Positions 1 through 64,000 of a DNA stretch of 64,000 nucleotides are shown one piece after another; within the stretch, counting starts at the first letter, position 1; the number at the start of each line of letters is the position of its first letter. The position numbers were made by a program, and so were the translations under genes. The notes below the pieces were generated by a model. That model searched no databases, was not told where the DNA came from, and worked only from the letters and a program-made list of their open reading frames with translations. The DNA comes from Aequorivita sp. CIP111184 (GTDB lineage: Bacteria; Bacteroidota; Bacteroidia; Flavobacteriales; Flavobacteriaceae), in NCBI RefSeq assembly GCF_900489465.1, contig NZ_UEFQ01000013.1, positions 1-64,000 on the forward strand. Direction: 5' to 3'.

Positions 1-183
1 GAAAAATACCACGGGGTCGATACTCTTCTGGCCGCTGTCGCCATAAAAGTCCCTTGTAAGTGCATATAAGTACTCTAGGTCCAGAGCCGACCGGAGCCGA
101 CGGTAAAAATTGTCCTCTGGAACGCGCTCGCTCAAACGGAAATCGTTGAAGAGCTTTTCTTGGTAGATCTTTTTTCCTTGCAT
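1..183 (-). CDS. IS1182-family transposase, N-terminal part (cut by window edge)
   Basis: The minus strand from an ATG at 183 is open to the window edge and encodes 61 residues. The stretch FRLSERVPEDNFYRRL followed by a tyrosine-rich helix and GQKSIDPVVFF is what I recognise as the N-terminal region of IS1182-type transposases of Bacteroidota, which carry a DDE catalytic core further downstream (outside the window). The protein would cut and rejoin the ends of its insertion sequence. The upstream terminal inverted repeat was not identified. The gene may be intact beyond the edge; only the start is seen. An insertion sequence here fits the attC-like element and gene fragments that follow. Confidence 0.75.
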   Translation of the reverse strand, partial: MQGKKIYQEKLFNDFRLSERVPEDNFYRRLRSALDLEYLYALTRDFYGDSGQKSIDPVVFF

Positions 184-205
184 ACCATGAAATTAAGGAA
201 AATTG

Positions 206-352
206 CTAACTTGTGCAACAGGCACAACGGCTATAGTTCATTGCGGCGGAATTTTCTGCCGAAAATTCTCGCCATTTTTGCTATCTTTCGGCTACAGCGG
301 AAAACTCCTTCGGACATTTTCCGCAACAAACCATAGCCAAACCGTTAGCGTC
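206..352 (+). repeat. attC-like imperfect palindrome (integron cassette recombination site candidate)
   Basis: The stretch starts with GCTAAC (206) and ends with GTTAGC (about 346-351), which are exact reverse complements. Inside them GGCTATAGTTCATTGCGG pairs with CCGCAACAAACCATAGCC with a few mismatches, and there are unpaired bases on one side (AAA and CCG). About 75 bases lie between the arms. This layout of R/L boxes, unpaired bases and a variable central loop is the known shape of attC sites. The core boxes do not exactly match the class 1 consensus (GTTRRRY), so this is called attC-like. No integron integrase is seen, so it would be a lone site or part of an integrase-less cassette cluster. 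Confidence 0.5.
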
Positions 353-382
353 CATTTTACGAAAATCCCAATAAAATTCACA

Positions 383-1108
383 ATGACAAATTCATTTATA
401 GCTTTTTTTGACATCCTCGGATTTAAAAATTTAGTAGAAAAAAATAGCCACGAGGACTTAAAAATAATTTACGAAGATATGATTTATCAAAGTCTTGAAC
501 TAGCCGAGAAATATTGGAATATGATTTATCCAAATATTACTCCTAATGAAGAAAAGAAAACATTGGATATCCAAACTTACGTCATTTCGGATAGTATTAT
601 TTTTATACAAAACTCTATTACCGAGAGAGGTTTATTGTATTTGATTTCCGTTTGCAAAGTTTTTCTAAGCGCAACAATGGGAGACGGAATTCCCTTGCGA
701 GGAGCAATTTCTTTTGGACCAGTAACAATTGAAAATAAAAGAGGGACAACCGTATTTGGACTTGGCCTCACCAGAGCCTATGAACTAGAATCACAACAAC
801 AATGGTCGGGAGCAATAATAGATAAAGAATGTTTTGAAATTATTCCGCAAATCGAAAAACATTCTAAACTTATCGATAGATTATTACAAAATAAAATAAA
901 CCCATTAATCGTAAAATATATGGTTCCGTTAAAAACTGGCTTATCGGAACAATTTGCGTTTGATTGGACAGAATATGCATTTTTGAAAACCGAAAAAGAT
1001 ATTGAAAATGCATTTTCGGCTAATAAAAAAGAAACTACAGATCCAAGTATTAAAATTAAGATCATGAATACAAAGGAATTTTTTCTTAAAATGAAAAACA
1101 GCCGCTAA
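383..1108 (+). CDS. Hypothetical protein with nucleotidyl-cyclase-like motifs
   Basis: A 241-residue protein. I start it at the ATG at 383 and not at the first in-frame start at 203, because the upstream part lies inside the attC-like palindrome and reads as non-protein sequence. Near the N-terminus FFDILGF, then ISDSIIF (about residue 65), then LRGAISFG and GLTRAYELE, recall the degenerate class III cyclase-fold proteins in which an aspartate after FxD and the SDS motif would bind metal. I see no proof of catalytic activity. It sits between an attC-like site and a CCGCTAACC sequence just before and after its stop, so it looks like a gene cassette. Function unknown; the cyclase-like call is weak. 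Confidence 0.55.
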   Translation: MTNSFIAFFDILGFKNLVEKNSHEDLKIIYEDMIYQSLELAEKYWNMIYPNITPNEEKKTLDIQTYVISDSIIFIQNSITERGLLYLISVCKVFLSATMGDGIPLRGAISFGPVTIENKRGTTVFGLGLTRAYELESQQQWSGAIIDKECFEIIPQIEKHSKLIDRLLQNKINPLIVKYMVPLKTGLSEQFAFDWTEYAFLKTEKDIENAFSANKKETTDPSIKIKIMNTKEFFLKMKNSR

Positions 1109-1156
1109 CCCTAGCTAGCGCTAGCGTCACGATCGTGCCAACTCTAAACAAATAAA

Positions 1157-1324
1157 ATGTTCACAACAACCCAAATAAAAGAAGGCCACAGCAAAGTATA
1201 TTCAATTAACAGTAAACAATTATCAATTATCAATTATCAATTATCAAAATTAAAAGCTAAGAGCGAAAAGGAAATAGGGATTTCTGATTTGTTATTTACA
1301 AAATTGTTTACTGCTCATTGTTAA
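1157..1324 (+). pseudogene. Truncated DUF1398-like gene start followed by TATCAAT repeats
   Basis: The first 14 codons read MFTTTQIKEGHSKV, which resembles the usual start of DUF1398 proteins (about 130 residues in full). After that the reading frame runs into four copies of a TATCAAT-type repeat (about 1218-1246) and unrelated sequence, stopping after 55 codons. I infer that a DUF1398 gene was truncated here and its 3' part replaced by low-complexity DNA. The rest of the interval up to 1408 is AT-rich with inverted copies of TTAACAATGAGC/AACAGTAAACAATT-type words and holds no other gene. Confidence 0.35.
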
Positions 1325-1408
1325 TTGTTTATTGTAAAATTTTTCATTAACCATTATACATTAATCATTCAAACCAGCGTTATATAGATTCATCAATCTA
1401 AAATCACT

Positions 1409-2509
1409 ATGCTACAACGCTTTTTTATCTTCTGCTCCGGCGCAGACACCGCCATCCTAGACGAATGTTCCCCCGGGGAACGCACAAAATACGCCGGCAT
1501 TGGCGCTACCGTTTTCTTTACCGCCGTTATGGCAACCATTGCTGGGGCTTATGCACTTTACACTGTCTTTGACAATTATTACTCCGCCATTTTCTTTGGA
1601 ACTATCTGGGGATTATTAATTTTCAATCTAGATCGGTTTATCGTTTCCACCATCAAAAAAAGAAACAATTTCTTTGATGAATTAATTCAAGCCTCCCCGC
1701 GAATCGCGTTGGCAATAATCATAGCCATAGTTATCTCAAAACCTTTGGAAATGAAAATTTTCGAAAAGGAAATCAACCAAGTGTTGCTTACCGAGAAAAA
1801 CGAAATGACCCTCGCCAACAAAGATCAGTTGGCGCTACAATACACACCATCCGTTACAGCATTAGAAACTGAAATTGAGGGTTTAAAAAAAGAAGTAAAC
1901 GATAAAGAAGCCGAAGTAAACGCCCTTTACGATACTTACATAACCGAAGCCGAAGGAACTGCCGGTACCCAAAAATTAGGCAAAGGCCCAGTCTATAAAG
2001 AAAAACGCGATAAACACGATGCAGAACTCGCCGCATTGGCAGAACTGAAAAAAACAAACGCAGAAAAAATCACTGCTGCCGAAGCACAAATAGCAACCCT
2101 CGCCACTGAATACAATACAAAAGTGGCAGACACCCAACCTGTAATTGACGGCTTTGATGGTTTGATGGCGCGCGTAAATGCTTTGAATAAACTGCCGTGG
2201 TTGCCGTCGCTATTTATCTTTTTATTGTTTTTGGCGATTGAAACCTCGCCCATACTTGCTAAACTTTTGTCTCCTAAAGGAGCATACGATTTAAAGTTGG
2301 AAGAACAGGAAAGCGCATTAAAATCTTGGGTAACCCAACAGAAAGCACAACGGGATGTACTTGTAACCACAGACCGCGACATAAACAACAGAGTATACGC
2401 AGACATAGCCGAAGAACAGGAACTCTACGACTACAAACGCAAAAGAGCCCGCGAATTGATGCAGATGCAGGCGGATGCGTTTTATAAAAAACAAAAAAGC
2501 GTTTTATAA
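1409..2509 (+). CDS. DUF4407 domain-containing membrane protein
   Basis: A 366-residue protein that begins MLQRFFIFCSGADTAILDEC, the typical opening of DUF4407 proteins. Hydrophobic segments lie at about residues 30-55, 60-80 and 95-115, followed by a long charged, alanine- and glutamate-rich region (about 130-255) that should form a coiled coil, then one more membrane segment (about 270-290, SLFIFLLFLAIETSPIL) and a charged tail. The family is of unknown function and found in the inner membrane of Bacteroidota and others. The ATG at 1409 is chosen because the family motif starts there. A hairpin with a T-rich tail follows the gene. Confidence 0.85.
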   Translation: MLQRFFIFCSGADTAILDECSPGERTKYAGIGATVFFTAVMATIAGAYALYTVFDNYYSAIFFGTIWGLLIFNLDRFIVSTIKKRNNFFDELIQASPRIALAIIIAIVISKPLEMKIFEKEINQVLLTEKNEMTLANKDQLALQYTPSVTALETEIEGLKKEVNDKEAEVNALYDTYITEAEGTAGTQKLGKGPVYKEKRDKHDAELAALAELKKTNAEKITAAEAQIATLATEYNTKVADTQPVIDGFDGLMARVNALNKLPWLPSLFIFLLFLAIETSPILAKLLSPKGAYDLKLEEQESALKSWVTQQKAQRDVLVTTDRDINNRVYADIAEEQELYDYKRKRARELMQMQADAFYKKQKSVL

Positions 2510-2532
2510 TTATTTTTTTTAGCCAAGTTTGA

Positions 2533-2577
2533 GGGACGAAATTTTAACGTGATGTTTAATTTCGTCCTTCTCTTTTT
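2533..2577 (+). terminator. Rho-independent terminator after DUF4407 gene
   Basis: GGACGAAATT (2534-2543) and AATTTCGTCC (2558-2567) form a perfect 10-bp stem, followed by TTCTCTTTTTC. The position directly after the DUF4407 stop and before the next gene supports a terminator. Confidence 0.7.
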
Positions 2578-2612
2578 CTGTATTATTGTTAGTCAATTCT
2601 CTACTAAAAGTC

Positions 2613-5600
2613 ATGACTAAAACCACCCGCGAAGAAGTTTCAAAAATTGCCTACGAGCATTACAACATTTCAGCTGAAGTATCAGGACTAGATGGCTATG
2701 TTGATGAAAACTATCTGCTGAATACAATTTCAGACAAAAAATTTCTACTTAAAATTTCTTCCGAAGAAAATCTGGAGCAATTGGATTTTCAGATTCAAAT
2801 CTTGAAATATCTTTCAATAAAAAATCTTGCTATTTCGCTTTCCGAAGTTGTTCCAAATAAAGAAGGAAGTCTGCTGTCAAAACTTCCAAATAATAAAACC
2901 GCAAGAGTATTAAGTTGGCTTCCTGGCCGTCTTTGGGCAACTGTAAATCCAAAAACCGAAAGTCTCCGAAATAGTTTGGGTGAGGCCGCAGGAAGTTTGA
3001 CAATAGCGCTACAAGATTTTGAACATCCTGAGGCACACAGAAACCTTGATTGGGATTTGGCTAATTCTGCTTGGACAAACGCGCATACAAATCGTTTTTC
3101 AGGGAAACAAAAAGAGATTGTACAATACTTTCAAAATGGTTTTGAGGAGATTCAAACAGCATATAAAAACCTTCCAAAAAGCATTGTTCACAATGATTTG
3201 AACGATTACAATATTTTGGTTTCCGAAGATTTAAGCAATCCAAGCGTAACAGGTTTAATTGATTTTGGCGACTCGGTTTTCACTCAAACCATCAATGATC
3301 TCGCTATTGTTCTGGCATACGCAATTATGGATCTGCCCGATCCACTTTCCGCCGCTTTGGAAGTTATAAATGGGTATAACAAACACTACAAGCTTTCAGA
3401 AAAGGAACTGGAATGTTTGTACACTTTAGTTGGAATACGGCTCGTTACAACCGTGACGAACGCTTCCCTTAAAAAAGAAGAGTTTCCGAATGATGATTAT
3501 TATGTAATAAGTGAAAAACCTGCTTGGGATTTACTTGAAAAATGGTTTCAACTAAATGAAGATTTCGCCTACTATTCTTTTCGTAATGCCTGCGGATATT
3601 CCGCGCATCCATTGGAGGAAAAATTTAAAAACTGGGCTAAAAGCAATCAGGTTTCCTTAAAAACGATGTTTCCAACGCTTGCTTTTGAAAAAGTTGTAAA
3701 TCTCGATATGAGTGTTGGCAGCACACTTCTTGGCAATCCTTCGGAATACAGTGATGCAGAGGTTTCAGAATTCAAGCTAAAGCAATTTCAAAAGCACCAT
3801 CCCAAAACAATTTTGCTCAATGGATATTTGGAAACGCGTCCTTTTTACACCACCGAAGCTTTTAAAAGCGAAGGCAACAACGGTCCGCAATACCGCACCG
3901 TACATTTGGGAACAGATTTTTGGACACCCGCACAAACACCCGTCCACGCTCCTTTTGATGCAACCGTAAAAATAATACACCACAACAATTACGATAAGGA
4001 TTATGGCCCGATGCTTATTTTGGAACACACTTTTGAAGGGGCAACCTTTTATTCGCTTTACGGACATTTAACGCTTACATCGCTTGATATTTTAAAAGTT
4101 GGACAGACTGTGAAACAAGGCGACCTCATCGCTTACATTGGAGCTCCAAACGAAAACGGAAGTTGGGCGCCGCATCTACATTTCCAACTTATTTTGGATC
4201 TTTTGGGGAATAGTGAAAATTTCAACGGCGTGGCTTTACCGTCAAAAGTTGACGTTTGGAAAAGCATCTGCCCCGATCCAAATTTTATTTTTAAAGAGGA
4301 ATTAAATACTTCCAAAGAAAAGATTTCAGAAGAAAATTTAATCAATTTCAGAAAAGAACATTTAGGAAAAGGCTTGAGTCTTTCCTATGATAAACCGTTA
4401 CACATTGTTCGCGGCGAAGGTGTTTATTTGATAGATATTGAAGGAAGAAAATATTTAGACACTGTAAACAACGTAAATCACGTAGGCCATCAGCACCCAA
4501 AAGTAGTTGCGGCCGGACAAAAACAAATGGCGGTTTTGACTACGAATACTCGCTATTTACACGAAGAAATTATTGCGTACGCTGAAGCTTTACTGAAGAA
4601 ACTTCCACCGCATTTATCGGTAATCCATTTTGTGAATTCAGGCAGCGAAGCCAACGAGCTTGCATTGCGAATGGCAAAAACAGTTACTGGCAATAAAGAT
4701 TTTTTAGCAATTGAAGTTGGCTATCACGGAAATACGAATGCTGCAATAGATGTAAGTTCCTATAAATTTGAAGGCGAAGGCGGTTTCCCAAAACCTGAAA
4801 CAACGCATATTCTTCCACTTCCCGATTCTTATCGTGGAAAATATTCAGGAGAAAATTGTGGCATTGAGTACGCAAATCACGCCAAGGAAATCATTCAAAA
4901 TTTAAAAGCCGAAGGAAAGGAAATCGCCGGTTTTATTGGCGAAACTATGATTAGCTGTGGCGGACAAATTGTTCCCCCAAAAAATTACTTCAAGGAAGTT
5001 TATAAACACGTTCACGAAGCTGGTGGAATTTGTATAGCCGATGAAGTACAAACTGGTTTCGGACGTATGGGTAAAACCTTTTGGGCGTTTGAGCTTTACG
5101 ATGTTCAGCCAGATATTGTAACTATGGGCAAACCCGCTGGGAATGGCCATCCGCTTGCGGTGGTTGCGTGTACAAAAGAAGTTGCGGAAAAATTCAATAC
5201 GGGAATGGAGTATTTCAACACCTTTGGCGGAAATCCCGTTTCCTGCGCTATTGGTCGGGCGGTTTTGGAAGTTGTTGAAGAAGAAAATCTGCAAGAGAAT
5301 GCGCTAATTGTTGGAGGATTTTTAATTGCTGAATTGAAAAGCCTTCAAACGCAATTTTCTATAATTGGTGATGTGCGTGGCGAAGGATTATTTTTAGGTT
5401 TTGAATTGAATGATTCAAACAAGAATCCGTTGCCAGAACACGCTTCCTATTTAGCGAATAGAATGAAACAACTCGGCATTTTAATGAGTATTGATGGCCC
5501 AGACCACAACGTTTTAAAAATAAAACCGCCAATGGTTTTCAGTAAAGCGAATGCAGAAGAACTTATTTTGAGACTAGAAGCTGTTTTTGCGGAGGATTTT

Positions 5601-5615
5601 ATGTTTCTAAGTTAG
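2613..5615 (+). CDS. Three-domain fusion: APH-type kinase, M23 peptidase and class III aminotransferase
   Basis: A 1000-residue protein; the ATG at 2613 is preferred over the TTG at 2586. Domain 1 (about 20-310) is an aminoglycoside-phosphotransferase-type kinase with [10 protein letters not shown] (catalytic loop) and GLIDFGDS (metal-binding). Domain 2 (about 415-545) is an M23-type peptidase fold with HLGTDF, YGHL and HLHF zinc-site motifs. Domain 3 (about 570-1000) is a PLP aminotransferase of class III with [10 protein letters not shown] and a lysine in TMGKPAGNG. Fusions of this order are annotated as aminotransferases, and the last domain resembles ethanolamine-phosphate phospho-lyase-like enzymes. 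A plausible role is phosphorylation and then PLP-dependent breakdown of an amino alcohol, but the substrate is not shown. It stands alone in the plus strand. Confidence 0.85.
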
Positions 5616-5636
5616 CGATCACTCTCAGATTAAAGT

Positions 5637-6671
5637 CTAAGAATCATTCTTTTTTATTAAATGTGCATAAGCTTCCATCCCTTTAGTATGCTCAAAGATT
5701 ACATTAAGCACACCTATTATTGGCAAGGCAATAATGGCACCCACCATACCCCACAGCATTGAGAAAAGAATAATGCCGAACACCGTTATAAAGGGGTTCA
5801 AGTTTGTTTCATCACCAATAATCCACGGAGTAAGAATATAGTTTTCCACCAATTGCGCTGCTGAAATCACACCAATCACTATAAGCGCTGGAGTGGCGCC
5901 TGAATATAAATAAGACAATATTACTGCAATACCGCCACCTATAATATTACCAACATAAGGTATTATGGAAAAAAGCGCTGCAAACACCGCCAAAAAAAGT
6001 GCGTAAGGAACGGAACCTAACGTAAAACCAAGATAATATATCCCGAATAAAAATATCATAATCTTACCTTTCCCAAAAAGATAGCTACTAATTATTTTTG
6101 AAGACTCACTTAAAAGAGAGTTCATTGCAGCGGGATTGGAAGTAATTTTTTTAAAGAAATTAATAAACATTTTCTTCTGCATCAATAAAAGAACGATATA
6201 CACAAAAATTATAAGCGATTGCGAGAGTAAGTTTATTAATGAAGATAAAAAGACACCCGCCACACTTTGCGCCTTTTCAATCAACCGTTTGTTATTTTCA
6301 ATATAATCCTTATAGTCCCAATTTAAATTCTGATTAGCCCACTCAGACAAGCCGTTCAGTTTTTCTGCTGCTTTTTCTTTTATAGTAGGCCAATCGCCCG
6401 CCATTGTATTTATCTGTGAACCTATAAGCCACGTTAATAGCAAAAAAATTACAATCATTAAGATAATAGATAATGTAATTGCCAACCAGTTTGGTAATCC
6501 CCATTGCTTAAATTTTTTGGTAGGTTTATCTAAAAGAACAGCGATAATTGCTGCAACAAATAGGGGCATTAATAAGCTAGACCCAACGTATAGAATTGCC
6601 AAAATGCTTCCCATAATTAGAAAAGCTTTTATTAAATAACTGCCGGAAATATTTATTTTGGAATCGCTCAA
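5637..6671 (-). CDS. AI-2E family transporter (PerM/TqsA-like)
   Basis: A 344-residue polytopic membrane protein, with hydrophobic segments near the N-terminus (about 12-45), at about 60-85, 150-170, and several from 200 to 325. The C-terminal half shows the family pattern IIPYVGNIIGGGIAV and NPFITVFGIILF. The family includes TqsA, linked to export of autoinducer-2, and PerM-like sodium/proton antiporters, so the transported substrate cannot be told from the sequence. The start codon at 6671 is TTG; the next ATG (about residue 21) would remove the expected first residues of the family. It converges on the aminotransferase fusion gene. Confidence 0.85.
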   Translation of the reverse strand: MSDSKINISGSYLIKAFLIMGSILAILYVGSSLLMPLFVAAIIAVLLDKPTKKFKQWGLPNWLAITLSIILMIVIFLLLTWLIGSQINTMAGDWPTIKEKAAEKLNGLSEWANQNLNWDYKDYIENNKRLIEKAQSVAGVFLSSLINLLSQSLIIFVYIVLLLMQKKMFINFFKKITSNPAAMNSLLSESSKIISSYLFGKGKIMIFLFGIYYLGFTLGSVPYALFLAVFAALFSIIPYVGNIIGGGIAVILSYLYSGATPALIVIGVISAAQLVENYILTPWIIGDETNLNPFITVFGIILFSMLWGMVGAIIALPIIGVLNVIFEHTKGMEAYAHLIKKNDS

Positions 6672-6870
6672 AAGATGGTTTTTTGGTTAAAATTTTGACT
6701 TTTTGCCTCTGCTCTTTTTGTAAATTTAGTAGAAAATTTTCTATTCTCTAATCGGTGCTTTCATTTATGTAAATTGACTTTGCAATTTTTAAAACTATAT
6801 TTACTTCTAATCTTTTAGCTTTTGCTCCTTTATTAGATCATTCACAAAGACAGATTCAAAATTGTAACTT

Positions 6871-7299
6871 ATGAAAAAACTACTCATCCTTTTCTGTTTA
6901 ATTGCAACTTTAAATAGTGTTGCACAAACTGAAGCTTCAGACAAAGAAGCAATTCTTTCTGTGCTCAAAATACAACAAGAAGCCTGGAATCAAGGTGATT
7001 TGGAAGGATTTATGGAAGGTTATTGGAAAAGTGATTCCTTAAAATTCTACGGTAGCAAAGGAGTTACAAATGGGTGGCAAAAAACGTTAGACAATTACAA
7101 AAAAGGATATCCTTCAAAAGAATACACAGGTAATCTTAATTTCACAATTGAAGCTGTTACCAAAATTGAAGACAATTCATATTATGTAATGGGCCAGTTC
7201 CATTTGGTTCGCGATGCAAAAAAGGCGAATGGAGTCTTCCTGATTATCTTTCGAAATATTGAAGGTGAGTGGAAGATTATTGCAGATTTAAGCTGCTAA
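6871..7299 (+). CDS. Secreted NTF2-like (DUF4440/SnoaL-type) protein
   Basis: A 142-residue protein with a clear signal peptide (KKLLILFCLIATLNSVAQ, cleavage expected near residue 19). The rest follows the DUF4440 pattern: an N-terminal helix with AWNQGDLEGFMEGYW, then strands with KFYGSKGVTNGWQ and GVFLIIFRNIEGEWKII. This small alpha+beta barrel family forms dimers with a pocket; members range from steroid isomerases to binding proteins, and here the function is unknown. It is probably periplasmic. Its stop overlaps the stop of the opposite-strand hydrolase gene by four bases. Confidence 0.8.
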   Translation: MKKLLILFCLIATLNSVAQTEASDKEAILSVLKIQQEAWNQGDLEGFMEGYWKSDSLKFYGSKGVTNGWQKTLDNYKKGYPSKEYTGNLNFTIEAVTKIEDNSYYVMGQFHLVRDAKKANGVFLIIFRNIEGEWKIIADLSC

Positions 7300-8291
7300 T
7301 TTCCTTTTATTCGTTCCCAAAGATCGGAGAGTAATTTTTTGGCATCGCGCGTATCTTTTGGCTCTTCGGTAACTTTTAATTCGTTTCCCTCTTTTTCTAG
7401 CCGAAAACTGAAAGCGTATTTCTCAGCACGTTGATCTACGCTCATCATCCCAAAACGAAGGTCGTTTAAATAGATGCCATCTTCTTTTATAGAAATGGTA
7501 TACCACCCCTTTGTAATTTTTATAAGCCTTTGTACTTTGTCTTCTTCCCTAAAATCTCCAAGGGATTCGTGGTTTTTTGGATGTGAGGAAAACTGAATCG
7601 GTTTTGTGTCAAAAAAAGAGTAATCGCCTATCAAAAATGCATCCTTAGTTTCCACATTAGCCGTCCACAAAATTGTATTCAGTGGGCTGGGTTTGGTTTC
7701 CAAAGCAGCATAGGGAATGTTTTGCTGGTCTAATGCGGTTTCAAATTTATTATATGTTATTCCTTTCAGAATTATGGTGAGTGCCATATAAGCACTACTA
7801 ACAATCAAACCTAGATTATTAAATCTTCGTCTTTTAATACTTCCCCTTTTTTGAAACATCGCCAAAATCAAAAACATTAAAAATGGCAGTGTATAAAGAG
7901 GATCGATTACGAAAATATTTTTATATGCCAGCCGGAGATCAAATGGCCAAAATAACTGAGTGCCCCAAGTGGTGTGTGCGTCCAGCAATGGATGTGTTAC
8001 GAAACACAGAAACCAAAACCACGACCATTCCTTTAAACTCGCACGTTTGTCCCAAAGCGAAAGCAACCAACCAAACAGCAATCCAAAAACTACAGCAAAA
8101 ACTATAGAATGTGTAAATCCCCGATGGATTTCTAAAGCGGAAACGGTATCGGTAAAATAGTTTGCAATTACATCTAAATCTGGGATAGTTCCGGCAATAG
8201 CGCCTAAAACCATTGCTTTATTACCGATCTTTTTTCCCAAAACTGCTTCGCCAACGGCGGCGCCCAAAACAATCTGAGTTACTGAATCCAT
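7296..8291 (-). CDS. Metal-dependent hydrolase-like membrane protein (YdjM/DUF457 family)
   Basis: I start this 331-residue protein at the ATG at 8291 (MDSVTQIVLGAAVGEAVLG); the 16 extra residues available upstream do not fit the family. Conserved histidines and aspartates appear in AGTIPDLDVIANYF, HRGFTHSIVF and CFVTHPLLDAHTTWG, and there are several membrane segments in the first 190 residues. These motifs match the inner-membrane family often named metal-dependent hydrolase (YdjM-like). The C-terminal 140 residues are soluble. Substrate unknown. Monocistronic by appearance, convergent with the NTF2-like gene. Confidence 0.85.
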   Translation of the reverse strand: MDSVTQIVLGAAVGEAVLGKKIGNKAMVLGAIAGTIPDLDVIANYFTDTVSALEIHRGFTHSIVFAVVFGLLFGWLLSLWDKRASLKEWSWFWFLCFVTHPLLDAHTTWGTQLFWPFDLRLAYKNIFVIDPLYTLPFLMFLILAMFQKRGSIKRRRFNNLGLIVSSAYMALTIILKGITYNKFETALDQQNIPYAALETKPSPLNTILWTANVETKDAFLIGDYSFFDTKPIQFSSHPKNHESLGDFREEDKVQRLIKITKGWYTISIKEDGIYLNDLRFGMMSVDQRAEKYAFSFRLEKEGNELKVTEEPKDTRDAKKLLSDLWERIKGN

Positions 8292-8400
8292 TCGGAAATA
8301 TTTTTTATTGCGAAGCCGTGAAAATACGCACTTCTTCAATATAAAAAAAGAATGCTATTTTAAAACATCCTTTTTAAAAATACTTACTTTTTTTTAAGTT

Positions 8401-9225
8401 TTATTTTGAAATTTCAGCCACTAAAGTATAGGCAGAATCACCGTGGACTCCAGTGAAATATTTGCTCCATTTTTTCCCTCTTCGTTCTCCCGAATCTCCT
8501 GGCCAAGCTTGACCAATCAATTCCCCATTTCTGTCAAACATTTTTTCCATATCGCACATTGAATCCACAAAAAAGGCTTCCACAAATTCTGTTTTGTCAC
8601 TTCCCCAAGCGTGAACATTGGGATAATATCCTTTTATGTATTCGTTCTTAGAAACAACCTTTGCGAAATTTTCAGCGCGCATTTCGTCGAATTCTTTTTG
8701 TGTACCATCCTCAGGAAAAGTGAAATAAGTTTTTCTGATATAAAGAACCAAATCTTTAGTGTTATCCTGTGAAATTAATTTGGCGCCATCTATGGGAGCG
8801 TAAATTTCGTCAGAATGGTTTACCGAGAAATAATCATCGCGTTTTTTAAAAAAAGCTGTTCTTGCTTTTTCATCGGGCCACGCTTGTTTTGCAAGTTCTT
8901 CACTTCTTTCAGCTGCCTTATCCATAGCCTCCCAAGATGGATAGGTCTGTACATATAGCACTTCAGAATTGTCCGGAGTAAAAAGATGTGTGTAATAGGA
9001 TGCCGAAGTAATGTACTGATTTTTGCTCAATATTTTTTGCAAATACTCCTTTTCCAAAGCTTTCCAGGCATCCATGCTGAAATCTTCTTTTTCCATATTC
9101 CAATGCATCGTTGTAGCTGAGAGATACTTTGGGCGATTATTTTCATTTTGTGCGAACACACTAAAATTCAACAGTAACATAATTGATACTGTTGCAATAA
9201 ACTTAAGGTTGGTGGTTGTTTTCAT
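8401..9225 (-). CDS. Secreted protein with two repeated ABM-like halves
   Basis: A 274-residue protein with a signal peptide (about 1-25, ending FSVFAQ). The mature part looks like two copies of one ~115-residue unit. Copy one contains KILSKNQYITSASYY and AKQAWPDEKARTAFFKK; copy two contains KVVSKNEYIKGYYPN and IGQAWPGDSGERRGKKW. The spacing of these matching blocks suggests a duplicated dimeric alpha/beta barrel (antibiotic-biosynthesis-monooxygenase-like) fold, but this is inference. No catalytic residue is recognised. It lies downstream of the DUF457 gene start and before a strong hairpin. Confidence 0.7.
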   Translation of the reverse strand: MKTTTNLKFIATVSIMLLLNFSVFAQNENNRPKYLSATTMHWNMEKEDFSMDAWKALEKEYLQKILSKNQYITSASYYTHLFTPDNSEVLYVQTYPSWEAMDKAAERSEELAKQAWPDEKARTAFFKKRDDYFSVNHSDEIYAPIDGAKLISQDNTKDLVLYIRKTYFTFPEDGTQKEFDEMRAENFAKVVSKNEYIKGYYPNVHAWGSDKTEFVEAFFVDSMCDMEKMFDRNGELIGQAWPGDSGERRGKKWSKYFTGVHGDSAYTLVAEISK

Positions 9226-9338
9226 AATCCCATATAATTAAATTAGTATAAATATTAAAATTGATTACTATTTAATGTTTGGGGCAAACAAAAGAAACGA
9301 ATAAGTGAGGAGAGGAGTGAGGAATTATAAATATAGTT

Positions 9339-9383
9339 AAAAAAACTATAATTATCACAAAAACAGATAATTATAGTTTTTTT
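9339..9383. terminator. Bidirectional AT-rich hairpin terminator
   Basis: AAAAAAACTATAATTATC (9339-9356) pairs perfectly with GATAATTATAGTTTTTTT (9366-9383). It has A-tracts on one side and T-tracts on the other, so it can act in both directions. It directly overlaps the stop of the MutS-like gene on the minus strand. Confidence 0.7.
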
Positions 9384-11154
9384 AATCTACGATCTGCATT
9401 TTTTTTAGCAGAAAAGAAGCATTCATATTTTGGCAAATACCGGGCTTGAAGGTATAGTCGAAAAAGAGTTCGTCGTTTTCAATTCGCGCATCAAAGAAAT
9501 AGTTTTTTACTTCTGTTAATTCTTCTGCTGCCACGCAAAGGCTTAAATCGTGCGTAGCAATGATTCCAGTGGAATTGCTGGCTACCAGTTTTTCAACAAA
9601 TTTGCGGGAGCCAATGGCTTTGTCTGTGCTGTTTGTCCCTTTTAATATTTCATCGAGAATGATAAAATAACGGTCCGTTTTTATCTCATCAACAATAAAT
9701 TTTAAACGTTTCAATTCACTGAAAAAGTACGATTCATCATCTGTTAAACTATCGGTGGTCCTCATACTTGTAATAAGTTTTATTGGGTTGTACTCTGCTT
9801 TTTCAGCACAAACTGGTAAACCAATATTGCCCATAACAATTTGCAGTGAGACGGTTCTCAGAAATGTACTTTTTCCCGCCATATTTGCTCCTGTAACAAT
9901 AAAAAATTCTTCTGAATTTATTTGAAAATCGTTACGCACCATTGTTGCCTCTTTTAAGAGCGGATGTCCAGCCCCCTTCACTTTTAGCACGGGAACATCA
10001 TCATTTATTTTAGGAAAAACGTAGTTGGAATGATTAAAGCCGAAATTTCCCAAACTGTTATAAGCATCAAAAAACGTAATAGCATTAAACCAAACGGGAA
10101 CGTTTTCTTTATACGTTTCAATCCATTTTTCAATATTATAGCTTTGACGAAGGTCGCGGAGCATAAAACCATTTGCGATAACACCAATAAGCATATTGCT
10201 TCGTTGGTCCAAAGCGTCCAAATGTTTGGCGAATTTCTTTAAAACAGATGAAGCTTTTATATCAGAATTTACCACCAAATTTCTTTTTTCAACAAGGAGA
10301 TCCGAAGAAAAATTCTGGGTTTCAATTTCCAAAATAAGTTTGTGAAACTGTTCAAAAGTGCTTTGAATTTTTGAAGTGTTTGAAGAAAGATCATTCACTT
10401 TTTTCAAATAACGTCCCGAAATGGCCAATCCTAAAAAGAACCATCCCCCGATTGCATAACCCGATATTAAATCAAGGTAATTTAACACTATCAAACCAAA
10501 GGAAATGGTTGAAAACACTAATGAAACCGGCTTAATCCATTGTGGAACAAAGGTTTTATAATTTTTAAGCCAATGGGTAACTTCTGCTGAGGAAGCTTCA
10601 GTTTTTACCAAAGAAGCTATAGCAGAAAATTGCTGCCGCCACTTCGGCATTTCAGAAAGTTCGATTACTGCTTGCTGCTTTTTGGGGATGAAATCAATTT
10701 CATTTTCAGTAAAGAGTTTTGCCAAAAAATCGGAACCACTTTCCAATGCCGTTCTATTCAAATATTGAAAAAAAGAACCACGACCAAAAAGATCAATATC
10801 CTGGCTATAAAAATGGAGTGGATCTGTATATTTTTCGCCAGAAGGCAAATGATGAAAGACTCGATCCAACACTTCAAGTTCGGTTTCGTTTTGGGCAATC
10901 AACGCTTTTTTTAAATCGCGTTTGTATTGCAAGCCACTATGTTTTGAAACCAAATAAATGAAAGCTATAATTGTGAGTACAATTACAGCGATTACAACTT
11001 TCGTATTATCGAAGAAAAAATATACTGCAAAACAAGCCGCCATAAACAGAATAAGTCTAATTGTGCTGGAAATGGCGAGTTTCCGTTTTATCTTTTGTAG
11101 TTTTTCAGAATTGATTTCAATCTGTAATTTGTAAAAATCGGAAGTATGGTTCAT
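9382..11154 (-). CDS. MutS-like ATPase with N-terminal membrane segments
   Basis: A 590-residue protein whose C-terminal third is the MutS ATPase core: Walker A GANMAGKSTFLRT (about residue 416), the ABC-like RTTDSLTDDESYFFSEL, and Walker B DEILKGTNSTDKA (about residue 500), then ATHD. It lacks the mismatch-binding N-terminal domain of true MutS and instead has two hydrophobic segments at about 30-70 and another pair at about 205-245. This architecture is common in Bacteroidota and is annotated MutS-related. It is unlikely to do classical mismatch repair; a membrane-linked DNA role is possible but unproven. It is followed at 14 bp upstream by the MmcQ/YjbR gene. Confidence 0.85.
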   Translation of the reverse strand: MNHTSDFYKLQIEINSEKLQKIKRKLAISSTIRLILFMAACFAVYFFFDNTKVVIAVIVLTIIAFIYLVSKHSGLQYKRDLKKALIAQNETELEVLDRVFHHLPSGEKYTDPLHFYSQDIDLFGRGSFFQYLNRTALESGSDFLAKLFTENEIDFIPKKQQAVIELSEMPKWRQQFSAIASLVKTEASSAEVTHWLKNYKTFVPQWIKPVSLVFSTISFGLIVLNYLDLISGYAIGGWFFLGLAISGRYLKKVNDLSSNTSKIQSTFEQFHKLILEIETQNFSSDLLVEKRNLVVNSDIKASSVLKKFAKHLDALDQRSNMLIGVIANGFMLRDLRQSYNIEKWIETYKENVPVWFNAITFFDAYNSLGNFGFNHSNYVFPKINDDVPVLKVKGAGHPLLKEATMVRNDFQINSEEFFIVTGANMAGKSTFLRTVSLQIVMGNIGLPVCAEKAEYNPIKLITSMRTTDSLTDDESYFFSELKRLKFIVDEIKTDRYFIILDEILKGTNSTDKAIGSRKFVEKLVASNSTGIIATHDLSLCVAAEELTEVKNYFFDARIENDELFFDYTFKPGICQNMNASFLLKKMQIVD

Positions 11155-11168
11155 TTATTTTTTTACGA

Positions 11169-11528
11169 TTAAAGCGAAGCGAGTTCCGCTTGTAGTTTTT
11201 TTGTGAGACTTTGTACAACTAACGCATAGGAATGGTTAATTAATTCTAAAACAAGTTGCTGTGGAATATTTCTTTCCAGTTCCACGGTATTCCAATGTAC
11301 TTTGCTCATATGATAGCCCGGTCTGATTAAACCGTCGTATTCTTCACGAAGTTCAATTGCACGCTCAGGATCGCACTTTAGGTTTGCTGCTGCAGGATGA
11401 GTTTCTAAACCAGTGAGCGCAAACATTTTGCCCATAACCTTAAAAACCAGTGTATCTTCACCAAACGGAAAGGTTTCTTCAACACCTTTTTTTGAAATAC
11501 AGTAATCTCTAAATTGCTCTATGTTCAT
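11169..11528 (-). CDS. MmcQ/YjbR family DNA-binding-like protein
   Basis: A 119-residue protein starting MNIEQFRDYCISKKG with the family signature TFPFGEDTLVFKVMGKMFAL and, later, PGYHMSKVHWNTVEL. YjbR-type proteins have a fold resembling the C-terminal domain of transcription factors and may bind DNA, but no target is known. The gene overlaps the DUF4230 gene by four bases (ATG within its stop region), so the two should be co-transcribed, and it is 14 bp from the MutS-like gene. Confidence 0.85.
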   Translation of the reverse strand: MNIEQFRDYCISKKGVEETFPFGEDTLVFKVMGKMFALTGLETHPAAANLKCDPERAIELREEYDGLIRPGYHMSKVHWNTVELERNIPQQLVLELINHSYALVVQSLTKKLQAELASL

Positions 11529-12133
11529 TGTTTCAACTTTGGTTTTTCTTCTGAGGCGTAAAGTGCAGAATAGTCCAATTTCCAGTTTATTGTTTCTACC
11601 AGTTTTTCCATTAGTTGAATGGTTTCCAAAGCCTGTTTTGAGGCTTCGTTAAACAAACCTGTTTCTGGAATTTTATCTACTATATGCTTTTTGGCTTCTT
11701 GGTTTATATCGGTTAAATCGCTTGCCGTAAAAGGGTTTGCCCAACCTTCTGTTTTATCATAATATTTAAAATCAGTTTCAATGGTGAGCAGTTCGGGCTG
11801 AGGAAAATTGGTTAAAATTATTGTTCGGTTTTTGGTATCGGCATTCATTTTTACTTTTGTGAGGTCAAAGCCTATGTGTGCTTTTGCCTCAATTAAAACC
11901 AAAGCTTTCTTTTTACCCAATAGTAAATTTATCCACTTATCCTTCACATTTTCATAATAGAAGATTTCAGAAAAATCACCTTCCACAGTAATGAATTTAC
12001 AGACACTGCGAATTTTTTCCATCAAAATCACGGACTGGGTGTTTACCTTTTCCTTTTTTCCACCGCCAAAACGTGCAAAAATGAAATAAGCCAAAATAGC
12101 GCCTACAGCTAAACCAATAAATAGATATTCCAT
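11525..12133 (-). CDS. DUF4230 domain-containing membrane-anchored protein
   Basis: A 202-residue protein. The open frame reaches a TTG at 12148, but I choose the ATG at 12133 because it opens the membrane anchor (YLFIGLAVGAILAYFIFARF) and has GGAAAA just upstream. The soluble part (IRSVCKFITVEGDFSEIFYYEN, given here only in part by sense) matches the DUF4230 pattern of strands and a C-terminal amphipathic helix. The function of the family is unknown. It overlaps the YjbR gene and lies a few bases from the DUF4260 gene, forming a compact cluster. Confidence 0.75.
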   Translation of the reverse strand: MEYLFIGLAVGAILAYFIFARFGGGKKEKVNTQSVILMEKIRSVCKFITVEGDFSEIFYYENVKDKWINLLLGKKKALVLIEAKAHIGFDLTKVKMNADTKNRTIILTNFPQPELLTIETDFKYYDKTEGWANPFTASDLTDINQEAKKHIVDKIPETGLFNEASKQALETIQLMEKLVETINWKLDYSALYASEEKPKLKQ

Positions 12134-12137
12134 AATA

Positions 12138-12488
12138 TTATTTTCCAATGCTTCCCAAATGCGTGTTTTTAAAACTGTCTGGATATTTCAATCCATAGCC
12201 AAAAATTCTATCAAACGCCGCGTGGGAAAACAAAATTACACCTATTAAAGTTAACAAAGAATGGTCTGTATAAAACCCTGCCAAACCAATAGCAATCGCA
12301 ATGGCTTTATGGTGAAAAAGGTTATAGGTGAAAGCTCCTAATTTTGGATTTATCAAATATCCAAACATTCCAATGTCTGGTAGGAGCAGCAACGCAGGAA
12401 ACCACCACCAAGCATAATCAAGTTGCGAAAAGAGGAAAATTCCCAAAATGAATTGGGCCAATTCCTCAATTTTTAAAGTTGTTTTCAT
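12138..12488 (-). CDS. DUF4260 family integral membrane protein
   Basis: A 116-residue protein with four hydrophobic segments. Motifs such as PDIGMFGYLINPKLGAF, YNLFHHKAIA and HAAFDRIFGYGLKY match the DUF4260 family, whose conserved histidines could bind a metal. No activity is known. The gene ends just before the DUF4230 start and probably belongs to the same transcript. Confidence 0.8.
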   Translation of the reverse strand: MKTTLKIEELAQFILGIFLFSQLDYAWWWFPALLLLPDIGMFGYLINPKLGAFTYNLFHHKAIAIAIGLAGFYTDHSLLTLIGVILFSHAAFDRIFGYGLKYPDSFKNTHLGSIGK

Positions 12489-12575
12489 CCGTATAAAATA
12501 GTTGATAAATAGGAAGATGGAAAGCCTTCAAATACATCTTCTGTTGGATTATAATTTATTGATAGGCATTTCATT

Positions 12576-13322
12576 TCATAAAATTTTATACAAAACAGGT
12601 TTACTCGGTGATGCGTCGTTGTGGAATGATGCGATCTGCAAATTCAATAAATAACTTCCATCCTCAATTGAATTTTTCACGTAGATCAATTCAGTAATTG
12701 TGCAATCTTCTCGAGGGCTTTCAGGATAATTCCAAAATGCTTTGTGAGCTAAAAGCTTCCCTTCATCTTTTTCTTTGTCCACTGATGGAAGATCTATCAA
12801 CACATGTTTCACCCCAATTTCTCTTAAAAAAAACGCTGCTTTTTCGTGAAGAAACGGCCAATTAGTATCTGACCAATGTTTTGATTTTTTATCTGAATTG
12901 TTCGGAAGCGTTCTAATGATAATTGCTTCAGGAGTTTTTCCGTTTAAAGTTTTTTGGATTCTTTTTTCAGAAATGATTTCGTCTTCCCCTATATTTCCCG
13001 GTGTCACGGAAATTACTTCAGCTAAAAAGAAAAATGTTTTAAGTGCATCATTTACAGAATGAAATTCCTTCGAAATATGGCCGAAACATTCCGTATGTGT
13101 ACCGTGCGCGTGCGGATTAAAAAACACATTATTAAAATTTACTGAACCGCCTTCCGAAACTTTACCTGTCCACTCCCCCATTTTTACAGGTTCTATTGAA
13201 GGTTCTTTTTGATACCACGCCAACGGATTTTTCATTGAAGCCCGCAAAGGGATTGAAATATCTAGCGGTTTAGAAAAATCAACTTCAATAGTTTTGTTAT
13301 GAATTTCAATGGTAGTTTTCAT
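12576..13322 (-). CDS. Cyclase family protein (kynurenine formamidase-like)
   Basis: A 248-residue protein. The ATG at 13322 overlaps the stop of hemW (ATGA), which supports that start over the TTG at 13325. The cyclase-family metal site is visible as NPHAHGTHTECFGHIS, with the histidines and aspartate/glutamate expected for metal binding; further family blocks are PEAIIIRTLP and GVKHVLIDLPSVD. Members hydrolyse formyl-kynurenine or act on polyketides. The substrate here is unknown; the operon link with hemW is positional only. Confidence 0.85.
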   Translation of the reverse strand: MKTTIEIHNKTIEVDFSKPLDISIPLRASMKNPLAWYQKEPSIEPVKMGEWTGKVSEGGSVNFNNVFFNPHAHGTHTECFGHISKEFHSVNDALKTFFFLAEVISVTPGNIGEDEIISEKRIQKTLNGKTPEAIIIRTLPNNSDKKSKHWSDTNWPFLHEKAAFFLREIGVKHVLIDLPSVDKEKDEGKLLAHKAFWNYPESPREDCTITELIYVKNSIEDGSYLLNLQIASFHNDASPSKPVLYKIL

Positions 13323-14491
13323 CAATCTAAATTTACTAAGAATAAATCTGCCGCAATACCATCACTCAAAAACTTTCCTTTTTTCGAAATTTTTAAGGTT
13401 TGATTTTCGAGAATTAATAATCCGTTTTGCAAAGCACTTGCAGCTTGTTTTAAAAGGTATTCAGAAAAGTTTTTTCCGAATTCACTTTCAATTTTTTCTA
13501 ACGAAATACCTTTTTTGGTTCGCAATCCCGTCATTATATATTCATTGTATCTATCTTCTGTTGAAAGAATTTCCATTTCTGAAGGACGTATTCCTACTTC
13601 AATACTTTTAATATATTTTGTATTGTTTGAAACATTCCAACTTCGTGATTTTCCGTCATAACTGTGTGCGGACGGCCCGATGCCCAAGTACGTCTTGCCT
13701 TCCCAATAAGCAGTGTTATTTTTAGAATGAAATCCTAGTTTTCCAAAATTTGAAAATTCGTAGTTTTCCAATCCTGCTTTTTCAGTTTCGCGAAGCAAAA
13801 TTTCATAATGTTGCTTTGCAACTTCTTCGTCTACGGGCGGCACAATTCCTTTTTCAATGAATTTTTTTAAAGCGGTTTTCGGCTCCACAGTTAAAGCATA
13901 ACACGAAAGATGTGGGACATTAAGCTTTAAAGCAATTTTAAGATTCTCTTTCCAGCGTTCATTGCTCATTCCGGGAATTCCATAAATCAAATCGATACTG
14001 ATATTTTCGAATTGTTTCTTCGCCTCTTTAATAGATTCCAACGCTTCAAAAGCGTTGTGGGCACGATTCATGAGTTTTAAATCTTCTTCAAAAAAGGATT
14101 GGATGCCTATACTCAAGCGGTTAATTTGTGAATCTGCGAATTTGTGAATTTGTGAATTTGAAAGATCATCAGGATTGGCCTCGAGTGTGATTTCAGGGTT
14201 TTCTGAAACTTTATAGTTTTTATAAATCGCTTTGAAAATCTGCTGCAATTCTTCGGAGGAAAGCAGACTGGGTGTTCCGCCGCCAAAATAGATAGTTTCT
14301 ACTTCACCTATTAATTCGTTTTTTCTCAAGACTAATTCTTTGCAAAGCGCATCGATCAATTCGCCTTTTTTTTTCATAGAAGTTGAAAAGTGGAAATCGC
14401 AGTAATGGCAAGCCTGTTTGCAAAAGGGAATGTGGATATATATTCCAAAGCCTCCATTTTCATTTCCAAAATTTTTTGAATTCTTCTCCAT
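13322..14491 (-). CDS. hemW: Radical SAM protein HemW (heme chaperone family)
   Basis: A 389-residue protein with the radical-SAM motif CKQACHYC (cysteines at about 24, 28 and 31) binding a 4Fe-4S cluster, then ETIYFGGGTPSLLS and RLSIGIQSF, which are typical for the HemN/HemW family. Length of about 380 residues and the shorter C-terminus indicate HemW, which acts as a heme chaperone and not as the oxygen-independent coproporphyrinogen oxidase HemN. It is translationally coupled to the cyclase-family gene by an ATGA overlap. A short in-frame repeat in the middle (FADSQINRL, KFADSQ-like) comes from a direct GTGAATTTG-type repeat in the DNA at about 14130-14160. Confidence 0.9.
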   Translation of the reverse strand: MEKNSKNFGNENGGFGIYIHIPFCKQACHYCDFHFSTSMKKKGELIDALCKELVLRKNELIGEVETIYFGGGTPSLLSSEELQQIFKAIYKNYKVSENPEITLEANPDDLSNSQIHKFADSQINRLSIGIQSFFEEDLKLMNRAHNAFEALESIKEAKKQFENISIDLIYGIPGMSNERWKENLKIALKLNVPHLSCYALTVEPKTALKKFIEKGIVPPVDEEVAKQHYEILLRETEKAGLENYEFSNFGKLGFHSKNNTAYWEGKTYLGIGPSAHSYDGKSRSWNVSNNTKYIKSIEVGIRPSEMEILSTEDRYNEYIMTGLRTKKGISLEKIESEFGKNFSEYLLKQAASALQNGLLILENQTLKISKKGKFLSDGIAADLFLVNLD

Positions 14492-14618
14492 AACTTAGGG
14501 AATGTCCACTTTAAAAGTCCAAAACTTCATGACTCCTCAAAATTAGTTATTATTTTTACCAGAATTGGAGTTCTTCCCTTAAAAAGCCGAACCGCAAATC
14601 ATTCAAAAACAAAAAATC

Positions 14619-15677
14619 ATGCTTCGTTATCTATCCTTAATTTTTCTTTTGTGCTCCGCTCTTTCATTTGGACAGACCGATACCCAAAAAATACGGGTAG
14701 GCTATGCGGGCTCGGCACCGTTTGTACTCCACAACGAAAAGGAAGAAGGAATTGTTTTTGACATTTGGGAGGAAGTTGCTTTTGACCTTGGCATGAAATA
14801 TACATTGCAAGAATTTTCTTCAGTGGAAGATGGTATTGCTGCGGCTAAAAATCATACAATTGATATTCTAATTGGTCCAACGACCATAAACGCAGAACGT
14901 GCTGCAGAAATATCATTTTCACAGCCTTACTATGACACTGAAATGGCCATCTTAGCACCCATACAGGAACTTACATTTTGGGATAAAATTAGTCCTATTT
15001 TTTCAACAACTTTTCTTTATGCAGTTGTGGGACTACTTTTAATACTCACCATAGTTGGTCTACTATTTTGGCTGGTTGAAGGACGAAAATTTAAGGATGA
15101 ATATGGCAAACATATGCACCAAGGCATCGGGTCTGGTATTTGGCTTGCCATTGTAACTATGACAACTGTAGGTTATGGAGATTATGCTCCACGAACCACT
15201 GCCGGAAGATTTGTGATGGGCTCGTGGATGATAATCTCACTGATCCTTGCAACTTCTTTTGTAGCTGGAATTGCCACGACTTTTGCCAAAACCACTCGTG
15301 AAGATAAAACCATAACCAGCATGCAGCAATTGGAAGGCAAAAAAGTGGCCGTGCCAGATTATAGAAAAATTATGGATCGAGTTCGCAATGTGGATGGCAT
15401 ACCTATAGCGGTAAAAACCGTTTCGGAAGGATATAAAATGCTTTTGGATAAAAAAGTGGATGCATTGATCTATGATGAAATACCTCTAGAATATATCTTT
15501 GGAACAAAAGAAAAGGAGGATTTTGTATTAAGCAAGAAAAAAATTGAACCGCAATATTACGGTTTTGTCTTCCCTATCGGGAGTGATCTAAAACGTAAAG
15601 TGGATGTAGAAATAATCCATTTGCAGGACAACAAAGAAATCTCACATATTGTAGATGATTGGGTAAATAGAAACTAA
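14619..15677 (+). CDS. Ligand-gated potassium channel-like protein (GluR0-type: periplasmic binding domain plus ion channel)
   Basis: A 352-residue protein with a signal peptide (about 1-18). It has the first lobe of a type 3 solute-binding domain (IRVGYAGSAPFVLHNE to about residue 115), then an inserted pore module with two membrane helices around the selectivity filter TVGYGD (about 182-187), and then the second binding lobe (SMQQLEGKKVAVPDY to the end). This order is that of prokaryotic ionotropic glutamate receptors such as GluR0. Binding of an amino acid or similar ligand would open a potassium-selective pore. The ligand is unknown. Monocistronic. Confidence 0.85.
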   Translation: MLRYLSLIFLLCSALSFGQTDTQKIRVGYAGSAPFVLHNEKEEGIVFDIWEEVAFDLGMKYTLQEFSSVEDGIAAAKNHTIDILIGPTTINAERAAEISFSQPYYDTEMAILAPIQELTFWDKISPIFSTTFLYAVVGLLLILTIVGLLFWLVEGRKFKDEYGKHMHQGIGSGIWLAIVTMTTVGYGDYAPRTTAGRFVMGSWMIISLILATSFVAGIATTFAKTTREDKTITSMQQLEGKKVAVPDYRKIMDRVRNVDGIPIAVKTVSEGYKMLLDKKVDALIYDEIPLEYIFGTKEKEDFVLSKKKIEPQYYGFVFPIGSDLKRKVDVEIIHLQDNKEISHIVDDWVNRN

Positions 15678-15680
15678 TTT

Positions 15681-16238
15681 TTACTTAACCCTACCTTCAT
15701 TCTGTTTTACAAAAGCTGCCCAACCCGTGTAGCTTTTTCCAGTTTCAATCTTTCCTGAGTTGTAAAAATGACAAACAGCAGCTGCCAATCCATCGGTACT
15801 GTCAAGATTTTTAGGAAGTTCCTTTAAGTTCAAAAGACTTTGAAGCATTTTAGCAACCTGTTCCTTGCTCGCATTACCATTGCCAGTGATAGCCATTTTT
15901 ATTTTTTTAGGAGAATATTCTGTGATAGGAATTTCTCGCGAAAGGCCCGCCGCCATTGCCACACCCTGCGCCCTGCCAAGTTTTAGCATTGACTGCACAT
16001 TTTTTCCGAAGAAAGGAGCTTCAATAGCAATTTCGTCTGGACTATGAGTATCTATAAGTTCTATGGTACGTTCAAAAATGAGCTTTAATTTAAGGTAATG
16101 ATCGTCATATTTTTTTAGCTGTAGTTCGTTCAGTTGCACAAATTGCATCTGTTTACCCACAACCTTTATTAGGCCGAAACCCATAATAGTAGTTCCAGGG
16201 TCGATTCCTAAAATAATTTTTTCAGATTTGGTTTCCAT
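15681..16238 (-). CDS. ruvC: Crossover junction endodeoxyribonuclease RuvC
   Basis: A 185-residue protein; I use the ATG at 16238 (METKSEKIILGIDPGT), which matches the usual RuvC start, instead of the ATG at 16253. RuvC motifs are IDPGT (catalytic Asp), IEAPFFGKN (Glu) and DSTDGLAAAVCHF (two Asp) near the C-terminus. As part of RuvABC it resolves Holliday junctions. The length is normal and the gene looks intact. It is divergent from the flippase-like gene. Confidence 0.95.
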   Translation of the reverse strand: METKSEKIILGIDPGTTIMGFGLIKVVGKQMQFVQLNELQLKKYDDHYLKLKLIFERTIELIDTHSPDEIAIEAPFFGKNVQSMLKLGRAQGVAMAAGLSREIPITEYSPKKIKMAITGNGNASKEQVAKMLQSLLNLKELPKNLDSTDGLAAAVCHFYNSGKIETGKSYTGWAAFVKQNEGRVK

Positions 16239-16282
16239 AAGAATGAGATTCATGCTTTCGCAGGAATTAGTATTTTAGCACG

Positions 16283-17239
16283 ATGATTGCCGTATCCCAC
16301 AAAGCTAAACAATATCTGCTTGCCACTGCGAAAGTTTTGGTGCTGGCTGTAACTTTTGGATATATATTTTATAAACTAAAAGATAATCCTTCCTTAGACT
16401 TTGGAGAGTTTACCGCTATTATTTTTTCCAAAGGAAATGTTTCGGGATACTTGATTTTGCTATTTTTAATTTTAGCCACGGCAAACTGGTTTTTTGAAAT
16501 TTTGAAATGGAAAATACTAGTTTCTTCTTTTGAAAAAATAAATTTTAAAACCGCGCTAAAACAATGTTTGGCATCGCTCACAGTTTCTTTGGCAACACCA
16601 AGCCGAATTGGAGAATACGGTGCAAAGGCACTTTTTTTTGAAAGCAAAAAGCGGAAAAAGATATTGCTTCTCAACTTCTTTTCAAGCGGAGCACAAATGC
16701 TCGTAACCAGCTTTTTTGGCATTTTCGGATTGCTTTATTTATTTCAGAATTTTAATATTTCATATTCTGTTACAACGCTCTGTTACTTCGGGATTGGAGT
16801 TATTTTGCTTTTAGGTATTGCATATTATTTTAAGGAAAAAGAACTTTTAGTGAAAGGTTTTTCAATGGCGAAAACAATAGGATTTTTTCGCAGTATTCCA
16901 TTTCAGATAAAGTTTAAAACGATACTATATTCAACATTTCGTTATGTAATTTTCAGTGGCATGTTTTATGGAATGTTGCTTTATTTTGGAGCAAAAATTT
17001 CATTTACTGAAGCTATCCCTTTGATTTTTGCAATGTATCTGTTGGTTTCATTACTGCCCACACTTTTTATTTTTGATGTGGTAATTCGCGGTGGTGTGGC
17101 GGTATGGCTATTTTCCCTTGTTGGAATTCCGGAGTTAAGTGTTTTATCAACTGTGTTGGCCATGTGGTTTTTAAATTTTGTTCTGCCCTCCCTTTTGGGA
17201 AGTTTTTTTGTGCTCACTTACCAACCCATTGCCAAATGA
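16283..17239 (+). CDS. Lysylphosphatidylglycerol synthase TM region / UPF0104 flippase-like protein
   Basis: A 318-residue polytopic membrane protein (about eight hydrophobic segments). The block SLTVSLATPSRIGEYGAKAL is the signature of the LPG synthase transmembrane (UPF0104) family, members of which move lipids or lipid-linked precursors across the membrane. No catalytic synthase domain follows, so only the flippase-like portion is present. Its stop overlaps the start of the downstream glycosyltransferase by four bases, suggesting that the two work on the same cell-surface glycolipid or lipid. Confidence 0.8.
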   Translation: MIAVSHKAKQYLLATAKVLVLAVTFGYIFYKLKDNPSLDFGEFTAIIFSKGNVSGYLILLFLILATANWFFEILKWKILVSSFEKINFKTALKQCLASLTVSLATPSRIGEYGAKALFFESKKRKKILLLNFFSSGAQMLVTSFFGIFGLLYLFQNFNISYSVTTLCYFGIGVILLLGIAYYFKEKELLVKGFSMAKTIGFFRSIPFQIKFKTILYSTFRYVIFSGMFYGMLLYFGAKISFTEAIPLIFAMYLLVSLLPTLFIFDVVIRGGVAVWLFSLVGIPELSVLSTVLAMWFLNFVLPSLLGSFFVLTYQPIAK

Positions 17240-18384
17240 TTTTAGGCTTTTTTATTCTTTTTGGCGCGTACTTTTATTGCATGCTTTTACTTGTAATGGG
17301 TTTCAAAAGTGTTCGCTTTTTTTCTTCCCCCGACATGACGGGCACTTCGAAAGAGATAAAACCAGTAACACGATTTAGCATTGTAATTCCTTTTAGAAAT
17401 GAAGCGGAAAACCTTTCGAGTCTTTTGAAAACAATTGAAGCGTTGAATTATCCTTCAGAACTGTGGGAAGTCATTTTCGTGAATGACGTCTCGGAAGATA
17501 TTTCCGAAGAAATGATTTTAAATGCAATTGAGAAAAGTAGGTTTTCTATAAAACTTCTTCAAAACAAACGCATTTCCAATTCGCCAAAAAAAGATGCTAT
17601 TTCCGAAGCGATTAAAAATTCAAATTTTGAATGGATCGTAACCACAGATGCAGATTGTGAGCTTCCAAAATATTGGTTGAAAACGTTGGATGCTTTTATT
17701 CAAAAAAAGAATCCTGTAATGATTTGCGGTCCCGTATTTTATAAATCTAATAGCAGTTTTCTTGAGAATTTCCAACAATTGGACGGGTTTAGTTTGCAAA
17801 CTGTAACTATCGGGAGTTTCGGACTTAGAAATCCATTACTCAGTAATGGCGCAAATTTAGCTTATAGCAAAGTGGCGTTTTTAAAAGTTAACGGATTTTT
17901 GGGCAACGACCATATTGCCAGTGGAGATGATATCTTTCTGTTGGAAAAAATGAAAAAAGCATTTCCGAAACAAGTTAAATTTTTAAAATCGAAGGAAGCA
18001 ATTGTTTCCACAAAACCACAACAAAACTGGAAAAACGTTATAAACCAGCGAATACGTTGGGCTTCAAAAACTTCAAAACAAAAAAATATAACTTCTTTGT
18101 CTCTGGGAATCCTTGTTCTTTTAGTGAATATTTCAATTTTAGCACTTCCTTTTTTTATGATTTTCAATTATAAAAATATTGGCTTTTATATTTTTCTAAT
18201 AAGTTTTAAAATCGGTGTAGATTATATTTTCGTACATCAAACTGCTTTCTTATTTGATAAAAAAAACTCTTTTTGGAAATTTCTATTGCAGCCTTTTGCA
18301 TATGCTGTAATTATTTTGGCTGTAACCTTGGGAAGCTTGCGCGGAAACTATACGTGGAAAGGCCGAACCTTCCAAAAACAGTGA
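17236..18384 (+). CDS. Family 2 glycosyltransferase, membrane-associated
   Basis: A 382-residue protein. The frame is open from 17104, but I take the ATG at 17236 since it overlaps the previous stop (ATGA) and opens a typical N-terminal membrane anchor (FFILFGAYFYCMLLLVMGF). GT-A motifs are VIPFRNEAENL, TTDADCELP (DxD-type metal site), and NQRIRWASK (RW motif of processive family 2 enzymes). The C-terminus has three or four hydrophobic segments (about 285-370). It likely adds a sugar to a lipid carrier at the inner membrane. The acceptor is unknown; the flippase-like partner supports a lipid-linked role. Confidence 0.85.
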   Translation: MILGFFILFGAYFYCMLLLVMGFKSVRFFSSPDMTGTSKEIKPVTRFSIVIPFRNEAENLSSLLKTIEALNYPSELWEVIFVNDVSEDISEEMILNAIEKSRFSIKLLQNKRISNSPKKDAISEAIKNSNFEWIVTTDADCELPKYWLKTLDAFIQKKNPVMICGPVFYKSNSSFLENFQQLDGFSLQTVTIGSFGLRNPLLSNGANLAYSKVAFLKVNGFLGNDHIASGDDIFLLEKMKKAFPKQVKFLKSKEAIVSTKPQQNWKNVINQRIRWASKTSKQKNITSLSLGILVLLVNISILALPFFMIFNYKNIGFYIFLISFKIGVDYIFVHQTAFLFDKKNSFWKFLLQPFAYAVIILAVTLGSLRGNYTWKGRTFQKQ

Positions 18385-18432
18385 TACATTGATTTAATTT
18401 TTTAACTTAGCCATACTTTAAAATATGCCCTT

Positions 18433-19317
18433 ATGAAATCGCTCCTTTCAATTTTTATTTTGTTTTTGCTACTTTCCGCTGAAACTTTACAAGCCCAGCA
18501 ACAATATACCGTTGATGGCCAAACCTACACATTGAATACAGAAATAGAAGGGCCTTTGACACTACTTTGGAATACGCTTAATGGTGAATACCGTTATTTT
18601 TCAAAGAAAGACAATGACATTGTTGAACTTAAGAACACAAAACAAGGCGGTGATTATAAGGAAGAATACAAAGAAACGCTAAAGCAGCAAACCAGCGATG
18701 TAGTCATTTCAACTGAAAATGTAAAATTGATATTACCTAGCCTTCACGATTTTTTTGTGCAATACAATAAAAAGAAAGACCCAAATTTTAACGAAGAAAA
18801 AAAATCCATCGATTTACAATTTCGCCTCGGAGCCTTTGCGGGTATAAGCAATAGTATTTACTCTGAAAACCCAACAAATGCACTTCAACCAGTTGCAGGA
18901 ATAGATTTTGAAATAATGGATGCTATAAAATTGAAAAGACATTCTGTTGTGCTTCGGTTTAAACAAACTTTTGAGAGTAGCGATTACAAATATACCGCAT
19001 CACAACTTTCGTTGAATTATCGTTTTAAATTTATAAAAACGCCCAAGTTTGATGCCTTTGTGAATTGCAAATTTGCTGCCCTTACATTTTCTAAAAGAGA
19101 AATTACTTATGTACTAGAAAGTAATCCCCCCACAGTGATTACAGAAAATAGCTCGGGTAGTGATTTTAGCGCCCCCGTTACCTTTGGAATAGGTGCAGAC
19201 TATAAAGTTGGCAACGGTTATATAACCTTTAACTATAATGATATTGTAGGTTTGAGTGTTGAAAGCAATGATGAATTTCCAGTAGATTTTACACTAGGTT
19301 ATAAATTCAATCTGTAA
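18433..19317 (+). CDS. Hypothetical outer-membrane-type protein
   Basis: A 294-residue protein with a signal peptide (about 1-22, ending AETLQAQ). The C-terminal half (about 130-294) alternates short hydrophobic and polar stretches with aromatic ends and finishes with VDFTLGYKFNL, a pattern of outer-membrane beta-barrels. The N-terminal part contains YTVDGQTYTLNTEIEG. No family is recognised beyond this. It follows the glycosyltransferase by 48 bp and might share its transcript. Confidence 0.65.
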   Translation: MKSLLSIFILFLLLSAETLQAQQQYTVDGQTYTLNTEIEGPLTLLWNTLNGEYRYFSKKDNDIVELKNTKQGGDYKEEYKETLKQQTSDVVISTENVKLILPSLHDFFVQYNKKKDPNFNEEKKSIDLQFRLGAFAGISNSIYSENPTNALQPVAGIDFEIMDAIKLKRHSVVLRFKQTFESSDYKYTASQLSLNYRFKFIKTPKFDAFVNCKFAALTFSKREITYVLESNPPTVITENSSGSDFSAPVTFGIGADYKVGNGYITFNYNDIVGLSVESNDEFPVDFTLGYKFNL

Positions 19318-19797
19318 TCAATTTGTTTGAATAATTACAGGCAAGGTAAATTGCGTTTTAACGGGAATACCTCGTTTATATGCTGGAGCTATAGGTTGTA
19401 AAGAATCGATACTTTGCAGAATCCATTTTTCTAAATTTGGATATTCTTTTTGCAGTACTGTGTCCATTTTTATTTCTAGAATCGTGAGTTTACCACTGCT
19501 ACCCACTTCAAAATCCACTTTTATCGTGTCATAAACATCGTGAACGGCAATCATTTCTTCGTGGCTGATGGATTGGTACAAATGTGAACTTATAGTATTA
19601 ATGAAGCATTCTTTCTGCTCAGGTTTTTCTAAAGTATTTTTGCAGTTTAAAAAGGATGGATAACGGTCCACGTCTTTCCAGTCTATGGTTTGCATTTCTT
19701 CTTTAAAAATTTTTTCAGAGGAAACTTTTTCGGTCTCAAAAAACTGGCAAGAAGTTGCCAGTAACAAAAGAAAAACTAAATGAAAACGCTTTATCAT
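19318..19797 (-). CDS. Lipoprotein with TonB C-terminal-like domain
   Basis: A 159-residue protein with a lipoprotein signal (FLLLLATSCQ, lipid-modified Cys at about 17). The C-terminal 75 residues (IKVDFEVGSSGKL to KTQFTLPVIIQ) resemble the TonB C-terminal/energy-transducer fold seen in many small Bacteroidota proteins, including the end of the downstream M56 protein. That resemblance suggests a shared fold but not a tested role. It is convergent with the barrel gene and separated by a bidirectional terminator from the M56 gene. Confidence 0.7.
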   Translation of the reverse strand: MIKRFHLVFLLLLATSCQFFETEKVSSEKIFKEEMQTIDWKDVDRYPSFLNCKNTLEKPEQKECFINTISSHLYQSISHEEMIAVHDVYDTIKVDFEVGSSGKLTILEIKMDTVLQKEYPNLEKWILQSIDSLQPIAPAYKRGIPVKTQFTLPVIIQTN

Positions 19798-19876
19798 TTC
19801 AGAATATATTCTACTTTGAAAAGTACAAATTTACTGAAAGTTAATGTCTTGAAAATATAAGTTATTATTCAATAAA

Positions 19877-19900
19877 AAAACCGAAAAAATTTTCGGTTTT
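19877..19900 (-). terminator. Terminator of the blaI-M56 operon
   Basis: AAAACCGAAAA pairs with TTTTCGGTTTT with a two-base loop, an 11-bp perfect stem. It lies 20 bp after the stop of the M56 gene (minus strand), with T-rich sequence on the exit side. Confidence 0.65.
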
Positions 19901-19920
19901 CTTATTGAAGGAGGGGAGTG

Positions 19921-21336
19921 TTATTTCAATTCAAAAATGATAGGCAAAGAATATAGCACACCTACTTTCTTGCCTTTTTGTTCGCCTGGCTGCATTTGTG
20001 GGAGTTTTTGAACAACACGTATTGCTTCGGCTTCGAGTTCTGGTTTGGGAGCGCGAGCCCGAACATCCACAATATTTCCATCCTTGTCAATTTTAAACTT
20101 TACAGCAATTCTTTGAATACCCGAAAGATTCAACTCATCACCAAGTTTAATATTGAAATTAGCATTCACAAAATTGGCTATTTTCTGAGACATACAAAGC
20201 TTCATAGCTTCGTTATCACCTGAGCAGCCTGGATATGCTGGGACCTTTTCTATAACTGCAAAAGGAATGTCCGCTTCATCATCTGCTTTATTTTCATCCA
20301 AATATTCCTGAACTGAAGTATAAACTTTATCGCCCGGCTGTGCTTCGGTGGTTAGTAATTTTAAGGCTTTTTCCTCCTCGGGTGTCATTGTGCCTTTTTT
20401 CATAATAGCCTCTGCTAATTCGTTTATTTTGGTCATAACTTCGGAATCTGACTGCAACTCAGTTTGTGTTTCCTCAGGTTTTGGGTCGTTACTGCAAGAG
20501 GTGTAAATTAACATCCCACAGATTGTAGGCACTAATAGTAAATACTTTAGTTGTGCGGTTTTTCTAGATTTTGATTTTTGTAACATACTGATTCGTTTTT
20601 TGATTAATGATTGATTGAAAAATGTATTGATGAATGAGATTTTTTGTGTTTGGAATACTTCTGAAAGCAAATTTTGATAGTATTGTTTTTTATCTTTTTC
20701 TGCAGCAATCTTAGCATCTGCAATGTACTCATGAAGAGTGGCCATACGATATTGAAATAAATAAACCATGGGGTTGAACCAAAAGAAAATGCGGAGTATT
20801 TCAAAAAATAACAGATCTATTGAATGGCTTTGCTGAATGTGTATTTTTTCGTGCGCAATAATGCTGGCTTTATTTTCTTCGGAAATACGTTCTCCCAAAA
20901 AAATAGTGTTGAAAAATGAAAATGCAGTATCTGTTTTAGGAAGTATTACTAATTTAAAATCTTGAAAATTTTGTTTTATCCCAGTGAATCTAAGTTTTAC
21001 GATTTTATATAATTTCCAAAAGAAAAATAATGCGCTGACAGAGATTCCCATCAACCAAAAATTAAAAAAGCTAGGAAGCCACAGCGATGTGCCACTTGTA
21101 ATTGTGTCTGAAGTGTTGCCGCCAATTATTACCGCTGGCAATTCTACTATATATTCCTGGGGAATGTTCTGTTGAATAAAGCCAATACTAACAAAAGGCA
21201 ATACGCAGCCCAAAATTGGGGTTAGCAGCAAAAAGATTCTGTTTAATCCGAAAAATGTTTCCTTTTTCAGAAAGAGGTCATATACTGCCAAAAACAGTAT
21301 CTGAAAAATGAGTATTTGTATGATGGAATGTATCAT
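19921..21336 (-). CDS. BlaR1-type M56 metallopeptidase fused to TonB C-terminal domain
   Basis: A 471-residue membrane protein. The N-terminal region (about 1-275) has four hydrophobic segments and a zinc protease motif HEKIH at about 162-166, typical of the M56 (BlaR1) family. Then follows a linker rich in Glu, Thr and Lys and a C-terminal TonB-like domain (VPAYPGCSGDNEAM, ending QMQPGEQKGKKV...IFELK). In BlaR1 systems the membrane protease senses a signal and inactivates BlaI. Here the penicillin-binding sensor is replaced by the TonB-like domain, so the signal is not beta-lactam by inference. The start overlaps the blaI stop (TAATG), giving translational coupling. Confidence 0.85.
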   Translation of the reverse strand: MIHSIIQILIFQILFLAVYDLFLKKETFFGLNRIFLLLTPILGCVLPFVSIGFIQQNIPQEYIVELPAVIIGGNTSDTITSGTSLWLPSFFNFWLMGISVSALFFFWKLYKIVKLRFTGIKQNFQDFKLVILPKTDTAFSFFNTIFLGERISEENKASIIAHEKIHIQQSHSIDLLFFEILRIFFWFNPMVYLFQYRMATLHEYIADAKIAAEKDKKQYYQNLLSEVFQTQKISFINTFFNQSLIKKRISMLQKSKSRKTAQLKYLLLVPTICGMLIYTSCSNDPKPEETQTELQSDSEVMTKINELAEAIMKKGTMTPEEEKALKLLTTEAQPGDKVYTSVQEYLDENKADDEADIPFAVIEKVPAYPGCSGDNEAMKLCMSQKIANFVNANFNIKLGDELNLSGIQRIAVKFKIDKDGNIVDVRARAPKPELEAEAIRVVQKLPQMQPGEQKGKKVGVLYSLPIIFELK

Positions 21337-21701
21337 TATTCAGGTTTTTCAGAATTAATCTCATTCATAATACTTTCCATTTCTTGGATACTGATATCAT
21401 TTTTCTTCATAAAAAAGGACACCATACTTTTAAAAGAACCCTGAAAATAGCCATCCATCAATTTATTCAAGGATTGATTGCTGTATTCAGTCTTCTTCAC
21501 TTTTGGGAAATAGACGTGGCCCCTACCTTCTTTTCTATAATCAACAAAATCTTTACTTTCCAGAATCCTCACAATCGTTGAAACTGTGTTATACGCAGGT
21601 TTTGGTTCTGGCAATTTCTCTATTATTGAAGCAACATTAGCCTCCTCCAAATTCCAAAGAATTTGCATAATATCTTCTTCTGCTTTTGTTAGTTGTTTCA
21701 T
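21336..21701 (-). CDS. BlaI/MecI/CopY family transcriptional repressor
   Basis: A 121-residue winged-helix repressor starting MKQLTKAEEDIMQILW, with the cleavage/dimer region LMDGYFQGSFKSMVSFFM. The winged helix covers about residues 1-75, the dimer helices the rest. BlaI-type repressors bind palindromic operators and are cleaved by the partner protease. The gene lies just downstream of a 40-bp perfect palindrome, which is a likely operator, and is coupled to the M56 gene. Confidence 0.9.
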   Translation of the reverse strand: MKQLTKAEEDIMQILWNLEEANVASIIEKLPEPKPAYNTVSTIVRILESKDFVDYRKEGRGHVYFPKVKKTEYSNQSLNKLMDGYFQGSFKSMVSFFMKKNDISIQEMESIMNEINSEKPE

Positions 21702-21724
21702 CTTTATTGTATTATATATTCAAA

Positions 21725-21764
21725 TATAACTATAAAATTAGTTTAAACTAATTTTATAGTTATA
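21725..21764 (-). promoter_or_regulatory. 40-bp perfect palindrome, likely BlaI operator
   Basis: The sequence is centred on TTT|AAA at 21744/21745 (half site TATAACTATAAAATTAGTTT) and mirrors itself perfectly over 40 bp. It ends 24 bp before the blaI ATG on the minus strand. BlaI-type repressors bind as dimers to such repeats, so it is probably the operator of the blaI-M56 operon. A role as a hairpin in RNA cannot be excluded. Confidence 0.6.
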
Positions 21765-21774
21765 AATTTTAAAA

Positions 21775-21808
21775 AAAACCTTATAGTTTTTTATCACTAT
21801 AAGGTTTT
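21775..21808 (-). terminator. Terminator downstream of nitroreductase gene
   Basis: AAAACCTTATAGT and ACTATAAGGTTTT form a perfect 13-bp stem with an 8-base loop and T-runs on both sides. It ends the nitroreductase transcript before the blaI operator. Confidence 0.65.
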
Positions 21809-21828
21809 AGAAATTTAAAAGTAAGAAA

Positions 21829-22383
21829 TTATATCCAAGTTGTTTTTTCTTCAATAGTGCTTTTGCGTGTTCCTTCTGGAAGTTCATCATCAAATTTTCC
21901 CATATAGAAGAAACCGAGGCATTGCTCTCCTTGTTCCATCTGAATGAGTTTGTCCATATATTTTATAACACCTGGAGAAGCCCAATAAGCACCAATATTC
22001 ATTTCGTGGGCCGTTAGCCACATGTTTTGAACTGCCATAGCTGTTGCTGCAATTTCTTCCCATTCCGGAAGGCTTTCCTTGGGATCACGTTGCATACAAA
22101 TGGCTATCACACAACCCGCTTTTACTGGATTGTCCATAAATTTGCTATATGTGAATTCTGAAAAGTTCGTTGTAGTTTGTTTGTAGGTCTCAGCTATAAA
22201 TTTTCCAAGAGCGATTTGAGAAGTTCCATGAAAAACTTTAAAACGCCAAGGTTCTGTGCGTTTATGGGTTGGAGCCCAATTGGCAGATTCTAAAATAGTT
22301 GAAATTTCTTCCTTCGTGATTGGCTGGTTGTTGTATTGCGCAGGAAATACCGAGCGTCGGTTCATTATTGTTTTTGAAATCAT
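21829..22383 (-). CDS. Nitroreductase family protein (FMN-dependent)
   Basis: A 184-residue protein starting with MNRRSVFPAQY-type family motif (IMNRRSVFPAQYNNQPITKEE) and containing SANWAPTHKRTEPWRF and the family's C-terminal GFFYMGKFDDELPEGTRKS. These FMN enzymes form dimers and reduce nitroaromatics or quinone-like substrates with NAD(P)H. The substrate is unknown. It reads away from the structured RNA candidate upstream. Length is normal for the family. Confidence 0.85.
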   Translation of the reverse strand: MISKTIMNRRSVFPAQYNNQPITKEEISTILESANWAPTHKRTEPWRFKVFHGTSQIALGKFIAETYKQTTTNFSEFTYSKFMDNPVKAGCVIAICMQRDPKESLPEWEEIAATAMAVQNMWLTAHEMNIGAYWASPGVIKYMDKLIQMEQGEQCLGFFYMGKFDDELPEGTRKSTIEEKTTWI

Positions 22384-22442
22384 TTTTTTTATTTGGAAGG
22401 TGAAGATAGTGAAAAGCTAAATTAGTTTCTTCTCTCTAAAAC

Positions 22443-22664
22443 AAAAAAAGCCCATCCATATGGATAAGCTTCTCATCGGTCTATTTCTAAACCACATCCT
22501 CTTTCGCTAAAGCTTAGAGGACAACACAACATTTTAGTTGCGGTCTGGACGAGACTGTAACCTTGCTATGCCAGTCCTGTCGCTGTGGCACTTCTGCCAA
22601 ATATCTTTATCTATGTTGACGATTTGTGAACTAAATCTCGTGAGTTATAGTTCAATTTGTTTCG
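22443..22664 (-). ncRNA. Candidate structured noncoding RNA with own terminator
   Basis: On the minus strand a Bacteroidota -7-like box TACTTTTG (22672-22679) precedes about 220 bases with successive hairpins: GACGA...TCGTC enclosing GAACTA...TAGTTC, GGCAGAAGTGCC, GACTG...CAGTC inside GGAC...GTCC, and TCCTCT...AGAGGA. It ends with GCTTATCCATATGGATGGGC, a self-complementary stem (22450-22469) followed by TTTTTTT. The start is an estimate from the box and no good -33 box is seen. I do not recognise the family (not RNase P, tmRNA, SRP or TPP/cobalamin riboswitch by their usual cores). It lies directly upstream of the nitroreductase. Confidence 0.5.
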
Positions 22665-22679
22665 TCTGACGCAAAAGTA

Positions 22680-23187
22680 GTAATTCTTTTCAATTAAATA
22701 CATTTAATAGCAATAAAAATTAAATACTTTTTCACTTCAAAATGTAGCTTTGTTGGATTGCAAAAATTTCAAAATGCAAGATTTATCAACTCACCATAGC
22801 TTGAAAACAAAAAATATAATGAAGAAGAGTATATAATCATACAATATGGAAGCAATTTAAACTCGTAAAATACTTCCATCAAAGGACTACGGCATAAAGC
22901 CAACTTCCTTGCCCCTGCTTATTTATTCCTTTTGCTTTTGAGCCAAGATTTTATCTTCTGTTTGATTCCTGCTCAAATATTGTTTAATCTAAATTCAAAA
23001 TTTATGTATTTACAGCAGGATGAAATCTTCGTTCCGTCAGAAATGAAATCCTTAAAAAGTCTGACACAGATGGAGTCCCGACGAGGGCTTGAAAATGCCA
23101 TAATCTTAAATAGCAAAAATCGTGAAAGTGGTCTGAAACACCTAAGGCCATATTCCGAATCAATTCTTCTTTAAGAAGGCTTAAAAA
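22680..23187. other. Intergenic stretch with no recognised gene; likely border zone of the mobile region
   Basis: About 500 bases of AT-rich sequence. Short open stretches exist (for example 22992-23174 on the plus strand) but show no family motif and no good ribosome site. I see no repeat copied elsewhere in the window that would mark an attachment site. Confidence 0.3.
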
Positions 23188-23828
23188 ATGTTAACAGAAG
23201 CACAATTGAATTATCACAAGCGTACTATCAATAAAAATGATAAGTCGTTTTTAGTGACTTTATCATCGACAACAAAAGCCAGTATACTATCAAGAGACAT
23301 AAAAACTTGATACTGTCTATATTTCGGTTTAAAAATTCTTATGATGGCAGTGAAAAGACCTCTGTCTATTTTGAGTTTTATCGAAAAGTATGTTCCAATG
23401 GCTCGCACGTTTCGTAAGCGGAAATAGAGTTTTCCATCAAGACAGTTCGATTAATACACACCTAATTATGCCGAGGCTAAACAAAATGTTTGATAAGGTT
23501 CTCGACAATGAATCCTACACCATTACCAAGAAATTCGTTAGGATGAAGGAATTTAAAATCATCGATACACAAGAATTCGTAAAAGCCATTCTTGACACAA
23601 GGAAACTGTTTAGATACGAGTGTAGCGACAAGAAGAGCGACCCCTCAAAAAAGTCTCGTAAAGTCATAGATATTTTAGACTATAAGGCTTCGTTGCTCAA
23701 TGAAGAACCAAATCTCTGGTTAGGGTAAAACGCTTTCAATTCGTTGTTGAACAATACATTGAAGAAGTGTTGGCCATCAAGAACGATTGGATAAAAAGCT
23801 ATTCGACGAAGTTTATGCGATGGCATAA
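23188..23828 (+). pseudogene. Broken DUF932 (phage/plasmid-related) gene
   Basis: Fragments in shifting plus-strand frames line up with a DUF932 protein: NDKSFLVTLSSTTKAS (from 23188), then YDGSEKTSVYFEFYRKVCS (about 23343-23400), then MFDKVLDNESYTITKKFV, LDYKASLLNEEPNLW, NAFNSLLNNTLKK (about 23729-23767) and ERLDKKLFDEVYAMA with a stop at 23828. Full proteins of this family are about 300 residues or more and common in phages and conjugative elements. At least three frameshifts or in-frame stops (such as a TGA after RDIKT and a TAA before NAFNS) disrupt it. It marks decay at the left part of the element. Confidence 0.6.
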
Positions 23829-23935
23829 AATCAATAAAGTTTCTTCCAGTAACTCAAAATAGATTTTTAGTGACAATTTATTTTTTGAAGAACATTCTTT
23901 TTCACTAACAATTATGCTAATTGCAATAACCAACA

Positions 23936-23960
23936 AGCCCGCAATTTTAAATTGCGGGCT
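23936..23960 (-). terminator. Hairpin downstream of the tRNA
   Basis: AGCCCGCAATT and AATTGCGGGCT form a perfect 11-bp stem with a three-base loop, about 18 bases after the tRNA 3' end on the minus strand. The T-run after it is weak (TTGTTGGTTATT). Confidence 0.5.
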
Positions 23961-23978
23961 AAAACACTTGCGTATCTG

Positions 23979-24065
23979 CGGATAGAGAGAGATTCGAACT
24001 CTCGGTACAGTCTCCCATACGCCTGATCTTCATTCAGGTGCCTTAGACCACTCGACCATCTATGT
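23979..24065 (-). tRNA. Class II (serine-type) tRNA with GAA anticodon, possibly degenerate
   Basis: The 87-base sequence on the minus strand folds as a tRNA with a long variable arm. It has D-arm GTCGAGTGGTCTAAGGC, anticodon stem CCTGA/TCAGG with loop ATGAAGA, a six-pair variable stem closed by GAGA, and T-arm GAGAG-TTCGAAT-CTCTC. The body and the G at the discriminator position are serine-like, but the loop places GAA (a phenylalanine anticodon) at 34-36. The first two acceptor pairs (A-C, C-C) do not form. CCA is not encoded. It may be a pseudo-tRNA or a decayed attachment site, or a true odd decoder; only the fold is seen. Confidence 0.6.
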
Positions 24066-24077
24066 CTTAAAGAGGTT

Positions 24078-26597
24078 TTACCCCTTTTTTGAAACAACAG
24101 GCTTTAGAAAAGTTTTCAAAAAACCGTTTGTTGTCAGATTATGTAAGCCTAACAAGTTGGCTATTTCTTTAGTACTTGATGCCGTAAATCCGGAACTGTT
24201 GATCCCATCAACAAATCTTCTTAAAGTAATTTTTAACGAAATTAAGGATTCTTCGTTAATAACTCTAGTATTCGCGCTAGTATTAACATTCCAGCCTTTT
24301 ACATTTGGTGGTTGAATTGTTACTAAATTAAAACTTGCTGCTTCACCATATAGTTTCTTAAACCATTCGCCTGAGCCCAATAACTGATTAATGTTATCTC
24401 TAGTGATTTCACCGTGTATAGCTCTAGATTTGGCTTCTAAAACTAAATAATGATTTCCAGTCATCACCCAAAGGACATCAGGACCGTTACCAAATTCTGC
24501 CTCTGGTTCTTGAGTATAAAAACCAATGAGTCTTCCAACTTCTGCCAAGGCGTTTTCAAATTTTGTATGTGGTATGTCAGGACTGAACTGAAGATCATCC
24601 AATAGACTTTCTAGATACAATTTAAAATCTTGGGATGTCTCATATCGTTTTATGAAATTGAGGACTTGTGTCGCCTGCTCTACACTTGCCATTATTTTAG
24701 TATAATTATGGCCGTTCTTTGACTGTAACATATGTGAGGCCGTCTTTGCTGCTTTTATTTGTAAATCGTTAGATTTCGGGATATTATCTAGATAGAGATA
24801 ATTGGCGGCTTTTTCAAAATACCAACCTTTCTGCTTTTGGGTTAAATCAATTGTATCAACAATCTCATCCAAGATTATTTTTGAAGCCCCTTCGTAATTC
24901 CGTCTTCTGAAAAGATCGATAGCCTTTGACTCGATATCTGCAATCTCCAAATTCTTAATAACCCGTTCATCGGTTTTGTCAGTCTCCACTTGCGACAGTA
25001 TTCCAGAATGGTATTCGCGCCAGCTCATATCTTGCACAAGACATAATTTAGCAGTATCTCTAATTGTTTTTAGGGCATTATCGTTTGATTCATCATCTAA
25101 TAGTGATAGACCCAGTTTGAGTTGTTTCCGGGTTACTGGTGTAAAATACTGAAGATTCGATCTGTTTCCTAAAAATTGTAATAAATCCTTCCCCATTAGA
25201 AACACAGCGCAATAATCACTGCCAGACCTTACAGCTCGGCCTAGACCCTGCTCAATAATTTGAGCCTTTAGGGAAGATTTTACGGATTCTAGACGTAACT
25301 CTGCATATAACTGTTCATACGAACTAAATGACGGGTAGCCGTCCAATATCAAAACCCTGCACATATCGCCATTCAAATCTACCCCATCATAACGATTCAC
25401 CAGAACATTCAACGATCCTTTCTTGGATTTTAAACTGGCTATATCCTTATTAATGTTATCTTTTTCAATAATTTCTGCGCCAATATCTTCCCACTTTTCA
25501 GCTCTATTTATAGAAGGTGTTAAAACCATTACATTTATGCCAGAATCTGCATATTCTTTAGCCAAAGCCATTATCAGCTCATCAGTTATCCTTGAATCGA
25601 ATCTTTGTGGGGCAAGAATCAATCTTTGACCAACATCCTTACGATCCTTGGGAATCAATGCATTTTTGATGCTATCGATATTTATACCTAAATCTTTTAT
25701 CAAATCAATCTGGTCTTCAAATGTAGCTGAAAGTATATACCTATGTTTTGCTTCGTTAAAGACGCGTACATTATGAAATGGCACATAGGACGGTGCGATT
25801 TCAATACCTCTTGGTCCTACATAGCAATCATAAGATTTTAAGTCGTCAGCTATCAAGCCCCATTTGAACATCAGCTCACCGTCGTCACTGAATTCGCCTA
25901 TAAGATGCACAAGTTCATCTAAACGCGTGAGCCAAGCCCAGTAAGGTACTTTAAGTATCTTAGCATATGGATCGCCATCAGTCAACCTATGGTAGGTTCC
26001 TGGGGCTTGATACTTTAATTCATCATTAAATAATTTTAGTAATCTTTCGGCAAGTTCGTGACCAAATGGAATGTTTAAAGTAGTGGCCTGCCTAGCTTTA
26101 TCAAGACAGACGTGAGCATCATCTAGAACAATAGAGCCGACATCGATATTATCCCTATCAAAAATAGAGCGGGAATTGAAGAGCTTTTGAAATGTGCATA
26201 GCAGAATAGCTTTTGAATTTAAAAAGTCATCAGGAAAAACACTTCTTTGCCCTTGATATTCAATTTCACAAACGGGTATTCCATATAAATCCGCTTGCAA
26301 CTTTGCCTGTTCTAATAGTTGTTTGTCTGGACATAAATACAAACTTGGACCAACTCCTTCAATCATTTTTGAGTGCAACATCAATAAGCTTACAAGCGTT
26401 TTTCCAGACCCTGTATTCATTTTACACAAAACATCTCTTTGATCTCTTATACTATGCCAAGAGTTCAATACCTCTTCTTGTATTCCTCTTAAATATGCAT
26501 ATCCTTCCTTATGGAACAAATTTTGGAATAACTCTATGGGTTCAAAATTTAATTCCTTTGGGGATGTATCTTCTAGTTTTTTCTTAAATATATTCAT
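24078..26597 (-). CDS. DEAD/DEAH-box helicase with C-terminal PD-(D/E)XK-like nuclease domain
   Basis: An 839-residue protein. Superfamily 2 helicase motifs are MNTGSGKT (61-67), VLDDAH (158-162, variant of DEAD/DEAH), LSATF and QGLGRAVRSGSD (about 440, motif VI). The middle (about 520-680) is helical. Near 705-722, GPDVLWV...YLVLEAKS fits a D-x(n)-E-x-K nuclease core. It would unwind or translocate on nucleic acid and cut it, and helicase-nuclease fusions of this kind occur in mobile-element defence cargo. The stop lies 13 bp from the 5' end of the aberrant tRNA. I do not recognise a named defence system. Confidence 0.75.
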   Translation of the reverse strand: MNIFKKKLEDTSPKELNFEPIELFQNLFHKEGYAYLRGIQEEVLNSWHSIRDQRDVLCKMNTGSGKTLVSLLMLHSKMIEGVGPSLYLCPDKQLLEQAKLQADLYGIPVCEIEYQGQRSVFPDDFLNSKAILLCTFQKLFNSRSIFDRDNIDVGSIVLDDAHVCLDKARQATTLNIPFGHELAERLLKLFNDELKYQAPGTYHRLTDGDPYAKILKVPYWAWLTRLDELVHLIGEFSDDGELMFKWGLIADDLKSYDCYVGPRGIEIAPSYVPFHNVRVFNEAKHRYILSATFEDQIDLIKDLGINIDSIKNALIPKDRKDVGQRLILAPQRFDSRITDELIMALAKEYADSGINVMVLTPSINRAEKWEDIGAEIIEKDNINKDIASLKSKKGSLNVLVNRYDGVDLNGDMCRVLILDGYPSFSSYEQLYAELRLESVKSSLKAQIIEQGLGRAVRSGSDYCAVFLMGKDLLQFLGNRSNLQYFTPVTRKQLKLGLSLLDDESNDNALKTIRDTAKLCLVQDMSWREYHSGILSQVETDKTDERVIKNLEIADIESKAIDLFRRRNYEGASKIILDEIVDTIDLTQKQKGWYFEKAANYLYLDNIPKSNDLQIKAAKTASHMLQSKNGHNYTKIMASVEQATQVLNFIKRYETSQDFKLYLESLLDDLQFSPDIPHTKFENALAEVGRLIGFYTQEPEAEFGNGPDVLWVMTGNHYLVLEAKSRAIHGEITRDNINQLLGSGEWFKKLYGEAASFNLVTIQPPNVKGWNVNTSANTRVINEESLISLKITLRRFVDGINSSGFTASSTKEIANLLGLHNLTTNGFLKTFLKPVVSKKG

Positions 26598-26712
26598 CGA
26601 CAGTTTTATTCTATTATCATTTAATCAACAAAGATCCTAAAAATTTATCAAGTGATAGGCTACCCTTCTTTAATTAGTTAAAAAGTGAGTTAGAATGAAT
26701 AATTTATTTTTT

Positions 26713-27290
26713 AAAATATGAAGCCCATTCCACTACATTCCGCGAAAAGCTCCATTCTGAGAAAGAGCTTCTCTTCAAAAATCTTGGACACAACTCCAAA
26801 GATTCCAATTTCCATTTCACTGCCCGCTCATTCCCGATAAAAGTCGGGAAGCGGCCAAACTCCATTCACATTTCCATCTTTGAAGTTACGTCCGCTTTAA
26901 ATCCTGCTAAACAAGAATAATCAGTTTTCATAACCCATTCAGCACATTCCTCTACACTTCGCGAAAAGCTACATTTTGGGAAAAGAGCTTCCCTGCAAAA
27001 ATCTTGGACATTGTCCCCAATTTCTACATTTCACTCCGTTTGCCCTTCCCTCGCTGCTAGGAAGCGCACTTCATTCAAATCCGAAATTGTGAACGAAGTC
27101 CGCTTTAAATCCTGCTGATAATTAATTTCGGTTCTCACAACTCGTTTAGCACTTTCCCCTACATTTTGCGAAAAGCTTCATTGCGAGAAAAGAGATTCAT
27201 TACAAAGGTCTTGGACCTCGTTCCTAATTTCTGCTTTCCACTATACTAACCCAGGCTTTGATTCCCATAAATATGTACTTCATTTTGGAA
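26713..27290. repeat. Three degenerate ~210-bp repeat units (cluster 1)
   Basis: Units begin at about 26713, 26925 and 27131. Each carries a core like CCCATTCAGCACATTCC, GCGAAAAGCT and AGAGCTTC, then TCTTGGACA. The first two end GTCCGCTTTAAATCCTGCT (the third drifts apart at its end). Similarity is high in the first 80 bases and in the end block and lower in between, where unit 1 has a hairpin CCCGCT...AGCGG. No stable protein frame is conserved. They lie upstream of the helicase gene on its strand. Function unknown. Confidence 0.65.
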
Positions 27291-28236
27291 AATTTATCAA
27301 GAAAACCTTTATCAAAGCTACTTTCACATCTTTTGACAGGGAAGAAATCTTACGTAGATTTACACTATTAAATATTGTACATCAGGTAGTTGATTGTCAA
27401 AACAACCTTCAGAAAACTACTGTCACAACTTAACTGAAACCACTGTTTTAACTTCGTGGGAAAGGTCCGTAAACCATTGTCTCTTTTTTATTTTGAAAAT
27501 AAACCAAACTTTTTTGGCTTTGCCATATATACAATAAAAGACAACGCTACAGCGAATGAAACCCGATGACCTTAGTGACATTGTTGAATAGAATAACACA
27601 ATATAATAATTTAAAAAAATGGCTGATTATGGGCAAGAAAAAGAAAAACACAAATAATAACCAAATCCAACTGACTCTTCTAAGTTGGTGGAAACTACTG
27701 ATTATTGCAGTGGTTATAATAACAATTTTTAGGTTAGACCCGATGATGGTTCTTGATGCGATAAAAGAAGTGGCAAAACATTGGTTGACTGGATAGAATA
27801 GTTTCATTTATGGGATGTTTCTTTAAATAAGAATCCAGAACTCAAGAAGGAGAGACCTCTACTGGAAAAGTTGATAGTTGAGCAACAATCTTGGCAATGG
27901 TTTTAGTGAGCTAAGTAGTTTCACATCCTGAACTATCGGCCATCACAGATTATCATTTATGTTCTTATGAAAATTTAGAGAATTGAATTTTTATACCTTT
28001 AGACGATGAAATTAATGAAAAACTTTCCGTCTTCCCTTCTACTTACTTGATCCGTTATGCTGAAAAAAGCACGCTTCGTTCCATTCTGGCGTAAGTAATG
28101 CAGAATATAATTGGCTAAGGTGAAATGGGATAAACTGATTTAATAGTTGTCAAGAATTGTCTTTTGAAGCTTTACTTACTCTATAATAAATAGTTGTAGT
28201 AAATTTCTGAAAAATCCTGCTAATAATCAAGTACCG
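27291..28236. other. Spacer between repeat clusters, one small ORF
   Basis: About 950 bases with no recognised family except the 55-codon ORF at 27629. The end (about 28212-28230, AAATCCTGCTAA-type) repeats the terminal block of the repeat unit, so the next cluster probably starts with a partial unit. I see nothing else in it. Confidence 0.35.
27629..27796 (+). CDS. Possible small membrane protein
   Basis: A 55-codon ORF starting MGKKKKNTNNN, with one hydrophobic stretch (LLSWWKLLIIAVVIITIF, about 17-34) preceded by positive charges, as in small membrane peptides. The start has no strong ribosome site. It lies between the two repeat clusters. Another protein-like frame runs on the opposite strand, so the coding status is uncertain. 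Confidence 0.35.
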   Translation: MGKKKKNTNNNQIQLTLLSWWKLLIIAVVIITIFRLDPMMVLDAIKEVAKHWLTG

Positions 28237-28868
28237 TTCTTAATACCCGTTCAGCACTTTCCCCTGCATTCCGCGAAAAACTCCATTCCGAGAAAAGAGC
28301 TTCTCTTCGAAGATCTTGGACACAACTCCAATGATTCCGATATTAATTTCACTTGCCCGCTCATTCCCGATAAAAGTCTGGAAGCGGGCAAACTCCATTC
28401 ACATTTTCCATCATTGAAGTTACGTCCGCTTTAAATCCTGCTAAACAAGAATAATCAGTTTTCATAACCCGTTCAGCACTTTCCCCTACATTTCGCGAAA
28501 AGCTTCATTCCGAGAAAAGAGCTTCCCTGTAAAGGTCTTGGACAAAACTCCAAAGATTCCGATTTCCATTACGTTAATCCTGAAAAAAATCTGGAAACAC
28601 TTCATTCCCAATCTCCATCTTTGAAGTTCAGTCCGCTTTAAACCCTACTGCATTAGAGTAATCTATTTTCATTACCCGTTCAGCACATTCCCCTGCATTT
28701 CATAAAAACTACATTTCGGAAAAAGAGCTTCCCTACAAAAGTCTTGGACACTATTCCCAATTTCTACTTTCCATTTCGCTAACCCGGTCCGCTTTGCTGG
28801 AACGGGACGCTTCATTCCCAATCCGAAATCGTGAACGGAGTCCGCCAAATCGGAATTCCATATAATCA
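28237..28868. repeat. Three degenerate ~210-bp repeat units (cluster 2)
   Basis: Units begin at about 28237, 28459 and 28666. Unit 4 is nearly the same as unit 1 in its second half (CCCGCTCATTCCCGATAAAA, then TCCGCTTTAAATCCTGCT and AACAAGAATAATCAG), and unit 5 resembles unit 2 in its start (TTTTCATAACCC.TTCAGCAC). This means that the two clusters arose from a larger duplication as well as unit-by-unit duplication. GCCCGCT...AGCGGGC in unit 4 can form a stem. Confidence 0.65.
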
Positions 28869-28991
28869 TTTGGCACCACTTCCTATGTTTTTATACTTCA
28901 CATAAGCCTTTAGACATACATCCGCACCCTCGCTGTTATACCCTTTTTTCGCCAGCAAAATACCAACATTTTGAACTTGAACAGACTGCAT
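28866..28991 (-). CDS. Short ORF in an inverted duplication (uncertain)
   Basis: A 41-codon ORF (MQSVQVQNVGILLAKKGYN and onwards) ends with an ATGA overlap to the minus-strand ORF inside repeat unit 6. Its DNA and its peptide (KKGYNSEGAD, YKNIG) match a copy on the other strand at 29020-29165 (KKGNSEGAM, YKNIK). Such in-frame similarity suggests a real peptide family or the tail of a lost gene. I do not recognise it. Confidence 0.3.
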   Translation of the reverse strand: MQSVQVQNVGILLAKKGYNSEGADVCLKAYVKYKNIGSGAK

Positions 28992-29165
28992 AAACCGTTC
29001 TCGCTGCGCTTCACTTTTTATAAGTCCTTATCAATTCAAAATCTTGAAAATGTATCAGCAACAAAAAAAGGTAACAGCGAGGGCGCTATGGGAAGTAAAT
29101 CTAAAATGAAACTTATGAAATCTTACAAAAACATAAAAAAGGAATCGGCACCAAAAAAAACAAAA
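28870..29165. repeat. Imperfect inverted duplication of ~95 bp
   Basis: The left arm (about 28870-28965, read on the minus strand) contains AACAGCGAGGGTGCGGATG and TATAAAAACATAGGAAG; the right arm (about 29067-29165, plus strand) contains AACAGCGAGGGCGCTATGG and TACAAAAACATAAAAAAGG. Arms face each other around about 100 bp. It overlaps the short ORFs on both strands. Confidence 0.5.
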
Positions 29166-29261
29166 AAGGAAAACGCTCAAGATATAATAAGTAAATCACG
29201 TCAAAAAAATATAACAATAAACTGTCTGAATGGTTCAGATAGCATTTTAATTAATCTTTAA
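29088..29261 (+). CDS. Small basic protein ahead of ssb (uncertain)
   Basis: 57 codons from the ATG at 29088, strongly lysine-rich (MKSYKNIKKES, PKKTKKEN), then a short C-terminus ITINCLNGSDSILINL. It ends 10 bp before ssb, so it may be co-expressed. The frame extends further upstream, but the upstream part overlaps the inverted duplication. No family recognised; possibly a nucleic-acid-binding peptide, by charge only. Confidence 0.35.
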   Translation: MGSKSKMKLMKSYKNIKKESAPKKTKKENAQDIISKSRQKNITINCLNGSDSILINL

Positions 29262-29271
29262 ATCTTTTATT

Positions 29272-29616
29272 ATGAGTACTTTAAAAAATCACGTACAGTT
29301 AATCGGAAACGTTGGACAAGAACCAACCATTACAAACCTTGAAAGCGGTAAAAAAGTAGCACGCTTTTCAATCGCAACTAACGAGTATTACAAGGATGCC
29401 AAAGGCGAAAAACAAACAGAAACCAATTGGCATACGGTTGTTGCTTGGGGCAAGACTGCCGAAATCATTGAAAAATATGTAGGTAAAGGCAAAGAGGTAG
29501 GTGTGACAGGGAAATTGAAATCTCGAAGCTACGAGGACAAAGACGGTATCAAAAGATATGTTACCGAAATCGAAGCGAATGAAATCCTTTTGCTTGGCAG
29601 TAAAAATGACAAGTAA
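29272..29616 (+). CDS. ssb: Single-stranded DNA-binding protein (SSB)
   Basis: A 114-residue OB-fold protein beginning LKNHVQLIGNVGQEPTITN, with KVARFSIATNEYYKD and TNWHTVVAWGKTAEI, the SSB hallmarks. It lacks the long acidic C-terminal tail of chromosomal SSBs and ends ILLLGSKNDK, which is common in plasmid and conjugative-element copies. It would protect transferred single-stranded DNA. Followed by a strong terminator. Confidence 0.93.
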   Translation: MSTLKNHVQLIGNVGQEPTITNLESGKKVARFSIATNEYYKDAKGEKQTETNWHTVVAWGKTAEIIEKYVGKGKEVGVTGKLKSRSYEDKDGIKRYVTEIEANEILLLGSKNDK

Positions 29617-29630
29617 TTCTTAAAAATTAA

Positions 29631-29667
29631 AGAGGGCGTTCTCGTCGAAAATTGCGCCCTCTTTTTA
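29631..29667 (+). terminator. Terminator after ssb
   Basis: AGAGGGCG (29631) pairs with CGCCCTCT (29655-29662), followed by TTTTTAATT. Confidence 0.8.
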
Positions 29668-29694
29668 ATTATCCACTAATAAAAATAGATAACA

Positions 29695-30075
29695 ATGACA
29701 GCACAAGTTAACGAAATCAAAGAAGGATTGCAACATTTTCACGGAACGGAAATGTTCTATCAAATCCCATTATTAAGAACACGTTTTACGGATGGACTAA
29801 AATATCTTGCTAATGCGGCAGATTGTTTTTGGCTCATTACGGACACTTCCGTAATTGCAAAAAGTCTAATGAACCGAAGCGAATTTATAACCATAGACTT
29901 CAAAAGATTGCCCGAAGATAAACAGGATTTTACAGGCTATGAAGCAGAGATAATTTACAGCGATGGCAACGACAATATTTTGGAAAAGCACGGCTATCGT
30001 GCAACCGATTTTCCACTCGATGAATTGCGGTTATTTTTTGTAAATGATACGCTGATGTTACCAAGCGAATACTAA
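29695..30075 (+). CDS. DUF6876 family protein
   Basis: A 126-residue acidic protein with blocks FHGTEMFYQIPLLRTRFTDG, YLANAADCFWLITD and ATDFPLDELRLFF, which I recognise as the DUF6876 family found in Bacteroidota conjugative elements. No function is known. It follows ssb after a terminator and precedes another small ORF by 11 bp. Confidence 0.8.
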   Translation: MTAQVNEIKEGLQHFHGTEMFYQIPLLRTRFTDGLKYLANAADCFWLITDTSVIAKSLMNRSEFITIDFKRLPEDKQDFTGYEAEIIYSDGNDNILEKHGYRATDFPLDELRLFFVNDTLMLPSEY

Positions 30076-30086
30076 AATCTAAAGCT

Positions 30087-30284
30087 ATGGTATATCTCAA
30101 TTTTACAGACTTGAGCGAAGAGGCTCAAAACCGTCTTTTGGAAGATTCCAAAAAGGATGTGGAACGAAAATTTGGCGAAGATATTCGCAAATACGTAAGA
30201 GAAAATTATACCTGTTTTGAAACTATGATAGAGGAAGAAGCATTACGAAATTTATATTCCTATACATACGTATTCAACATATAA
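30087..30284 (+). CDS. Small hypothetical protein of the element
   Basis: 65 residues, acidic and mostly helical (FTDLSEEAQNRLLEDSKKDV, then EEEALRNLYSYTYVF). It starts 11 bp after the DUF6876 gene with AAAGCT upstream and ends before a terminator, so it is likely to be the last gene of that transcript. Not recognised. Confidence 0.6.
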   Translation: MVYLNFTDLSEEAQNRLLEDSKKDVERKFGEDIRKYVRENYTCFETMIEEEALRNLYSYTYVFNI

Positions 30285-30306
30285 TTTTCAAAAATCAATA
30301 GCCAAG

Positions 30307-30332
30307 CACCTCTAAAATTTAGAGGTGTTTTT
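30307..30332 (+). terminator. Terminator before the mobilization region
   Basis: CACCTCTAAA pairs with TTTAGAGGTG around a one-base centre, then TTTTTA follows. It separates the small ORF transcript from the oriT region. Confidence 0.75.
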
Positions 30333-30459
30333 ATATTTAGTTAATCTCATATCAAGAAAAAAACGTATCTTTATTTCGCTGAAATTCAGCACACATAATT
30401 TATATAGCTATCCCATTTTTGACTTTCGCTGATAGCTGTATCCATCTATATTTTACATA

Positions 30460-30592
30460 TAGGAATTTCCGAATTCCTAAAAGAGCAATTGGCTTTTTAG
30501 CCAGATTGTATGAAATTTTTGTCACGCTTTGGCGTGACGAAAAGGAATAGCAAGAGGGTAACGGGCAGAGCCACGTTACATATTCCTTTTCG
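30460..30592. other. Candidate origin of transfer (oriT) with nested inverted repeats
   Basis: Four hairpins in 133 bp: TAGGAATT/AATTCCTA (30460-30479), GGCT/AGCC (30491-30502), GTCACGC/GCGTGAC (30521-30538), and a two-level structure in which CGAAAAGGAATA (30538-30549) pairs with TATTCCTTTTCG (30581-30592), enclosing GTAACG/CGTTAC (30558-30579). The region has no long ORF and lies 134 bp upstream of the accessory mobilization protein, then relaxase, the usual place for oriT. The nick site is not determined. Remaining sequence from 30593 to 30725 shows nothing more. Confidence 0.6.
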
Positions 30593-30725
30593 CGTATAAA
30601 TCATTGAATTTCAAATACTTGAAAATTAATGGATTATATAAATTTCTTCGATTTGCGTCAAATGCCCCCAAACAGCCTGTAAACCGGGATGGATTTACGT
30701 CAAACACACAAAAAAGCGAAAGAAA

Positions 30726-31106
30726 ATGGATTCATTCATCACTATCAGGTTCAAAAGGAAAACCGCCAAACGTTTTCAGGAATTTTCTAAAATGCACTTC
30801 AAGACACATACGGAAACAATGGAAGCAATTCTTGATTTTTTCTTCTATAACGAAATATCGCCCAAGGAAAAATTAGGTCCGACAGGACGCACAATCGAAG
30901 CCAATATAAAAAAACGTATCAATGCGGTAATTGCCATTATGCGGGATGTTGAAAAGACCCAAACCAAGCCCACAGTTGCAATGATGGAATCACTTTTTCA
31001 GACCGAAACACCAACAAAGAAACCTTTAATAGTAGAAAAGAAATATGCCGAAGAAAAAAAGGAAGTTCGCTTTAGAGAAAAGCAAAATCTTAAAAATGAA
31101 CTTTAA
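30726..31106 (+). CDS. BfmA/BtgA family mobilization accessory protein
   Basis: 126 residues. FITIRFKRKTAKRFQEFSK at the N-terminus fits a ribbon-helix-helix-type DNA binder, then a helical region with TMEAILDFFFYNEI and TIEANIKKRINAVI. It is similar in position and composition to BfmA/BtgA of Bacteroides transposons, which bind oriT and assist the relaxase. The relaxase gene starts 10 bp downstream. Start at the ATG at 30726; an overlapping out-of-frame ORF upstream is rejected. Confidence 0.8.
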   Translation: MDSFITIRFKRKTAKRFQEFSKMHFKTHTETMEAILDFFFYNEISPKEKLGPTGRTIEANIKKRINAVIAIMRDVEKTQTKPTVAMMESLFQTETPTKKPLIVEKKYAEEKKEVRFREKQNLKNEL

Positions 31107-31116
31107 ATTATAAGCG

Positions 31117-32148
31117 ATGTATATCACAATCACAGCTCAAAAAATGGGTGGCAATTATTCTAAAAGTTCGGCTGATTTTGTTGGCTATCTGGAGAAGGAA
31201 AATCAAGGACTGGAACAGCAGGATATGGAACATTTCTTTAACCAATACGGCGACGAGATTTCAGCAGAAGAAGTGGTCAGGGAAATAGATGGTAATACTG
31301 CAAAACTTGAAAAGCACGAACCACGTTTTTATTCTATTACCGTAAGCCCTTCAAAATACGAACTGAAACGGTTGCAGAACCATAGTGAGGATTTGCAAAA
31401 ATACACCCGTGAGATTATGAAGGATTATGTGGCTTCGTTCAATCGTGAAATCAATGGACGACCAATAAACATAGACGACATAAAATATTATGCAAAAATT
31501 GAACACCAACGAACCTTCAAAGGAACGGACTTTCTGATAAAGGAGAACCATCCGTATGCCACAAAAATACTTCAGCTTAAAACTGAAATCCGAAATGTTC
31601 AAGATGGACGAACAGAAGGGAATGTGAAAAAATTGGAAAAAGAAATTGGAAAACTAGAAAGAGAAGCACCACATCAACAGAACGGAAAGCGAATTGTACA
31701 AGGAATGCCAAAAGCAGGAAACCAAAGTCATATCCATATTATTGTGAGCCGTAAGGATGCATCTAATAAATTCAGTTTGTCCCCAGGAAGTAAGTACAAA
31801 GCTTCGGACGTTGAATTAAATGGTAAAACGGTAAAACGGGGATTTGATAGAGATGGATTTTTTACGAAAGCAGAAAAGACTTTTGACAAGACTTTTGACT
31901 ATCAAAGGAACTTCGCAGAAACCTATAAGGCAAGAAAAGAGTTTATCAAAAATCCTAAAATCTATTTTGCTTCACTAATGAAACTGCCCACCAACGAAAA
32001 AGCATTGGCGTTCAAAATAATGGGGAAAAGTGGCATCCCGATGATGCCGAGTATTCCCATTACACAGGCACAATTGGCAATGAAAATTTTTAATAAGCTA
32101 CGACGTGGGGCAGAAGTGGCCATCAAATCGAGTTCCATCGGAATCTAA
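31117..32148 (+). CDS. DUF5712 family relaxase (BfmB/BtgB-like mobilization protein)
   Basis: 343 residues. The N-terminus MYITITAQKMGGNYSKSSAD is typical for the family. Then come FYSITVSPSKYE, a conserved helix with KYYAKIEHQR and the metal-site type NQSHIHIIVSRKD (histidines expected to hold the metal of the nicking enzyme). DUF5712 proteins are the relaxases of Bacteroidota elements and would nick oriT and lead the strand into the recipient. C-terminal KIFNKLRRGAEV is basic. Located between the accessory protein and the coupling ATPase. Confidence 0.85.
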   Translation: MYITITAQKMGGNYSKSSADFVGYLEKENQGLEQQDMEHFFNQYGDEISAEEVVREIDGNTAKLEKHEPRFYSITVSPSKYELKRLQNHSEDLQKYTREIMKDYVASFNREINGRPINIDDIKYYAKIEHQRTFKGTDFLIKENHPYATKILQLKTEIRNVQDGRTEGNVKKLEKEIGKLEREAPHQQNGKRIVQGMPKAGNQSHIHIIVSRKDASNKFSLSPGSKYKASDVELNGKTVKRGFDRDGFFTKAEKTFDKTFDYQRNFAETYKARKEFIKNPKIYFASLMKLPTNEKALAFKIMGKSGIPMMPSIPITQAQLAMKIFNKLRRGAEVAIKSSSIGI

Positions 32149-32157
32149 TTTAAAACT

Positions 32158-33741
32158 ATGCAAATGGATAATCTCTTAACGGTACTTTTTATTATTGGTT
32201 TGGCCAGTAGTATTTTCTATGGAATATTTCGGGTTAGCAGATATGCATTTGTCGTCAATTTTCTATTGATTGGCGCTTTTGTGTATAATTTGGATGCACA
32301 ATTACCATTGGTGCAAATAGCACTTTATTTTGTTTGTCCTCTGATATTAATTAATATAGGAATGTATGTTTTCTTGCATAAATCGGAAACTCCTAAATAT
32401 AAAAATACCAAATATCAGGTCAATTTTGCCACTACAAAAGGCCGCTTTAAACTGGACAACATCAAACGAGGAGCATCAATCATTGGTTCTGCCGGAAGCG
32501 GAAAGACCGAGAGTGTTGTGTACGGATTTCTGAAACATTTCCAAAAAGAAGGTTTTTGCGGAATTATCCACGATTACAAAGATTTTGAATTGACCGAAAT
32601 GGCGTATCCTCTTTTTAAGGATAGCGATATTCCGTTTAAGGTCATTTCCTTCGATAAAATCATCCACAAGGTAAATCCTATTGCGCCACGTTATTTAGAG
32701 AACGAGGAAAGCGTAAACGAGGTGTCACGGGTTTTAATTGAAAACCTTTTAGAGCAAAGAGAAAGCGGAACAACGGGAACGACCAAATTCTTTAACGATG
32801 CTGCGGAAGGATTAATTGGTGGATTGATTTGGAAACTGAAAACAGACTACCCTAAATATTGTACACTACCACATTTAATAGCGATTTACCAACACCTCGA
32901 TACAGATAGCCTTATCCAGTTTTTGGAAACAAACACCACTTCACGAGCAATGGCAGATGCGTTTATAAGTGGAAAGGAATCTGAAAGACAGACGGCAGGT
33001 GTAAAAAGCACCTTGGCAAATGCGTTGAAACGAATTAGCACACAGCGGATATTTATGGCATTGTCCGCAGACGAAGTGCCACTTAATATAAATAGTCCAG
33101 AAAATCCTTGTGTGATTTCGATTGTCAATAATCCGAAATTTGAAACTTCGTATTCGCCTGTTATTGCAACAATAATTCATACGATTACAAAGCAAATGAG
33201 CGTCCGCAATAGCGAACCTTCATTTCTATTAATGGAAGAAGCGCCAACTATTCGTTTATTAAATATGCATCGGATTCCTGCAACTTTACGGAGCTATAAT
33301 ATTTCTACTATTTATGTGATGCAGGACAAAATTCAGAACGATATGATGTATGGGGATAAGGCAAGCAAGGCAATTTTAAGCAATCTTTCTTACCAGTTTT
33401 TCGGAAAGGTAAATGACCCGGACACCGCAAAATATTATGAACGCTTTTTTGAGATTATTAAGGATCCTACCAAAAGTATTAGTCGTGGGCATAACTTAGA
33501 TTTTGATACACGAATTACAACTGGAGAAAAGGAAATTCCAAAAATTAGGGCAGATGTGTTTTTTAGATTAAAACAAGGCGAGTTTATCACGTATGCTGAT
33601 GGGAAGGATAAGAAGGTGCAGTTTAAATTATCCAAGATTGAAAGGGAACTTCCCGAAAATTCAAAACAGTTTTCTATGGTCGATTTGGAACTTACTTTTG
33701 AGAGGATTTATAAGGAGGCGAGGTCGATTTTTAGTGAATAA
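32158..33741 (+). CDS. Type IV coupling protein (TraG/VirD4-type ATPase)
   Basis: 527 residues with two or three N-terminal membrane segments (about 5-75), then Walker A GSAGSGKTES (about 110-119), an aspartate-rich region HDYKDFELTEMAYPLF, and Walker B-type SFLLMEEAPTIRL (about 355-365). It couples relaxosome DNA to the mating channel. Its position 10 bp after the relaxase and the length of about 530 match the family of Bacteroidota conjugative elements. Intact. A run of small ORFs inside it on the other strand are shadows. Confidence 0.9.
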   Translation: MQMDNLLTVLFIIGLASSIFYGIFRVSRYAFVVNFLLIGAFVYNLDAQLPLVQIALYFVCPLILINIGMYVFLHKSETPKYKNTKYQVNFATTKGRFKLDNIKRGASIIGSAGSGKTESVVYGFLKHFQKEGFCGIIHDYKDFELTEMAYPLFKDSDIPFKVISFDKIIHKVNPIAPRYLENEESVNEVSRVLIENLLEQRESGTTGTTKFFNDAAEGLIGGLIWKLKTDYPKYCTLPHLIAIYQHLDTDSLIQFLETNTTSRAMADAFISGKESERQTAGVKSTLANALKRISTQRIFMALSADEVPLNINSPENPCVISIVNNPKFETSYSPVIATIIHTITKQMSVRNSEPSFLLMEEAPTIRLLNMHRIPATLRSYNISTIYVMQDKIQNDMMYGDKASKAILSNLSYQFFGKVNDPDTAKYYERFFEIIKDPTKSISRGHNLDFDTRITTGEKEIPKIRADVFFRLKQGEFITYADGKDKKVQFKLSKIERELPENSKQFSMVDLELTFERIYKEARSIFSE

Positions 33742-33838
33742 ATGTATTTACTATTTAAATCATTCTTGTATATCTATAATATTTAGTCGGATAACTTTAC
33801 ATTTATAGCTTATATAATGAGTTCCCATTATTTTGAAA

Positions 33839-35008
33839 ATGACTATTGCAGAAAAAGCAAGATACATTGATTTATTCCTAAAAGGATTATCTGAAGCGAG
33901 TTTTCCAAGCACATTAGCTTCTGTTTTGGAATTGGGTCAAATACCGAGTGACCAAAACAAACAAAAGTTCAAATTAATCGAACATACACTTGAAAAGCAC
34001 GGTTTGGTGGAATTTATTAGAGGTCGTGATAATTCTACGCTTGAAGGTCAATGCGAATATTTCATAAGTGAAAAAGGACTTAATTTTGTGCTTAACAATG
34101 AATCAATAATTAAACTATTAGAAACTGAAACACGAAACGATATGGATATAAATTGGGTTAGAGCCTTTAACAGACTATGGAAAATAATTAATGGGGAAGT
34201 TTATATGAGCGGTTCGGATTTTTTGAATGTCGCAAGAGAGGCAGATGATTCTATTCCGAGTTATAACGCATTTATTGAAGAAAGAAGAGCAAAAGGACAA
34301 AGTACGAGTAGAAAAGACTTCTTCTGGGATATTATAAAAGGTATGAGTGAAGATGAAAAATTAGACTTTTTTGATAGTATGATTGAGGAGTTGGAAACCC
34401 ATTCGCCTGAATATTTAGATAATTTAAAAGCTCTATTTAGCAAAGCCGAAACTGTTATAAAAAAAAGAGCAATTCCAACACCGAAATTTCCTGATGACGT
34501 TTATATTGACGTTTTGAAAACAATTCATAATTGCTACAGAAGTGCCGAACAAAAGCCATCTATCTATGACGGAAAAGGAGAAGAAGATTTAAGAGATTAT
34601 GCATTGGCATTCTTGGAATCACGATATGAAGGTGCAGTAGCTTCTGGAGAATCATTTAATAAAGAAGGTAAAACCGACATTATATTAAAATCCATAGATG
34701 GTAGTAACCTTTTTGTAGCAGAATGTAAAGTATGGCACGGAGCGGAACAATTTCATAAAACTGTCGAACAGCTTTTTGGATATTTAACTTGGAGAGATAC
34801 CAAATCGACAATTATATTTTTTGTGAGAAATACAAAATTTGGAGATATTCTTAAAAAAATTAAAGAAGAAGCTGCCAAAAGCCCATATTTTCTTGAACAC
34901 GTTGCGGACCGAAATGAGACAAGTTTCTCATTTAAATTTAAGCATAAAGAAGATGATACTCGGGAAGTGTTAATTGAAATAATGGCATTTTCGTTTCCAA
35001 GTGAGTGA
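33839..35008 (+). CDS. PD-(D/E)XK-like restriction-type nuclease, probable defence protein
   Basis: 389 residues (start at ATG 33839; the in-frame TTG at 33833 is less likely). The N-terminal 110 residues look winged-helix-like (ASFPSTLASVLELGQIP, LVEFIRGRDNST). The C-terminal 120 residues hold the core KEGKTDIILKSIDGS and FVAECKVWHGAEQF, a D-x(n)-E-x-K arrangement used to cut DNA. I do not recognise a named system. It lies 98 bp after the coupling gene and before the DUF262/DUF1524 gene, at the start of the cargo block. Confidence 0.65.
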   Translation: MTIAEKARYIDLFLKGLSEASFPSTLASVLELGQIPSDQNKQKFKLIEHTLEKHGLVEFIRGRDNSTLEGQCEYFISEKGLNFVLNNESIIKLLETETRNDMDINWVRAFNRLWKIINGEVYMSGSDFLNVAREADDSIPSYNAFIEERRAKGQSTSRKDFFWDIIKGMSEDEKLDFFDSMIEELETHSPEYLDNLKALFSKAETVIKKRAIPTPKFPDDVYIDVLKTIHNCYRSAEQKPSIYDGKGEEDLRDYALAFLESRYEGAVASGESFNKEGKTDIILKSIDGSNLFVAECKVWHGAEQFHKTVEQLFGYLTWRDTKSTIIFFVRNTKFGDILKKIKEEAAKSPYFLEHVADRNETSFSFKFKHKEDDTREVLIEIMAFSFPSE

Positions 35009-35180
35009 GACAAAGCGAAATGACAAATTTTTGCAATTTGACAAATTATCATCTTAAAATTCGGCTTGTGCTTACCCAAAGTAAAATGCTTTTTAAGCGC
35101 ACTACGTTTCATATGAACTGCCGAATATTACATTTAATAAAAATATAGTATACCAATTATAAAACACTAACTAAACTAAA

Positions 35181-37085
35181 ATGAATTTAGGCAAGCCATT
35201 ATTAGAAGAATTACTAAACAAACAAATCCGATTTAAAATTCCAGTTTTTCAAAGACATTATGTTTGGAACGAACAAGACCAATGGATGCCTCTCTGGGAA
35301 GATTTCATCAACAAATTTAATGAAAGGCATAACGGACAAAAAATTCATCCACATTATACTGGTTCGATAGTTTTGTTTCACGAAAGTACAACAACAAGTA
35401 CACTTTCAACTTACAACGTCATTGATGGTCAACAAAGATTAACAACATTTCAACTATTTATAACCGCTTTTCGAGAAGTTTGCAGAAAACATTTAGAAGA
35501 AGAAAGCTTAATCAAAGAACTTGATAAATATCTTTTTAATGACAAATCTTTTGGCGACAAAGATTATGAAAATCAAAAATTTAAGTTGGAGCCAACTAAA
35601 TTTAACAAAGAGATTTTCAAATCAATTGTAGGAAACACATACGAAAAAGTTGAGGAATTGCATATTCTGCCTGTTCTTGAAGAATATGGTGTAGGTCCAA
35701 AAAGTTATAGAAACATAGCAAAAGCAAGACACAAAATTTTAGGTGCGTATATTTTCTTTTATGACCAATTAAATGACTACATAGAAAATTCAGAAATTGA
35801 AATAAACGAATTGATTACTAATCTGCTTTTAGTCATCAAAAGGGATTTTCAGTTTGTGGAGATTGGGCTTACACAAAATGACGACCCTCAAATGATTTTT
35901 GAAACGATGAATGGTAGAGGTGCTTCATTGAGTGAGACGGACCTTATTAGAAACTTCATCTTTATGCGGGCAAATAGTAACGAAGAATCACTTGATGAAA
36001 TTTATGACAAATATTGGGATGAATTTGACGACCCAAATGCAGATTATAAATGGCACGACAAAACAAGTCGAGGAAGATATTCAGAAAGTCATTTACAGTT
36101 TTTTGTGATTGATTATTTGACCCTAAAACTTCAAACTGAAATTAGATACGACCAAGTTTTCTATTATTATAAACTGTTTATTTTAAACAAAGCTACTTTT
36201 CCTAAAATAGAGGATGAACTGAAAGAATTAAAAAGATATAGTCAAATTTTCAAAAAACTAACAAACCCAAGTGGCGACAGTAATTTTGAGAAGTTAGCCA
36301 GACGTCTATCGGATATGGATATTTCAACCATATATCCATTATTACTGTATGTAGAAGGAGATGATGAAATTTCCCAAAAAAATAAAAATGAAATCTATAT
36401 CATTCTTGATTCGTATTTAACAAGAAGATTTCTTTGTGGATTGACTACAAAAAATTATAACAATGTATTTCTTGAATACCTCAAATTCTTAAACGAAAAT
36501 AAAGATTCCGATTCTTTCAAAAATCATTTACAATCAAAAACAGCAGACACCAATCTATGGCCCTCTGACAACATATTATTAGAAAGATTGCTTGAAAGAC
36601 CACTTTACAGAGAGGAAAAGAATCGCACAAAAAGCATATCAAATATCTTACTTGAAGTTGAGAAATTCAATAGAGGTAGTAAACAAGAAAAAATCAACTT
36701 CCTAAATACAGGATTGACTATTGAACACGTATTACCTCAAAAATGGTTTGAGCATTGGCCTTTAGACGGCAAAAGTATTTCAGAAGAAGACTTCAGTTTA
36801 TCTGTCCACGCAGTAATGACCGAAGAAGATAAAGAAGGGAAATACCATCAAATAGAGGGGAGGAACAAAATGTTACACACTATTGGCAATCTTACAATAT
36901 TGACAACTTCACTTAATCCAAGCGTGAGTAATTCAGCGTTTTTAATCAAACAAAAGGAGATAGGAAGTCAATCAACCTTAATAATAAACCAATATTTTCA
37001 AAATAAATCGGATTGGAATGAAGAACAGATAAAAGAACGAAGTAAAATAATTTATGATTCTATCTCGAAAATTTGGGCGTATTAA
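35181..37085 (+). CDS. GmrSD-like DUF262/DUF1524 protein (type IV restriction-type)
   Basis: 634 residues. The N-terminal DUF262 (ParB-like) domain carries VFQRHYVW and DGQQRLTTF (82-90), the nucleotide-binding/hydrolysis motif. The C-terminal DUF1524 domain carries IEHVLPQKW (about 515) and HTIGNLTILTTSLN, a His-Me finger nuclease core with HxxP. Proteins of this pairing include GmrSD and BrxU, which cut modified phage DNA with nucleotide use. A stand-alone single-chain form is present here. Neighbouring PIN-like gene starts 54 bp downstream and may be co-transcribed. Confidence 0.85.
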   Translation: MNLGKPLLEELLNKQIRFKIPVFQRHYVWNEQDQWMPLWEDFINKFNERHNGQKIHPHYTGSIVLFHESTTTSTLSTYNVIDGQQRLTTFQLFITAFREVCRKHLEEESLIKELDKYLFNDKSFGDKDYENQKFKLEPTKFNKEIFKSIVGNTYEKVEELHILPVLEEYGVGPKSYRNIAKARHKILGAYIFFYDQLNDYIENSEIEINELITNLLLVIKRDFQFVEIGLTQNDDPQMIFETMNGRGASLSETDLIRNFIFMRANSNEESLDEIYDKYWDEFDDPNADYKWHDKTSRGRYSESHLQFFVIDYLTLKLQTEIRYDQVFYYYKLFILNKATFPKIEDELKELKRYSQIFKKLTNPSGDSNFEKLARRLSDMDISTIYPLLLYVEGDDEISQKNKNEIYIILDSYLTRRFLCGLTTKNYNNVFLEYLKFLNENKDSDSFKNHLQSKTADTNLWPSDNILLERLLERPLYREEKNRTKSISNILLEVEKFNRGSKQEKINFLNTGLTIEHVLPQKWFEHWPLDGKSISEEDFSLSVHAVMTEEDKEGKYHQIEGRNKMLHTIGNLTILTTSLNPSVSNSAFLIKQKEIGSQSTLIINQYFQNKSDWNEEQIKERSKIIYDSISKIWAY

Positions 37086-37139
37086 ATAGTTACTATTTAA
37101 AAATGTAAGAATTCATCCAAACAATAGCACAAGTACAAA

Positions 37140-38201
37140 ATGGAATACATAGTCCTCGATACAAATATTTTTATTAAAGAGAATTTTCTTGAAGGAAAAA
37201 GAATTCTGCAACTTCTCAAACTTTCTGAAGAGGAGAAGATTAAGATTGTTATGACCAAAATAACGATTGGAGAAGTTAAAAGCCGATTTAAGAAATTTTC
37301 AGGAAAAGCAGTCCAAGACTTAAATGAGTTTAAAAATCAATTTGAGTCCCGTGTTTTAAGAAACAATTCAGCAGGAAAGAAAATTTTTGAGCGTATCGTT
37401 AATAAAGACATTGAAAAGGAATTTAATGATGAATTTGATGCTATTCTTCTAAAATCAAAAATCCTTGTAATTGATTATCGTGAATTAAACATAGAAACCG
37501 TTTTTGAGAAATATTTTAAAAATGAATTTCCTTTTAATGGTGGAGATAAGAAAAATGAATTTCCAGATGCATTTACATTGGACTTGATTGAAAAATGGTG
37601 TATTGAGAAGAAAATAAAATGTACCGTATTTTCATCCGATAAAGATTTTTTAAACTTCGAGAGTGAACATTTCGAAATAACTAAAGACTACGAAAATTAT
37701 CTTGATGAGAAGCTAAAATATTATCTAACAGAAGAACATAGGATTTCAGTTCTTAATAAACTATTTGCGCAAAACTCAAAGAAAATTGATGATGAGATTG
37801 AAGAGTGGTATCGGTATAAGTTAGATGATGACAGTTTGTATCATATGGTTGTTTGGAATGATATTCACGACATTGAAATATCGGAAGTCATTGTCAAAAA
37901 CAAATCATTCCAAATTGTATCGATTGATAAAGAATCCATTGAAATTGAAATTGAGGCAGATGTAACATTCAAAGTTGAGTTAGTTATAGATGACGAAGAT
38001 TTTTCTCATTACGATAATGAAGATAAAGTTACCTATTATTTCGAAACCAAAATTGAAGAAATAGAAAGAGACGTAACAGCAACTTTGTTGGCTATTGCTT
38101 ATATTATTGATAAGAACGATTACGAGGAGGAATTTGAAATCCTCGAAATCAATAGAGATGAGAAGTTAAGAATTGAAGAACAGTATGAAGACTACCGATA
38201 A
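37140..38201 (+). CDS. PIN-domain (DUF4935-like) protein
   Basis: 353 residues. The N-terminal PIN-type fold is shown by VLDTNIFIKENF (catalytic Asp), TIGEVKSRF (second acid), and EFPDAFTLDLIEKW then VFSSDKDFLNF. These are the four acidic sites of PIN RNases. The C-terminal part (about 215-350) is acidic and strand-rich (IEIEIEADVTFKVEL). PIN proteins cleave RNA, often as toxins. No antitoxin partner is seen, and the placement after a GmrSD-type gene suggests that it belongs to the defence cargo. Confidence 0.75.
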   Translation: MEYIVLDTNIFIKENFLEGKRILQLLKLSEEEKIKIVMTKITIGEVKSRFKKFSGKAVQDLNEFKNQFESRVLRNNSAGKKIFERIVNKDIEKEFNDEFDAILLKSKILVIDYRELNIETVFEKYFKNEFPFNGGDKKNEFPDAFTLDLIEKWCIEKKIKCTVFSSDKDFLNFESEHFEITKDYENYLDEKLKYYLTEEHRISVLNKLFAQNSKKIDDEIEEWYRYKLDDDSLYHMVVWNDIHDIEISEVIVKNKSFQIVSIDKESIEIEIEADVTFKVELVIDDEDFSHYDNEDKVTYYFETKIEEIERDVTATLLAIAYIIDKNDYEEEFEILEINRDEKLRIEEQYEDYR

Positions 38202-38563
38202 TCTATATTAAACGTGAATTGACCGTTTCCATATAAAAAGTCCTAAAGAGTTTATAAAGTCGGTATACCTTTAAAGTCTTACTTTTTAACCACAAATTTC
38301 TCTTATTTAAAAGTCATTTTGCAAAAGTTAAATACAGAGATAAATTAACATATCAGGGAAGAAGTATCTTTAGATAAATGAATACTTAAACATCAGAGTT
38401 TATAGGTAGGAATTGTTGAAATGGCTACAAAACCATTTATCCATAAACTTGGAAATATTCCAAATATTAATGAAATCCTGATTATCAAATTCACAAAATC
38501 ATTTGTACCTTTGAAAGATATTTAGAATGTGATTAATAATACGGATTTTAGACAATTTGCAAA
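38202..38563 (+). promoter_or_regulatory. 362-bp intergenic region ahead of the methylase gene
   Basis: AT-rich, with a Bacteroidota-type box TACCTTTG at about 38511 which may serve as the -7 element of the methylase promoter. A 34-codon ORF (about 38420-38524) overlaps it and has no recognised family. Nothing else is seen. Confidence 0.35.
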
Positions 38564-41500
38564 ATGATTGATTTTGATATAATAGAAAATTTAGGCTTGG
38601 ATAAGGCCGTATCTGTTATTTCAGAACCTAATCAAGTTTCTGAAAGTCAATTAGGTGTCATAAATCAAGTAAAGAATTTTGGTATTGATGAAATTTATTT
38701 CAGCACCGACGAAAATCACAACAGTTATCCAGCGGTATTCTTAAAGGAAGTCCAAAAATTTGATGACTTGGATCTTCGAGAAATTGCCATTGCACAAAAA
38801 AAAATATGGAATTTTAAAAAGGTCATTTTTCTTTACGTTTATTCTGAAACGGAAATACGAATCTACAATTGCGCCGAGAAACCTCTATTGATAAAATCCG
38901 ACGATTTTGATTATAAAAAAGAACTCAAAACGCTTGAGATAGAGTCATACAAGTTTTCGGATAAAAATAAATTAGAAGAACTTCAAAACCTTTTTTCCAC
39001 CATTGCTATCGATACCGGTGTTATTTGGACTTTGAAGGAAGCTTTTGAGATTCGAAAGAAGATTAGTCTTAAGCGAAGAGTGGATAAATATCTCGTTGAT
39101 AGCCTTACCCATACTGCAAAGCAATTACAGGACGATGGGTTAGAGATTAACCTTATCCATAAAATAATAATGCGTTCTCTCTTTCTACTATATCTGGAAG
39201 ATAGGGGCGCAACCGATGCAAAATTCTATTCTGGAATCAAAAAAGGAGCTCAATCTTATTTCGACATTCTGGATGATGAAGATAAAACGTATTCCCTTTA
39301 CCGCAAGTTGGAGGAATATTTTAATGGAAATGTTTTTACTGTAGATAACAATGAGACCATTTCAAGAGAACACTTGCAAATTATCAAAAAGTGTTTTATT
39401 AATGGCAATGATGATTCACAGCAGCAAAATCTTTTTGAAGATTTTCGACTTTTCGACTTTAGTATTATCCAAATTGAATTATTGAGTGAAATTTACGAGA
39501 ATTTTCTTTCCGAAATAAATCCCACTCTAAAACAAGATACTGGTACATATTACACACCACCATCACTTGTTGAACTTATATTAAATGAAAAGTTACCAAT
39601 TGCAAGGTCAGAAAAAAACTTCAACATTAAGATTTTGGACCCGACCTGTGGTTCCGGAATTTTTCTCGTAGAAAGCTTTAAACGTTTGGTAAAGCGTCAC
39701 GAAAATGCAACCTCTAAAAAACTGACTGACTTTAATGAGTTGAAGAAGTTGCTGACGGATAATATTTTTGGGATTGAGATACATCCACAATCCATTAAAG
39801 TGGCAGCATTCAGTCTTTATTTGGCTTTGGTAGATAACTTAAATCCTAAAACGATTTGGCAGAATAAAGATTACCGATTGCCTTATTTGATAAACGACCC
39901 TTCAGACAGCTCATTGGTAGAGCAAGGTAATAATTTATTTCGTAGTGATACTATAAAATCGAATCCAGAAGTAGAAGCCATTAAATTTGATTTGGTAGTT
40001 GGAAATCCGCCCTTTGGCACCAAGAAACTATCTCAAACTATAAGAGATTATAGCGATAAATACGGTTTTGCCAAAGAAATGGTGCTACCGTTTTTGCACA
40101 AAGCAACAAGGTTCTCTGAAAATGGAGAAATTGCCTTGATTTTTAATACCAAAATACTCACAAACACTAAAATTACGTATCAAAATTTTAGAAAGTGGCT
40201 TTTCAATGAGTGCTATGTAGAAAAGATTTATAATTTCTCAATTTTACGGAATGCACCGAAAGATTTTGGCGGGCAATTGTTTGGTTCGGCAACGGGACCT
40301 ATCAGTATTGTCTTTTATAGAAAAAATGCACCAAACAAGAAATCTGATACCATTGTTTATTATGCTCCCAAAACTTATATCAAATCCAATGTTATTGAAG
40401 GTGTTAGTATTGATGGGACAGATTTAAAATATCTTCCCCGAGAAGAATGCAAAAATCCGACTTCTAAAATTTGGAAAATTGCAATGTGGGGTGGAAATGG
40501 GGATATGAAATTGATTCATAAATTAAATTCTTTAGATAGTCTGGAGCAGTTTATTTCGGATGAAAAATTTGATAGAGGTTCTGGATTGCAATATTTGAAT
40601 GATTCCACAAAGAATCCTAAAGTAGATACTGAAATTCCTAATAGATATATTGCACCAAAGAATATTAGGAGATATGCGTCATATTCGTTTTCGGACTTAA
40701 ATTCTGGGCTTTCTCTAAAATCTAAAGAAATATACGCTAAACATTATGGTGTGTCAGTAAGCGACATACCCACCATAGATGTTTTTAGACGTGTAGGAGC
40801 GAAAAAAACTTATTTTGCGCCGCATATTTTAATTAAAGAAGGCCTTTCCAATTGGAAAATTTGTGCTTCCTACGAAAATGAAGATTGCTCTTTCAACAGT
40901 AAAGTTTTAGGGGTTAGTCATAGTGATGCTAATTTACTCAAAGGGCTAACTTGTTTCATAAACTCAAAACTTGCCTATTATTATCTTTTTCTTTGTTCGG
41001 CATCCATTGGGATTGAAAGAGAGGAAATTAAACCAAACGAAGTTTACAAACTTCCTTTTTCTCTATCTAAAGAGAATTTATATCATTTAGCTGAAATGTA
41101 TGACAGAATGTGTAGTGAATCTGAAATTCTAAATAACAATTTTAAAGAGCAAGAGAAGCAGATTGATGAATACATATTTAAGTGTTTTAACTTTTCAAAG
41201 GACGAGAATCTTGTAGTAGATAATTTTGTTGAATTTACTATCCCATTATTAATTAAGAGGTATCAATATGTTCTTGGACCAACAAACCTTAAGGAAATTC
41301 AAGATTATGCTGTGAAAGTATCACAACATTTGAATGACTTTTTGCAAAATCAGAATCTGTATGCCAATTGTACAATATTTGAAAAAGTAAATCATTTTTC
41401 GCCTCTGATGATAACTAAAGTTACATTTGAAGATACTGAAAAAGCAGTCTTAAAATCAAGTGTGCAGATTGATGACATATTGAAAGATTTGGATAAGGAA

Positions 41501-41665
41501 TTATGGCAAAAGAAGGCAACAAATATATATTTCAGAAAAAAATTAAATTACAAAACTGGTAACGACATTTTTATTATTCGTCCCAATCAGAAAAGATTCT
41601 GGACACAATCAATGGCAATTGAAGATGCTTCGGAATTAATTCTGGAAATTTTAAACGAAGTATAA
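38564..41665 (+). CDS. Large N6-adenine DNA methyltransferase (Eco57I/HsdM-like), restriction-modification
   Basis: 1033 residues. Motif I is ILDPTCGSGIFLVES (about 357-371) and the catalytic NPPF is in VVGNPPFGTKKLS (about 478-483). The region between carries the methylase conserved IEIHPQSIKVAAFSLYLALVD. The N-terminal 160 residues contain EVQKFDDLDL and KKVIFLYVYSETEIRIYN and could hold sensing or nuclease functions, but no clear catalytic set is seen. The C-terminal half includes a probable target-recognition region. Modifies adenine in DNA. The next gene starts 3 bp later, which suggests a two-gene operon. Confidence 0.85.
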   Translation: MIDFDIIENLGLDKAVSVISEPNQVSESQLGVINQVKNFGIDEIYFSTDENHNSYPAVFLKEVQKFDDLDLREIAIAQKKIWNFKKVIFLYVYSETEIRIYNCAEKPLLIKSDDFDYKKELKTLEIESYKFSDKNKLEELQNLFSTIAIDTGVIWTLKEAFEIRKKISLKRRVDKYLVDSLTHTAKQLQDDGLEINLIHKIIMRSLFLLYLEDRGATDAKFYSGIKKGAQSYFDILDDEDKTYSLYRKLEEYFNGNVFTVDNNETISREHLQIIKKCFINGNDDSQQQNLFEDFRLFDFSIIQIELLSEIYENFLSEINPTLKQDTGTYYTPPSLVELILNEKLPIARSEKNFNIKILDPTCGSGIFLVESFKRLVKRHENATSKKLTDFNELKKLLTDNIFGIEIHPQSIKVAAFSLYLALVDNLNPKTIWQNKDYRLPYLINDPSDSSLVEQGNNLFRSDTIKSNPEVEAIKFDLVVGNPPFGTKKLSQTIRDYSDKYGFAKEMVLPFLHKATRFSENGEIALIFNTKILTNTKITYQNFRKWLFNECYVEKIYNFSILRNAPKDFGGQLFGSATGPISIVFYRKNAPNKKSDTIVYYAPKTYIKSNVIEGVSIDGTDLKYLPREECKNPTSKIWKIAMWGGNGDMKLIHKLNSLDSLEQFISDEKFDRGSGLQYLNDSTKNPKVDTEIPNRYIAPKNIRRYASYSFSDLNSGLSLKSKEIYAKHYGVSVSDIPTIDVFRRVGAKKTYFAPHILIKEGLSNWKICASYENEDCSFNSKVLGVSHSDANLLKGLTCFINSKLAYYYLFLCSASIGIEREEIKPNEVYKLPFSLSKENLYHLAEMYDRMCSESEILNNNFKEQEKQIDEYIFKCFNFSKDENLVVDNFVEFTIPLLIKRYQYVLGPTNLKEIQDYAVKVSQHLNDFLQNQNLYANCTIFEKVNHFSPLMITKVTFEDTEKAVLKSSVQIDDILKDLDKELWQKKATNIYFRKKLNYKTGNDIFIIRPNQKRFWTQSMAIEDASELILEILNEV

Positions 41666-41668
41666 GTA

Positions 41669-42289
41669 ATGGGATTGAATAAAGTAATAGTTGCCAGCTT
41701 CAAGAGAGGTTTCGAAGATAAATGTTTTCAGCTGATAACGGAATCTTACGCAAAAGCTTTAGAAACAAAGGTCATCCAACTCAATTGGGATGAGAATGAT
41801 ATCACATCGGAACTGCATACGCACATAAACCAAAATCCGCTACGATTAAAGTGGAGTATCGTAACGAATGTTGAGCAACATTTACCTAAAAATAATACTA
41901 AAAAGGAAAAGGGTTTTGCCGCAAAGTTACCTCGTATAGACCTCCGATTGGTAACCATAAATTCCGACCTTGAATATGAATATCATATGGAAGCAAAAAA
42001 TCTTAAGGAAACTGATTCTGGCCTAAAGCGACGATATATAGAAACAGGCATCAATAATTTTGTATCACATAAATATGAGAATGGTTGCTTAATTGGCTAT
42101 GTAGTTGAAGGGGATTTGGTTAAAACAGTTGAAGGAGTGAACAAACTTTTGATAAAAGATAAGAGGGCTTCCGAATGTCTACACTCCAAGCCGCATAATC
42201 TGCACTATGCTTATTACGAAACAGAACACATTAATAACTTTACTTTAAAGCACTTTATGTTCGATATTACACAACTTCATAGTGCTTGA
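41669..42289 (+). CDS. Probable PD-(D/E)XK nuclease partner of the methylase
   Basis: 206 residues. KLPRIDLRLVTIN followed after about 10 residues by EYHMEAKNLKE gives a D-x(n)-E-x-K arrangement, with HTHINQN and FAAKLPR upstream. A small nuclease directly joined (3 bp) to a large N6-adenine methylase suggests a split restriction-modification-type system, with this protein cutting unmodified (or modified) DNA. No specificity can be predicted. The gene is convergent with the Tra operon end. Confidence 0.7.
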   Translation: MGLNKVIVASFKRGFEDKCFQLITESYAKALETKVIQLNWDENDITSELHTHINQNPLRLKWSIVTNVEQHLPKNNTKKEKGFAAKLPRIDLRLVTINSDLEYEYHMEAKNLKETDSGLKRRYIETGINNFVSHKYENGCLIGYVVEGDLVKTVEGVNKLLIKDKRASECLHSKPHNLHYAYYETEHINNFTLKHFMFDITQLHSA

Positions 42290-42420
42290 GAAACCAATTT
42301 TGTTATAAGTGTTGTTTAGAATTCCCTGTTAATTTCTCTCTCAATTAAAACAATTATTAAGGCACTACAAAGTTTTTTTTGCGATCTTCTGTATGATTTG
42401 AAAAGTTGATCCGTGAAAAT

Positions 42421-42786
42421 TTAAAACGGCTCTTTCTCCCTCGGCCCATTATAGGTTACCTTCCATTGTCCATCTTCTTGAACCAGTTTAAAAACACCTG
42501 GCTTTGGGTCGTAAGCTGTTGAATATTTTACCCAAACCACCTCGCCATCCATAGCTTCATCGACCACTTTAAAATTGGCTTCTGAATCTCTATCTTCAGT
42601 AAACATTGATTGAATGCTGGAAAGGTTTGCATATCCTTCCGCAGTGGTATGTTTTTTTAAGGTGGCTTCATCACCGTGATAAAAACTTTCGGCAACAACT
42701 TTGGCAGTTTCAGAAGGGGAGAGATTCTTGTTTTCTGAACACGAGATGAACAATAATACGAGTGAGCAAATAACTAATTTTTTCAT
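42421..42786 (-). CDS. DUF4878-like lipoprotein at end of tra operon
   Basis: 121 residues with a lipoprotein signal (LVICSLVLLFISCSENK, Cys at about 16). The body (TAKVVAESFYHGDEATLKKH, then VWVKYSTAYDPKPGVFKLV and DGQWKVTYNG) has the NTF2-like pattern of DUF4878 proteins. It lies 8 bp after TraN, so it is probably co-expressed with the transfer genes as a surface component. Function unknown. Confidence 0.75.
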   Translation of the reverse strand: MKKLVICSLVLLFISCSENKNLSPSETAKVVAESFYHGDEATLKKHTTAEGYANLSSIQSMFTEDRDSEANFKVVDEAMDGEVVWVKYSTAYDPKPGVFKLVQEDGQWKVTYNGPREKEPF

Positions 42787-42793
42787 AATGTTA

Positions 42794-43651
42794 CTAATTT
42801 GGATTATTGATATAACTATGTGATATTTTCAGTTCAATATTGCGTTCACCATCTTTTTCGTGCAGTTCCAAAACTGCTCTACGGTCATTGGATAATGAAA
42901 ACTTTGGTATTACATATACAAACCGTGCTGTTTCATTCTCTTTTATTTTGGAAGGCAGATTGTATTTAAATAGCGGTTCTTGATACAGACGTTGTAGCGA
43001 TTTTCTTTTTCCCTTTTGTCTTGTTTCAACCGAGAGTTTTAAAAAATTCAAATCGTAATCCAAAGTAGAATTATTCTTAATCTCGATGACGAAATAAAGC
43101 TCTTCCGTATCAAAAACAATGTTTTCGACCCTTAAAATTATACCTTCGGTTCTCTTTTTAATCCTACCTACACCTTGCTTTCTTTCAAGAAGGTATGAAC
43201 TGAATTTTTGGTAATAATAATTTCTATTATCAATTTTACTTTCAGCAGTTGCAACAGAAATAGAATCATTCATTATTGGTCTTTCGTTCCCGATACTACT
43301 GGACTTCGGAATAAAATAATTGAATTTAGATAACTGCGCCTTATACCTTACAATATACGAAAAAATTGAACCATCTCTATTGACTATCAGAAGATTGCTT
43401 TCTTTTCCAGGCTTTGCCTGAAGCAGTCCGAAATACTGTTCTTTTTCACGGTTGTAAGTAAATATAAAATTATCCGAACCGGTTATTCCTTGCCGAATGG
43501 GCTCTGGAAAAAACAGCGCAACATTTTTAGTGTCATTCGCATAGATGGTATCTGTTGCGATTGTTTCTTGTGCTGTAACCTGCGCCCAGCAAAGTCGAGG
43601 TGCAAAAGTTACGACTGCTATAAATAATGAAGTTATGATATATCTTTTCAT
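42794..43651 (-). CDS. traN: TraN-like conjugal transfer protein (VirB9-type)
   Basis: 285 residues from the ATG at 43651, which opens a signal peptide (MKRYIITSLFIAVVTFAPRL, cut after CWAQ). The open frame starts at 43684 and overlaps TraM by four bases, so the longer start is possible. The body has YILRVENIVFDTEELYF-type strands typical of Bacteroidota TraN. It forms part of the outer channel with TraM. Sits between TraM and the DUF4878 lipoprotein in the compact operon. Confidence 0.85.
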   Translation of the reverse strand: MKRYIITSLFIAVVTFAPRLCWAQVTAQETIATDTIYANDTKNVALFFPEPIRQGITGSDNFIFTYNREKEQYFGLLQAKPGKESNLLIVNRDGSIFSYIVRYKAQLSKFNYFIPKSSSIGNERPIMNDSISVATAESKIDNRNYYYQKFSSYLLERKQGVGRIKKRTEGIILRVENIVFDTEELYFVIEIKNNSTLDYDLNFLKLSVETRQKGKRKSLQRLYQEPLFKYNLPSKIKENETARFVYVIPKFSLSNDRRAVLELHEKDGERNIELKISHSYINNPN

Positions 43652-43680
43652 AATAGTGAATTTTTGAGAACCTATTAGGT

Positions 43681-44610
43681 TCATAGTTTTGGTTTTAAAA
43701 TAAGTTTGTAATTGTTCAACACGGTCACTTTAATGCTTCGGTTTTTACGTTTTAGGATTTTTGTGATTCCGCCAACTTCTGGAACACTTGGAATATTGAT
43801 ATCGCCTATAACATCGTCCAGAACTTCCGTTGTTATCTCTGACCTAAAATTGTTTTGTACATAGATACCCTCGCTACCATCCTGTAAATCGAAGGCTTTG
43901 AGTTTGGTGGGATGATGCTTTATATTTTCAATCTCAATTAAAGCACGATTGGGCTGAAAACTTATAAAGCCAAAAACGAGTGTGTTTTTTGGCATTTGTT
44001 TATTGTTAATCATTGCGGCTTTGGTAAGACGCATTCTCAATCGGGAGTTTGTTTTGACTACTTGGTCGCCATCAACGACCACATATATTGTCTCATCAGT
44101 ATTCCCGATGATTGAAAAATCGTTTGGCTTGGGCGAAGCAGCAAAAAATAATTGATGTTCTAGGCCCAATTCTTTGGCTTCAATTTTCTGTTCTCTTTTT
44201 ATGTCTGCGGAATCTACTTCTTCAATTTTTGTCGGAGCTGTTTTTCTTTTCCCAAGATTTTGATAGGTCAAATCAGAATATTTTATTTTTCCTGCGGAAT
44301 AGATGCTATCCACGATACGTTCTTTTTCACGTTCAGGCAAATCTGCACTATAAAAGCCAAGGGAATCAATCAGTTTTTCATCATAGATACTCGGAGCATT
44401 GTTTTCACGGACTTCCTTCAAATCATTGATGGCATCTAGTTTGGAATCGTATTCTTTTTGATTTTCTTCCAAATCTGGTATTTGGGTCTGTTCGAGATTT
44501 TCATTTTCACTTTCATCATCGCCCATTACCATAACGGAATAGGAAATTAGAAATATGAAAATCACAGCCAATACCGCTGCAAAGACAATTTTGTTTTTTT
44601 CAATTTTCAT
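43681..44610 (-). CDS. traM: TraM-like conjugal transfer protein (VirB10-type)
   Basis: 309 residues with one N-terminal membrane helix (VFAAVLAVIFIFLISYSVMVM) followed by a proline- and glutamate-rich linker (about 35-150) and a C-terminal beta-rich part (VVVDGDQVVKTNSRLRMRL, AMINNKQMPKNTLVFGFIS). This is the layout of TraM/VirB10 proteins that bridge the inner and outer membranes. It overlaps TraK by 11 bases and TraN's open frame by four, so it is in one operon. Confidence 0.85.
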   Translation of the reverse strand: MKIEKNKIVFAAVLAVIFIFLISYSVMVMGDDESENENLEQTQIPDLEENQKEYDSKLDAINDLKEVRENNAPSIYDEKLIDSLGFYSADLPEREKERIVDSIYSAGKIKYSDLTYQNLGKRKTAPTKIEEVDSADIKREQKIEAKELGLEHQLFFAASPKPNDFSIIGNTDETIYVVVDGDQVVKTNSRLRMRLTKAAMINNKQMPKNTLVFGFISFQPNRALIEIENIKHHPTKLKAFDLQDGSEGIYVQNNFRSEITTEVLDDVIGDINIPSVPEVGGITKILKRKNRSIKVTVLNNYKLILKPKL

Positions 44611-45214
44611 CGGATAGTTTTTTTAAAGTGTTTTCAAAGTAATCGTATATCAATAATCCGTGCGGATTGTTTGGGAAGTTTCGATTGACCATAATGAGTT
44701 TTCCAGTTGAAACCAATTCGTAGGTGTCAATTATGGAACCTCTATTGATTTCAAAAATGGTAGTTGTAGTGAAACTATACGAACCATTACTTTCCATTAT
44801 CCTCGAATCGATACTCAAAACTTTTTGAACCAATGAGTATTGCAACAATCGGTTGTAAACCCCATCGGCTTTCTTTTGGCGATAAAGGTTGTCAACTGAA
44901 CTATTGCCCAACCAAAGCGCTTTTTCCAAGTTCCGTTCATAGTTACTTGCATCGATGTTATAGAAGTAGTTGTGGAACAACTCTAAATGTGCCAAAGCTT
45001 CAACCCTAAAATTTTCTTTTTGGGTAACGAGTTTAAGCGGAATGATGCTACCATCGGTGTTAATGGCGAATGCACTATTGAGGGCATTTTGGTTAGTTCT
45101 AAATGCTATCCAAACGGAAAATGTACTTGCCAAAAAGGCAAATACTACGACTGCCAAAACGATAAACCTGTTTAATTTTAGGATGTTATAAATATTCTTA
45201 TAAGGTGTTTTCAT
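44600..45214 (-). CDS. traK: TraK-like conjugal transfer protein (VirB8-type)
   Basis: 204 residues. An N-terminal membrane helix (NRFIVLAVVVFAFLASTFSV) is followed by a periplasmic domain (about 45-200) with KENFRVEALAHLELFHNYFY and DYFENTLKKL, matching Bacteroidota TraK. It nucleates channel assembly. It lies 12 bp after TraJ. Confidence 0.88.
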   Translation of the reverse strand: MKTPYKNIYNILKLNRFIVLAVVVFAFLASTFSVWIAFRTNQNALNSAFAINTDGSIIPLKLVTQKENFRVEALAHLELFHNYFYNIDASNYERNLEKALWLGNSSVDNLYRQKKADGVYNRLLQYSLVQKVLSIDSRIMESNGSYSFTTTTIFEINRGSIIDTYELVSTGKLIMVNRNFPNNPHGLLIYDYFENTLKKLSDEN

Positions 45215-45226
45215 TCTGATTTTGCT

Positions 45227-46069
45227 TTAGTTGGAAAATAATCTTAACGTGAACGACGTGGCGCGCCTATATAATTTGAATTTTAGGAAAACAATGAAGC
45301 CCACAGAACCAAGTTGTACTACAGGAGCAAAAAAGCCTTGACCTACGTCTGTTCCAAACAGATTATTCCAAAAATTTGTGTTGATTTCTGTGTATAGCGC
45401 ATTAACAAATACGTTGACCAAAAAGAAGGCTGGAACGAGCATATAGACCGCTGCATACAATTTGAAAAAATTATAGGCGAGGGAACGGAATTTCTCAAAT
45501 ACAGCTAAACTAATGACCAACGGAAAAAATGCCTGCATAATACCCAAAAGGAAAAATCGTTCCGCTAAAAATAGCGGATAAATAAACAGGTCTAAAATCC
45601 ATAGGATAATCCCAATGATGAAGGCAAATATTTTAAACCCGTAAAGTGGAGTTACCAAAGCTTCATAAAGCAATGTCATTGCATTTTTTGCAGCATCGAT
45701 TAGATTTACGTCTTCCTCTATCGGAATGTCCTGCATTTGCAATGGCAACAAAGCTGGTGCAGTTCCTCTATATTGTGCCTCTATGGAAACCAAGATGCCA
45801 TCGAAAAAGCCTAACACCTGTGTTGAGAAAATGACTAAAAGGACTATGGCAAAATTCTTCGCTAATTCTCCCGGACTCAATCCCCAAGTGTAACCGTCTT
45901 TATCTGCAACACCTTCATTGTACTTTTTAAGGATATTGACCAGAAAAAACAGAACGGCAAGCGTTTTCATTCCTGCAATGGTATATTGCGAGAAGCTGCT
46001 GTTCTGTATGGTCTGGAAAACCGTATCTATGTATTCCAGTCCGATCCCTAAAATGATTGTTGCGGTCAT
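45227..46069 (-). CDS. traJ: TraJ-like polytopic conjugal transfer protein (VirB6-type)
   Basis: 280 residues with about five to six hydrophobic segments (about 30-50, 75-95, 145-175, 180-200, 205-235, 250-270). TraJ in CTnDOT-like systems spans the inner membrane and is thought to form part of the DNA channel. The gene begins 2 bp after TraI's stop, so translation is coupled. The short C-terminus YRRATSFTLRLFSN is basic. Confidence 0.82.
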   Translation of the reverse strand: MTATIILGIGLEYIDTVFQTIQNSSFSQYTIAGMKTLAVLFFLVNILKKYNEGVADKDGYTWGLSPGELAKNFAIVLLVIFSTQVLGFFDGILVSIEAQYRGTAPALLPLQMQDIPIEEDVNLIDAAKNAMTLLYEALVTPLYGFKIFAFIIGIILWILDLFIYPLFLAERFFLLGIMQAFFPLVISLAVFEKFRSLAYNFFKLYAAVYMLVPAFFLVNVFVNALYTEINTNFWNNLFGTDVGQGFFAPVVQLGSVGFIVFLKFKLYRRATSFTLRLFSN

Positions 46070-46071
46070 CC

Positions 46072-46641
46072 TTAATATTCGGTTTCGCGGTTATTTATTT
46101 TATCCTGCATTTTTCTGAAGGAAATAATATCCTTGTATCGTTTCGTTTTGGCTTTGACGTTAGAAACCATTTCCTTTGATTCAAATTCTTTTTGTTTAAG
46201 GATTTCAGCGCGTTCAGCATCGCTCATTTTCAGATAATCGCTAGATAAGATTTCATCGATAAAATCCATTGTGTCCAAAGAATTTTCTACGATTGCACTA
46301 AACGATTCCGAAACCCTTGCCACTTCTTCAGGTTTGATGTAAGGACTGTCAAGGATGTCCCTTAAATCATCTTGCATCATATCGATGAGGCGTTGGTTGT
46401 TCCGACCAATCTCACGAACGGCATTCAATTGCCTAACTACATCGTTGACCTTTTCAATGTTTTCTTTTGCTGTTTTTAAGAACTTGACAGTCTTGATAAT
46501 GTTTGCGGTTTGCTTCCCAGACTCTAATAGTTGCTTTATTAAACTAATAAAATTGGTATTGTCATAAACAGGCATTCCTTGGGCTTTAATGTTCAAGCTG
46601 AAGAGTAGTGCCATAGCGAGTACTAAAATTTTTGTTTTCAT
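46072..46641 (-). CDS. traI: TraI-like (DUF4141-type) conjugal transfer protein
   Basis: 189 residues with a signal peptide (KTKILVLAMALLFSLNIKAQG). The mature part is a long helical region with NVVRQLNAVREIGRNNQRL and SKEMVSNVKAKTKRYKD-type coiled-coil repeats. TraI/DUF4141 proteins are periplasmic and probably correspond to VirB5-like pilus or channel parts. It lies 11 bp after TraG. Confidence 0.78.
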   Translation of the reverse strand: MKTKILVLAMALLFSLNIKAQGMPVYDNTNFISLIKQLLESGKQTANIIKTVKFLKTAKENIEKVNDVVRQLNAVREIGRNNQRLIDMMQDDLRDILDSPYIKPEEVARVSESFSAIVENSLDTMDFIDEILSSDYLKMSDAERAEILKQKEFESKEMVSNVKAKTKRYKDIISFRKMQDKINNRETEY

Positions 46642-46652
46642 TTTTTTTATAT

Positions 46653-49049
46653 TTAAGATGTGAATTGAATTATTGCTTTTTCCATATCGTGATGCTCTTC
46701 ATAGAGCTTCATTATTTCTTCGTTTTCTTGCCCATCTGTCAAATAAGCTGCGTACACTTCTTTCGGTACTTCCAGCCTGAAAATGTTACTTTCCTTACCG
46801 ATTTTGATGAACATTTCCGTGTATTTCCGTGGCCCTGAAAGATTATTTTTAATAGATTTTAATTGGTTCAAATCGTGGGTTGAGAGATTGAGTCTTTTAA
46901 CCAGTTCGTCATACCCTTTTTCGTTATTCAGACTATAAATGACCTGTGTGTTTTCCAAGATGCTTGCTGATGTAGAATTGTTGGGCAGCTGATTGATGGA
47001 TTGCAGAATAATCCCAATCGCACCATTTTGTTTTCGAATGGCTTGGTAGTAGAACTCCACACTTTCCAACACGTTTTCGAACTTTAGTTGCTTGGCAAAC
47101 TCGTCAAAAAGGATGATTCCTTTTTCAGCACGGTTTTTCCAAATGGTTCTTTGAATAGCTGATTTAATCAGCTTCAACATTACGGAAAGGATTTCCTTAT
47201 TATCCTTCACTTCATCCAGTTCAAAAACAATCAATCGTTTGTCTTCGATTTTATAGGTTTGGTCTTCGCTCACTTCAAACAAGAAGCTATATAGACCATC
47301 GCCGACATATTCAGACATTACGTGCAAAAAGCTTGTAACATTGAAGTAGTCGGGATGGATTTTTAAAGTATTCAGAAGGTCTTTCTGATTCCTTTCTATA
47401 AAACTGTAAAATCCTTCCAAAGAATGGTTTTCAGCAGTGCTATCGTAATAATGGCGCAGTATTTTTTTGATGGAAACCGATTGTGCTTTGGTCACTTTCA
47501 AATCTGAAGCAAACAATTCAAAAAGGAACACCGATAAATCCTCAAGACGTTCCGGTGTCAGGTCATTTTGGTTACTGATATAAAATGGATTGATGCCTAA
47601 ATTTTTTCCACTCTCATAACGAAGTACGGTATATTGTTCAGGATAGAGCTTTGCGAATTTCGTGTAAGAACCACCCAAGTCGATGATTACAAGGCGAACA
47701 CCACTTTCAAAATATTGGCGAAGGATGTTATTGGCCAAAAAAGATTTGCCTTCGCCCGTTGGTGCGAAAATGGCGAAGTTCCGAGCCTTGATTCGCTTCT
47801 TACGTTCATCCCAAACATCTTTGAGAACAGGAATGTTATGTTCACGGTCGTTAAAAATAATTCCGGTAGCATCCGATTTATAGTTGGTATTGTTGATGAA
47901 CAGGCAGAGTGCGTGTTTCAAATCTGTAACATACAAATCGTTATTCGAGAAGTTTGAGGAGAAGCAACAATAACTGTTTAGGATATAATTTTTACGTTCC
48001 TCGCCTCTTGGATAGTAAGGAATGATATCCAGTTCTTTAAACTCGGTTTTGATTTTTGAGGTTATCTTATCAAGCTCTTTAGCTTCTTTTGCCCAATAGA
48101 CAATATTGATATGACCACGAATAATCCGTGCATTATCATCGGCATTTATTTGGTCAAGGATGTGTTGAATCTTTCCGAGAACGACTTTATTCTGCGAGCC
48201 AAAATTGGAACTTTTGTTAAGTTCCTCGATTTTCTTATCGAGCAACTTACGCCATTTTTGTTTGTCGTCCAGATAGATAATTTGATTAACGATATGATTT
48301 TCGTTAAGCGTAAGCCCTAAACCATCAATAAACCCTTGATGAAACACAAAATCGTCTGAAGTGAATTTCTCATTGGTCTTGCTACTCTGTACACTTTCGC
48401 CAAAGCACAGTTCGCTATTGATGGCAAGGGCATCAAAATGGTTTTCGCCTATATTGACGCTTTTTTTATCTAATAATATATCTGTGTCAAAACCTTCGTT
48501 GAAGCCATTAAAATAGCCACTTGTCAGTTTCTGAATCTCTTCCGCTTTAAGCGGAAGGAATGCCATTTTTCGGCTATTATTTATGAAGGAAACAGAATCG
48601 CTCACCGAGTTGACAAAGCTTTTAATGTTGTCGTCCAGCTCCTGTACAATTCCCTTTGAAACCTTTCGGAACGGATTGACATATTTTGGATTGTTGAGCG
48701 CTTTGTTTTTGGTCAAGATGAAAAATAAATAGCATTTGTGTTCAATATGTCCACGACCTTTAAAATGCTCGTGTGTTGCTTTCTCTAAAAAAGTTTTATT
48801 TGGAAGCTGTTCAGAAGAATAGGATTTCTTCAGGTAGATATCTTGTTTGTGAACTACAGTACCAATCGGTAAAGATTTCAAAGCCTGAAACCAAGCACCG
48901 TGCATATCTTCAAAATCCTTTTCGGACAACGAATAAATCTCTGGCAAGTTACCTTCATAGCACAAAACGACATTACCATTATTGGCAAATACGATATTAT
49001 CCTGAATATCTGCAATGGGTTGATATGCCGAAAGGTTAATCTTGTTCAT
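46653..49049 (-). CDS. traG: TraG conjugation ATPase (VirB4-type)
   Basis: 798 residues. Walker A APTGEGKSFLANN (about 425-437) and Walker B IILFDEFAKQ (about 643) with NEKGYDELVKRLNL-type sensor follow the VirB4 pattern. This membrane-associated ATPase powers channel assembly and DNA transfer. Its start overlaps TraF by 14 bases, and the operon order (TraF, TraG, TraI) is that of CTnDOT-type elements. The protein appears intact. Confidence 0.92.
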   Translation of the reverse strand: MNKINLSAYQPIADIQDNIVFANNGNVVLCYEGNLPEIYSLSEKDFEDMHGAWFQALKSLPIGTVVHKQDIYLKKSYSSEQLPNKTFLEKATHEHFKGRGHIEHKCYLFFILTKNKALNNPKYVNPFRKVSKGIVQELDDNIKSFVNSVSDSVSFINNSRKMAFLPLKAEEIQKLTSGYFNGFNEGFDTDILLDKKSVNIGENHFDALAINSELCFGESVQSSKTNEKFTSDDFVFHQGFIDGLGLTLNENHIVNQIIYLDDKQKWRKLLDKKIEELNKSSNFGSQNKVVLGKIQHILDQINADDNARIIRGHINIVYWAKEAKELDKITSKIKTEFKELDIIPYYPRGEERKNYILNSYCCFSSNFSNNDLYVTDLKHALCLFINNTNYKSDATGIIFNDREHNIPVLKDVWDERKKRIKARNFAIFAPTGEGKSFLANNILRQYFESGVRLVIIDLGGSYTKFAKLYPEQYTVLRYESGKNLGINPFYISNQNDLTPERLEDLSVFLFELFASDLKVTKAQSVSIKKILRHYYDSTAENHSLEGFYSFIERNQKDLLNTLKIHPDYFNVTSFLHVMSEYVGDGLYSFLFEVSEDQTYKIEDKRLIVFELDEVKDNKEILSVMLKLIKSAIQRTIWKNRAEKGIILFDEFAKQLKFENVLESVEFYYQAIRKQNGAIGIILQSINQLPNNSTSASILENTQVIYSLNNEKGYDELVKRLNLSTHDLNQLKSIKNNLSGPRKYTEMFIKIGKESNIFRLEVPKEVYAAYLTDGQENEEIMKLYEEHHDMEKAIIQFTS

Positions 49050-49320
49050 AATCGAAGCCGGAATTTCTCTTGTTACTAATAATTTTTGGGAAGGCGTTAG
49101 CCATCTGGAATAGTTGTGGATTGTTTGTGATTCGGGTTAATGCAATGTAAAGCGCAGCATTAAAAATTAAGACGCCTATAATTATCCCAAAACGGAATGA
49201 AAAAATGATAATCATTAAGGATCCAAGTATGGACATCATCATTAAGGCAAACAGGGAAATGGGCAGCCCAAAAATGACTGCCTTTTTCCTAATATTTCTA
49301 TAGACCTCGAACCGCTTCAT
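49036..49320 (-). CDS. traF: TraF-like (DUF4133) conjugal transfer protein (VirB3-type)
   Basis: 94 residues with two hydrophobic segments (AVIFGLPISLFALMMMSIL and IIIGVLIFNAALYIALT). The size and motif FEVYRNIRKKAVIFGLP match Bacteroidota TraF/DUF4133 proteins that anchor with TraG. Starts at the TraE stop (one-base overlap). Confidence 0.9.
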   Translation of the reverse strand: MKRFEVYRNIRKKAVIFGLPISLFALMMMSILGSLMIIIFSFRFGIIIGVLIFNAALYIALTRITNNPQLFQMANAFPKIISNKRNSGFDYEQD

Positions 49321-49607
49321 TATACTACGATTCCAATTAGATAGGTAAATATTCCAACGACAGCACCCGCAATTAAGACGAATACCAGAACTCTGGTAAT
49401 ACCTTTTTTTAAATCTGCGTTCTCGCCAAAGAAGTGTCCTGCATTAAAAAGGAAACCAACTAAAAAAATAACACCGAGTAAAATTGGAAAGATTGTTCTT
49501 ATGGTATCACCTACATCATTTACAGAATCTTCAATGCCCCCAATTTGTGCAAAAAGGGATGTTGAGATAAGTGAAAGAAATACTGCGAAATAATTTGATT
49601 TTTTCAT
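49320..49607 (-). CDS. traE: TraE-like (DUF4134) conjugal transfer protein (VirB2-type pilin)
   Basis: 95 residues with a signal peptide (NYFAVFLSLISTSLFAQI) and two hydrophobic helices (IFPILLGVIFLVGFLF and VLVFVLIAGAVVGIF). The family DUF4134 corresponds to VirB2-like pilin subunits. It is the first gene of the leftward tra operon. Confidence 0.88.
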   Translation of the reverse strand: MKKSNYFAVFLSLISTSLFAQIGGIEDSVNDVGDTIRTIFPILLGVIFLVGFLFNAGHFFGENADLKKGITRVLVFVLIAGAVVGIFTYLIGIVV

Positions 49608-49790
49608 AACTGAAAAGTTTAAAAATTTGTGTTGTTTTTGTTATTGGAAAAATACATATATTTGTTTACAAATAACTGATAATCAAATATTTGTGAATAA
49701 AATATTATTTGATTTCGTTTGATTTCCTTTGCTATTATTTGGTATCAAATTCTATGAATTTTTGAACGGAAGTTGTTGATAACCTAAAAA
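49608..49790. promoter_or_regulatory. Divergent control region of tra operon and amidase
   Basis: 183 bp with strongly repeated ATTTG-type words (AATATTTGTG, TATTATTTGAT, CGTTTGATTTCC, ATTATTTGG) and small inverted repeats (TATTTGT-TT-ACAAATA at about 49657-49672; ATTTG-GTAT-CAAAT at about 49736-49749). Promoters of both directions should be here, but no -33/-7 pair is certain. Confidence 0.4.
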
Positions 49791-50456
49791 ATGAAAATGA
49801 AAAAAATGCTCAAAAACGTCAGTTTTGTGATTTTGCTCTTAAAAATGTGCATCATTTTTGGACAGGAAACTGCCAACCAAAAAAGAATAATTATTGATGT
49901 TGGACACGGCGGAAAAGATTCCGGTGCCATTGGAATAAATGGTATCCAAGAAAAGGACATAGTACTAAATGTCGCTTTGGAAATTTTGAAGCTCAATGAA
50001 AAATCTGAAAATCCTATGGATATCTACTTGACGAGATATAGCGATACGCTTATTTCATTATCTGACAGAACCAAGTTGAACAAAGCTCTGAAAACAGATG
50101 TGTTTATTTCGTTGCATTGTAACCATTCCAATAACCCGAACGCTAGAGGAATTGAAGTGTATGTGGCAAACGCCACTTCACAATATTCAAAGGATGCCAC
50201 TTGGTTGGCTTTTCAATTGCAAGATGCATTTAATAAGGAATTGGGATTTGAAAGTAGGGGTGTGAAGTTTGCAAATTTTCAGGTGCTACGGGAAACGATT
50301 GATTATTGTCCTAGTTTGCTTTTAGAATTGGGCTTTTTGAGTAATGTCGATGAGGCAGTTTATTATCAGAAGTCCGAACTTTATCAATCTTTGGGTTTAG
50401 CAATATTAGAAAGTTTAATTAAAAATTTTAGCAGTTATGGAAGAGTTGGGAATTAA
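49791..50456 (+). CDS. N-acetylmuramoyl-L-alanine amidase (Amidase_3)
   Basis: 221 residues with a signal segment (KNVSFVILLLKMCIIFGQ). Zinc-site motifs are DVGHGGKDSG (His), IQEKDIVLN (Glu), FISLHCNH (His) and LELGFLSN (catalytic Glu). It cuts the peptide stem from peptidoglycan to open a path for the mating channel. The position opposite the tra operon supports this role. Start choice: ATG at 49791, with alternatives at 49797 and 49806. Confidence 0.88.
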   Translation: MKMKKMLKNVSFVILLLKMCIIFGQETANQKRIIIDVGHGGKDSGAIGINGIQEKDIVLNVALEILKLNEKSENPMDIYLTRYSDTLISLSDRTKLNKALKTDVFISLHCNHSNNPNARGIEVYVANATSQYSKDATWLAFQLQDAFNKELGFESRGVKFANFQVLRETIDYCPSLLLELGFLSNVDEAVYYQKSELYQSLGLAILESLIKNFSSYGRVGN

Positions 50457-50535
50457 AATAATAAAACTAATCAAAGAAATTGTTGTCGGCACTTGGAAGA
50501 CGGCTCTTTTGGCATTTAGAAGTTTAAAATTTTGA
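50437..50535 (+). CDS. 32-codon ORF, possible truncated element gene (uncertain)
   Basis: MEELGIKIIKLIKEIVVGTW and onwards, 32 residues, one amphipathic/hydrophobic helix. It overlaps the amidase end by 20 bases and the 3' end of the opposite nuclease gene by 20 bases. It could be the start of an element gene cut off by arrival of the next cargo block. No family recognised. Confidence 0.3.
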   Translation: MEELGIKIIKLIKEIVVGTWKTALLAFRSLKF

Positions 50536-52222
50536 ATTTGATTTTTTTAGAAAAGTATAGCTCGTCAAAATGGGTTTGTAATAAAGGGTCGGTAACAATG
50601 TAGCCGCTACTTCCACATATTTTTTTGAAATTTGATGGATTGTTAAAATACATTGCACAAACATCCAATTCATCCCGTGAAAATAATCTTTCATTCAATA
50701 ACTCCCGATACTCTAAAAATTCCGCAAATCTTCTGGTTGGGTTATTAAATTCTAAATTTAATGTTTTCAGAAATATTTCTAAATCATCGATGTTTATTGA
50801 CCAAGGATAAAGGTCTTCTGCATTCGGTTTATTTAAAAGGAGGCCTAAATCGGATTGAATAGTTGCAAATCTTTCAGATGTTACTACAATACTGAACACA
50901 TCATTGATATAAGAAGTATCAAGTTCTTGCACCAAATTATTACTCTTAATTGAAATATTCGGACAATTGAGAATTAGTAGCTCTACTTGATAACACTGTT
51001 CGTATCCTTTTTGAATACAATCGTTAAAATCTGATTTTATTCTTTGAAAAGCTTGGTTTGAATCCCTTCGAGGCTCTCTATTTCGAGAGGATTTACACTC
51101 AATTACAAAAGCATTTCCGTCGGCAATTATGAGTAAATCTTTTTCTTCTGGATTTTCGTTGACATAGTAATTGCTGAATACTTTTAGGTGCTTCGATTTT
51201 TTGAAGAACCTTTCAAATATATCTCTGGTATGTCTTTCCAATATAACTTTTCCACGTCTTAAGTTTAATTGTTCCGTTTCTTTTGCTGATGCTGTAAGTG
51301 TAGCGTATAATAGATTATACAGGGCAGTAGGCAATTGTTTTTGAAAGACATTGAGATATTCGGAATCATTAATTTTTATGATTGGTTTAGCATCTAACGG
51401 ATTGGATTGTGAATAGAATAAGATATTATAGTCGCCATCTATTGGTATAGAAAAAAGGTTACAAAATATATCGACATCATTTTTCTCAAACACTTCGTAA
51501 TAATCTTCTTTTGTAAATAAGAGACAGCTATGTGGACGCTCATTAAAATCTAAAAAATCATTCTGAATATTTTTTGGTAAATTAAAGAACTCATTTGAAA
51601 ATTTCTTATTGAGTTTTGTGCCAATAAAAGATTTTTCAGCAAATTTTGAAAATTCCTTTTTGAAAATGAAGGATTTACTCCTTATCGATTTTTTGACATA
51701 ATCATCTTCTGAATATTGACAGATATCAATCAAGGATCTCAATTCAATTCCTAATCTTTCCTTTATTTTATCTTGATACGGATGAAATAATCGAATGACT
51801 TTATTTAATTCCTGTTCCCTGTAATTTAGAACACCATTTTGGAAGTAGTCCTTAAATGCCATTTCGTGTACAAGTGTCTTATGTCTTTCATTTTTAATTT
51901 CATCAAAATCTTTGGAATAAATATCTCCAAGATAAAAATCGACCATCTGTAAAAGGATGTCAGCTACCTTTTGAAGATTCTTATCAACCTCTTCAGAATA
52001 AACCAAAACTTGTTCTCCATCTATTGGAGAGGATAGTCTTAACATTATCAAATAAATGGAATCCTTTAGCTTGGACTTCAGTTTTTTTGAAAAACCCAAT
52101 TCACCTCTTTCGGGATTATGCCTAATGAAATCTGCAAAAAAACACACGAAGCTTTCTCTTGTGTATTTAGAAATTATATCCTGAATTTCAAGGGATTTTT
52201 TGCGTATATCTAATGTTTCCAA
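50516..52222 (-). CDS. PD-(D/E)XK nuclease-domain protein (NERD-like), probable cargo
   Basis: 568 residues, with a TTG start at 52222 since no ATG occurs in frame nearby; the frame stays open upstream. The nuclease core is at about 370-395 (KDLLIIADGNAFVIECKSS), giving D, E and K of a restriction-type site, with RDIFERFFK before it. The N-terminal 300 residues are helical with no known domain. The C-terminal part has a few cysteines (VCAMYFN, FKKICGSSG). I do not recognise a named defence system. Next to the IetAS-type pair. Confidence 0.65.
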   Translation of the reverse strand: METLDIRKKSLEIQDIISKYTRESFVCFFADFIRHNPERGELGFSKKLKSKLKDSIYLIMLRLSSPIDGEQVLVYSEEVDKNLQKVADILLQMVDFYLGDIYSKDFDEIKNERHKTLVHEMAFKDYFQNGVLNYREQELNKVIRLFHPYQDKIKERLGIELRSLIDICQYSEDDYVKKSIRSKSFIFKKEFSKFAEKSFIGTKLNKKFSNEFFNLPKNIQNDFLDFNERPHSCLLFTKEDYYEVFEKNDVDIFCNLFSIPIDGDYNILFYSQSNPLDAKPIIKINDSEYLNVFQKQLPTALYNLLYATLTASAKETEQLNLRRGKVILERHTRDIFERFFKKSKHLKVFSNYYVNENPEEKDLLIIADGNAFVIECKSSRNREPRRDSNQAFQRIKSDFNDCIQKGYEQCYQVELLILNCPNISIKSNNLVQELDTSYINDVFSIVVTSERFATIQSDLGLLLNKPNAEDLYPWSINIDDLEIFLKTLNLEFNNPTRRFAEFLEYRELLNERLFSRDELDVCAMYFNNPSNFKKICGSSGYIVTDPLLQTHFDELYFSKKIKFKILNF

Positions 52223-52290
52223 TTTATAAGTTGAGTAATTGCAGGAAGGTCAGTTTTAAAGTTAGGTGTAGATTTTGATAAGAAAATAAT

Positions 52291-54126
52291 TTAAGGCTGT
52301 ATCGAAATGTCAATTTGATTCAATACTGGTGTGTATAAATCAATGTTATTATCAGGGGAATCAATAGATATTATTAAACTGTATCGAACAGCGTTATTAT
52401 AGCGTTCCAGTTTTTTTCTTGTTTTCCACCAACCGTTTACAGGGTTTATTGCTATGACATTTCGGGTAGCAAGTTCTGCGGCACTACCTTTCCAAATATC
52501 CTTGTGTATAGAGCCCTTATCTCGAATTTGTGCACCAATAATCCAAGATTCACCGGGATAAGAACCGTTACTGTCTTCGTCCCTTGCTTCCCTGTTAACT
52601 CTTTCACGAAAGTTCTCGAAAGATTCTCCTGCATCAATCATTTTGAATCTTAAGCCGTGGGATTGATAGTAGTAGGATTGTGTATATTGTTTGTTTCCCG
52701 GATTAGGCTCAATAAAATAGCATAACGTAATCGTAAGACTAACCTCGTTGTCAAAAAGTCCGGTTAAAACTTCCGCAGGCCAAGGTAATTCGTGTAAATG
52801 CATATCGTTGGTCTTGACAGTACTCCCGTCAAGTCTGTAAGGTGTTAAGGATTCTTGAGCAATAAGTGTCAAAGAATTATTGGCACTTCTGACTGCTTTT
52901 TGAAAAGCGGGAACTCCATACCCATATATTCTTAATAACTCTTTTAGTTCTGTTTTGGGCAATTCATTAATGTTGCGATTTCCAAGCATTTCAGGAGTCC
53001 AGTTTGCGGAGTGGACTAAAAGCCCTTTTATAGTTTCAGGCCATAAAGTGGGATATTGAGAAGTTAACAATGCAGCATATCTTGATGCCATACCCGTTGC
53101 ACCACTTGTATCTCCAAAGCTATATAATGGCTCTGTCCGAAAGTTTTTTCCGATTGAAAGCAAACGTAGCGAATCAGGGTCAATAAGTCCGTTGTTATGA
53201 ATGCCATAATTACCGCCTTCCATAACCAATTCAGGCTTAATTGCCCAACTATTATCCCAAGAGAGTGAAGTACTATTGCTTGGAGACATACCACCTGCAT
53301 TAACTAATGGGGTTGCGCCTCTAAATATATTTTGGTCAATTACAGTTTTTAGAGTGTATGCTCCAATTGTAAGTGTATTGAATGCTTGTCCAGGGTCGTG
53401 TATGGATTCTTCAAAATTCTTACTTGGATATTCAGCAGCATAATTAATTACGGTATTTCCACCTGAAACACAAAACGTGGATTTATCATTCGATGTACCT
53501 TCCTCGCCAAAAGCTATTTTATCTACCGCACTTGACCAAGAGGATGGTTTACCTCTATCTCGACCATCGGTAGCTGTAATGGCCATTGTAATAATCCTCT
53601 TATTTAATGGATTCATTATAATTGCTCTCGCAACTGCTTCTTCGGTAACAGCACCGTATAGTTCAGGTTGATGTGGGTTATTGGGATGAATAAGTTTAAC
53701 AGATTCAAGACGATGGAAGATTTCTATATTCGAAGTGTTTTGAATGATATCGGTAAGGTCGCCATATAGAATTGACCCAGCCATTGGAGTGCCGTGACCG
53801 TGGCTATGCGTGTCGGCTGTACCCCATTCAGATTTAATAGAATCCATATTATCTTCAGAAAGGAAATCTTCTAAAAGCGGATGCCCTCTATTGACACCGG
53901 TATCTAAAATGCAAACGATTACTGAATCATCTGTGGTTCTGTTTATTGTACGGTTTTTAAGGTCCTGAACCCAATCATTGGCATCTTCACTTTCAAGGCC
54001 TGTGAAAAAATCTGCTGCTTCCTTGGGTTTTCTTAACTCTGCAAGTTTATCTGAATATAGAATTGTCGTTGAAAGTATTCTCGCTGTAGTGCGCACCATA
54101 CGAACAATATGTTCAGGAAACAACAA
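52291..54126 (-). CDS. ietS: Subtilisin-like serine protease, IetS-type (C-terminal portion of a split gene)
   Basis: 611 residues from a TTG at 54126. Catalytic sites are ILDTGVNRGHP (Asp, about 75), HSHGHGTPMAG (His, about 111) and a serine in DTSGATGMASR (about 342). The protein is in exactly the same reading frame as the ORF at 54199-54762; one TAA (54199-54201) and 24 sense codons lie between. Full-length IetS-type S8 proteases continue through this region, and the intervening codons (FLDQLIEVAERRLLFPEHIV) fit the family. I infer one gene of about 823 codons broken by a nonsense codon. Pairs with the AAA ATPase IetA. Confidence 0.75.
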   Translation of the reverse strand: MLFPEHIVRMVRTTARILSTTILYSDKLAELRKPKEAADFFTGLESEDANDWVQDLKNRTINRTTDDSVIVCILDTGVNRGHPLLEDFLSEDNMDSIKSEWGTADTHSHGHGTPMAGSILYGDLTDIIQNTSNIEIFHRLESVKLIHPNNPHQPELYGAVTEEAVARAIIMNPLNKRIITMAITATDGRDRGKPSSWSSAVDKIAFGEEGTSNDKSTFCVSGGNTVINYAAEYPSKNFEESIHDPGQAFNTLTIGAYTLKTVIDQNIFRGATPLVNAGGMSPSNSTSLSWDNSWAIKPELVMEGGNYGIHNNGLIDPDSLRLLSIGKNFRTEPLYSFGDTSGATGMASRYAALLTSQYPTLWPETIKGLLVHSANWTPEMLGNRNINELPKTELKELLRIYGYGVPAFQKAVRSANNSLTLIAQESLTPYRLDGSTVKTNDMHLHELPWPAEVLTGLFDNEVSLTITLCYFIEPNPGNKQYTQSYYYQSHGLRFKMIDAGESFENFRERVNREARDEDSNGSYPGESWIIGAQIRDKGSIHKDIWKGSAAELATRNVIAINPVNGWWKTRKKLERYNNAVRYSLIISIDSPDNNIDLYTPVLNQIDISIQP

Positions 54127-54198
54127 TCTTCGTTCAGCAACTTCTATTAGTTGGTCAAGAAAATTATTTACAATACCTTCATCTTCGCGAGCATCATT

Positions 54199-54762
54199 TT
54201 AAGTATCCTCTCTTCTCAACCAAATTTCCCACCAGACCGCTTCATCTTGGTCTGGAAATTCAATTTCATCCTCTTGCCAAAAACTCGTTAAAGTAGCTTG
54301 TTGTATTGCGGTAATGTTATTTAATAGTTTTGTATTTCTGGGATTTCCTAATTCACTATCCTTATCCGGATTCAAATAAGCGTCAATTTTATTGAGGAAT
54401 TTTGAAATTCCGGCGGTGTTCAGATAAACACAAGCTCTATAAACTTTATGTTCTTCTCCATCAATTATAACTTTTTCCAACTTTGAGGATATAAACCTAT
54501 GGTCTCCTTTTCTGCCATCTTCAAAACTATCAAAGGCGAGTAAGCAATCCTTTTCAGAAATAAATTCTAAATAGACAAAATCATTGTCGGAATGTTGTCT
54601 AAATGACGTAATAGCCATACCCAATTGCGTCATCAAGGCATTACCGTGTGAGTTTCTATTTCTATCAATGGGGATTACACGGTCGCGACCTGTATTAGGA
54701 CTTGTATATTGCTCGGTAGATACATACCCAGAAAGAATTATGTGTTCTAAATTTCTTGGCAT
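54199..54762 (-). CDS. ietS: IetS-type protease N-terminal domain (separated by in-frame TAA)
   Basis: 187 residues, ATG start 7 bp after the ATPase stop. It contains RDRVIPIDRNRNSHGNAL and ends VWWEIWLRREDT, motifs that I associate with the N-terminal region of IetS-type proteins. It is followed in the same frame by the protease part. On its own it has no known activity. The stop may be a true inactivating change, a read-through site, or a sequencing error. Confidence 0.7.
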   Translation of the reverse strand: MPRNLEHIILSGYVSTEQYTSPNTGRDRVIPIDRNRNSHGNALMTQLGMAITSFRQHSDNDFVYLEFISEKDCLLAFDSFEDGRKGDHRFISSKLEKVIIDGEEHKVYRACVYLNTAGISKFLNKIDAYLNPDKDSELGNPRNTKLLNNITAIQQATLTSFWQEDEIEFPDQDEAVWWEIWLRREDT

Positions 54763-54769
54763 TTATCTT

Positions 54770-55768
54770 TTAGTACGGGTTTTTTTTATTCTTGATGAAT
54801 TTAAGAAGGGTTGTAGAAGAAACATTTTTTGAATTATGCACAATCATTTCTTTGATAGCATCTTTACAGGCATTTGAAATATCGGCAAAACTTAAACCTA
54901 CTGCCTCTTTAGCGATTACGTTTATAGATTTACCTTTTTCAATAGAGTAGCTTTTGAGTTGTACTGCAATTAGTAGTGCTATTTCTTTATCATTTGGAAG
55001 GGGATATTGGATTATATCGTCGAATCTTCTGAATAAAGCTTTGTCAAGAGATTCAGGTATATTGGTAGCGGCAATTAATAAACTGTTTGACTTGTCTTTC
55101 TCAATGTTCATCAAGAAACTATTCAGAACTCTTTTTATTTCCCCAACTTCATTTCCGTAGCTTCTGTTAGAGCCAATTGAATCAAATTCATCGAATAGAT
55201 AAACAGCTCTATGTTGATACATAGAGTCAAATATTAATTTTAATTTCGAGATTGATTCTCCCATATATCTGGAGATTAAACCATCCAAACGAATTATAAA
55301 AAGAGGAATTTCTAAATCTCCAGCAATTGCTTTGGCAGTCATTGTTTTTCCACAACCCGGTGGACCTACAAGCAGTAACTTTCTTCTCGGCTCTAAATTG
55401 TGCTGTAAAAGTTGGTCAAATTTCTGCTGTTCCGAAAGAATTCGCTTTATCGCTTCGGAAACTTGCTCGGTCAAAACCATATCTTTGGTTTTGATGTGTG
55501 GGCGATATACTTCAAGTAAATCTTTTAATTCCCTTTGGGCTTCATTAATTGGAAGAATTCTTGTCTTGGAAACTGAATCGATATTTCGTTTAGACTTGAT
55601 TTTTTCAATAAGTCCTTTCAGTTCTTCGGCAAGTTTGGTGTGTCCTTTTTTAGCTTCAGCAGCAGCAATCTGCATAGCAGTGGAGTAAAAACGGTTGTCG
55701 TCCCCATCTCCATAACTTTGTAAAAGTGCTTTTATTTTTTCTGCTGCTGCCAATTTATTTTTTAACAA
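54770..55768 (-). CDS. ietA: AAA ATPase, IetA-type
   Basis: 332 residues, TTG start at 55768. AAA motifs are GPPGCGKTMTAKA (Walker A, 135-147), YLFDEFDSIG (Walker B, 190-199), and ALFRRFDDII (arginine finger region). The region before it (about 70-130) is helical. Paired with a subtilisin-like protease it matches the IetAS system, known from Agrobacterium plasmids (incompatibility) and listed among anti-phage systems. Stop and protease start are 7 bp apart, so an operon. Function as a defence pair is inference from family. Confidence 0.82.
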   Translation of the reverse strand: MLKNKLAAAEKIKALLQSYGDGDDNRFYSTAMQIAAAEAKKGHTKLAEELKGLIEKIKSKRNIDSVSKTRILPINEAQRELKDLLEVYRPHIKTKDMVLTEQVSEAIKRILSEQQKFDQLLQHNLEPRRKLLLVGPPGCGKTMTAKAIAGDLEIPLFIIRLDGLISRYMGESISKLKLIFDSMYQHRAVYLFDEFDSIGSNRSYGNEVGEIKRVLNSFLMNIEKDKSNSLLIAATNIPESLDKALFRRFDDIIQYPLPNDKEIALLIAVQLKSYSIEKGKSINVIAKEAVGLSFADISNACKDAIKEMIVHNSKNVSSTTLLKFIKNKKNPY

Positions 55769-55854
55769 ATGTAATGAATTTGAAAATAGTTATCGATGAA
55801 AAAGTATAAACCTTAAAAAGTGTTTTTTCTTATGAGAAACTTGCAGTTTTTATC

Positions 55855-56517
55855 CTATTTCCTCTTATCCCTAGCCGTCTTATCAAAAGCAATCAAATTA
55901 AACAATTCCCGCATTCTGCTACGTACACGATTACCATAGCGTTCCTCCAATTCTTCAGCATTAAGGTTGGTGGTAGCGTGGGTTTTTATTTTGTTTTTGG
56001 TATCGAGATAAAGTTCGTATCGAGAAAGCAAGACTTCACCCATAACGTTTAAATCTTTTCCATAAAATCTTCCGGCAGGCTCGACGCCTAAATCGTCAAA
56101 GCAATAGAATTTGGTATTGCCAAATTCCTCGATAGTCTTGAATCCAAGATGGTTAAAACTAAACGCTACATTCCGGCAGGGAATCATTTCGTATGGTCTT
56201 TGCATTGGCACGATATGTCGCAATAGTTTCATCAAAGTAGTCTTTCCACAGCCAACAGGTCCAGAAAGAAGAATGCCCTTGTCAGGGTCGATACCATCTT
56301 TCAGGCAATTTTCTTCATCCTTGATGAAATAATGGCATAGTTTGCGGATGATAACCGTGTCTTCATCATAGATTTTAAATTTTTTTCCAAAGAGTAACTT
56401 TCCTTTTGCATCCAAATAAATCAGGATTTTATCAAAATCGTAGAGAACGCTTTTGCCATCAAACTTTCCGAGCGAGTATTCCACGCCACCTTCGTTAATT
56501 TTAGAGGGGTTGTCCAT
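55855..56517 (-). CDS. DnaC-like ATP-binding protein of the conjugative element
   Basis: 220 residues using the ATG at 56517 (MDNPSKINEGG...), which follows the previous gene better than the long ORF starting at 56736. Walker A GPVGCGKTTLMKLL, Walker B FYCFDDLGVEP, and RSRMRELFNLI (sensor/arginine region) fit the DnaC/IstB-type ATPase that loads helicases. In elements it serves replication. The start lies inside the end of the upstream gene (17-base overlap), which suggests coupled translation. Confidence 0.8.
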   Translation of the reverse strand: MDNPSKINEGGVEYSLGKFDGKSVLYDFDKILIYLDAKGKLLFGKKFKIYDEDTVIIRKLCHYFIKDEENCLKDGIDPDKGILLSGPVGCGKTTLMKLLRHIVPMQRPYEMIPCRNVAFSFNHLGFKTIEEFGNTKFYCFDDLGVEPAGRFYGKDLNVMGEVLLSRYELYLDTKNKIKTHATTNLNAEELEERYGNRVRSRMRELFNLIAFDKTARDKRK

Positions 56518-57253
56518 AATCTTTGTTTTTAGTGGTTCGCAAGTTGTCCTTGATTTGGGACGCTTGTTTTTTGTTTTGTTTGTTTTCTTCGGCATATAAC
56601 TCTGTTCTGTCCATCCAATTCGTCGCCAAGGCACGCCAATCTCTAATTTCATTTCCATCGCTTGTTTGCCATTTTCGTTCTTGGTAATGCACAAAGAATT
56701 TTTTTGCTTCATCAGCATCATAGCCTTTTTCTTCAAAAAAAATAAAAACGGCCTGCCAGCCCTTTGGTTGTTTTATATTGTTTAATTGTTTGGTATTGTT
56801 TATAGTAGATAGCAATGCTTGTCCACTGGTGGGACGGTGCGAGTCCACAGCTTGTCCATTAGAGGGATGGTGCTGGTACACTACTGGTTCATCATTGGGA
56901 CAGTACTGTTCCGCAAGTTGTTCTAATATGGGATTGTACTGACCCGTAACAGGTTCATCACTTGTCCCGATAATGGACATCTTGATTTTACTGCCTTTGT
57001 ATGGATTGTTGGATGGGAAATAGCATAGGTAAAGCCACGAGTCTAAATCTGTAACGCATCGATGATAAGTGGATTTTGAGCCTATTTTGGCAGCTCGCAT
57101 TAAATCTCTACGGTTTACATAAAATTCGTCTGCAAAGCGGCTACTGTTCCATTCTTGAAATAGCGCCATATACAAACTGATATGTGTAGGATTAAGGCGA
57201 TCATCAAAGTAGAATTTTTCAAAAGCCGCATTAAGTAGCTTTATATAGTTCAT
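56501..57253 (-). CDS. Element replication/primosome-like protein
   Basis: 250 residues. The N-terminus MNYIKLLNAAFEKFYFDDRL, then LMRAAKIGSKSTYHRCVTDL, forms a winged-helix-like region; a variable linker with Gln and Ser-Asn repeats follows (about 105-155), and a C-terminal block FFVHYQERKWQTSDG then RDWRALATNWMDR of a primosomal (DnaD-like) type. In elements of this kind it precedes the DnaC-like ATPase. Precise family unknown. Confidence 0.6.
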   Translation of the reverse strand: MNYIKLLNAAFEKFYFDDRLNPTHISLYMALFQEWNSSRFADEFYVNRRDLMRAAKIGSKSTYHRCVTDLDSWLYLCYFPSNNPYKGSKIKMSIIGTSDEPVTGQYNPILEQLAEQYCPNDEPVVYQHHPSNGQAVDSHRPTSGQALLSTINNTKQLNNIKQPKGWQAVFIFFEEKGYDADEAKKFFVHYQERKWQTSDGNEIRDWRALATNWMDRTELYAEENKQNKKQASQIKDNLRTTKNKDYGQPL

Positions 57254-57256
57254 CTT

Positions 57257-57541
57257 TTAAGAATTTAGACCGTGCTGCACACGATTGGCATCCATCACTT
57301 TTTGAATTTCCTCTGTATCGTAGTAGATGATGCCACCAACTTTGTTATAGGGCAAAGTACCATTGATACGAAGGTTCTGAAGTGTGCCTGGACTCACTTG
57401 AAGTAAATCCATAACCTCGGAAGATTTAAGGTATTTTTTGAGCTTTCCAGAGGCTTGTTTGGATAGTAAATTTTTAATGTCATCTAGCAATTCCATTTTG
57501 AATTCCCGAAGGTCGTCTGTGGTAATAATACTTGTCGGCAT
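57257..57541 (-). CDS. Helix-turn-helix protein, excisionase-like
   Basis: 94 residues. The C-terminal half KYLKSSEVMDLLQVSPGTLQ and IIYYDTEEIQKVM is the MerR-like HTH fold found in Xis-type proteins of Bacteroidota elements (helix_turn_helix_17). It would bind DNA at the attachment site or activate downstream genes. Its promoter is downstream of rteC (minus-strand sense), as in CTnDOT where RteC turns on the excision genes. Confidence 0.8.
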   Translation of the reverse strand: MPTSIITTDDLREFKMELLDDIKNLLSKQASGKLKKYLKSSEVMDLLQVSPGTLQNLRINGTLPYNKVGGIIYYDTEEIQKVMDANRVQHGLNS

Positions 57542-57816
57542 AATAGAACGGTTTTAAATGAAAAGGGATATCAGAGTTTTTAAAATTTTTAATTGATAGC
57601 CCTTAACCTGATTTGACTTTCGTTCTACAAATTTGAGGTACTTTGGTGATTATTTTTCAATAGTCAATCCAGAGGTGGGAAAGATTTTTCAAAATAAGAT
57701 TTGTGGGATATTGGGGTGTAATGGATGTGACTAATTCAGATATGGCTACCAATTTGATATAAATTTTATGAAAAATATCTCAAAAATTGATTTCCCAACT
57801 TGGGACGAGGGTGGGG
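57542..57816 (-). promoter_or_regulatory. rteC-xis intergenic control region
   Basis: 275 bp between rteC and the excisionase-like gene. TCCCAA-C-TTGGGA (57793-57805) forms a perfect 6-bp inverted repeat just after the rteC stop and is followed by AAATCAATTTTTG, so it may be a weak terminator or part of a control site. In CTnDOT RteC binds inverted half-sites upstream of the excision operon, so the rest of this interval is the candidate place; no half-site was confirmed. Confidence 0.45.
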
Positions 57817-58656
57817 TTATGCATCCGATTCCTCGAACCGTTTTAATAGGGCTTCCTCCAATTTTTCCATAAATTTTGTCTTGCTGCCTTTTCTGGCTCG
57901 TATCTCTATAAAGGTGTGGTAATAATTCCCCAGTTCTATATTAAAAACCTGTTCAAAGAGAGTGGCCAATTCCTTTATATCAGCCGTTCCGCTATTAATG
58001 GACCCACTGCTCTGTAAGGCATAGATCAGTTCGATCAATTCTGTTTTATTGCCTGTCCAAAAAAGTCTAGATGATTGCTTCATTAAATTTGTATTTTGGT
58101 TATCGTTGTTATTCTCAAGTTTTTCTATTTCCTGCTGTAGATAAACAATCAGCATATCGTAGGCCATGATCGCAGCTACTGTACCATCCTGACAAGTAGA
58201 AAACTTTTCATCAACATAGAAATTAAAAAAATCCGTCGCTGTTCGAAGATCTGACTTTCCCCTGACAAAATATTCTTCGTCGAGTGAGGTTGCTCCCCGG
58301 CGATAATAATGGTAGAATTCCAGATTATCATTGAAGAAGACCTGTAATTTGTTAATTTGACTGTTAAGGTATTTGATCTGGAATTTAGAGCTGCTTCTCG
58401 GCCGTTTGCTTTCAATTTGAAATAGTTTTGCAAAGTAGATTAGTTTGCTGAAAATTTGGGGTTTTATATGTTTGAAGAAAAATATCTCTTCGACAGTGGA
58501 ACTGAAACCAGTTTTGAGAACTTTCTTCCGAAGTGTCTTTATCCATCTTTCAGTATAGGTTATACCCGTCTCTGCCTTGTATAAAATATCTTCCGTACAA
58601 GTTTCCAAAGCTTCCAGCTTGGTTTCGAATTCCGATATCAATTTTTGGTATTTCAT
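57817..58656 (-). CDS. rteC: RteC, regulator of element excision
   Basis: 279 residues; I start at the ATG at 58656 (MKYQKLISEFETKLEAL) since the frame before it (TTG at 58686) lacks a family match. Helical domains, with IFFFKHIKPQIFSKLIYF and NDNLEFYHYYRRGATSLDEEY, are the RteC hallmark. RteC of CTnDOT activates the xis operon. Here the gene lies 26 bp after the PLP-synthase fusion gene stop, so the two probably share a transcript, which links the small-molecule enzyme to excision control. Confidence 0.9.
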   Translation of the reverse strand: MKYQKLISEFETKLEALETCTEDILYKAETGITYTERWIKTLRKKVLKTGFSSTVEEIFFFKHIKPQIFSKLIYFAKLFQIESKRPRSSSKFQIKYLNSQINKLQVFFNDNLEFYHYYRRGATSLDEEYFVRGKSDLRTATDFFNFYVDEKFSTCQDGTVAAIMAYDMLIVYLQQEIEKLENNNDNQNTNLMKQSSRLFWTGNKTELIELIYALQSSGSINSGTADIKELATLFEQVFNIELGNYYHTFIEIRARKGSKTKFMEKLEEALLKRFEESDA

Positions 58657-58682
58657 ACATATCGTACAGGTATTTTGGGAAA

Positions 58683-61094
58683 TCAACTGGATTCCAGTAT
58701 CCCCATCAGCTCCAGTGTATAGTTATCGGCACATTGTAAATAGGCGTAAGTGTTATGTACCGAAGCTCCCAGTTTTCGTTTTTCAAAAGGGGCAGTCAGA
58801 CCGAGTGAGATATGGTCATAATTCAGTTCAAAGGCACGTTTAATGGTCTGATAAAGAAGCTGGCGATACACATGGAATTCTTTAAGGGAATTATAGTCCA
58901 TGCCTACAAATGCCGGGATATAGGTTCTATGGTTATTTTTATAACATAGCATTACACCGATAATTTTGTTGGGACTCTCTTTGGTGCTTAGAACAATAAA
59001 CTCCCAATTGGAGTCCTTGGACATATTTTCGAATAATTTTGAAGGAAAGGAGAAGGTGTTCAGCCCCAAATTATTTTGGTGCACATTTGAATACAGGGAT
59101 TCAATTTGTGCCAATTGATCTTTTGAACAGTTATGCAGTATATTGATATTGAGCAATGGTTCTATGTTGAGAATTTCCTTTCTTAAATGCTTTCTATTTC
59201 TGGCTGAAAGCTTTGCCAAAAATGAATTAAAGTTTTCGTGGGCAACCAGATCAATTTCACAAGAGTCGGGCATACTCACCCTTACAAAACCTTGCCCTTG
59301 AAAATAAGTGTGGTTTTCTTCATTATGGCGAAAATCACGCAGAACAATCATTTTGGACTTAAAACGATTTTCCATATTTTCCAGAACCTGCACCATCATA
59401 TTTAAAGCTTCATTTTTTAGTGGATGCGTATTATCCAAAAAAAGTTGGTCTCCTTCCGTAAAAAGTGAACCCAAACTTAATACTTTAGAGGTCAAATAAT
59501 ATGGATTGCTTTTACGTTCCTCCTCAATGGTCTGTGATGTGCCAAGGGTAGCCAACATATCGTCCTTCCATAGTCCTACTGTCATATAAGTAGCTAAGAT
59601 CGGTTGCTGCTCCTTATCGTATATAATTAGATACCTAAAGTCCCAATTATGTTCCTTTAACTCATTATTGCTAAATGATTTTTCCAAAAACCTTAATCCT
59701 TCCCAATCATATATTCCTTTCTCTCCAAGCAATTGGTTCCAAAGTTGTTTGTCAATCTGCAAGATCGAATCTTCCAATTGCACTTTTAAATCTTGGCCAA
59801 TCTGAGGTTTAAGAGACCTTTCTTTTAGTTTTGGCTCTAGCTTAAAGGCCTGTAAAACGCGTTCGCTGTTCGTATGGGTATCCTCCAACGCCTTTGGAAA
59901 ATGATATTCCATGGCTTCTACCAAGGCTTTGATCTCTTCTTTTTGGTTGTGCCTAGAAATGGTAATCCGAACTCCCGTATTCTTAACGGGAACAGCCGGA
60001 AATATTCCAAGGTTTACATAAAAGCCTTCCTCCATTAAACGGTTGACAAAATTATATCCGGTCTTGGGCATCCCGGTTCCAATATAAAAAACAGGAGAAA
60101 TATTTTCATCGATCAGGGGCAGCTCAGTTTGCTGTAGCAGTTCATTGAAGTAGGCCACCCCTCCCCTTAACTCCTGTTGCAGAATATATATTTCCGGGGA
60201 CAAATGAATTTTGGCAGAGGCGATCGCAGCTCCTATTGATGCTGGTTCCAATTGAGCTGAAAAGGTCAAAGGGCCACCAAAGGTTTTTATCTCATGGTAC
60301 ATCTTCTCATTTGAACATGCCAATACCGCCCCGCTTGCTCCAAAGGTTTTGCTAAGGGTCCCGAACAGTAGTATGTTTTCCGAGAGTTCCCCCAGTTCGC
60401 TCAAAACATATCCCGTACCATTTTTGCCTATCCAGCTCATCCCGTGCACATCGTCAAAATAGAAGTTCAGCTGGGGATATTTTTGGCTCAGTGTCTTAAG
60501 ATCGGCAATGGGAGCAAAATCGCCATACATGGAATAGATACCATCGGCCATATACCAAATCTTTTTTCGCTGGTCTGCATAACGTTTAATCCTGTCTTCC
60601 AACATATTAAGATCATTGTGGCGAATCATATCAATGGGGACACTTCGGTTTTTTAATATTTTTGCAGCACTCTGCACACTCCAATGTACTTGGTGATCCA
60701 AGATGATGGCATCCTGATCCTTTACAGCACTGGGTATTACGCCAATATGTCCCAAAGTGCTATTTTTAGTAATAATAATTGGATGTCCATACATTTCTTC
60801 AACCATCTCCTCCAGTTCTCTATATAAAGGATTAGAGATATATGACTTTGACAACGGAAATTGAGTGCCGTATTTTCTTATTGCGTCAATAGCAGCTTCC
60901 TTTAAGCGCACATCTTGTTCCAGACCTAAATATCCGGTAGTTCCGAAATGAAATAGTTCTCGCTTTTTTATCCGAATGGTTCTCCCTGAAAAATTTCCTC
61001 CTTCCGCATATAAATGGAGAACTCCTTCATTTTTGGCATCTGTAAATACCTCATTAACCGTGTTCAAAAAATTATTTTGTTTAATTTTTGCCAT
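58683..61094 (-). CDS. PLP-dependent AONS/CqsA-type synthase fused to GNAT acyltransferase
   Basis: 803 residues (start at ATG 61094). The N-terminal 400 residues are an alpha-oxoamine-synthase fold: FGTTGYLGLEQDVRLKEAA, the conserved FYFDDVHGMSWIG, and the PLP lysine in LFGTLSKTFGASG (about 249). The C-terminal half (about 430-800) has GNAT-like blocks (LSARNRKHLRKEILNIEP, LGLTAPFEKRKLGAS). Such synthases condense an amino acid with an acyl-CoA; CqsA/LqsA-type members make alpha-hydroxyketone signals. A fused acyltransferase could provide or change the acyl part. The product is unknown. Next to rteC, and divergent from the STAS-like and PAS-AraC genes. Confidence 0.8.
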   Translation of the reverse strand: MAKIKQNNFLNTVNEVFTDAKNEGVLHLYAEGGNFSGRTIRIKKRELFHFGTTGYLGLEQDVRLKEAAIDAIRKYGTQFPLSKSYISNPLYRELEEMVEEMYGHPIIITKNSTLGHIGVIPSAVKDQDAIILDHQVHWSVQSAAKILKNRSVPIDMIRHNDLNMLEDRIKRYADQRKKIWYMADGIYSMYGDFAPIADLKTLSQKYPQLNFYFDDVHGMSWIGKNGTGYVLSELGELSENILLFGTLSKTFGASGAVLACSNEKMYHEIKTFGGPLTFSAQLEPASIGAAIASAKIHLSPEIYILQQELRGGVAYFNELLQQTELPLIDENISPVFYIGTGMPKTGYNFVNRLMEEGFYVNLGIFPAVPVKNTGVRITISRHNQKEEIKALVEAMEYHFPKALEDTHTNSERVLQAFKLEPKLKERSLKPQIGQDLKVQLEDSILQIDKQLWNQLLGEKGIYDWEGLRFLEKSFSNNELKEHNWDFRYLIIYDKEQQPILATYMTVGLWKDDMLATLGTSQTIEEERKSNPYYLTSKVLSLGSLFTEGDQLFLDNTHPLKNEALNMMVQVLENMENRFKSKMIVLRDFRHNEENHTYFQGQGFVRVSMPDSCEIDLVAHENFNSFLAKLSARNRKHLRKEILNIEPLLNINILHNCSKDQLAQIESLYSNVHQNNLGLNTFSFPSKLFENMSKDSNWEFIVLSTKESPNKIIGVMLCYKNNHRTYIPAFVGMDYNSLKEFHVYRQLLYQTIKRAFELNYDHISLGLTAPFEKRKLGASVHNTYAYLQCADNYTLELMGILESS

Positions 61095-61293
61095 AACCTT
61101 AAAATTTAGAACATAGAATTTAGGGGCATTTGATGGAAAATAAAAACCCAACCGAACAATAATACCTTCGAGATAAGAATTATTTCATATTTGATAAGTA
61201 AAAGAACCTAAATAGGATCAAGGGAGAGACGGGTAAAAATGGATGAAGTAATATTTTCGTAAATTTATAGTACAATACCAGTTTTCTATTATT

Positions 61294-61665
61294 ATGGTGT
61301 CTATTGAAAATAACTATGCTTTTTATAAACTTGACGGACGTATTCTATATATCCGTTATCATATAGGTATTGTTATAACCCTAAATGCTGCAGTAAAAAT
61401 CGTTGCAGATCGTATTCGATTACAAGATGGGGTGTCGTATCCTGCACTATGCGATATTAGAGGGGTAAGAGAAGTACACAAGCCAGCTAGAGACTATTTG
61501 GCACTTGAAGGTTCAGTTTTGCTTAAAGCTGTTGCGTTTATCGTTGAAAACCCTATGTCGGAGGTCTTATCGATGTTTTATTTAAAAACTACCAAGCCGC
61601 CTGTTCCCACCCAATCATTTCAGAACCAAAGGGATGCAGAAAGGTTTTTAACGGATTTTCTTTAA
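61294..61665 (+). CDS. Small DUF7793/STAS-like protein
   Basis: 123 residues (start ATG 61294). LDGRILYIRYHIGIVIT, YPALCDIRGVREVHK and NPMSEVLSMFYLKTTKPP suggest an alpha/beta fold like the STAS/SpoIIAA type; the family call is weak. It reads away from the synthase fusion and is followed after 58 bp by the PAS-AraC gene, so the two could be co-expressed. Confidence 0.6.
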   Translation: MVSIENNYAFYKLDGRILYIRYHIGIVITLNAAVKIVADRIRLQDGVSYPALCDIRGVREVHKPARDYLALEGSVLLKAVAFIVENPMSEVLSMFYLKTTKPPVPTQSFQNQRDAERFLTDFL

Positions 61666-61723
61666 TTGATTGTCTGATTACAATAGAAAAAGTGTATGAT
61701 TATTTAATCATAAAAATTATATT

Positions 61724-62695
61724 ATGTCTAAAAAGAAGCGGCTAAGAAGGATTAAAGATGTATTGATGGAAATGGGAGCGGGAAAATTTTTTTATCGCAT
61801 AGAAAGATCCTCAAAAAGCGATCATGTGGAGGCTCTTATTTCTGTAATTAACATGATGGGCGAAGAAATTGAAGAGGCTTTGGTCCATCAGGAATATGTT
61901 AACGTCAATGAAAGCATCAAACACATTGTTTTGATGAATTTCCAAATTGATTTAAATGGTAAAATTAAAGCGTTAAACCAACAAGCTTGCGAGATTTTAT
62001 TCTATAGGCCTGATGAAATAGTGGGACAAACGTTTATGTCATTTTTGGATGAAACTTCTATTTCTAAGTGGAAGAAAAATTTGAAGAATCTTTTAAAAAA
62101 GAAATTAGTAGACACTTCTCTAAATCTCACATTTAAAACACGGAAGGGATTATTGGTCCCCAGCGCTTGTTATATAAACAAACTTGAAGGGAAATCTGAC
62201 GATGAGGAAAGCTTTATTATAACCGTAGTTAAACACTCCAAAAAACAAGTGGAATTGGAAGATTATCTCAAGACTACTGAACCCCAAACAATAAAAAGAC
62301 ACAGGTTGTTCAAAAATTTACCCTTAATTAAAAAAGAGAAAGTAAGATTGAATTCTGAGGACATTGCAAAAATTAGGGAGGCTAGAGATTTTTTAATGAA
62401 TAATCTTGAAAAAGAATTTCCTTCTCTAAAAGAGTTGGCTCTCCAATTCGGGACGAACACTTTCAAACTGAAGTATGGATTTAAAGAACTGTATGGTATA
62501 AGCGTCTTCCGTTTTTTAAGAAATGAACGTTTGAGAAAGGCCAAGATTTTAGTCCAAGGAGGGAACTGTAGTTTTAAAACAATAGCATATCAATGTGGTT
62601 ATAGAAGTGTCCCAACCTTCACGAATACTTTTAAAAGTGTGTTTGGGCATACACCCACCGAGCTTCGAAAAAAATTCTCATCAGAAGATTTTTAA
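61724..62695 (+). CDS. PAS domain-containing AraC-type transcription regulator
   Basis: 323 residues. A PAS domain at about 70-165 (IKALNQQACEILFYRPDEIVG) can bind a small molecule, and the C-terminal AraC HTH pair (about 220-318) shows LKELALQFGTNTFKLKYGFK and IAYQCGYRSVPTFTNTFKSVFG. PAS-AraC regulators respond to ligand or redox. By position it may control the divergent synthase operon. Intact, with a strong family end (GHTPTELRKKF). Confidence 0.82.
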   Translation: MSKKKRLRRIKDVLMEMGAGKFFYRIERSSKSDHVEALISVINMMGEEIEEALVHQEYVNVNESIKHIVLMNFQIDLNGKIKALNQQACEILFYRPDEIVGQTFMSFLDETSISKWKKNLKNLLKKKLVDTSLNLTFKTRKGLLVPSACYINKLEGKSDDEESFIITVVKHSKKQVELEDYLKTTEPQTIKRHRLFKNLPLIKKEKVRLNSEDIAKIREARDFLMNNLEKEFPSLKELALQFGTNTFKLKYGFKELYGISVFRFLRNERLRKAKILVQGGNCSFKTIAYQCGYRSVPTFTNTFKSVFGHTPTELRKKFSSEDF

Positions 62696-62794
62696 CTAAT
62701 CTTTCGAAATATTTAAAATAATACCTATGGGATAAGGAATACTCCAGAAATCACAAATTTTAATATCGAACTTTATCATATCAAATTGAATGAT

Positions 62795-64000
62795 ATGGTA
62801 TTAAATGAAACATATAGAAAACTAATCATAAATATTATTAGTCTTTTATTTATTCTTTTATTTGTGTATGCGGCTCTCAGTAAGCTTTTGGATTATGAAA
62901 CCTTCCAGATCCAACTCGCTCAATCTCCATTATTAAGTGCCTATGCTGGGATTGTGTCTGTACTGGTGCCGAGCATTGAAATTCTATTGGCTGTGTTGCT
63001 TGTAATTCCTCGTTTTAGATTCCCCGCTCTCATTGGCTGCTTTTGGTTAATGGTTATGTTTACAGCTTATATAGTCATTATTCTCAATTTCTCTGACTTT
63101 GTTCCTTGTTCTTGTGGGGGTGTACTTGAAAAACTGAGTTGGACGGAACACCTCTTTTTCAATATTTCCTTTATTATATTGGCAGTGGTGGGAATCCTAC
63201 TCGAATCCCAACTTCCTAGATCTGGCAAGTTGATGACCTCAAATAAGGTCGTGTTTTTTGCTCTTTTAATTATTGCCGCTTCTGCAACGCTTATGTTGAC
63301 AGTTCTGTTTATAAGCTCTGAGAAGAAAATTTACAGGAATGAGGCCTTCCAGCGTAAATACCTCCCTCGTGCTGCGGAGTATTTAGGTGATTATGAGCTT
63401 GGCTCGAATACGTATTACCTCGCAGGTTTTAAGGATAGTGTTATTTATATTGGGAATTTTCACGCTCCTCTGTATCTAAAAACTATCGATGTTTCCTTGA
63501 GGCATATTGAGGATTTCCCGGTTACCATTAGTAACCTTGAGCTCCCGTACCGAAGGGCGCGTATAATGGTGGAGCCTCCTTTCTTTTTTGTGGGGGACGG
63601 TACCGTGCCCGTACTTTTTCGGGGAAAAACAAATGATTGGCAAGCAACATTATTCAGTTATGACGAAGCCTACTTTAAACAATTTGAAATAGCGGATTCT
63701 ACCCATATTGGCCTTGCGGGCATATCCGCTATCACTTCAACCACAAATCTTGGGCTCATTACTAAAGCGACTGCCCAGGACACCGTAATTTTTAACGATA
63801 AGATTATAACCAAACAGTTTGATGGAATATTTGATAGTGATGGCTTGCTGCTATGGAACTATGCACATAAAAAATTCATCTACACTTATTTTTATCGAAA
63901 CAGTTATGAGGTAACGGATGAAAACTTGAACTATAAATATTCCGGAAAAACCATTGATACTGTAAGCAAAGCAATTTTGGATATTGCCCATCACAGTAAA
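62795..64000 (+). CDS. MauE/DoxX-like redox-associated membrane protein, cut by window edge
   Basis: An ORF from the ATG at 62795 is open to the window end (402 codons, no stop). The first 140 residues have four hydrophobic segments and the pair PCSCGG (Cys 105 and 107), typical for MauE/DoxX-type membrane proteins with a redox cysteine pair. After one more membrane helix (about 155-175) comes a soluble strand-rich domain (LAGISAITSTTNLG and onward) that resembles a beta-propeller. Role in thiol redox chemistry is inferred. It is in the same direction as the PAS-AraC gene. Confidence 0.7.
   Translation, partial: MVLNETYRKLIINIISLLFILLFVYAALSKLLDYETFQIQLAQSPLLSAYAGIVSVLVPSIEILLAVLLVIPRFRFPALIGCFWLMVMFTAYIVIILNFSDFVPCSCGGVLEKLSWTEHLFFNISFIILAVVGILLESQLPRSGKLMTSNKVVFFALLIIAASATLMLTVLFISSEKKIYRNEAFQRKYLPRAAEYLGDYELGSNTYYLAGFKDSVIYIGNFHAPLYLKTIDVSLRHIEDFPVTISNLELPYRRARIMVEPPFFFVGDGTVPVLFRGKTNDWQATLFSYDEAYFKQFEIADSTHIGLAGISAITSTTNLGLITKATAQDTVIFNDKIITKQFDGIFDSDGLLLWNYAHKKFIYTYFYRNSYEVTDENLNYKYSGKTIDTVSKAILDIAHHSK

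Follow-up and report, generated by a model that had tools for sequence, protein, structure and literature searches.

The described systems closest to the locus analyzed here are the CTnDOT/CTnERL elements, bacterial ceramide and sulfonolipid synthesis, and CqsA/LqsA alpha-hydroxyketone quorum sensing, in which the CqsA type uses the sensor kinase CqsS. In CTnDOT, RteB activates rteC, and RteC controls excision and the transfer genes (PMC1976400). For Caulobacter, a cytoplasmic location is described for Spt and for the acyltransferase bCerS, and both are proposed to work ahead of the reduction step (PMC11087976). What decides the movement of RteC elements beyond the tetracycline-regulated ones of Bacteroides seems open in the open-licence literature, where we found no account of a synthase-rteC or a PAS-AraC-rteC gene set. 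Here we examine such a set in Aequorivita sp. CIP111184, in a stretch of 64,000 nucleotides (positions 1 to 64,000 of contig NZ_UEFQ01000013.1, hereafter the window). On balance, we lean towards the PAS-AraC regulator being a switch for the synthase and rteC together, and thus a control of a CTnDOT-like element family of Flavobacteriaceae.

Gene Content of the rteC Locus and Its Element

The features of the locus are listed in Table 1. TraG, TraM, DUF4138 and the coupling protein are Bacteroidetes tra genes that, together with RteC, agree with a CTnDOT-type ICE, and the HTH_17 protein downstream of rteC, a recurrent neighbor in relatives, may be excisionase-like. Phage_integrase (PF00589) has no match in the window, and the closest one on this contig is at 96960; the search for att sites gave no clear repeats. 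Among 625 matching plasmid records, none covers 80% of the synthase.

Table 1. Coordinates, strand and basis of the features discussed in the text (positions in the window).
Feature	Position	Strand	Basis
DUF5712 protein and TraG/TrwB-type coupling protein	31117..33741	+	Domain matches
Conjugation genes, including TraG ATPase, TraM and DUF4138	42421..49049	-	Domain matches
HTH_17 protein downstream of rteC	57257..57541	-	PF12728, E 1.1e-8; recurrent neighbor in relatives
RteC	57817..58656	-	From ATG; PF09357, E 4e-81; 26 bp downstream of synthase
Fusion (803 aa) of an alpha-oxoamine synthase and a FemAB/GNAT-like acyltransferase	58683..61094	-	ORF from ATG, domains
Divergent promoter region between synthase and DUF7793, 199 bp	61095..61293	.	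Spacer alignment
Predicted operator A, half-sites 21 bp apart	61161..61197	-	66 bp upstream of synthase ATG
DUF7793, STAS/SpoIIAA-like fold	61294..61665	+	PF25056, E 1.2e-41
PAS-AraC regulator	61724..62695	+	PAS_9, E 3.9e-6; HTH_18, E 1.1e-18
Predicted operator B, with the motif of operator A, in the spacer from PAS-AraC to MauE	62720..62756	-	Position weight matrix (PWM)
MauE-domain membrane protein	62786..64000, past the window to contig position 64306	+	Domain match

Other genes of the region were also recorded. An IetS/IetA-like anti-phage pair, consisting of an S8 protease and an AAA ATPase, lies inside the element at 52291-55768 on the minus strand, and the element also encodes, on the plus strand, a GmrSD type IV restriction enzyme (35181-37085) and a type IIG-like restriction-methylation gene (38564-41665). 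On the left side of the element, about 2.5 kb (26597-29088) contain no called ORFs longer than 90 aa and show similar-looking short ORFs. A second RteC is encoded in the same genome (contig C36, 62919-63581), and DUF7793 has a single match in this genome, the one in the window. The locus itself was rejected as a defence system, PADLOC giving no match at E<=0.001 for the synthase, RteC, DUF7793 or PAS-AraC.

The initial annotation had described a PLP synthase fused to a GNAT acyltransferase, 26 bp from rteC and facing a small STAS-like protein and a PAS-AraC regulator, and this description holds in each part. The ORF coordinates give the 26-bp spacing, and the ORF strands and domains place DUF7793 and PAS-AraC, themselves separated by 58 bp, divergent to the synthase. 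DUF7793 is STAS-like by its AlphaFold model (pLDDT 90.0) and Foldseek matches to the SpoIIAA-like 2q3l (E 2e-6) and the STAS protein 4xs5 (E 1e-4), and PF11964 was found in 4 of 31 members; PAS-AraC belongs to the AraC family by its HTH_18 match. The fusion is borne out by Aminotran_1_2 (residues 49-394), FemAB_like (444-725) and Acetyltransf_6 (633-767) domains in a single chain. A TTG at 61151 is a possible alternative start upstream of the synthase ATG, at which aligned relatives also begin.

Affinities of the Synthase

Both the fold and the PLP-site residues place the synthase in the alpha-oxoamine synthase (AOS) superfamily. H137, D214, H217 and K249 are invariant in 41 of 41 aligned sequences; by comparison with AONS, we take them to be the PLP lysine and the active-site His and Asp residues. 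The whole chain was modeled by AlphaFold with a pLDDT of 89.6, its best PDB match is Alb29 both by sequence (E 2.4e-36) and by Foldseek (E 2.8e-31), and all 50 Foldseek matches listed for the model are AOS-superfamily chains. The AOS half matches serine palmitoyltransferase (SPT) and cysteate acyltransferase. A profile search of the acyltransferase half against the PDB gave no convincing match (best E 0.67); its FemAB_like family (PF04339) is present in the Caulobacter control genome.

The label "CqsA/AONS superfamily" given previously thus holds at the superfamily level but not for the CqsA type, as the synthase scores 71.5 bits with the CqsA-type NCBIfam NF005526 against a cut-off of 428. 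An identity as SPT was likewise rejected, with scores of 155.3, 143.4 and 107.7 against cut-offs of 500, 640 and 670, and among the 11 NCBIfam families listed no cut-off was exceeded, PRK07505 being best (274 versus 342). By analogy with these families, the enzyme would form an alpha-aminoketone by condensation of an amino acid and an acyl thioester, and N-acylation by the second half would turn this intermediate into a lipid-like, 3-ketoceramide-like molecule; an acylated, lipid-like alpha-aminoketone is the most likely product. One fused chain may in this way carry out both the Spt and the bCerS steps. The host genome has a separate cluster (L117; contig C10, 153000-157500) comprising a cysteate synthase (659 bits versus a cut-off of 600), another AOS and a 372-aa protein, which is probably a sulfonolipid cluster.

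Recurrence of the Gene Set in Flavobacteriaceae

A scan of contigs gave 111 relatives, of which 80 were taken in for locus counts. Nearly all of the 80 are titled as Flavobacteriaceae genera, with one from Catalimonadaceae (L108), the weakest member, in which DUF7793 is 26% identical and part of PAS-AraC 30%. The synthase was detected at E<=1e-80 in 41 of 397 genomes of the family (33 of 237 genera) and RteC in 135 of the 397, and in a phylum-wide sample the synthase was found at E<=1e-60 in 9 of 395 genomes, eight of them in Flavobacteriaceae.

Where the upstream flank sufficed, PAS-AraC is kept divergent to the synthase in 78 of 78 loci; for DUF7793, gene calls give 77 of 78 and tblastn gives all 78. 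RteC lies directly downstream of the synthase in 55 of the 78 loci with downstream flank and is absent in the other 23. A search for the set in other elements had been proposed as a check, with a gene order not conserved as grounds for rejection; the set recurs in many genera and the order with it. By hand reading, each of the 42 places where the synthase is at least 50% identical has a strong DUF7793 neighbor, with RteC adjacent at 37 of them, and nine of 52 strong DUF7793 places (at least 100 bits) lack the synthase. Six of these nine have RteC adjacent (L154, L155, L157, L160, L161 and L162), the frames in L157 and L162 being short (184 and 200 aa) and L157 having no called PAS-AraC; in L156 and L163, MauE and SusCD genes accompany the regulator pair, and neither rteC nor the synthase is present in the stretch examined. 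Because of these neighbor counts, the stable unit is either the synthase or rteC with the regulator pair, and the place before rteC may or may not hold the synthase. No partner genes were found around the distant synthases L174 and L175 (33-34% identity) in the stretch examined.

A conserved block continues beyond the window, with MauE and an 85-aa DUF6520 peptide followed on the opposite strand by an S9 peptidase (in relatives, the peptidase may be of the met-zincin or M16 type), SusD and SusC. Among 74 loci with 8 kb upstream, MauE is present in 58, DUF6520 in 59 and SusC/SusD in 63. The DUF6520 gene (contig C35, 64392-64649; L114:2393-2650) is the single match in its genome, and DUF6520 is not mentioned in the open-licence papers searched.

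Candidate Operators

The divergent spacer is 192-208 bp long in many of the closest loci and longer in others, and its alignment revealed a tandem repeat near TTGTCTGAAAGGGATT. Tandem direct repeats at 21-bp spacing are typical of AraC operators, such as araI. With no motif model and a search range of 18 to 40 bp, the spacing of the best self-repeat was 21 bp in 47 of 80 divergent promoters (the window and 79 loci) and, after thinning to below 85% synthase identity, in 27 of 47 versus 33 of 470 shuffles; the control spacers between rteC and the HTH_17 gene had this spacing in 2 of 24 cases thinned and 4 of 37 unthinned. Across relatives, the repeats therefore have the form of a tandem direct-repeat operator, which is weak in the window itself.

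PWM pairs of at least 16 bits were found in 67 of 79 divergent spacers, a count that is not independent because the PWM was trained on this region; of the 54 AraC-MauE spacers, which lie outside it, 33 have such pairs. Elsewhere, 53 such pairs occur in 1.62 Mb, 45 of them in eleven loci (L042, L067-L071, L076, L077, L079, L090 and L111); the promoter site of L066 was tallied here, as the locus has no DUF7793 gene call. A PWM made without the window's clade gave pairs of at least 13 bits in 36 of the 54 AraC-MauE spacers versus 1 of 540 shuffles. Operator A is usually the stronger site across loci, and operator B reads opposite to MauE in 33 of 33 cases. In the synthase-less L154, a 36.9-bit pair stands directly before rteC; L161 and L162 have other 21-bp repeats there, and L155 and L160 no clear repeat.

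Within the window, the full PWM found three pairs above 10 bits, the two best being operators A and B, in this order, and operator A has the same position as the strong sites in relatives. The clade-blind PWM misses both, its sole window match being at 6305, and it found the promoter site in just three of eight loci of the window's clade. Operators A and B match at 22 of 32 positions, compared with a maximum of 21 in five shuffles; the corresponding values are 26-29 in four of seven near relatives and 20-22 in the other three. This self-match test covered 27 chosen sequences, of which 26 were testable and 18 beat their five shuffles, and some best matches (e.g., L037, L038, L062 and L112) were off the operator. 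Because the clade-blind PWM misses both sites and the A-B match is barely above shuffles, we consider the predicted window operators weak and as resting mainly on position and relatives. The same PWM found no other target above 10 bits in six stretches of the host genome, a null that says little because it also misses the window sites. Overall, the operator sequences support the proposed control of synthase-rteC by PAS-AraC, mainly in relatives.

In L067, L068, L071, L090, L111 and related loci, a single locus may have as many as seven additional operator pairs of 21-bp spacing, many of them close to a gene for an outer-membrane barrel and to a 206-aa gene that matches no Pfam family; no convincing small peptide genes were found under the extra Flavivirga operators. 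In addition, the DUF7793 leader in the window (61250-61286) contains the conserved ACCAGTTTTC, preceded by a TAnnTTTG-like box, which we take to be a type of promoter.

Covariation of Operators, Regulators and Enzyme

Operator distances correlate with AraC HTH distances (r 0.71; 76 of 80 loci). In the same 76 loci, the partial correlation given the synthase is 0.46 (p 0.0005), and the operator shows partial correlations, given the HTH, of 0.08 with the synthase (p 0.039) and 0.09 with PAS. Because the operator tracks the HTH rather than the synthase, PAS-AraC fits as the predicted operator binder, on correlational grounds.

Mean identities, drawn from sets of 76, 44 and 50 loci, are 0.61-0.62 for the synthase and 0.29-0.31 for PAS; that of the HTH is 0.48 (76 loci). 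Given the HTH, PAS and DUF7793 distances have partial correlations of 0.28-0.39 with the synthase in thinned sets. With HTH, RteC and the AOS half controlled, PAS and DUF7793 correlate with the acyltransferase half at 0.20 and 0.38 (sets of 34, 47 and 25 loci after thinning), whereas values for the AOS half are weaker, at -0.11 to 0.14, one of them with p 0.035 (thinned). Given HTH and synthase, RteC has partial correlations of 0.17 with PAS (p 0.0045) and -0.11 with DUF7793. In 44 loci, the Cys-containing mature part of DUF6520 (mean identity 0.22), less conserved than the signal part, tracks SusD and SusC with partial correlations of 0.72 and 0.69, compared with 0.53 and 0.57 for the signal part and 0.18-0.20 for SusC/SusD against the synthase. 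Linkage and unequal rates could be part of the cause of these Mantel signals.

Proposed Switch and Alternative Explanations

In the switch that we favor, PAS-AraC, probably with its STAS-fold partner DUF7793, would bind the 21-bp-spaced direct repeats and activate the synthase-rteC operon, and from operator B it would activate the MauE-DUF6520 operon, taking the place held by RteA/RteB in CTnDOT. On firing, RteC and the bifunctional enzyme would be made together, and the role that we prefer for the product is feedback to the STAS/PAS sensor, either inside one cell or from cell to cell; chemistry and ligand are inferred here from family analogy. The switch is supported because the operator stands before rteC itself in L154, and because the AraC-MauE spacers, outside training, carry pairs far above shuffles. 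It is weakened because the clade-blind PWM misses both window sites, because 23 of 78 loci retain synthase and regulator but have no RteC, and because operator B, 38 bp from the MauE start in the window, is oriented against this gene; in addition, the window has no integrase match, and no clear att repeats were found.

The initial annotation went further and proposed a communication module, in which the PAS domain may sense the product and the cell or its neighbors would control RteC and excision. Spelled out as communication between cells, the product would exit, re-enter, perhaps through SusC/SusD, and bind PAS or DUF7793, setting rteC by density or mates. The recurrence of the set stood, as did, on sequence evidence, the link of the regulator to the operon; the operator evidence placing the synthase under its neighboring regulator, the tracking of the acyltransferase half by PAS and DUF7793, and the frequent presence of SusC/SusD are all consistent with communication. 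The idea of a signal fared less well, as regulator and rteC persist without the synthase in six loci, in L154 with the same operator, the CqsA-type score is very low, no dedicated exporter was seen among the neighbors scanned, and SusC/SusD follow the mature part of DUF6520 far more than the synthase. The low mean PAS identity (about 0.30) also counts against a signal, since a conserved ligand would imply a better conserved sensor, and we regard communication as unlikely. A more elaborate, self-contained two-channel circuit, in which the acyl-aminoketone is read by STAS/PAS-AraC and DUF6520, as a hypervariable secreted Cys peptide, by a cognate SusC/SusD so that kin are sensed before excision, appears distinctly improbable. 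Alternatively, the product may be an effector and not a signal, with the synthase co-induced with rteC to alter the membrane in transfer (lipid, mating surface or exclusion). Membership in the same predicted regulon as rteC and membrane genes would suit such a role, as would the resemblance of the fusion to the SPT and N-acyltransferase steps of lipid synthesis (PMC11087976), but it does not predict that PAS and DUF7793 covary with the acyltransferase half, and no reductase gene was present among the neighbors scanned; we consider this role as unlikely as communication.

If the regulator pair served a MauE-DUF6520-SusCD nutrient or peptide cluster, with synthase and rteC as mere neighbors, the gene content of L156 and L163 and the position of operator B before MauE would be expected, but not the location of the usually stronger operator A at the synthase promoter (in L154, that of rteC), nor the retention of the regulator in synthase loci without RteC, so that we find this rather improbable. 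Least of all do we expect the synthase to be hitchhiking cargo, passed on with the element as a metabolic gene free of any regulatory link. Its absence from nine of 52 strong DUF7793 places agrees with such a status, but it occupies a fixed slot, in many loci with short gaps, its operator recurs and its catalytic residues are invariant, and we hold cargo status very unlikely. The PAS-AraC switch remains our preferred reading. It supplies a candidate for the input, a sequence for the operator and an enzyme predicted to be induced along with rteC, all of which could be tested in marine bacteria that grow in culture. Should the product prove to be a signal, a small molecule would control conjugation in this case within Bacteroidota; should it be a lipid, envelope chemistry would be tied to DNA transfer.

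Comparison with Known Systems

The locus resembles CTnDOT/CTnERL in RteC, the CTnDOT-type tra genes and a dedicated, here predicted, activator of rteC. It differs in that the PAS-AraC/STAS pair and AraC-type repeats would replace the RteA/RteB two-component system of CTnDOT, in the biosynthetic enzyme just upstream of rteC, and in the lack of any tetracycline link among the genes scanned. With CqsA/LqsA quorum sensing it shares the alpha-oxoamine synthase superfamily, but the enzyme here carries a fused acyltransferase and falls far short of the CqsA-type cut-off, and PAS-AraC is found with no sensor kinase among the neighbors scanned. Alb29, the best PDB match by both approaches, is a stand-alone enzyme at 24-26% identity. 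Bacterial ceramide and sulfonolipid synthesis likewise pairs an AOS (Spt or Cfat) with an N-acyltransferase, here joined in one chain; by contrast, the synthase scores below the SPT cut-offs, lies on a mobile element beside rteC, and is accompanied in the host by a separate cysteate-synthase cluster. New in this analysis is the 21-bp tandem repeat in the divergent promoter, with a second copy before the MauE/DUF6520 operon.
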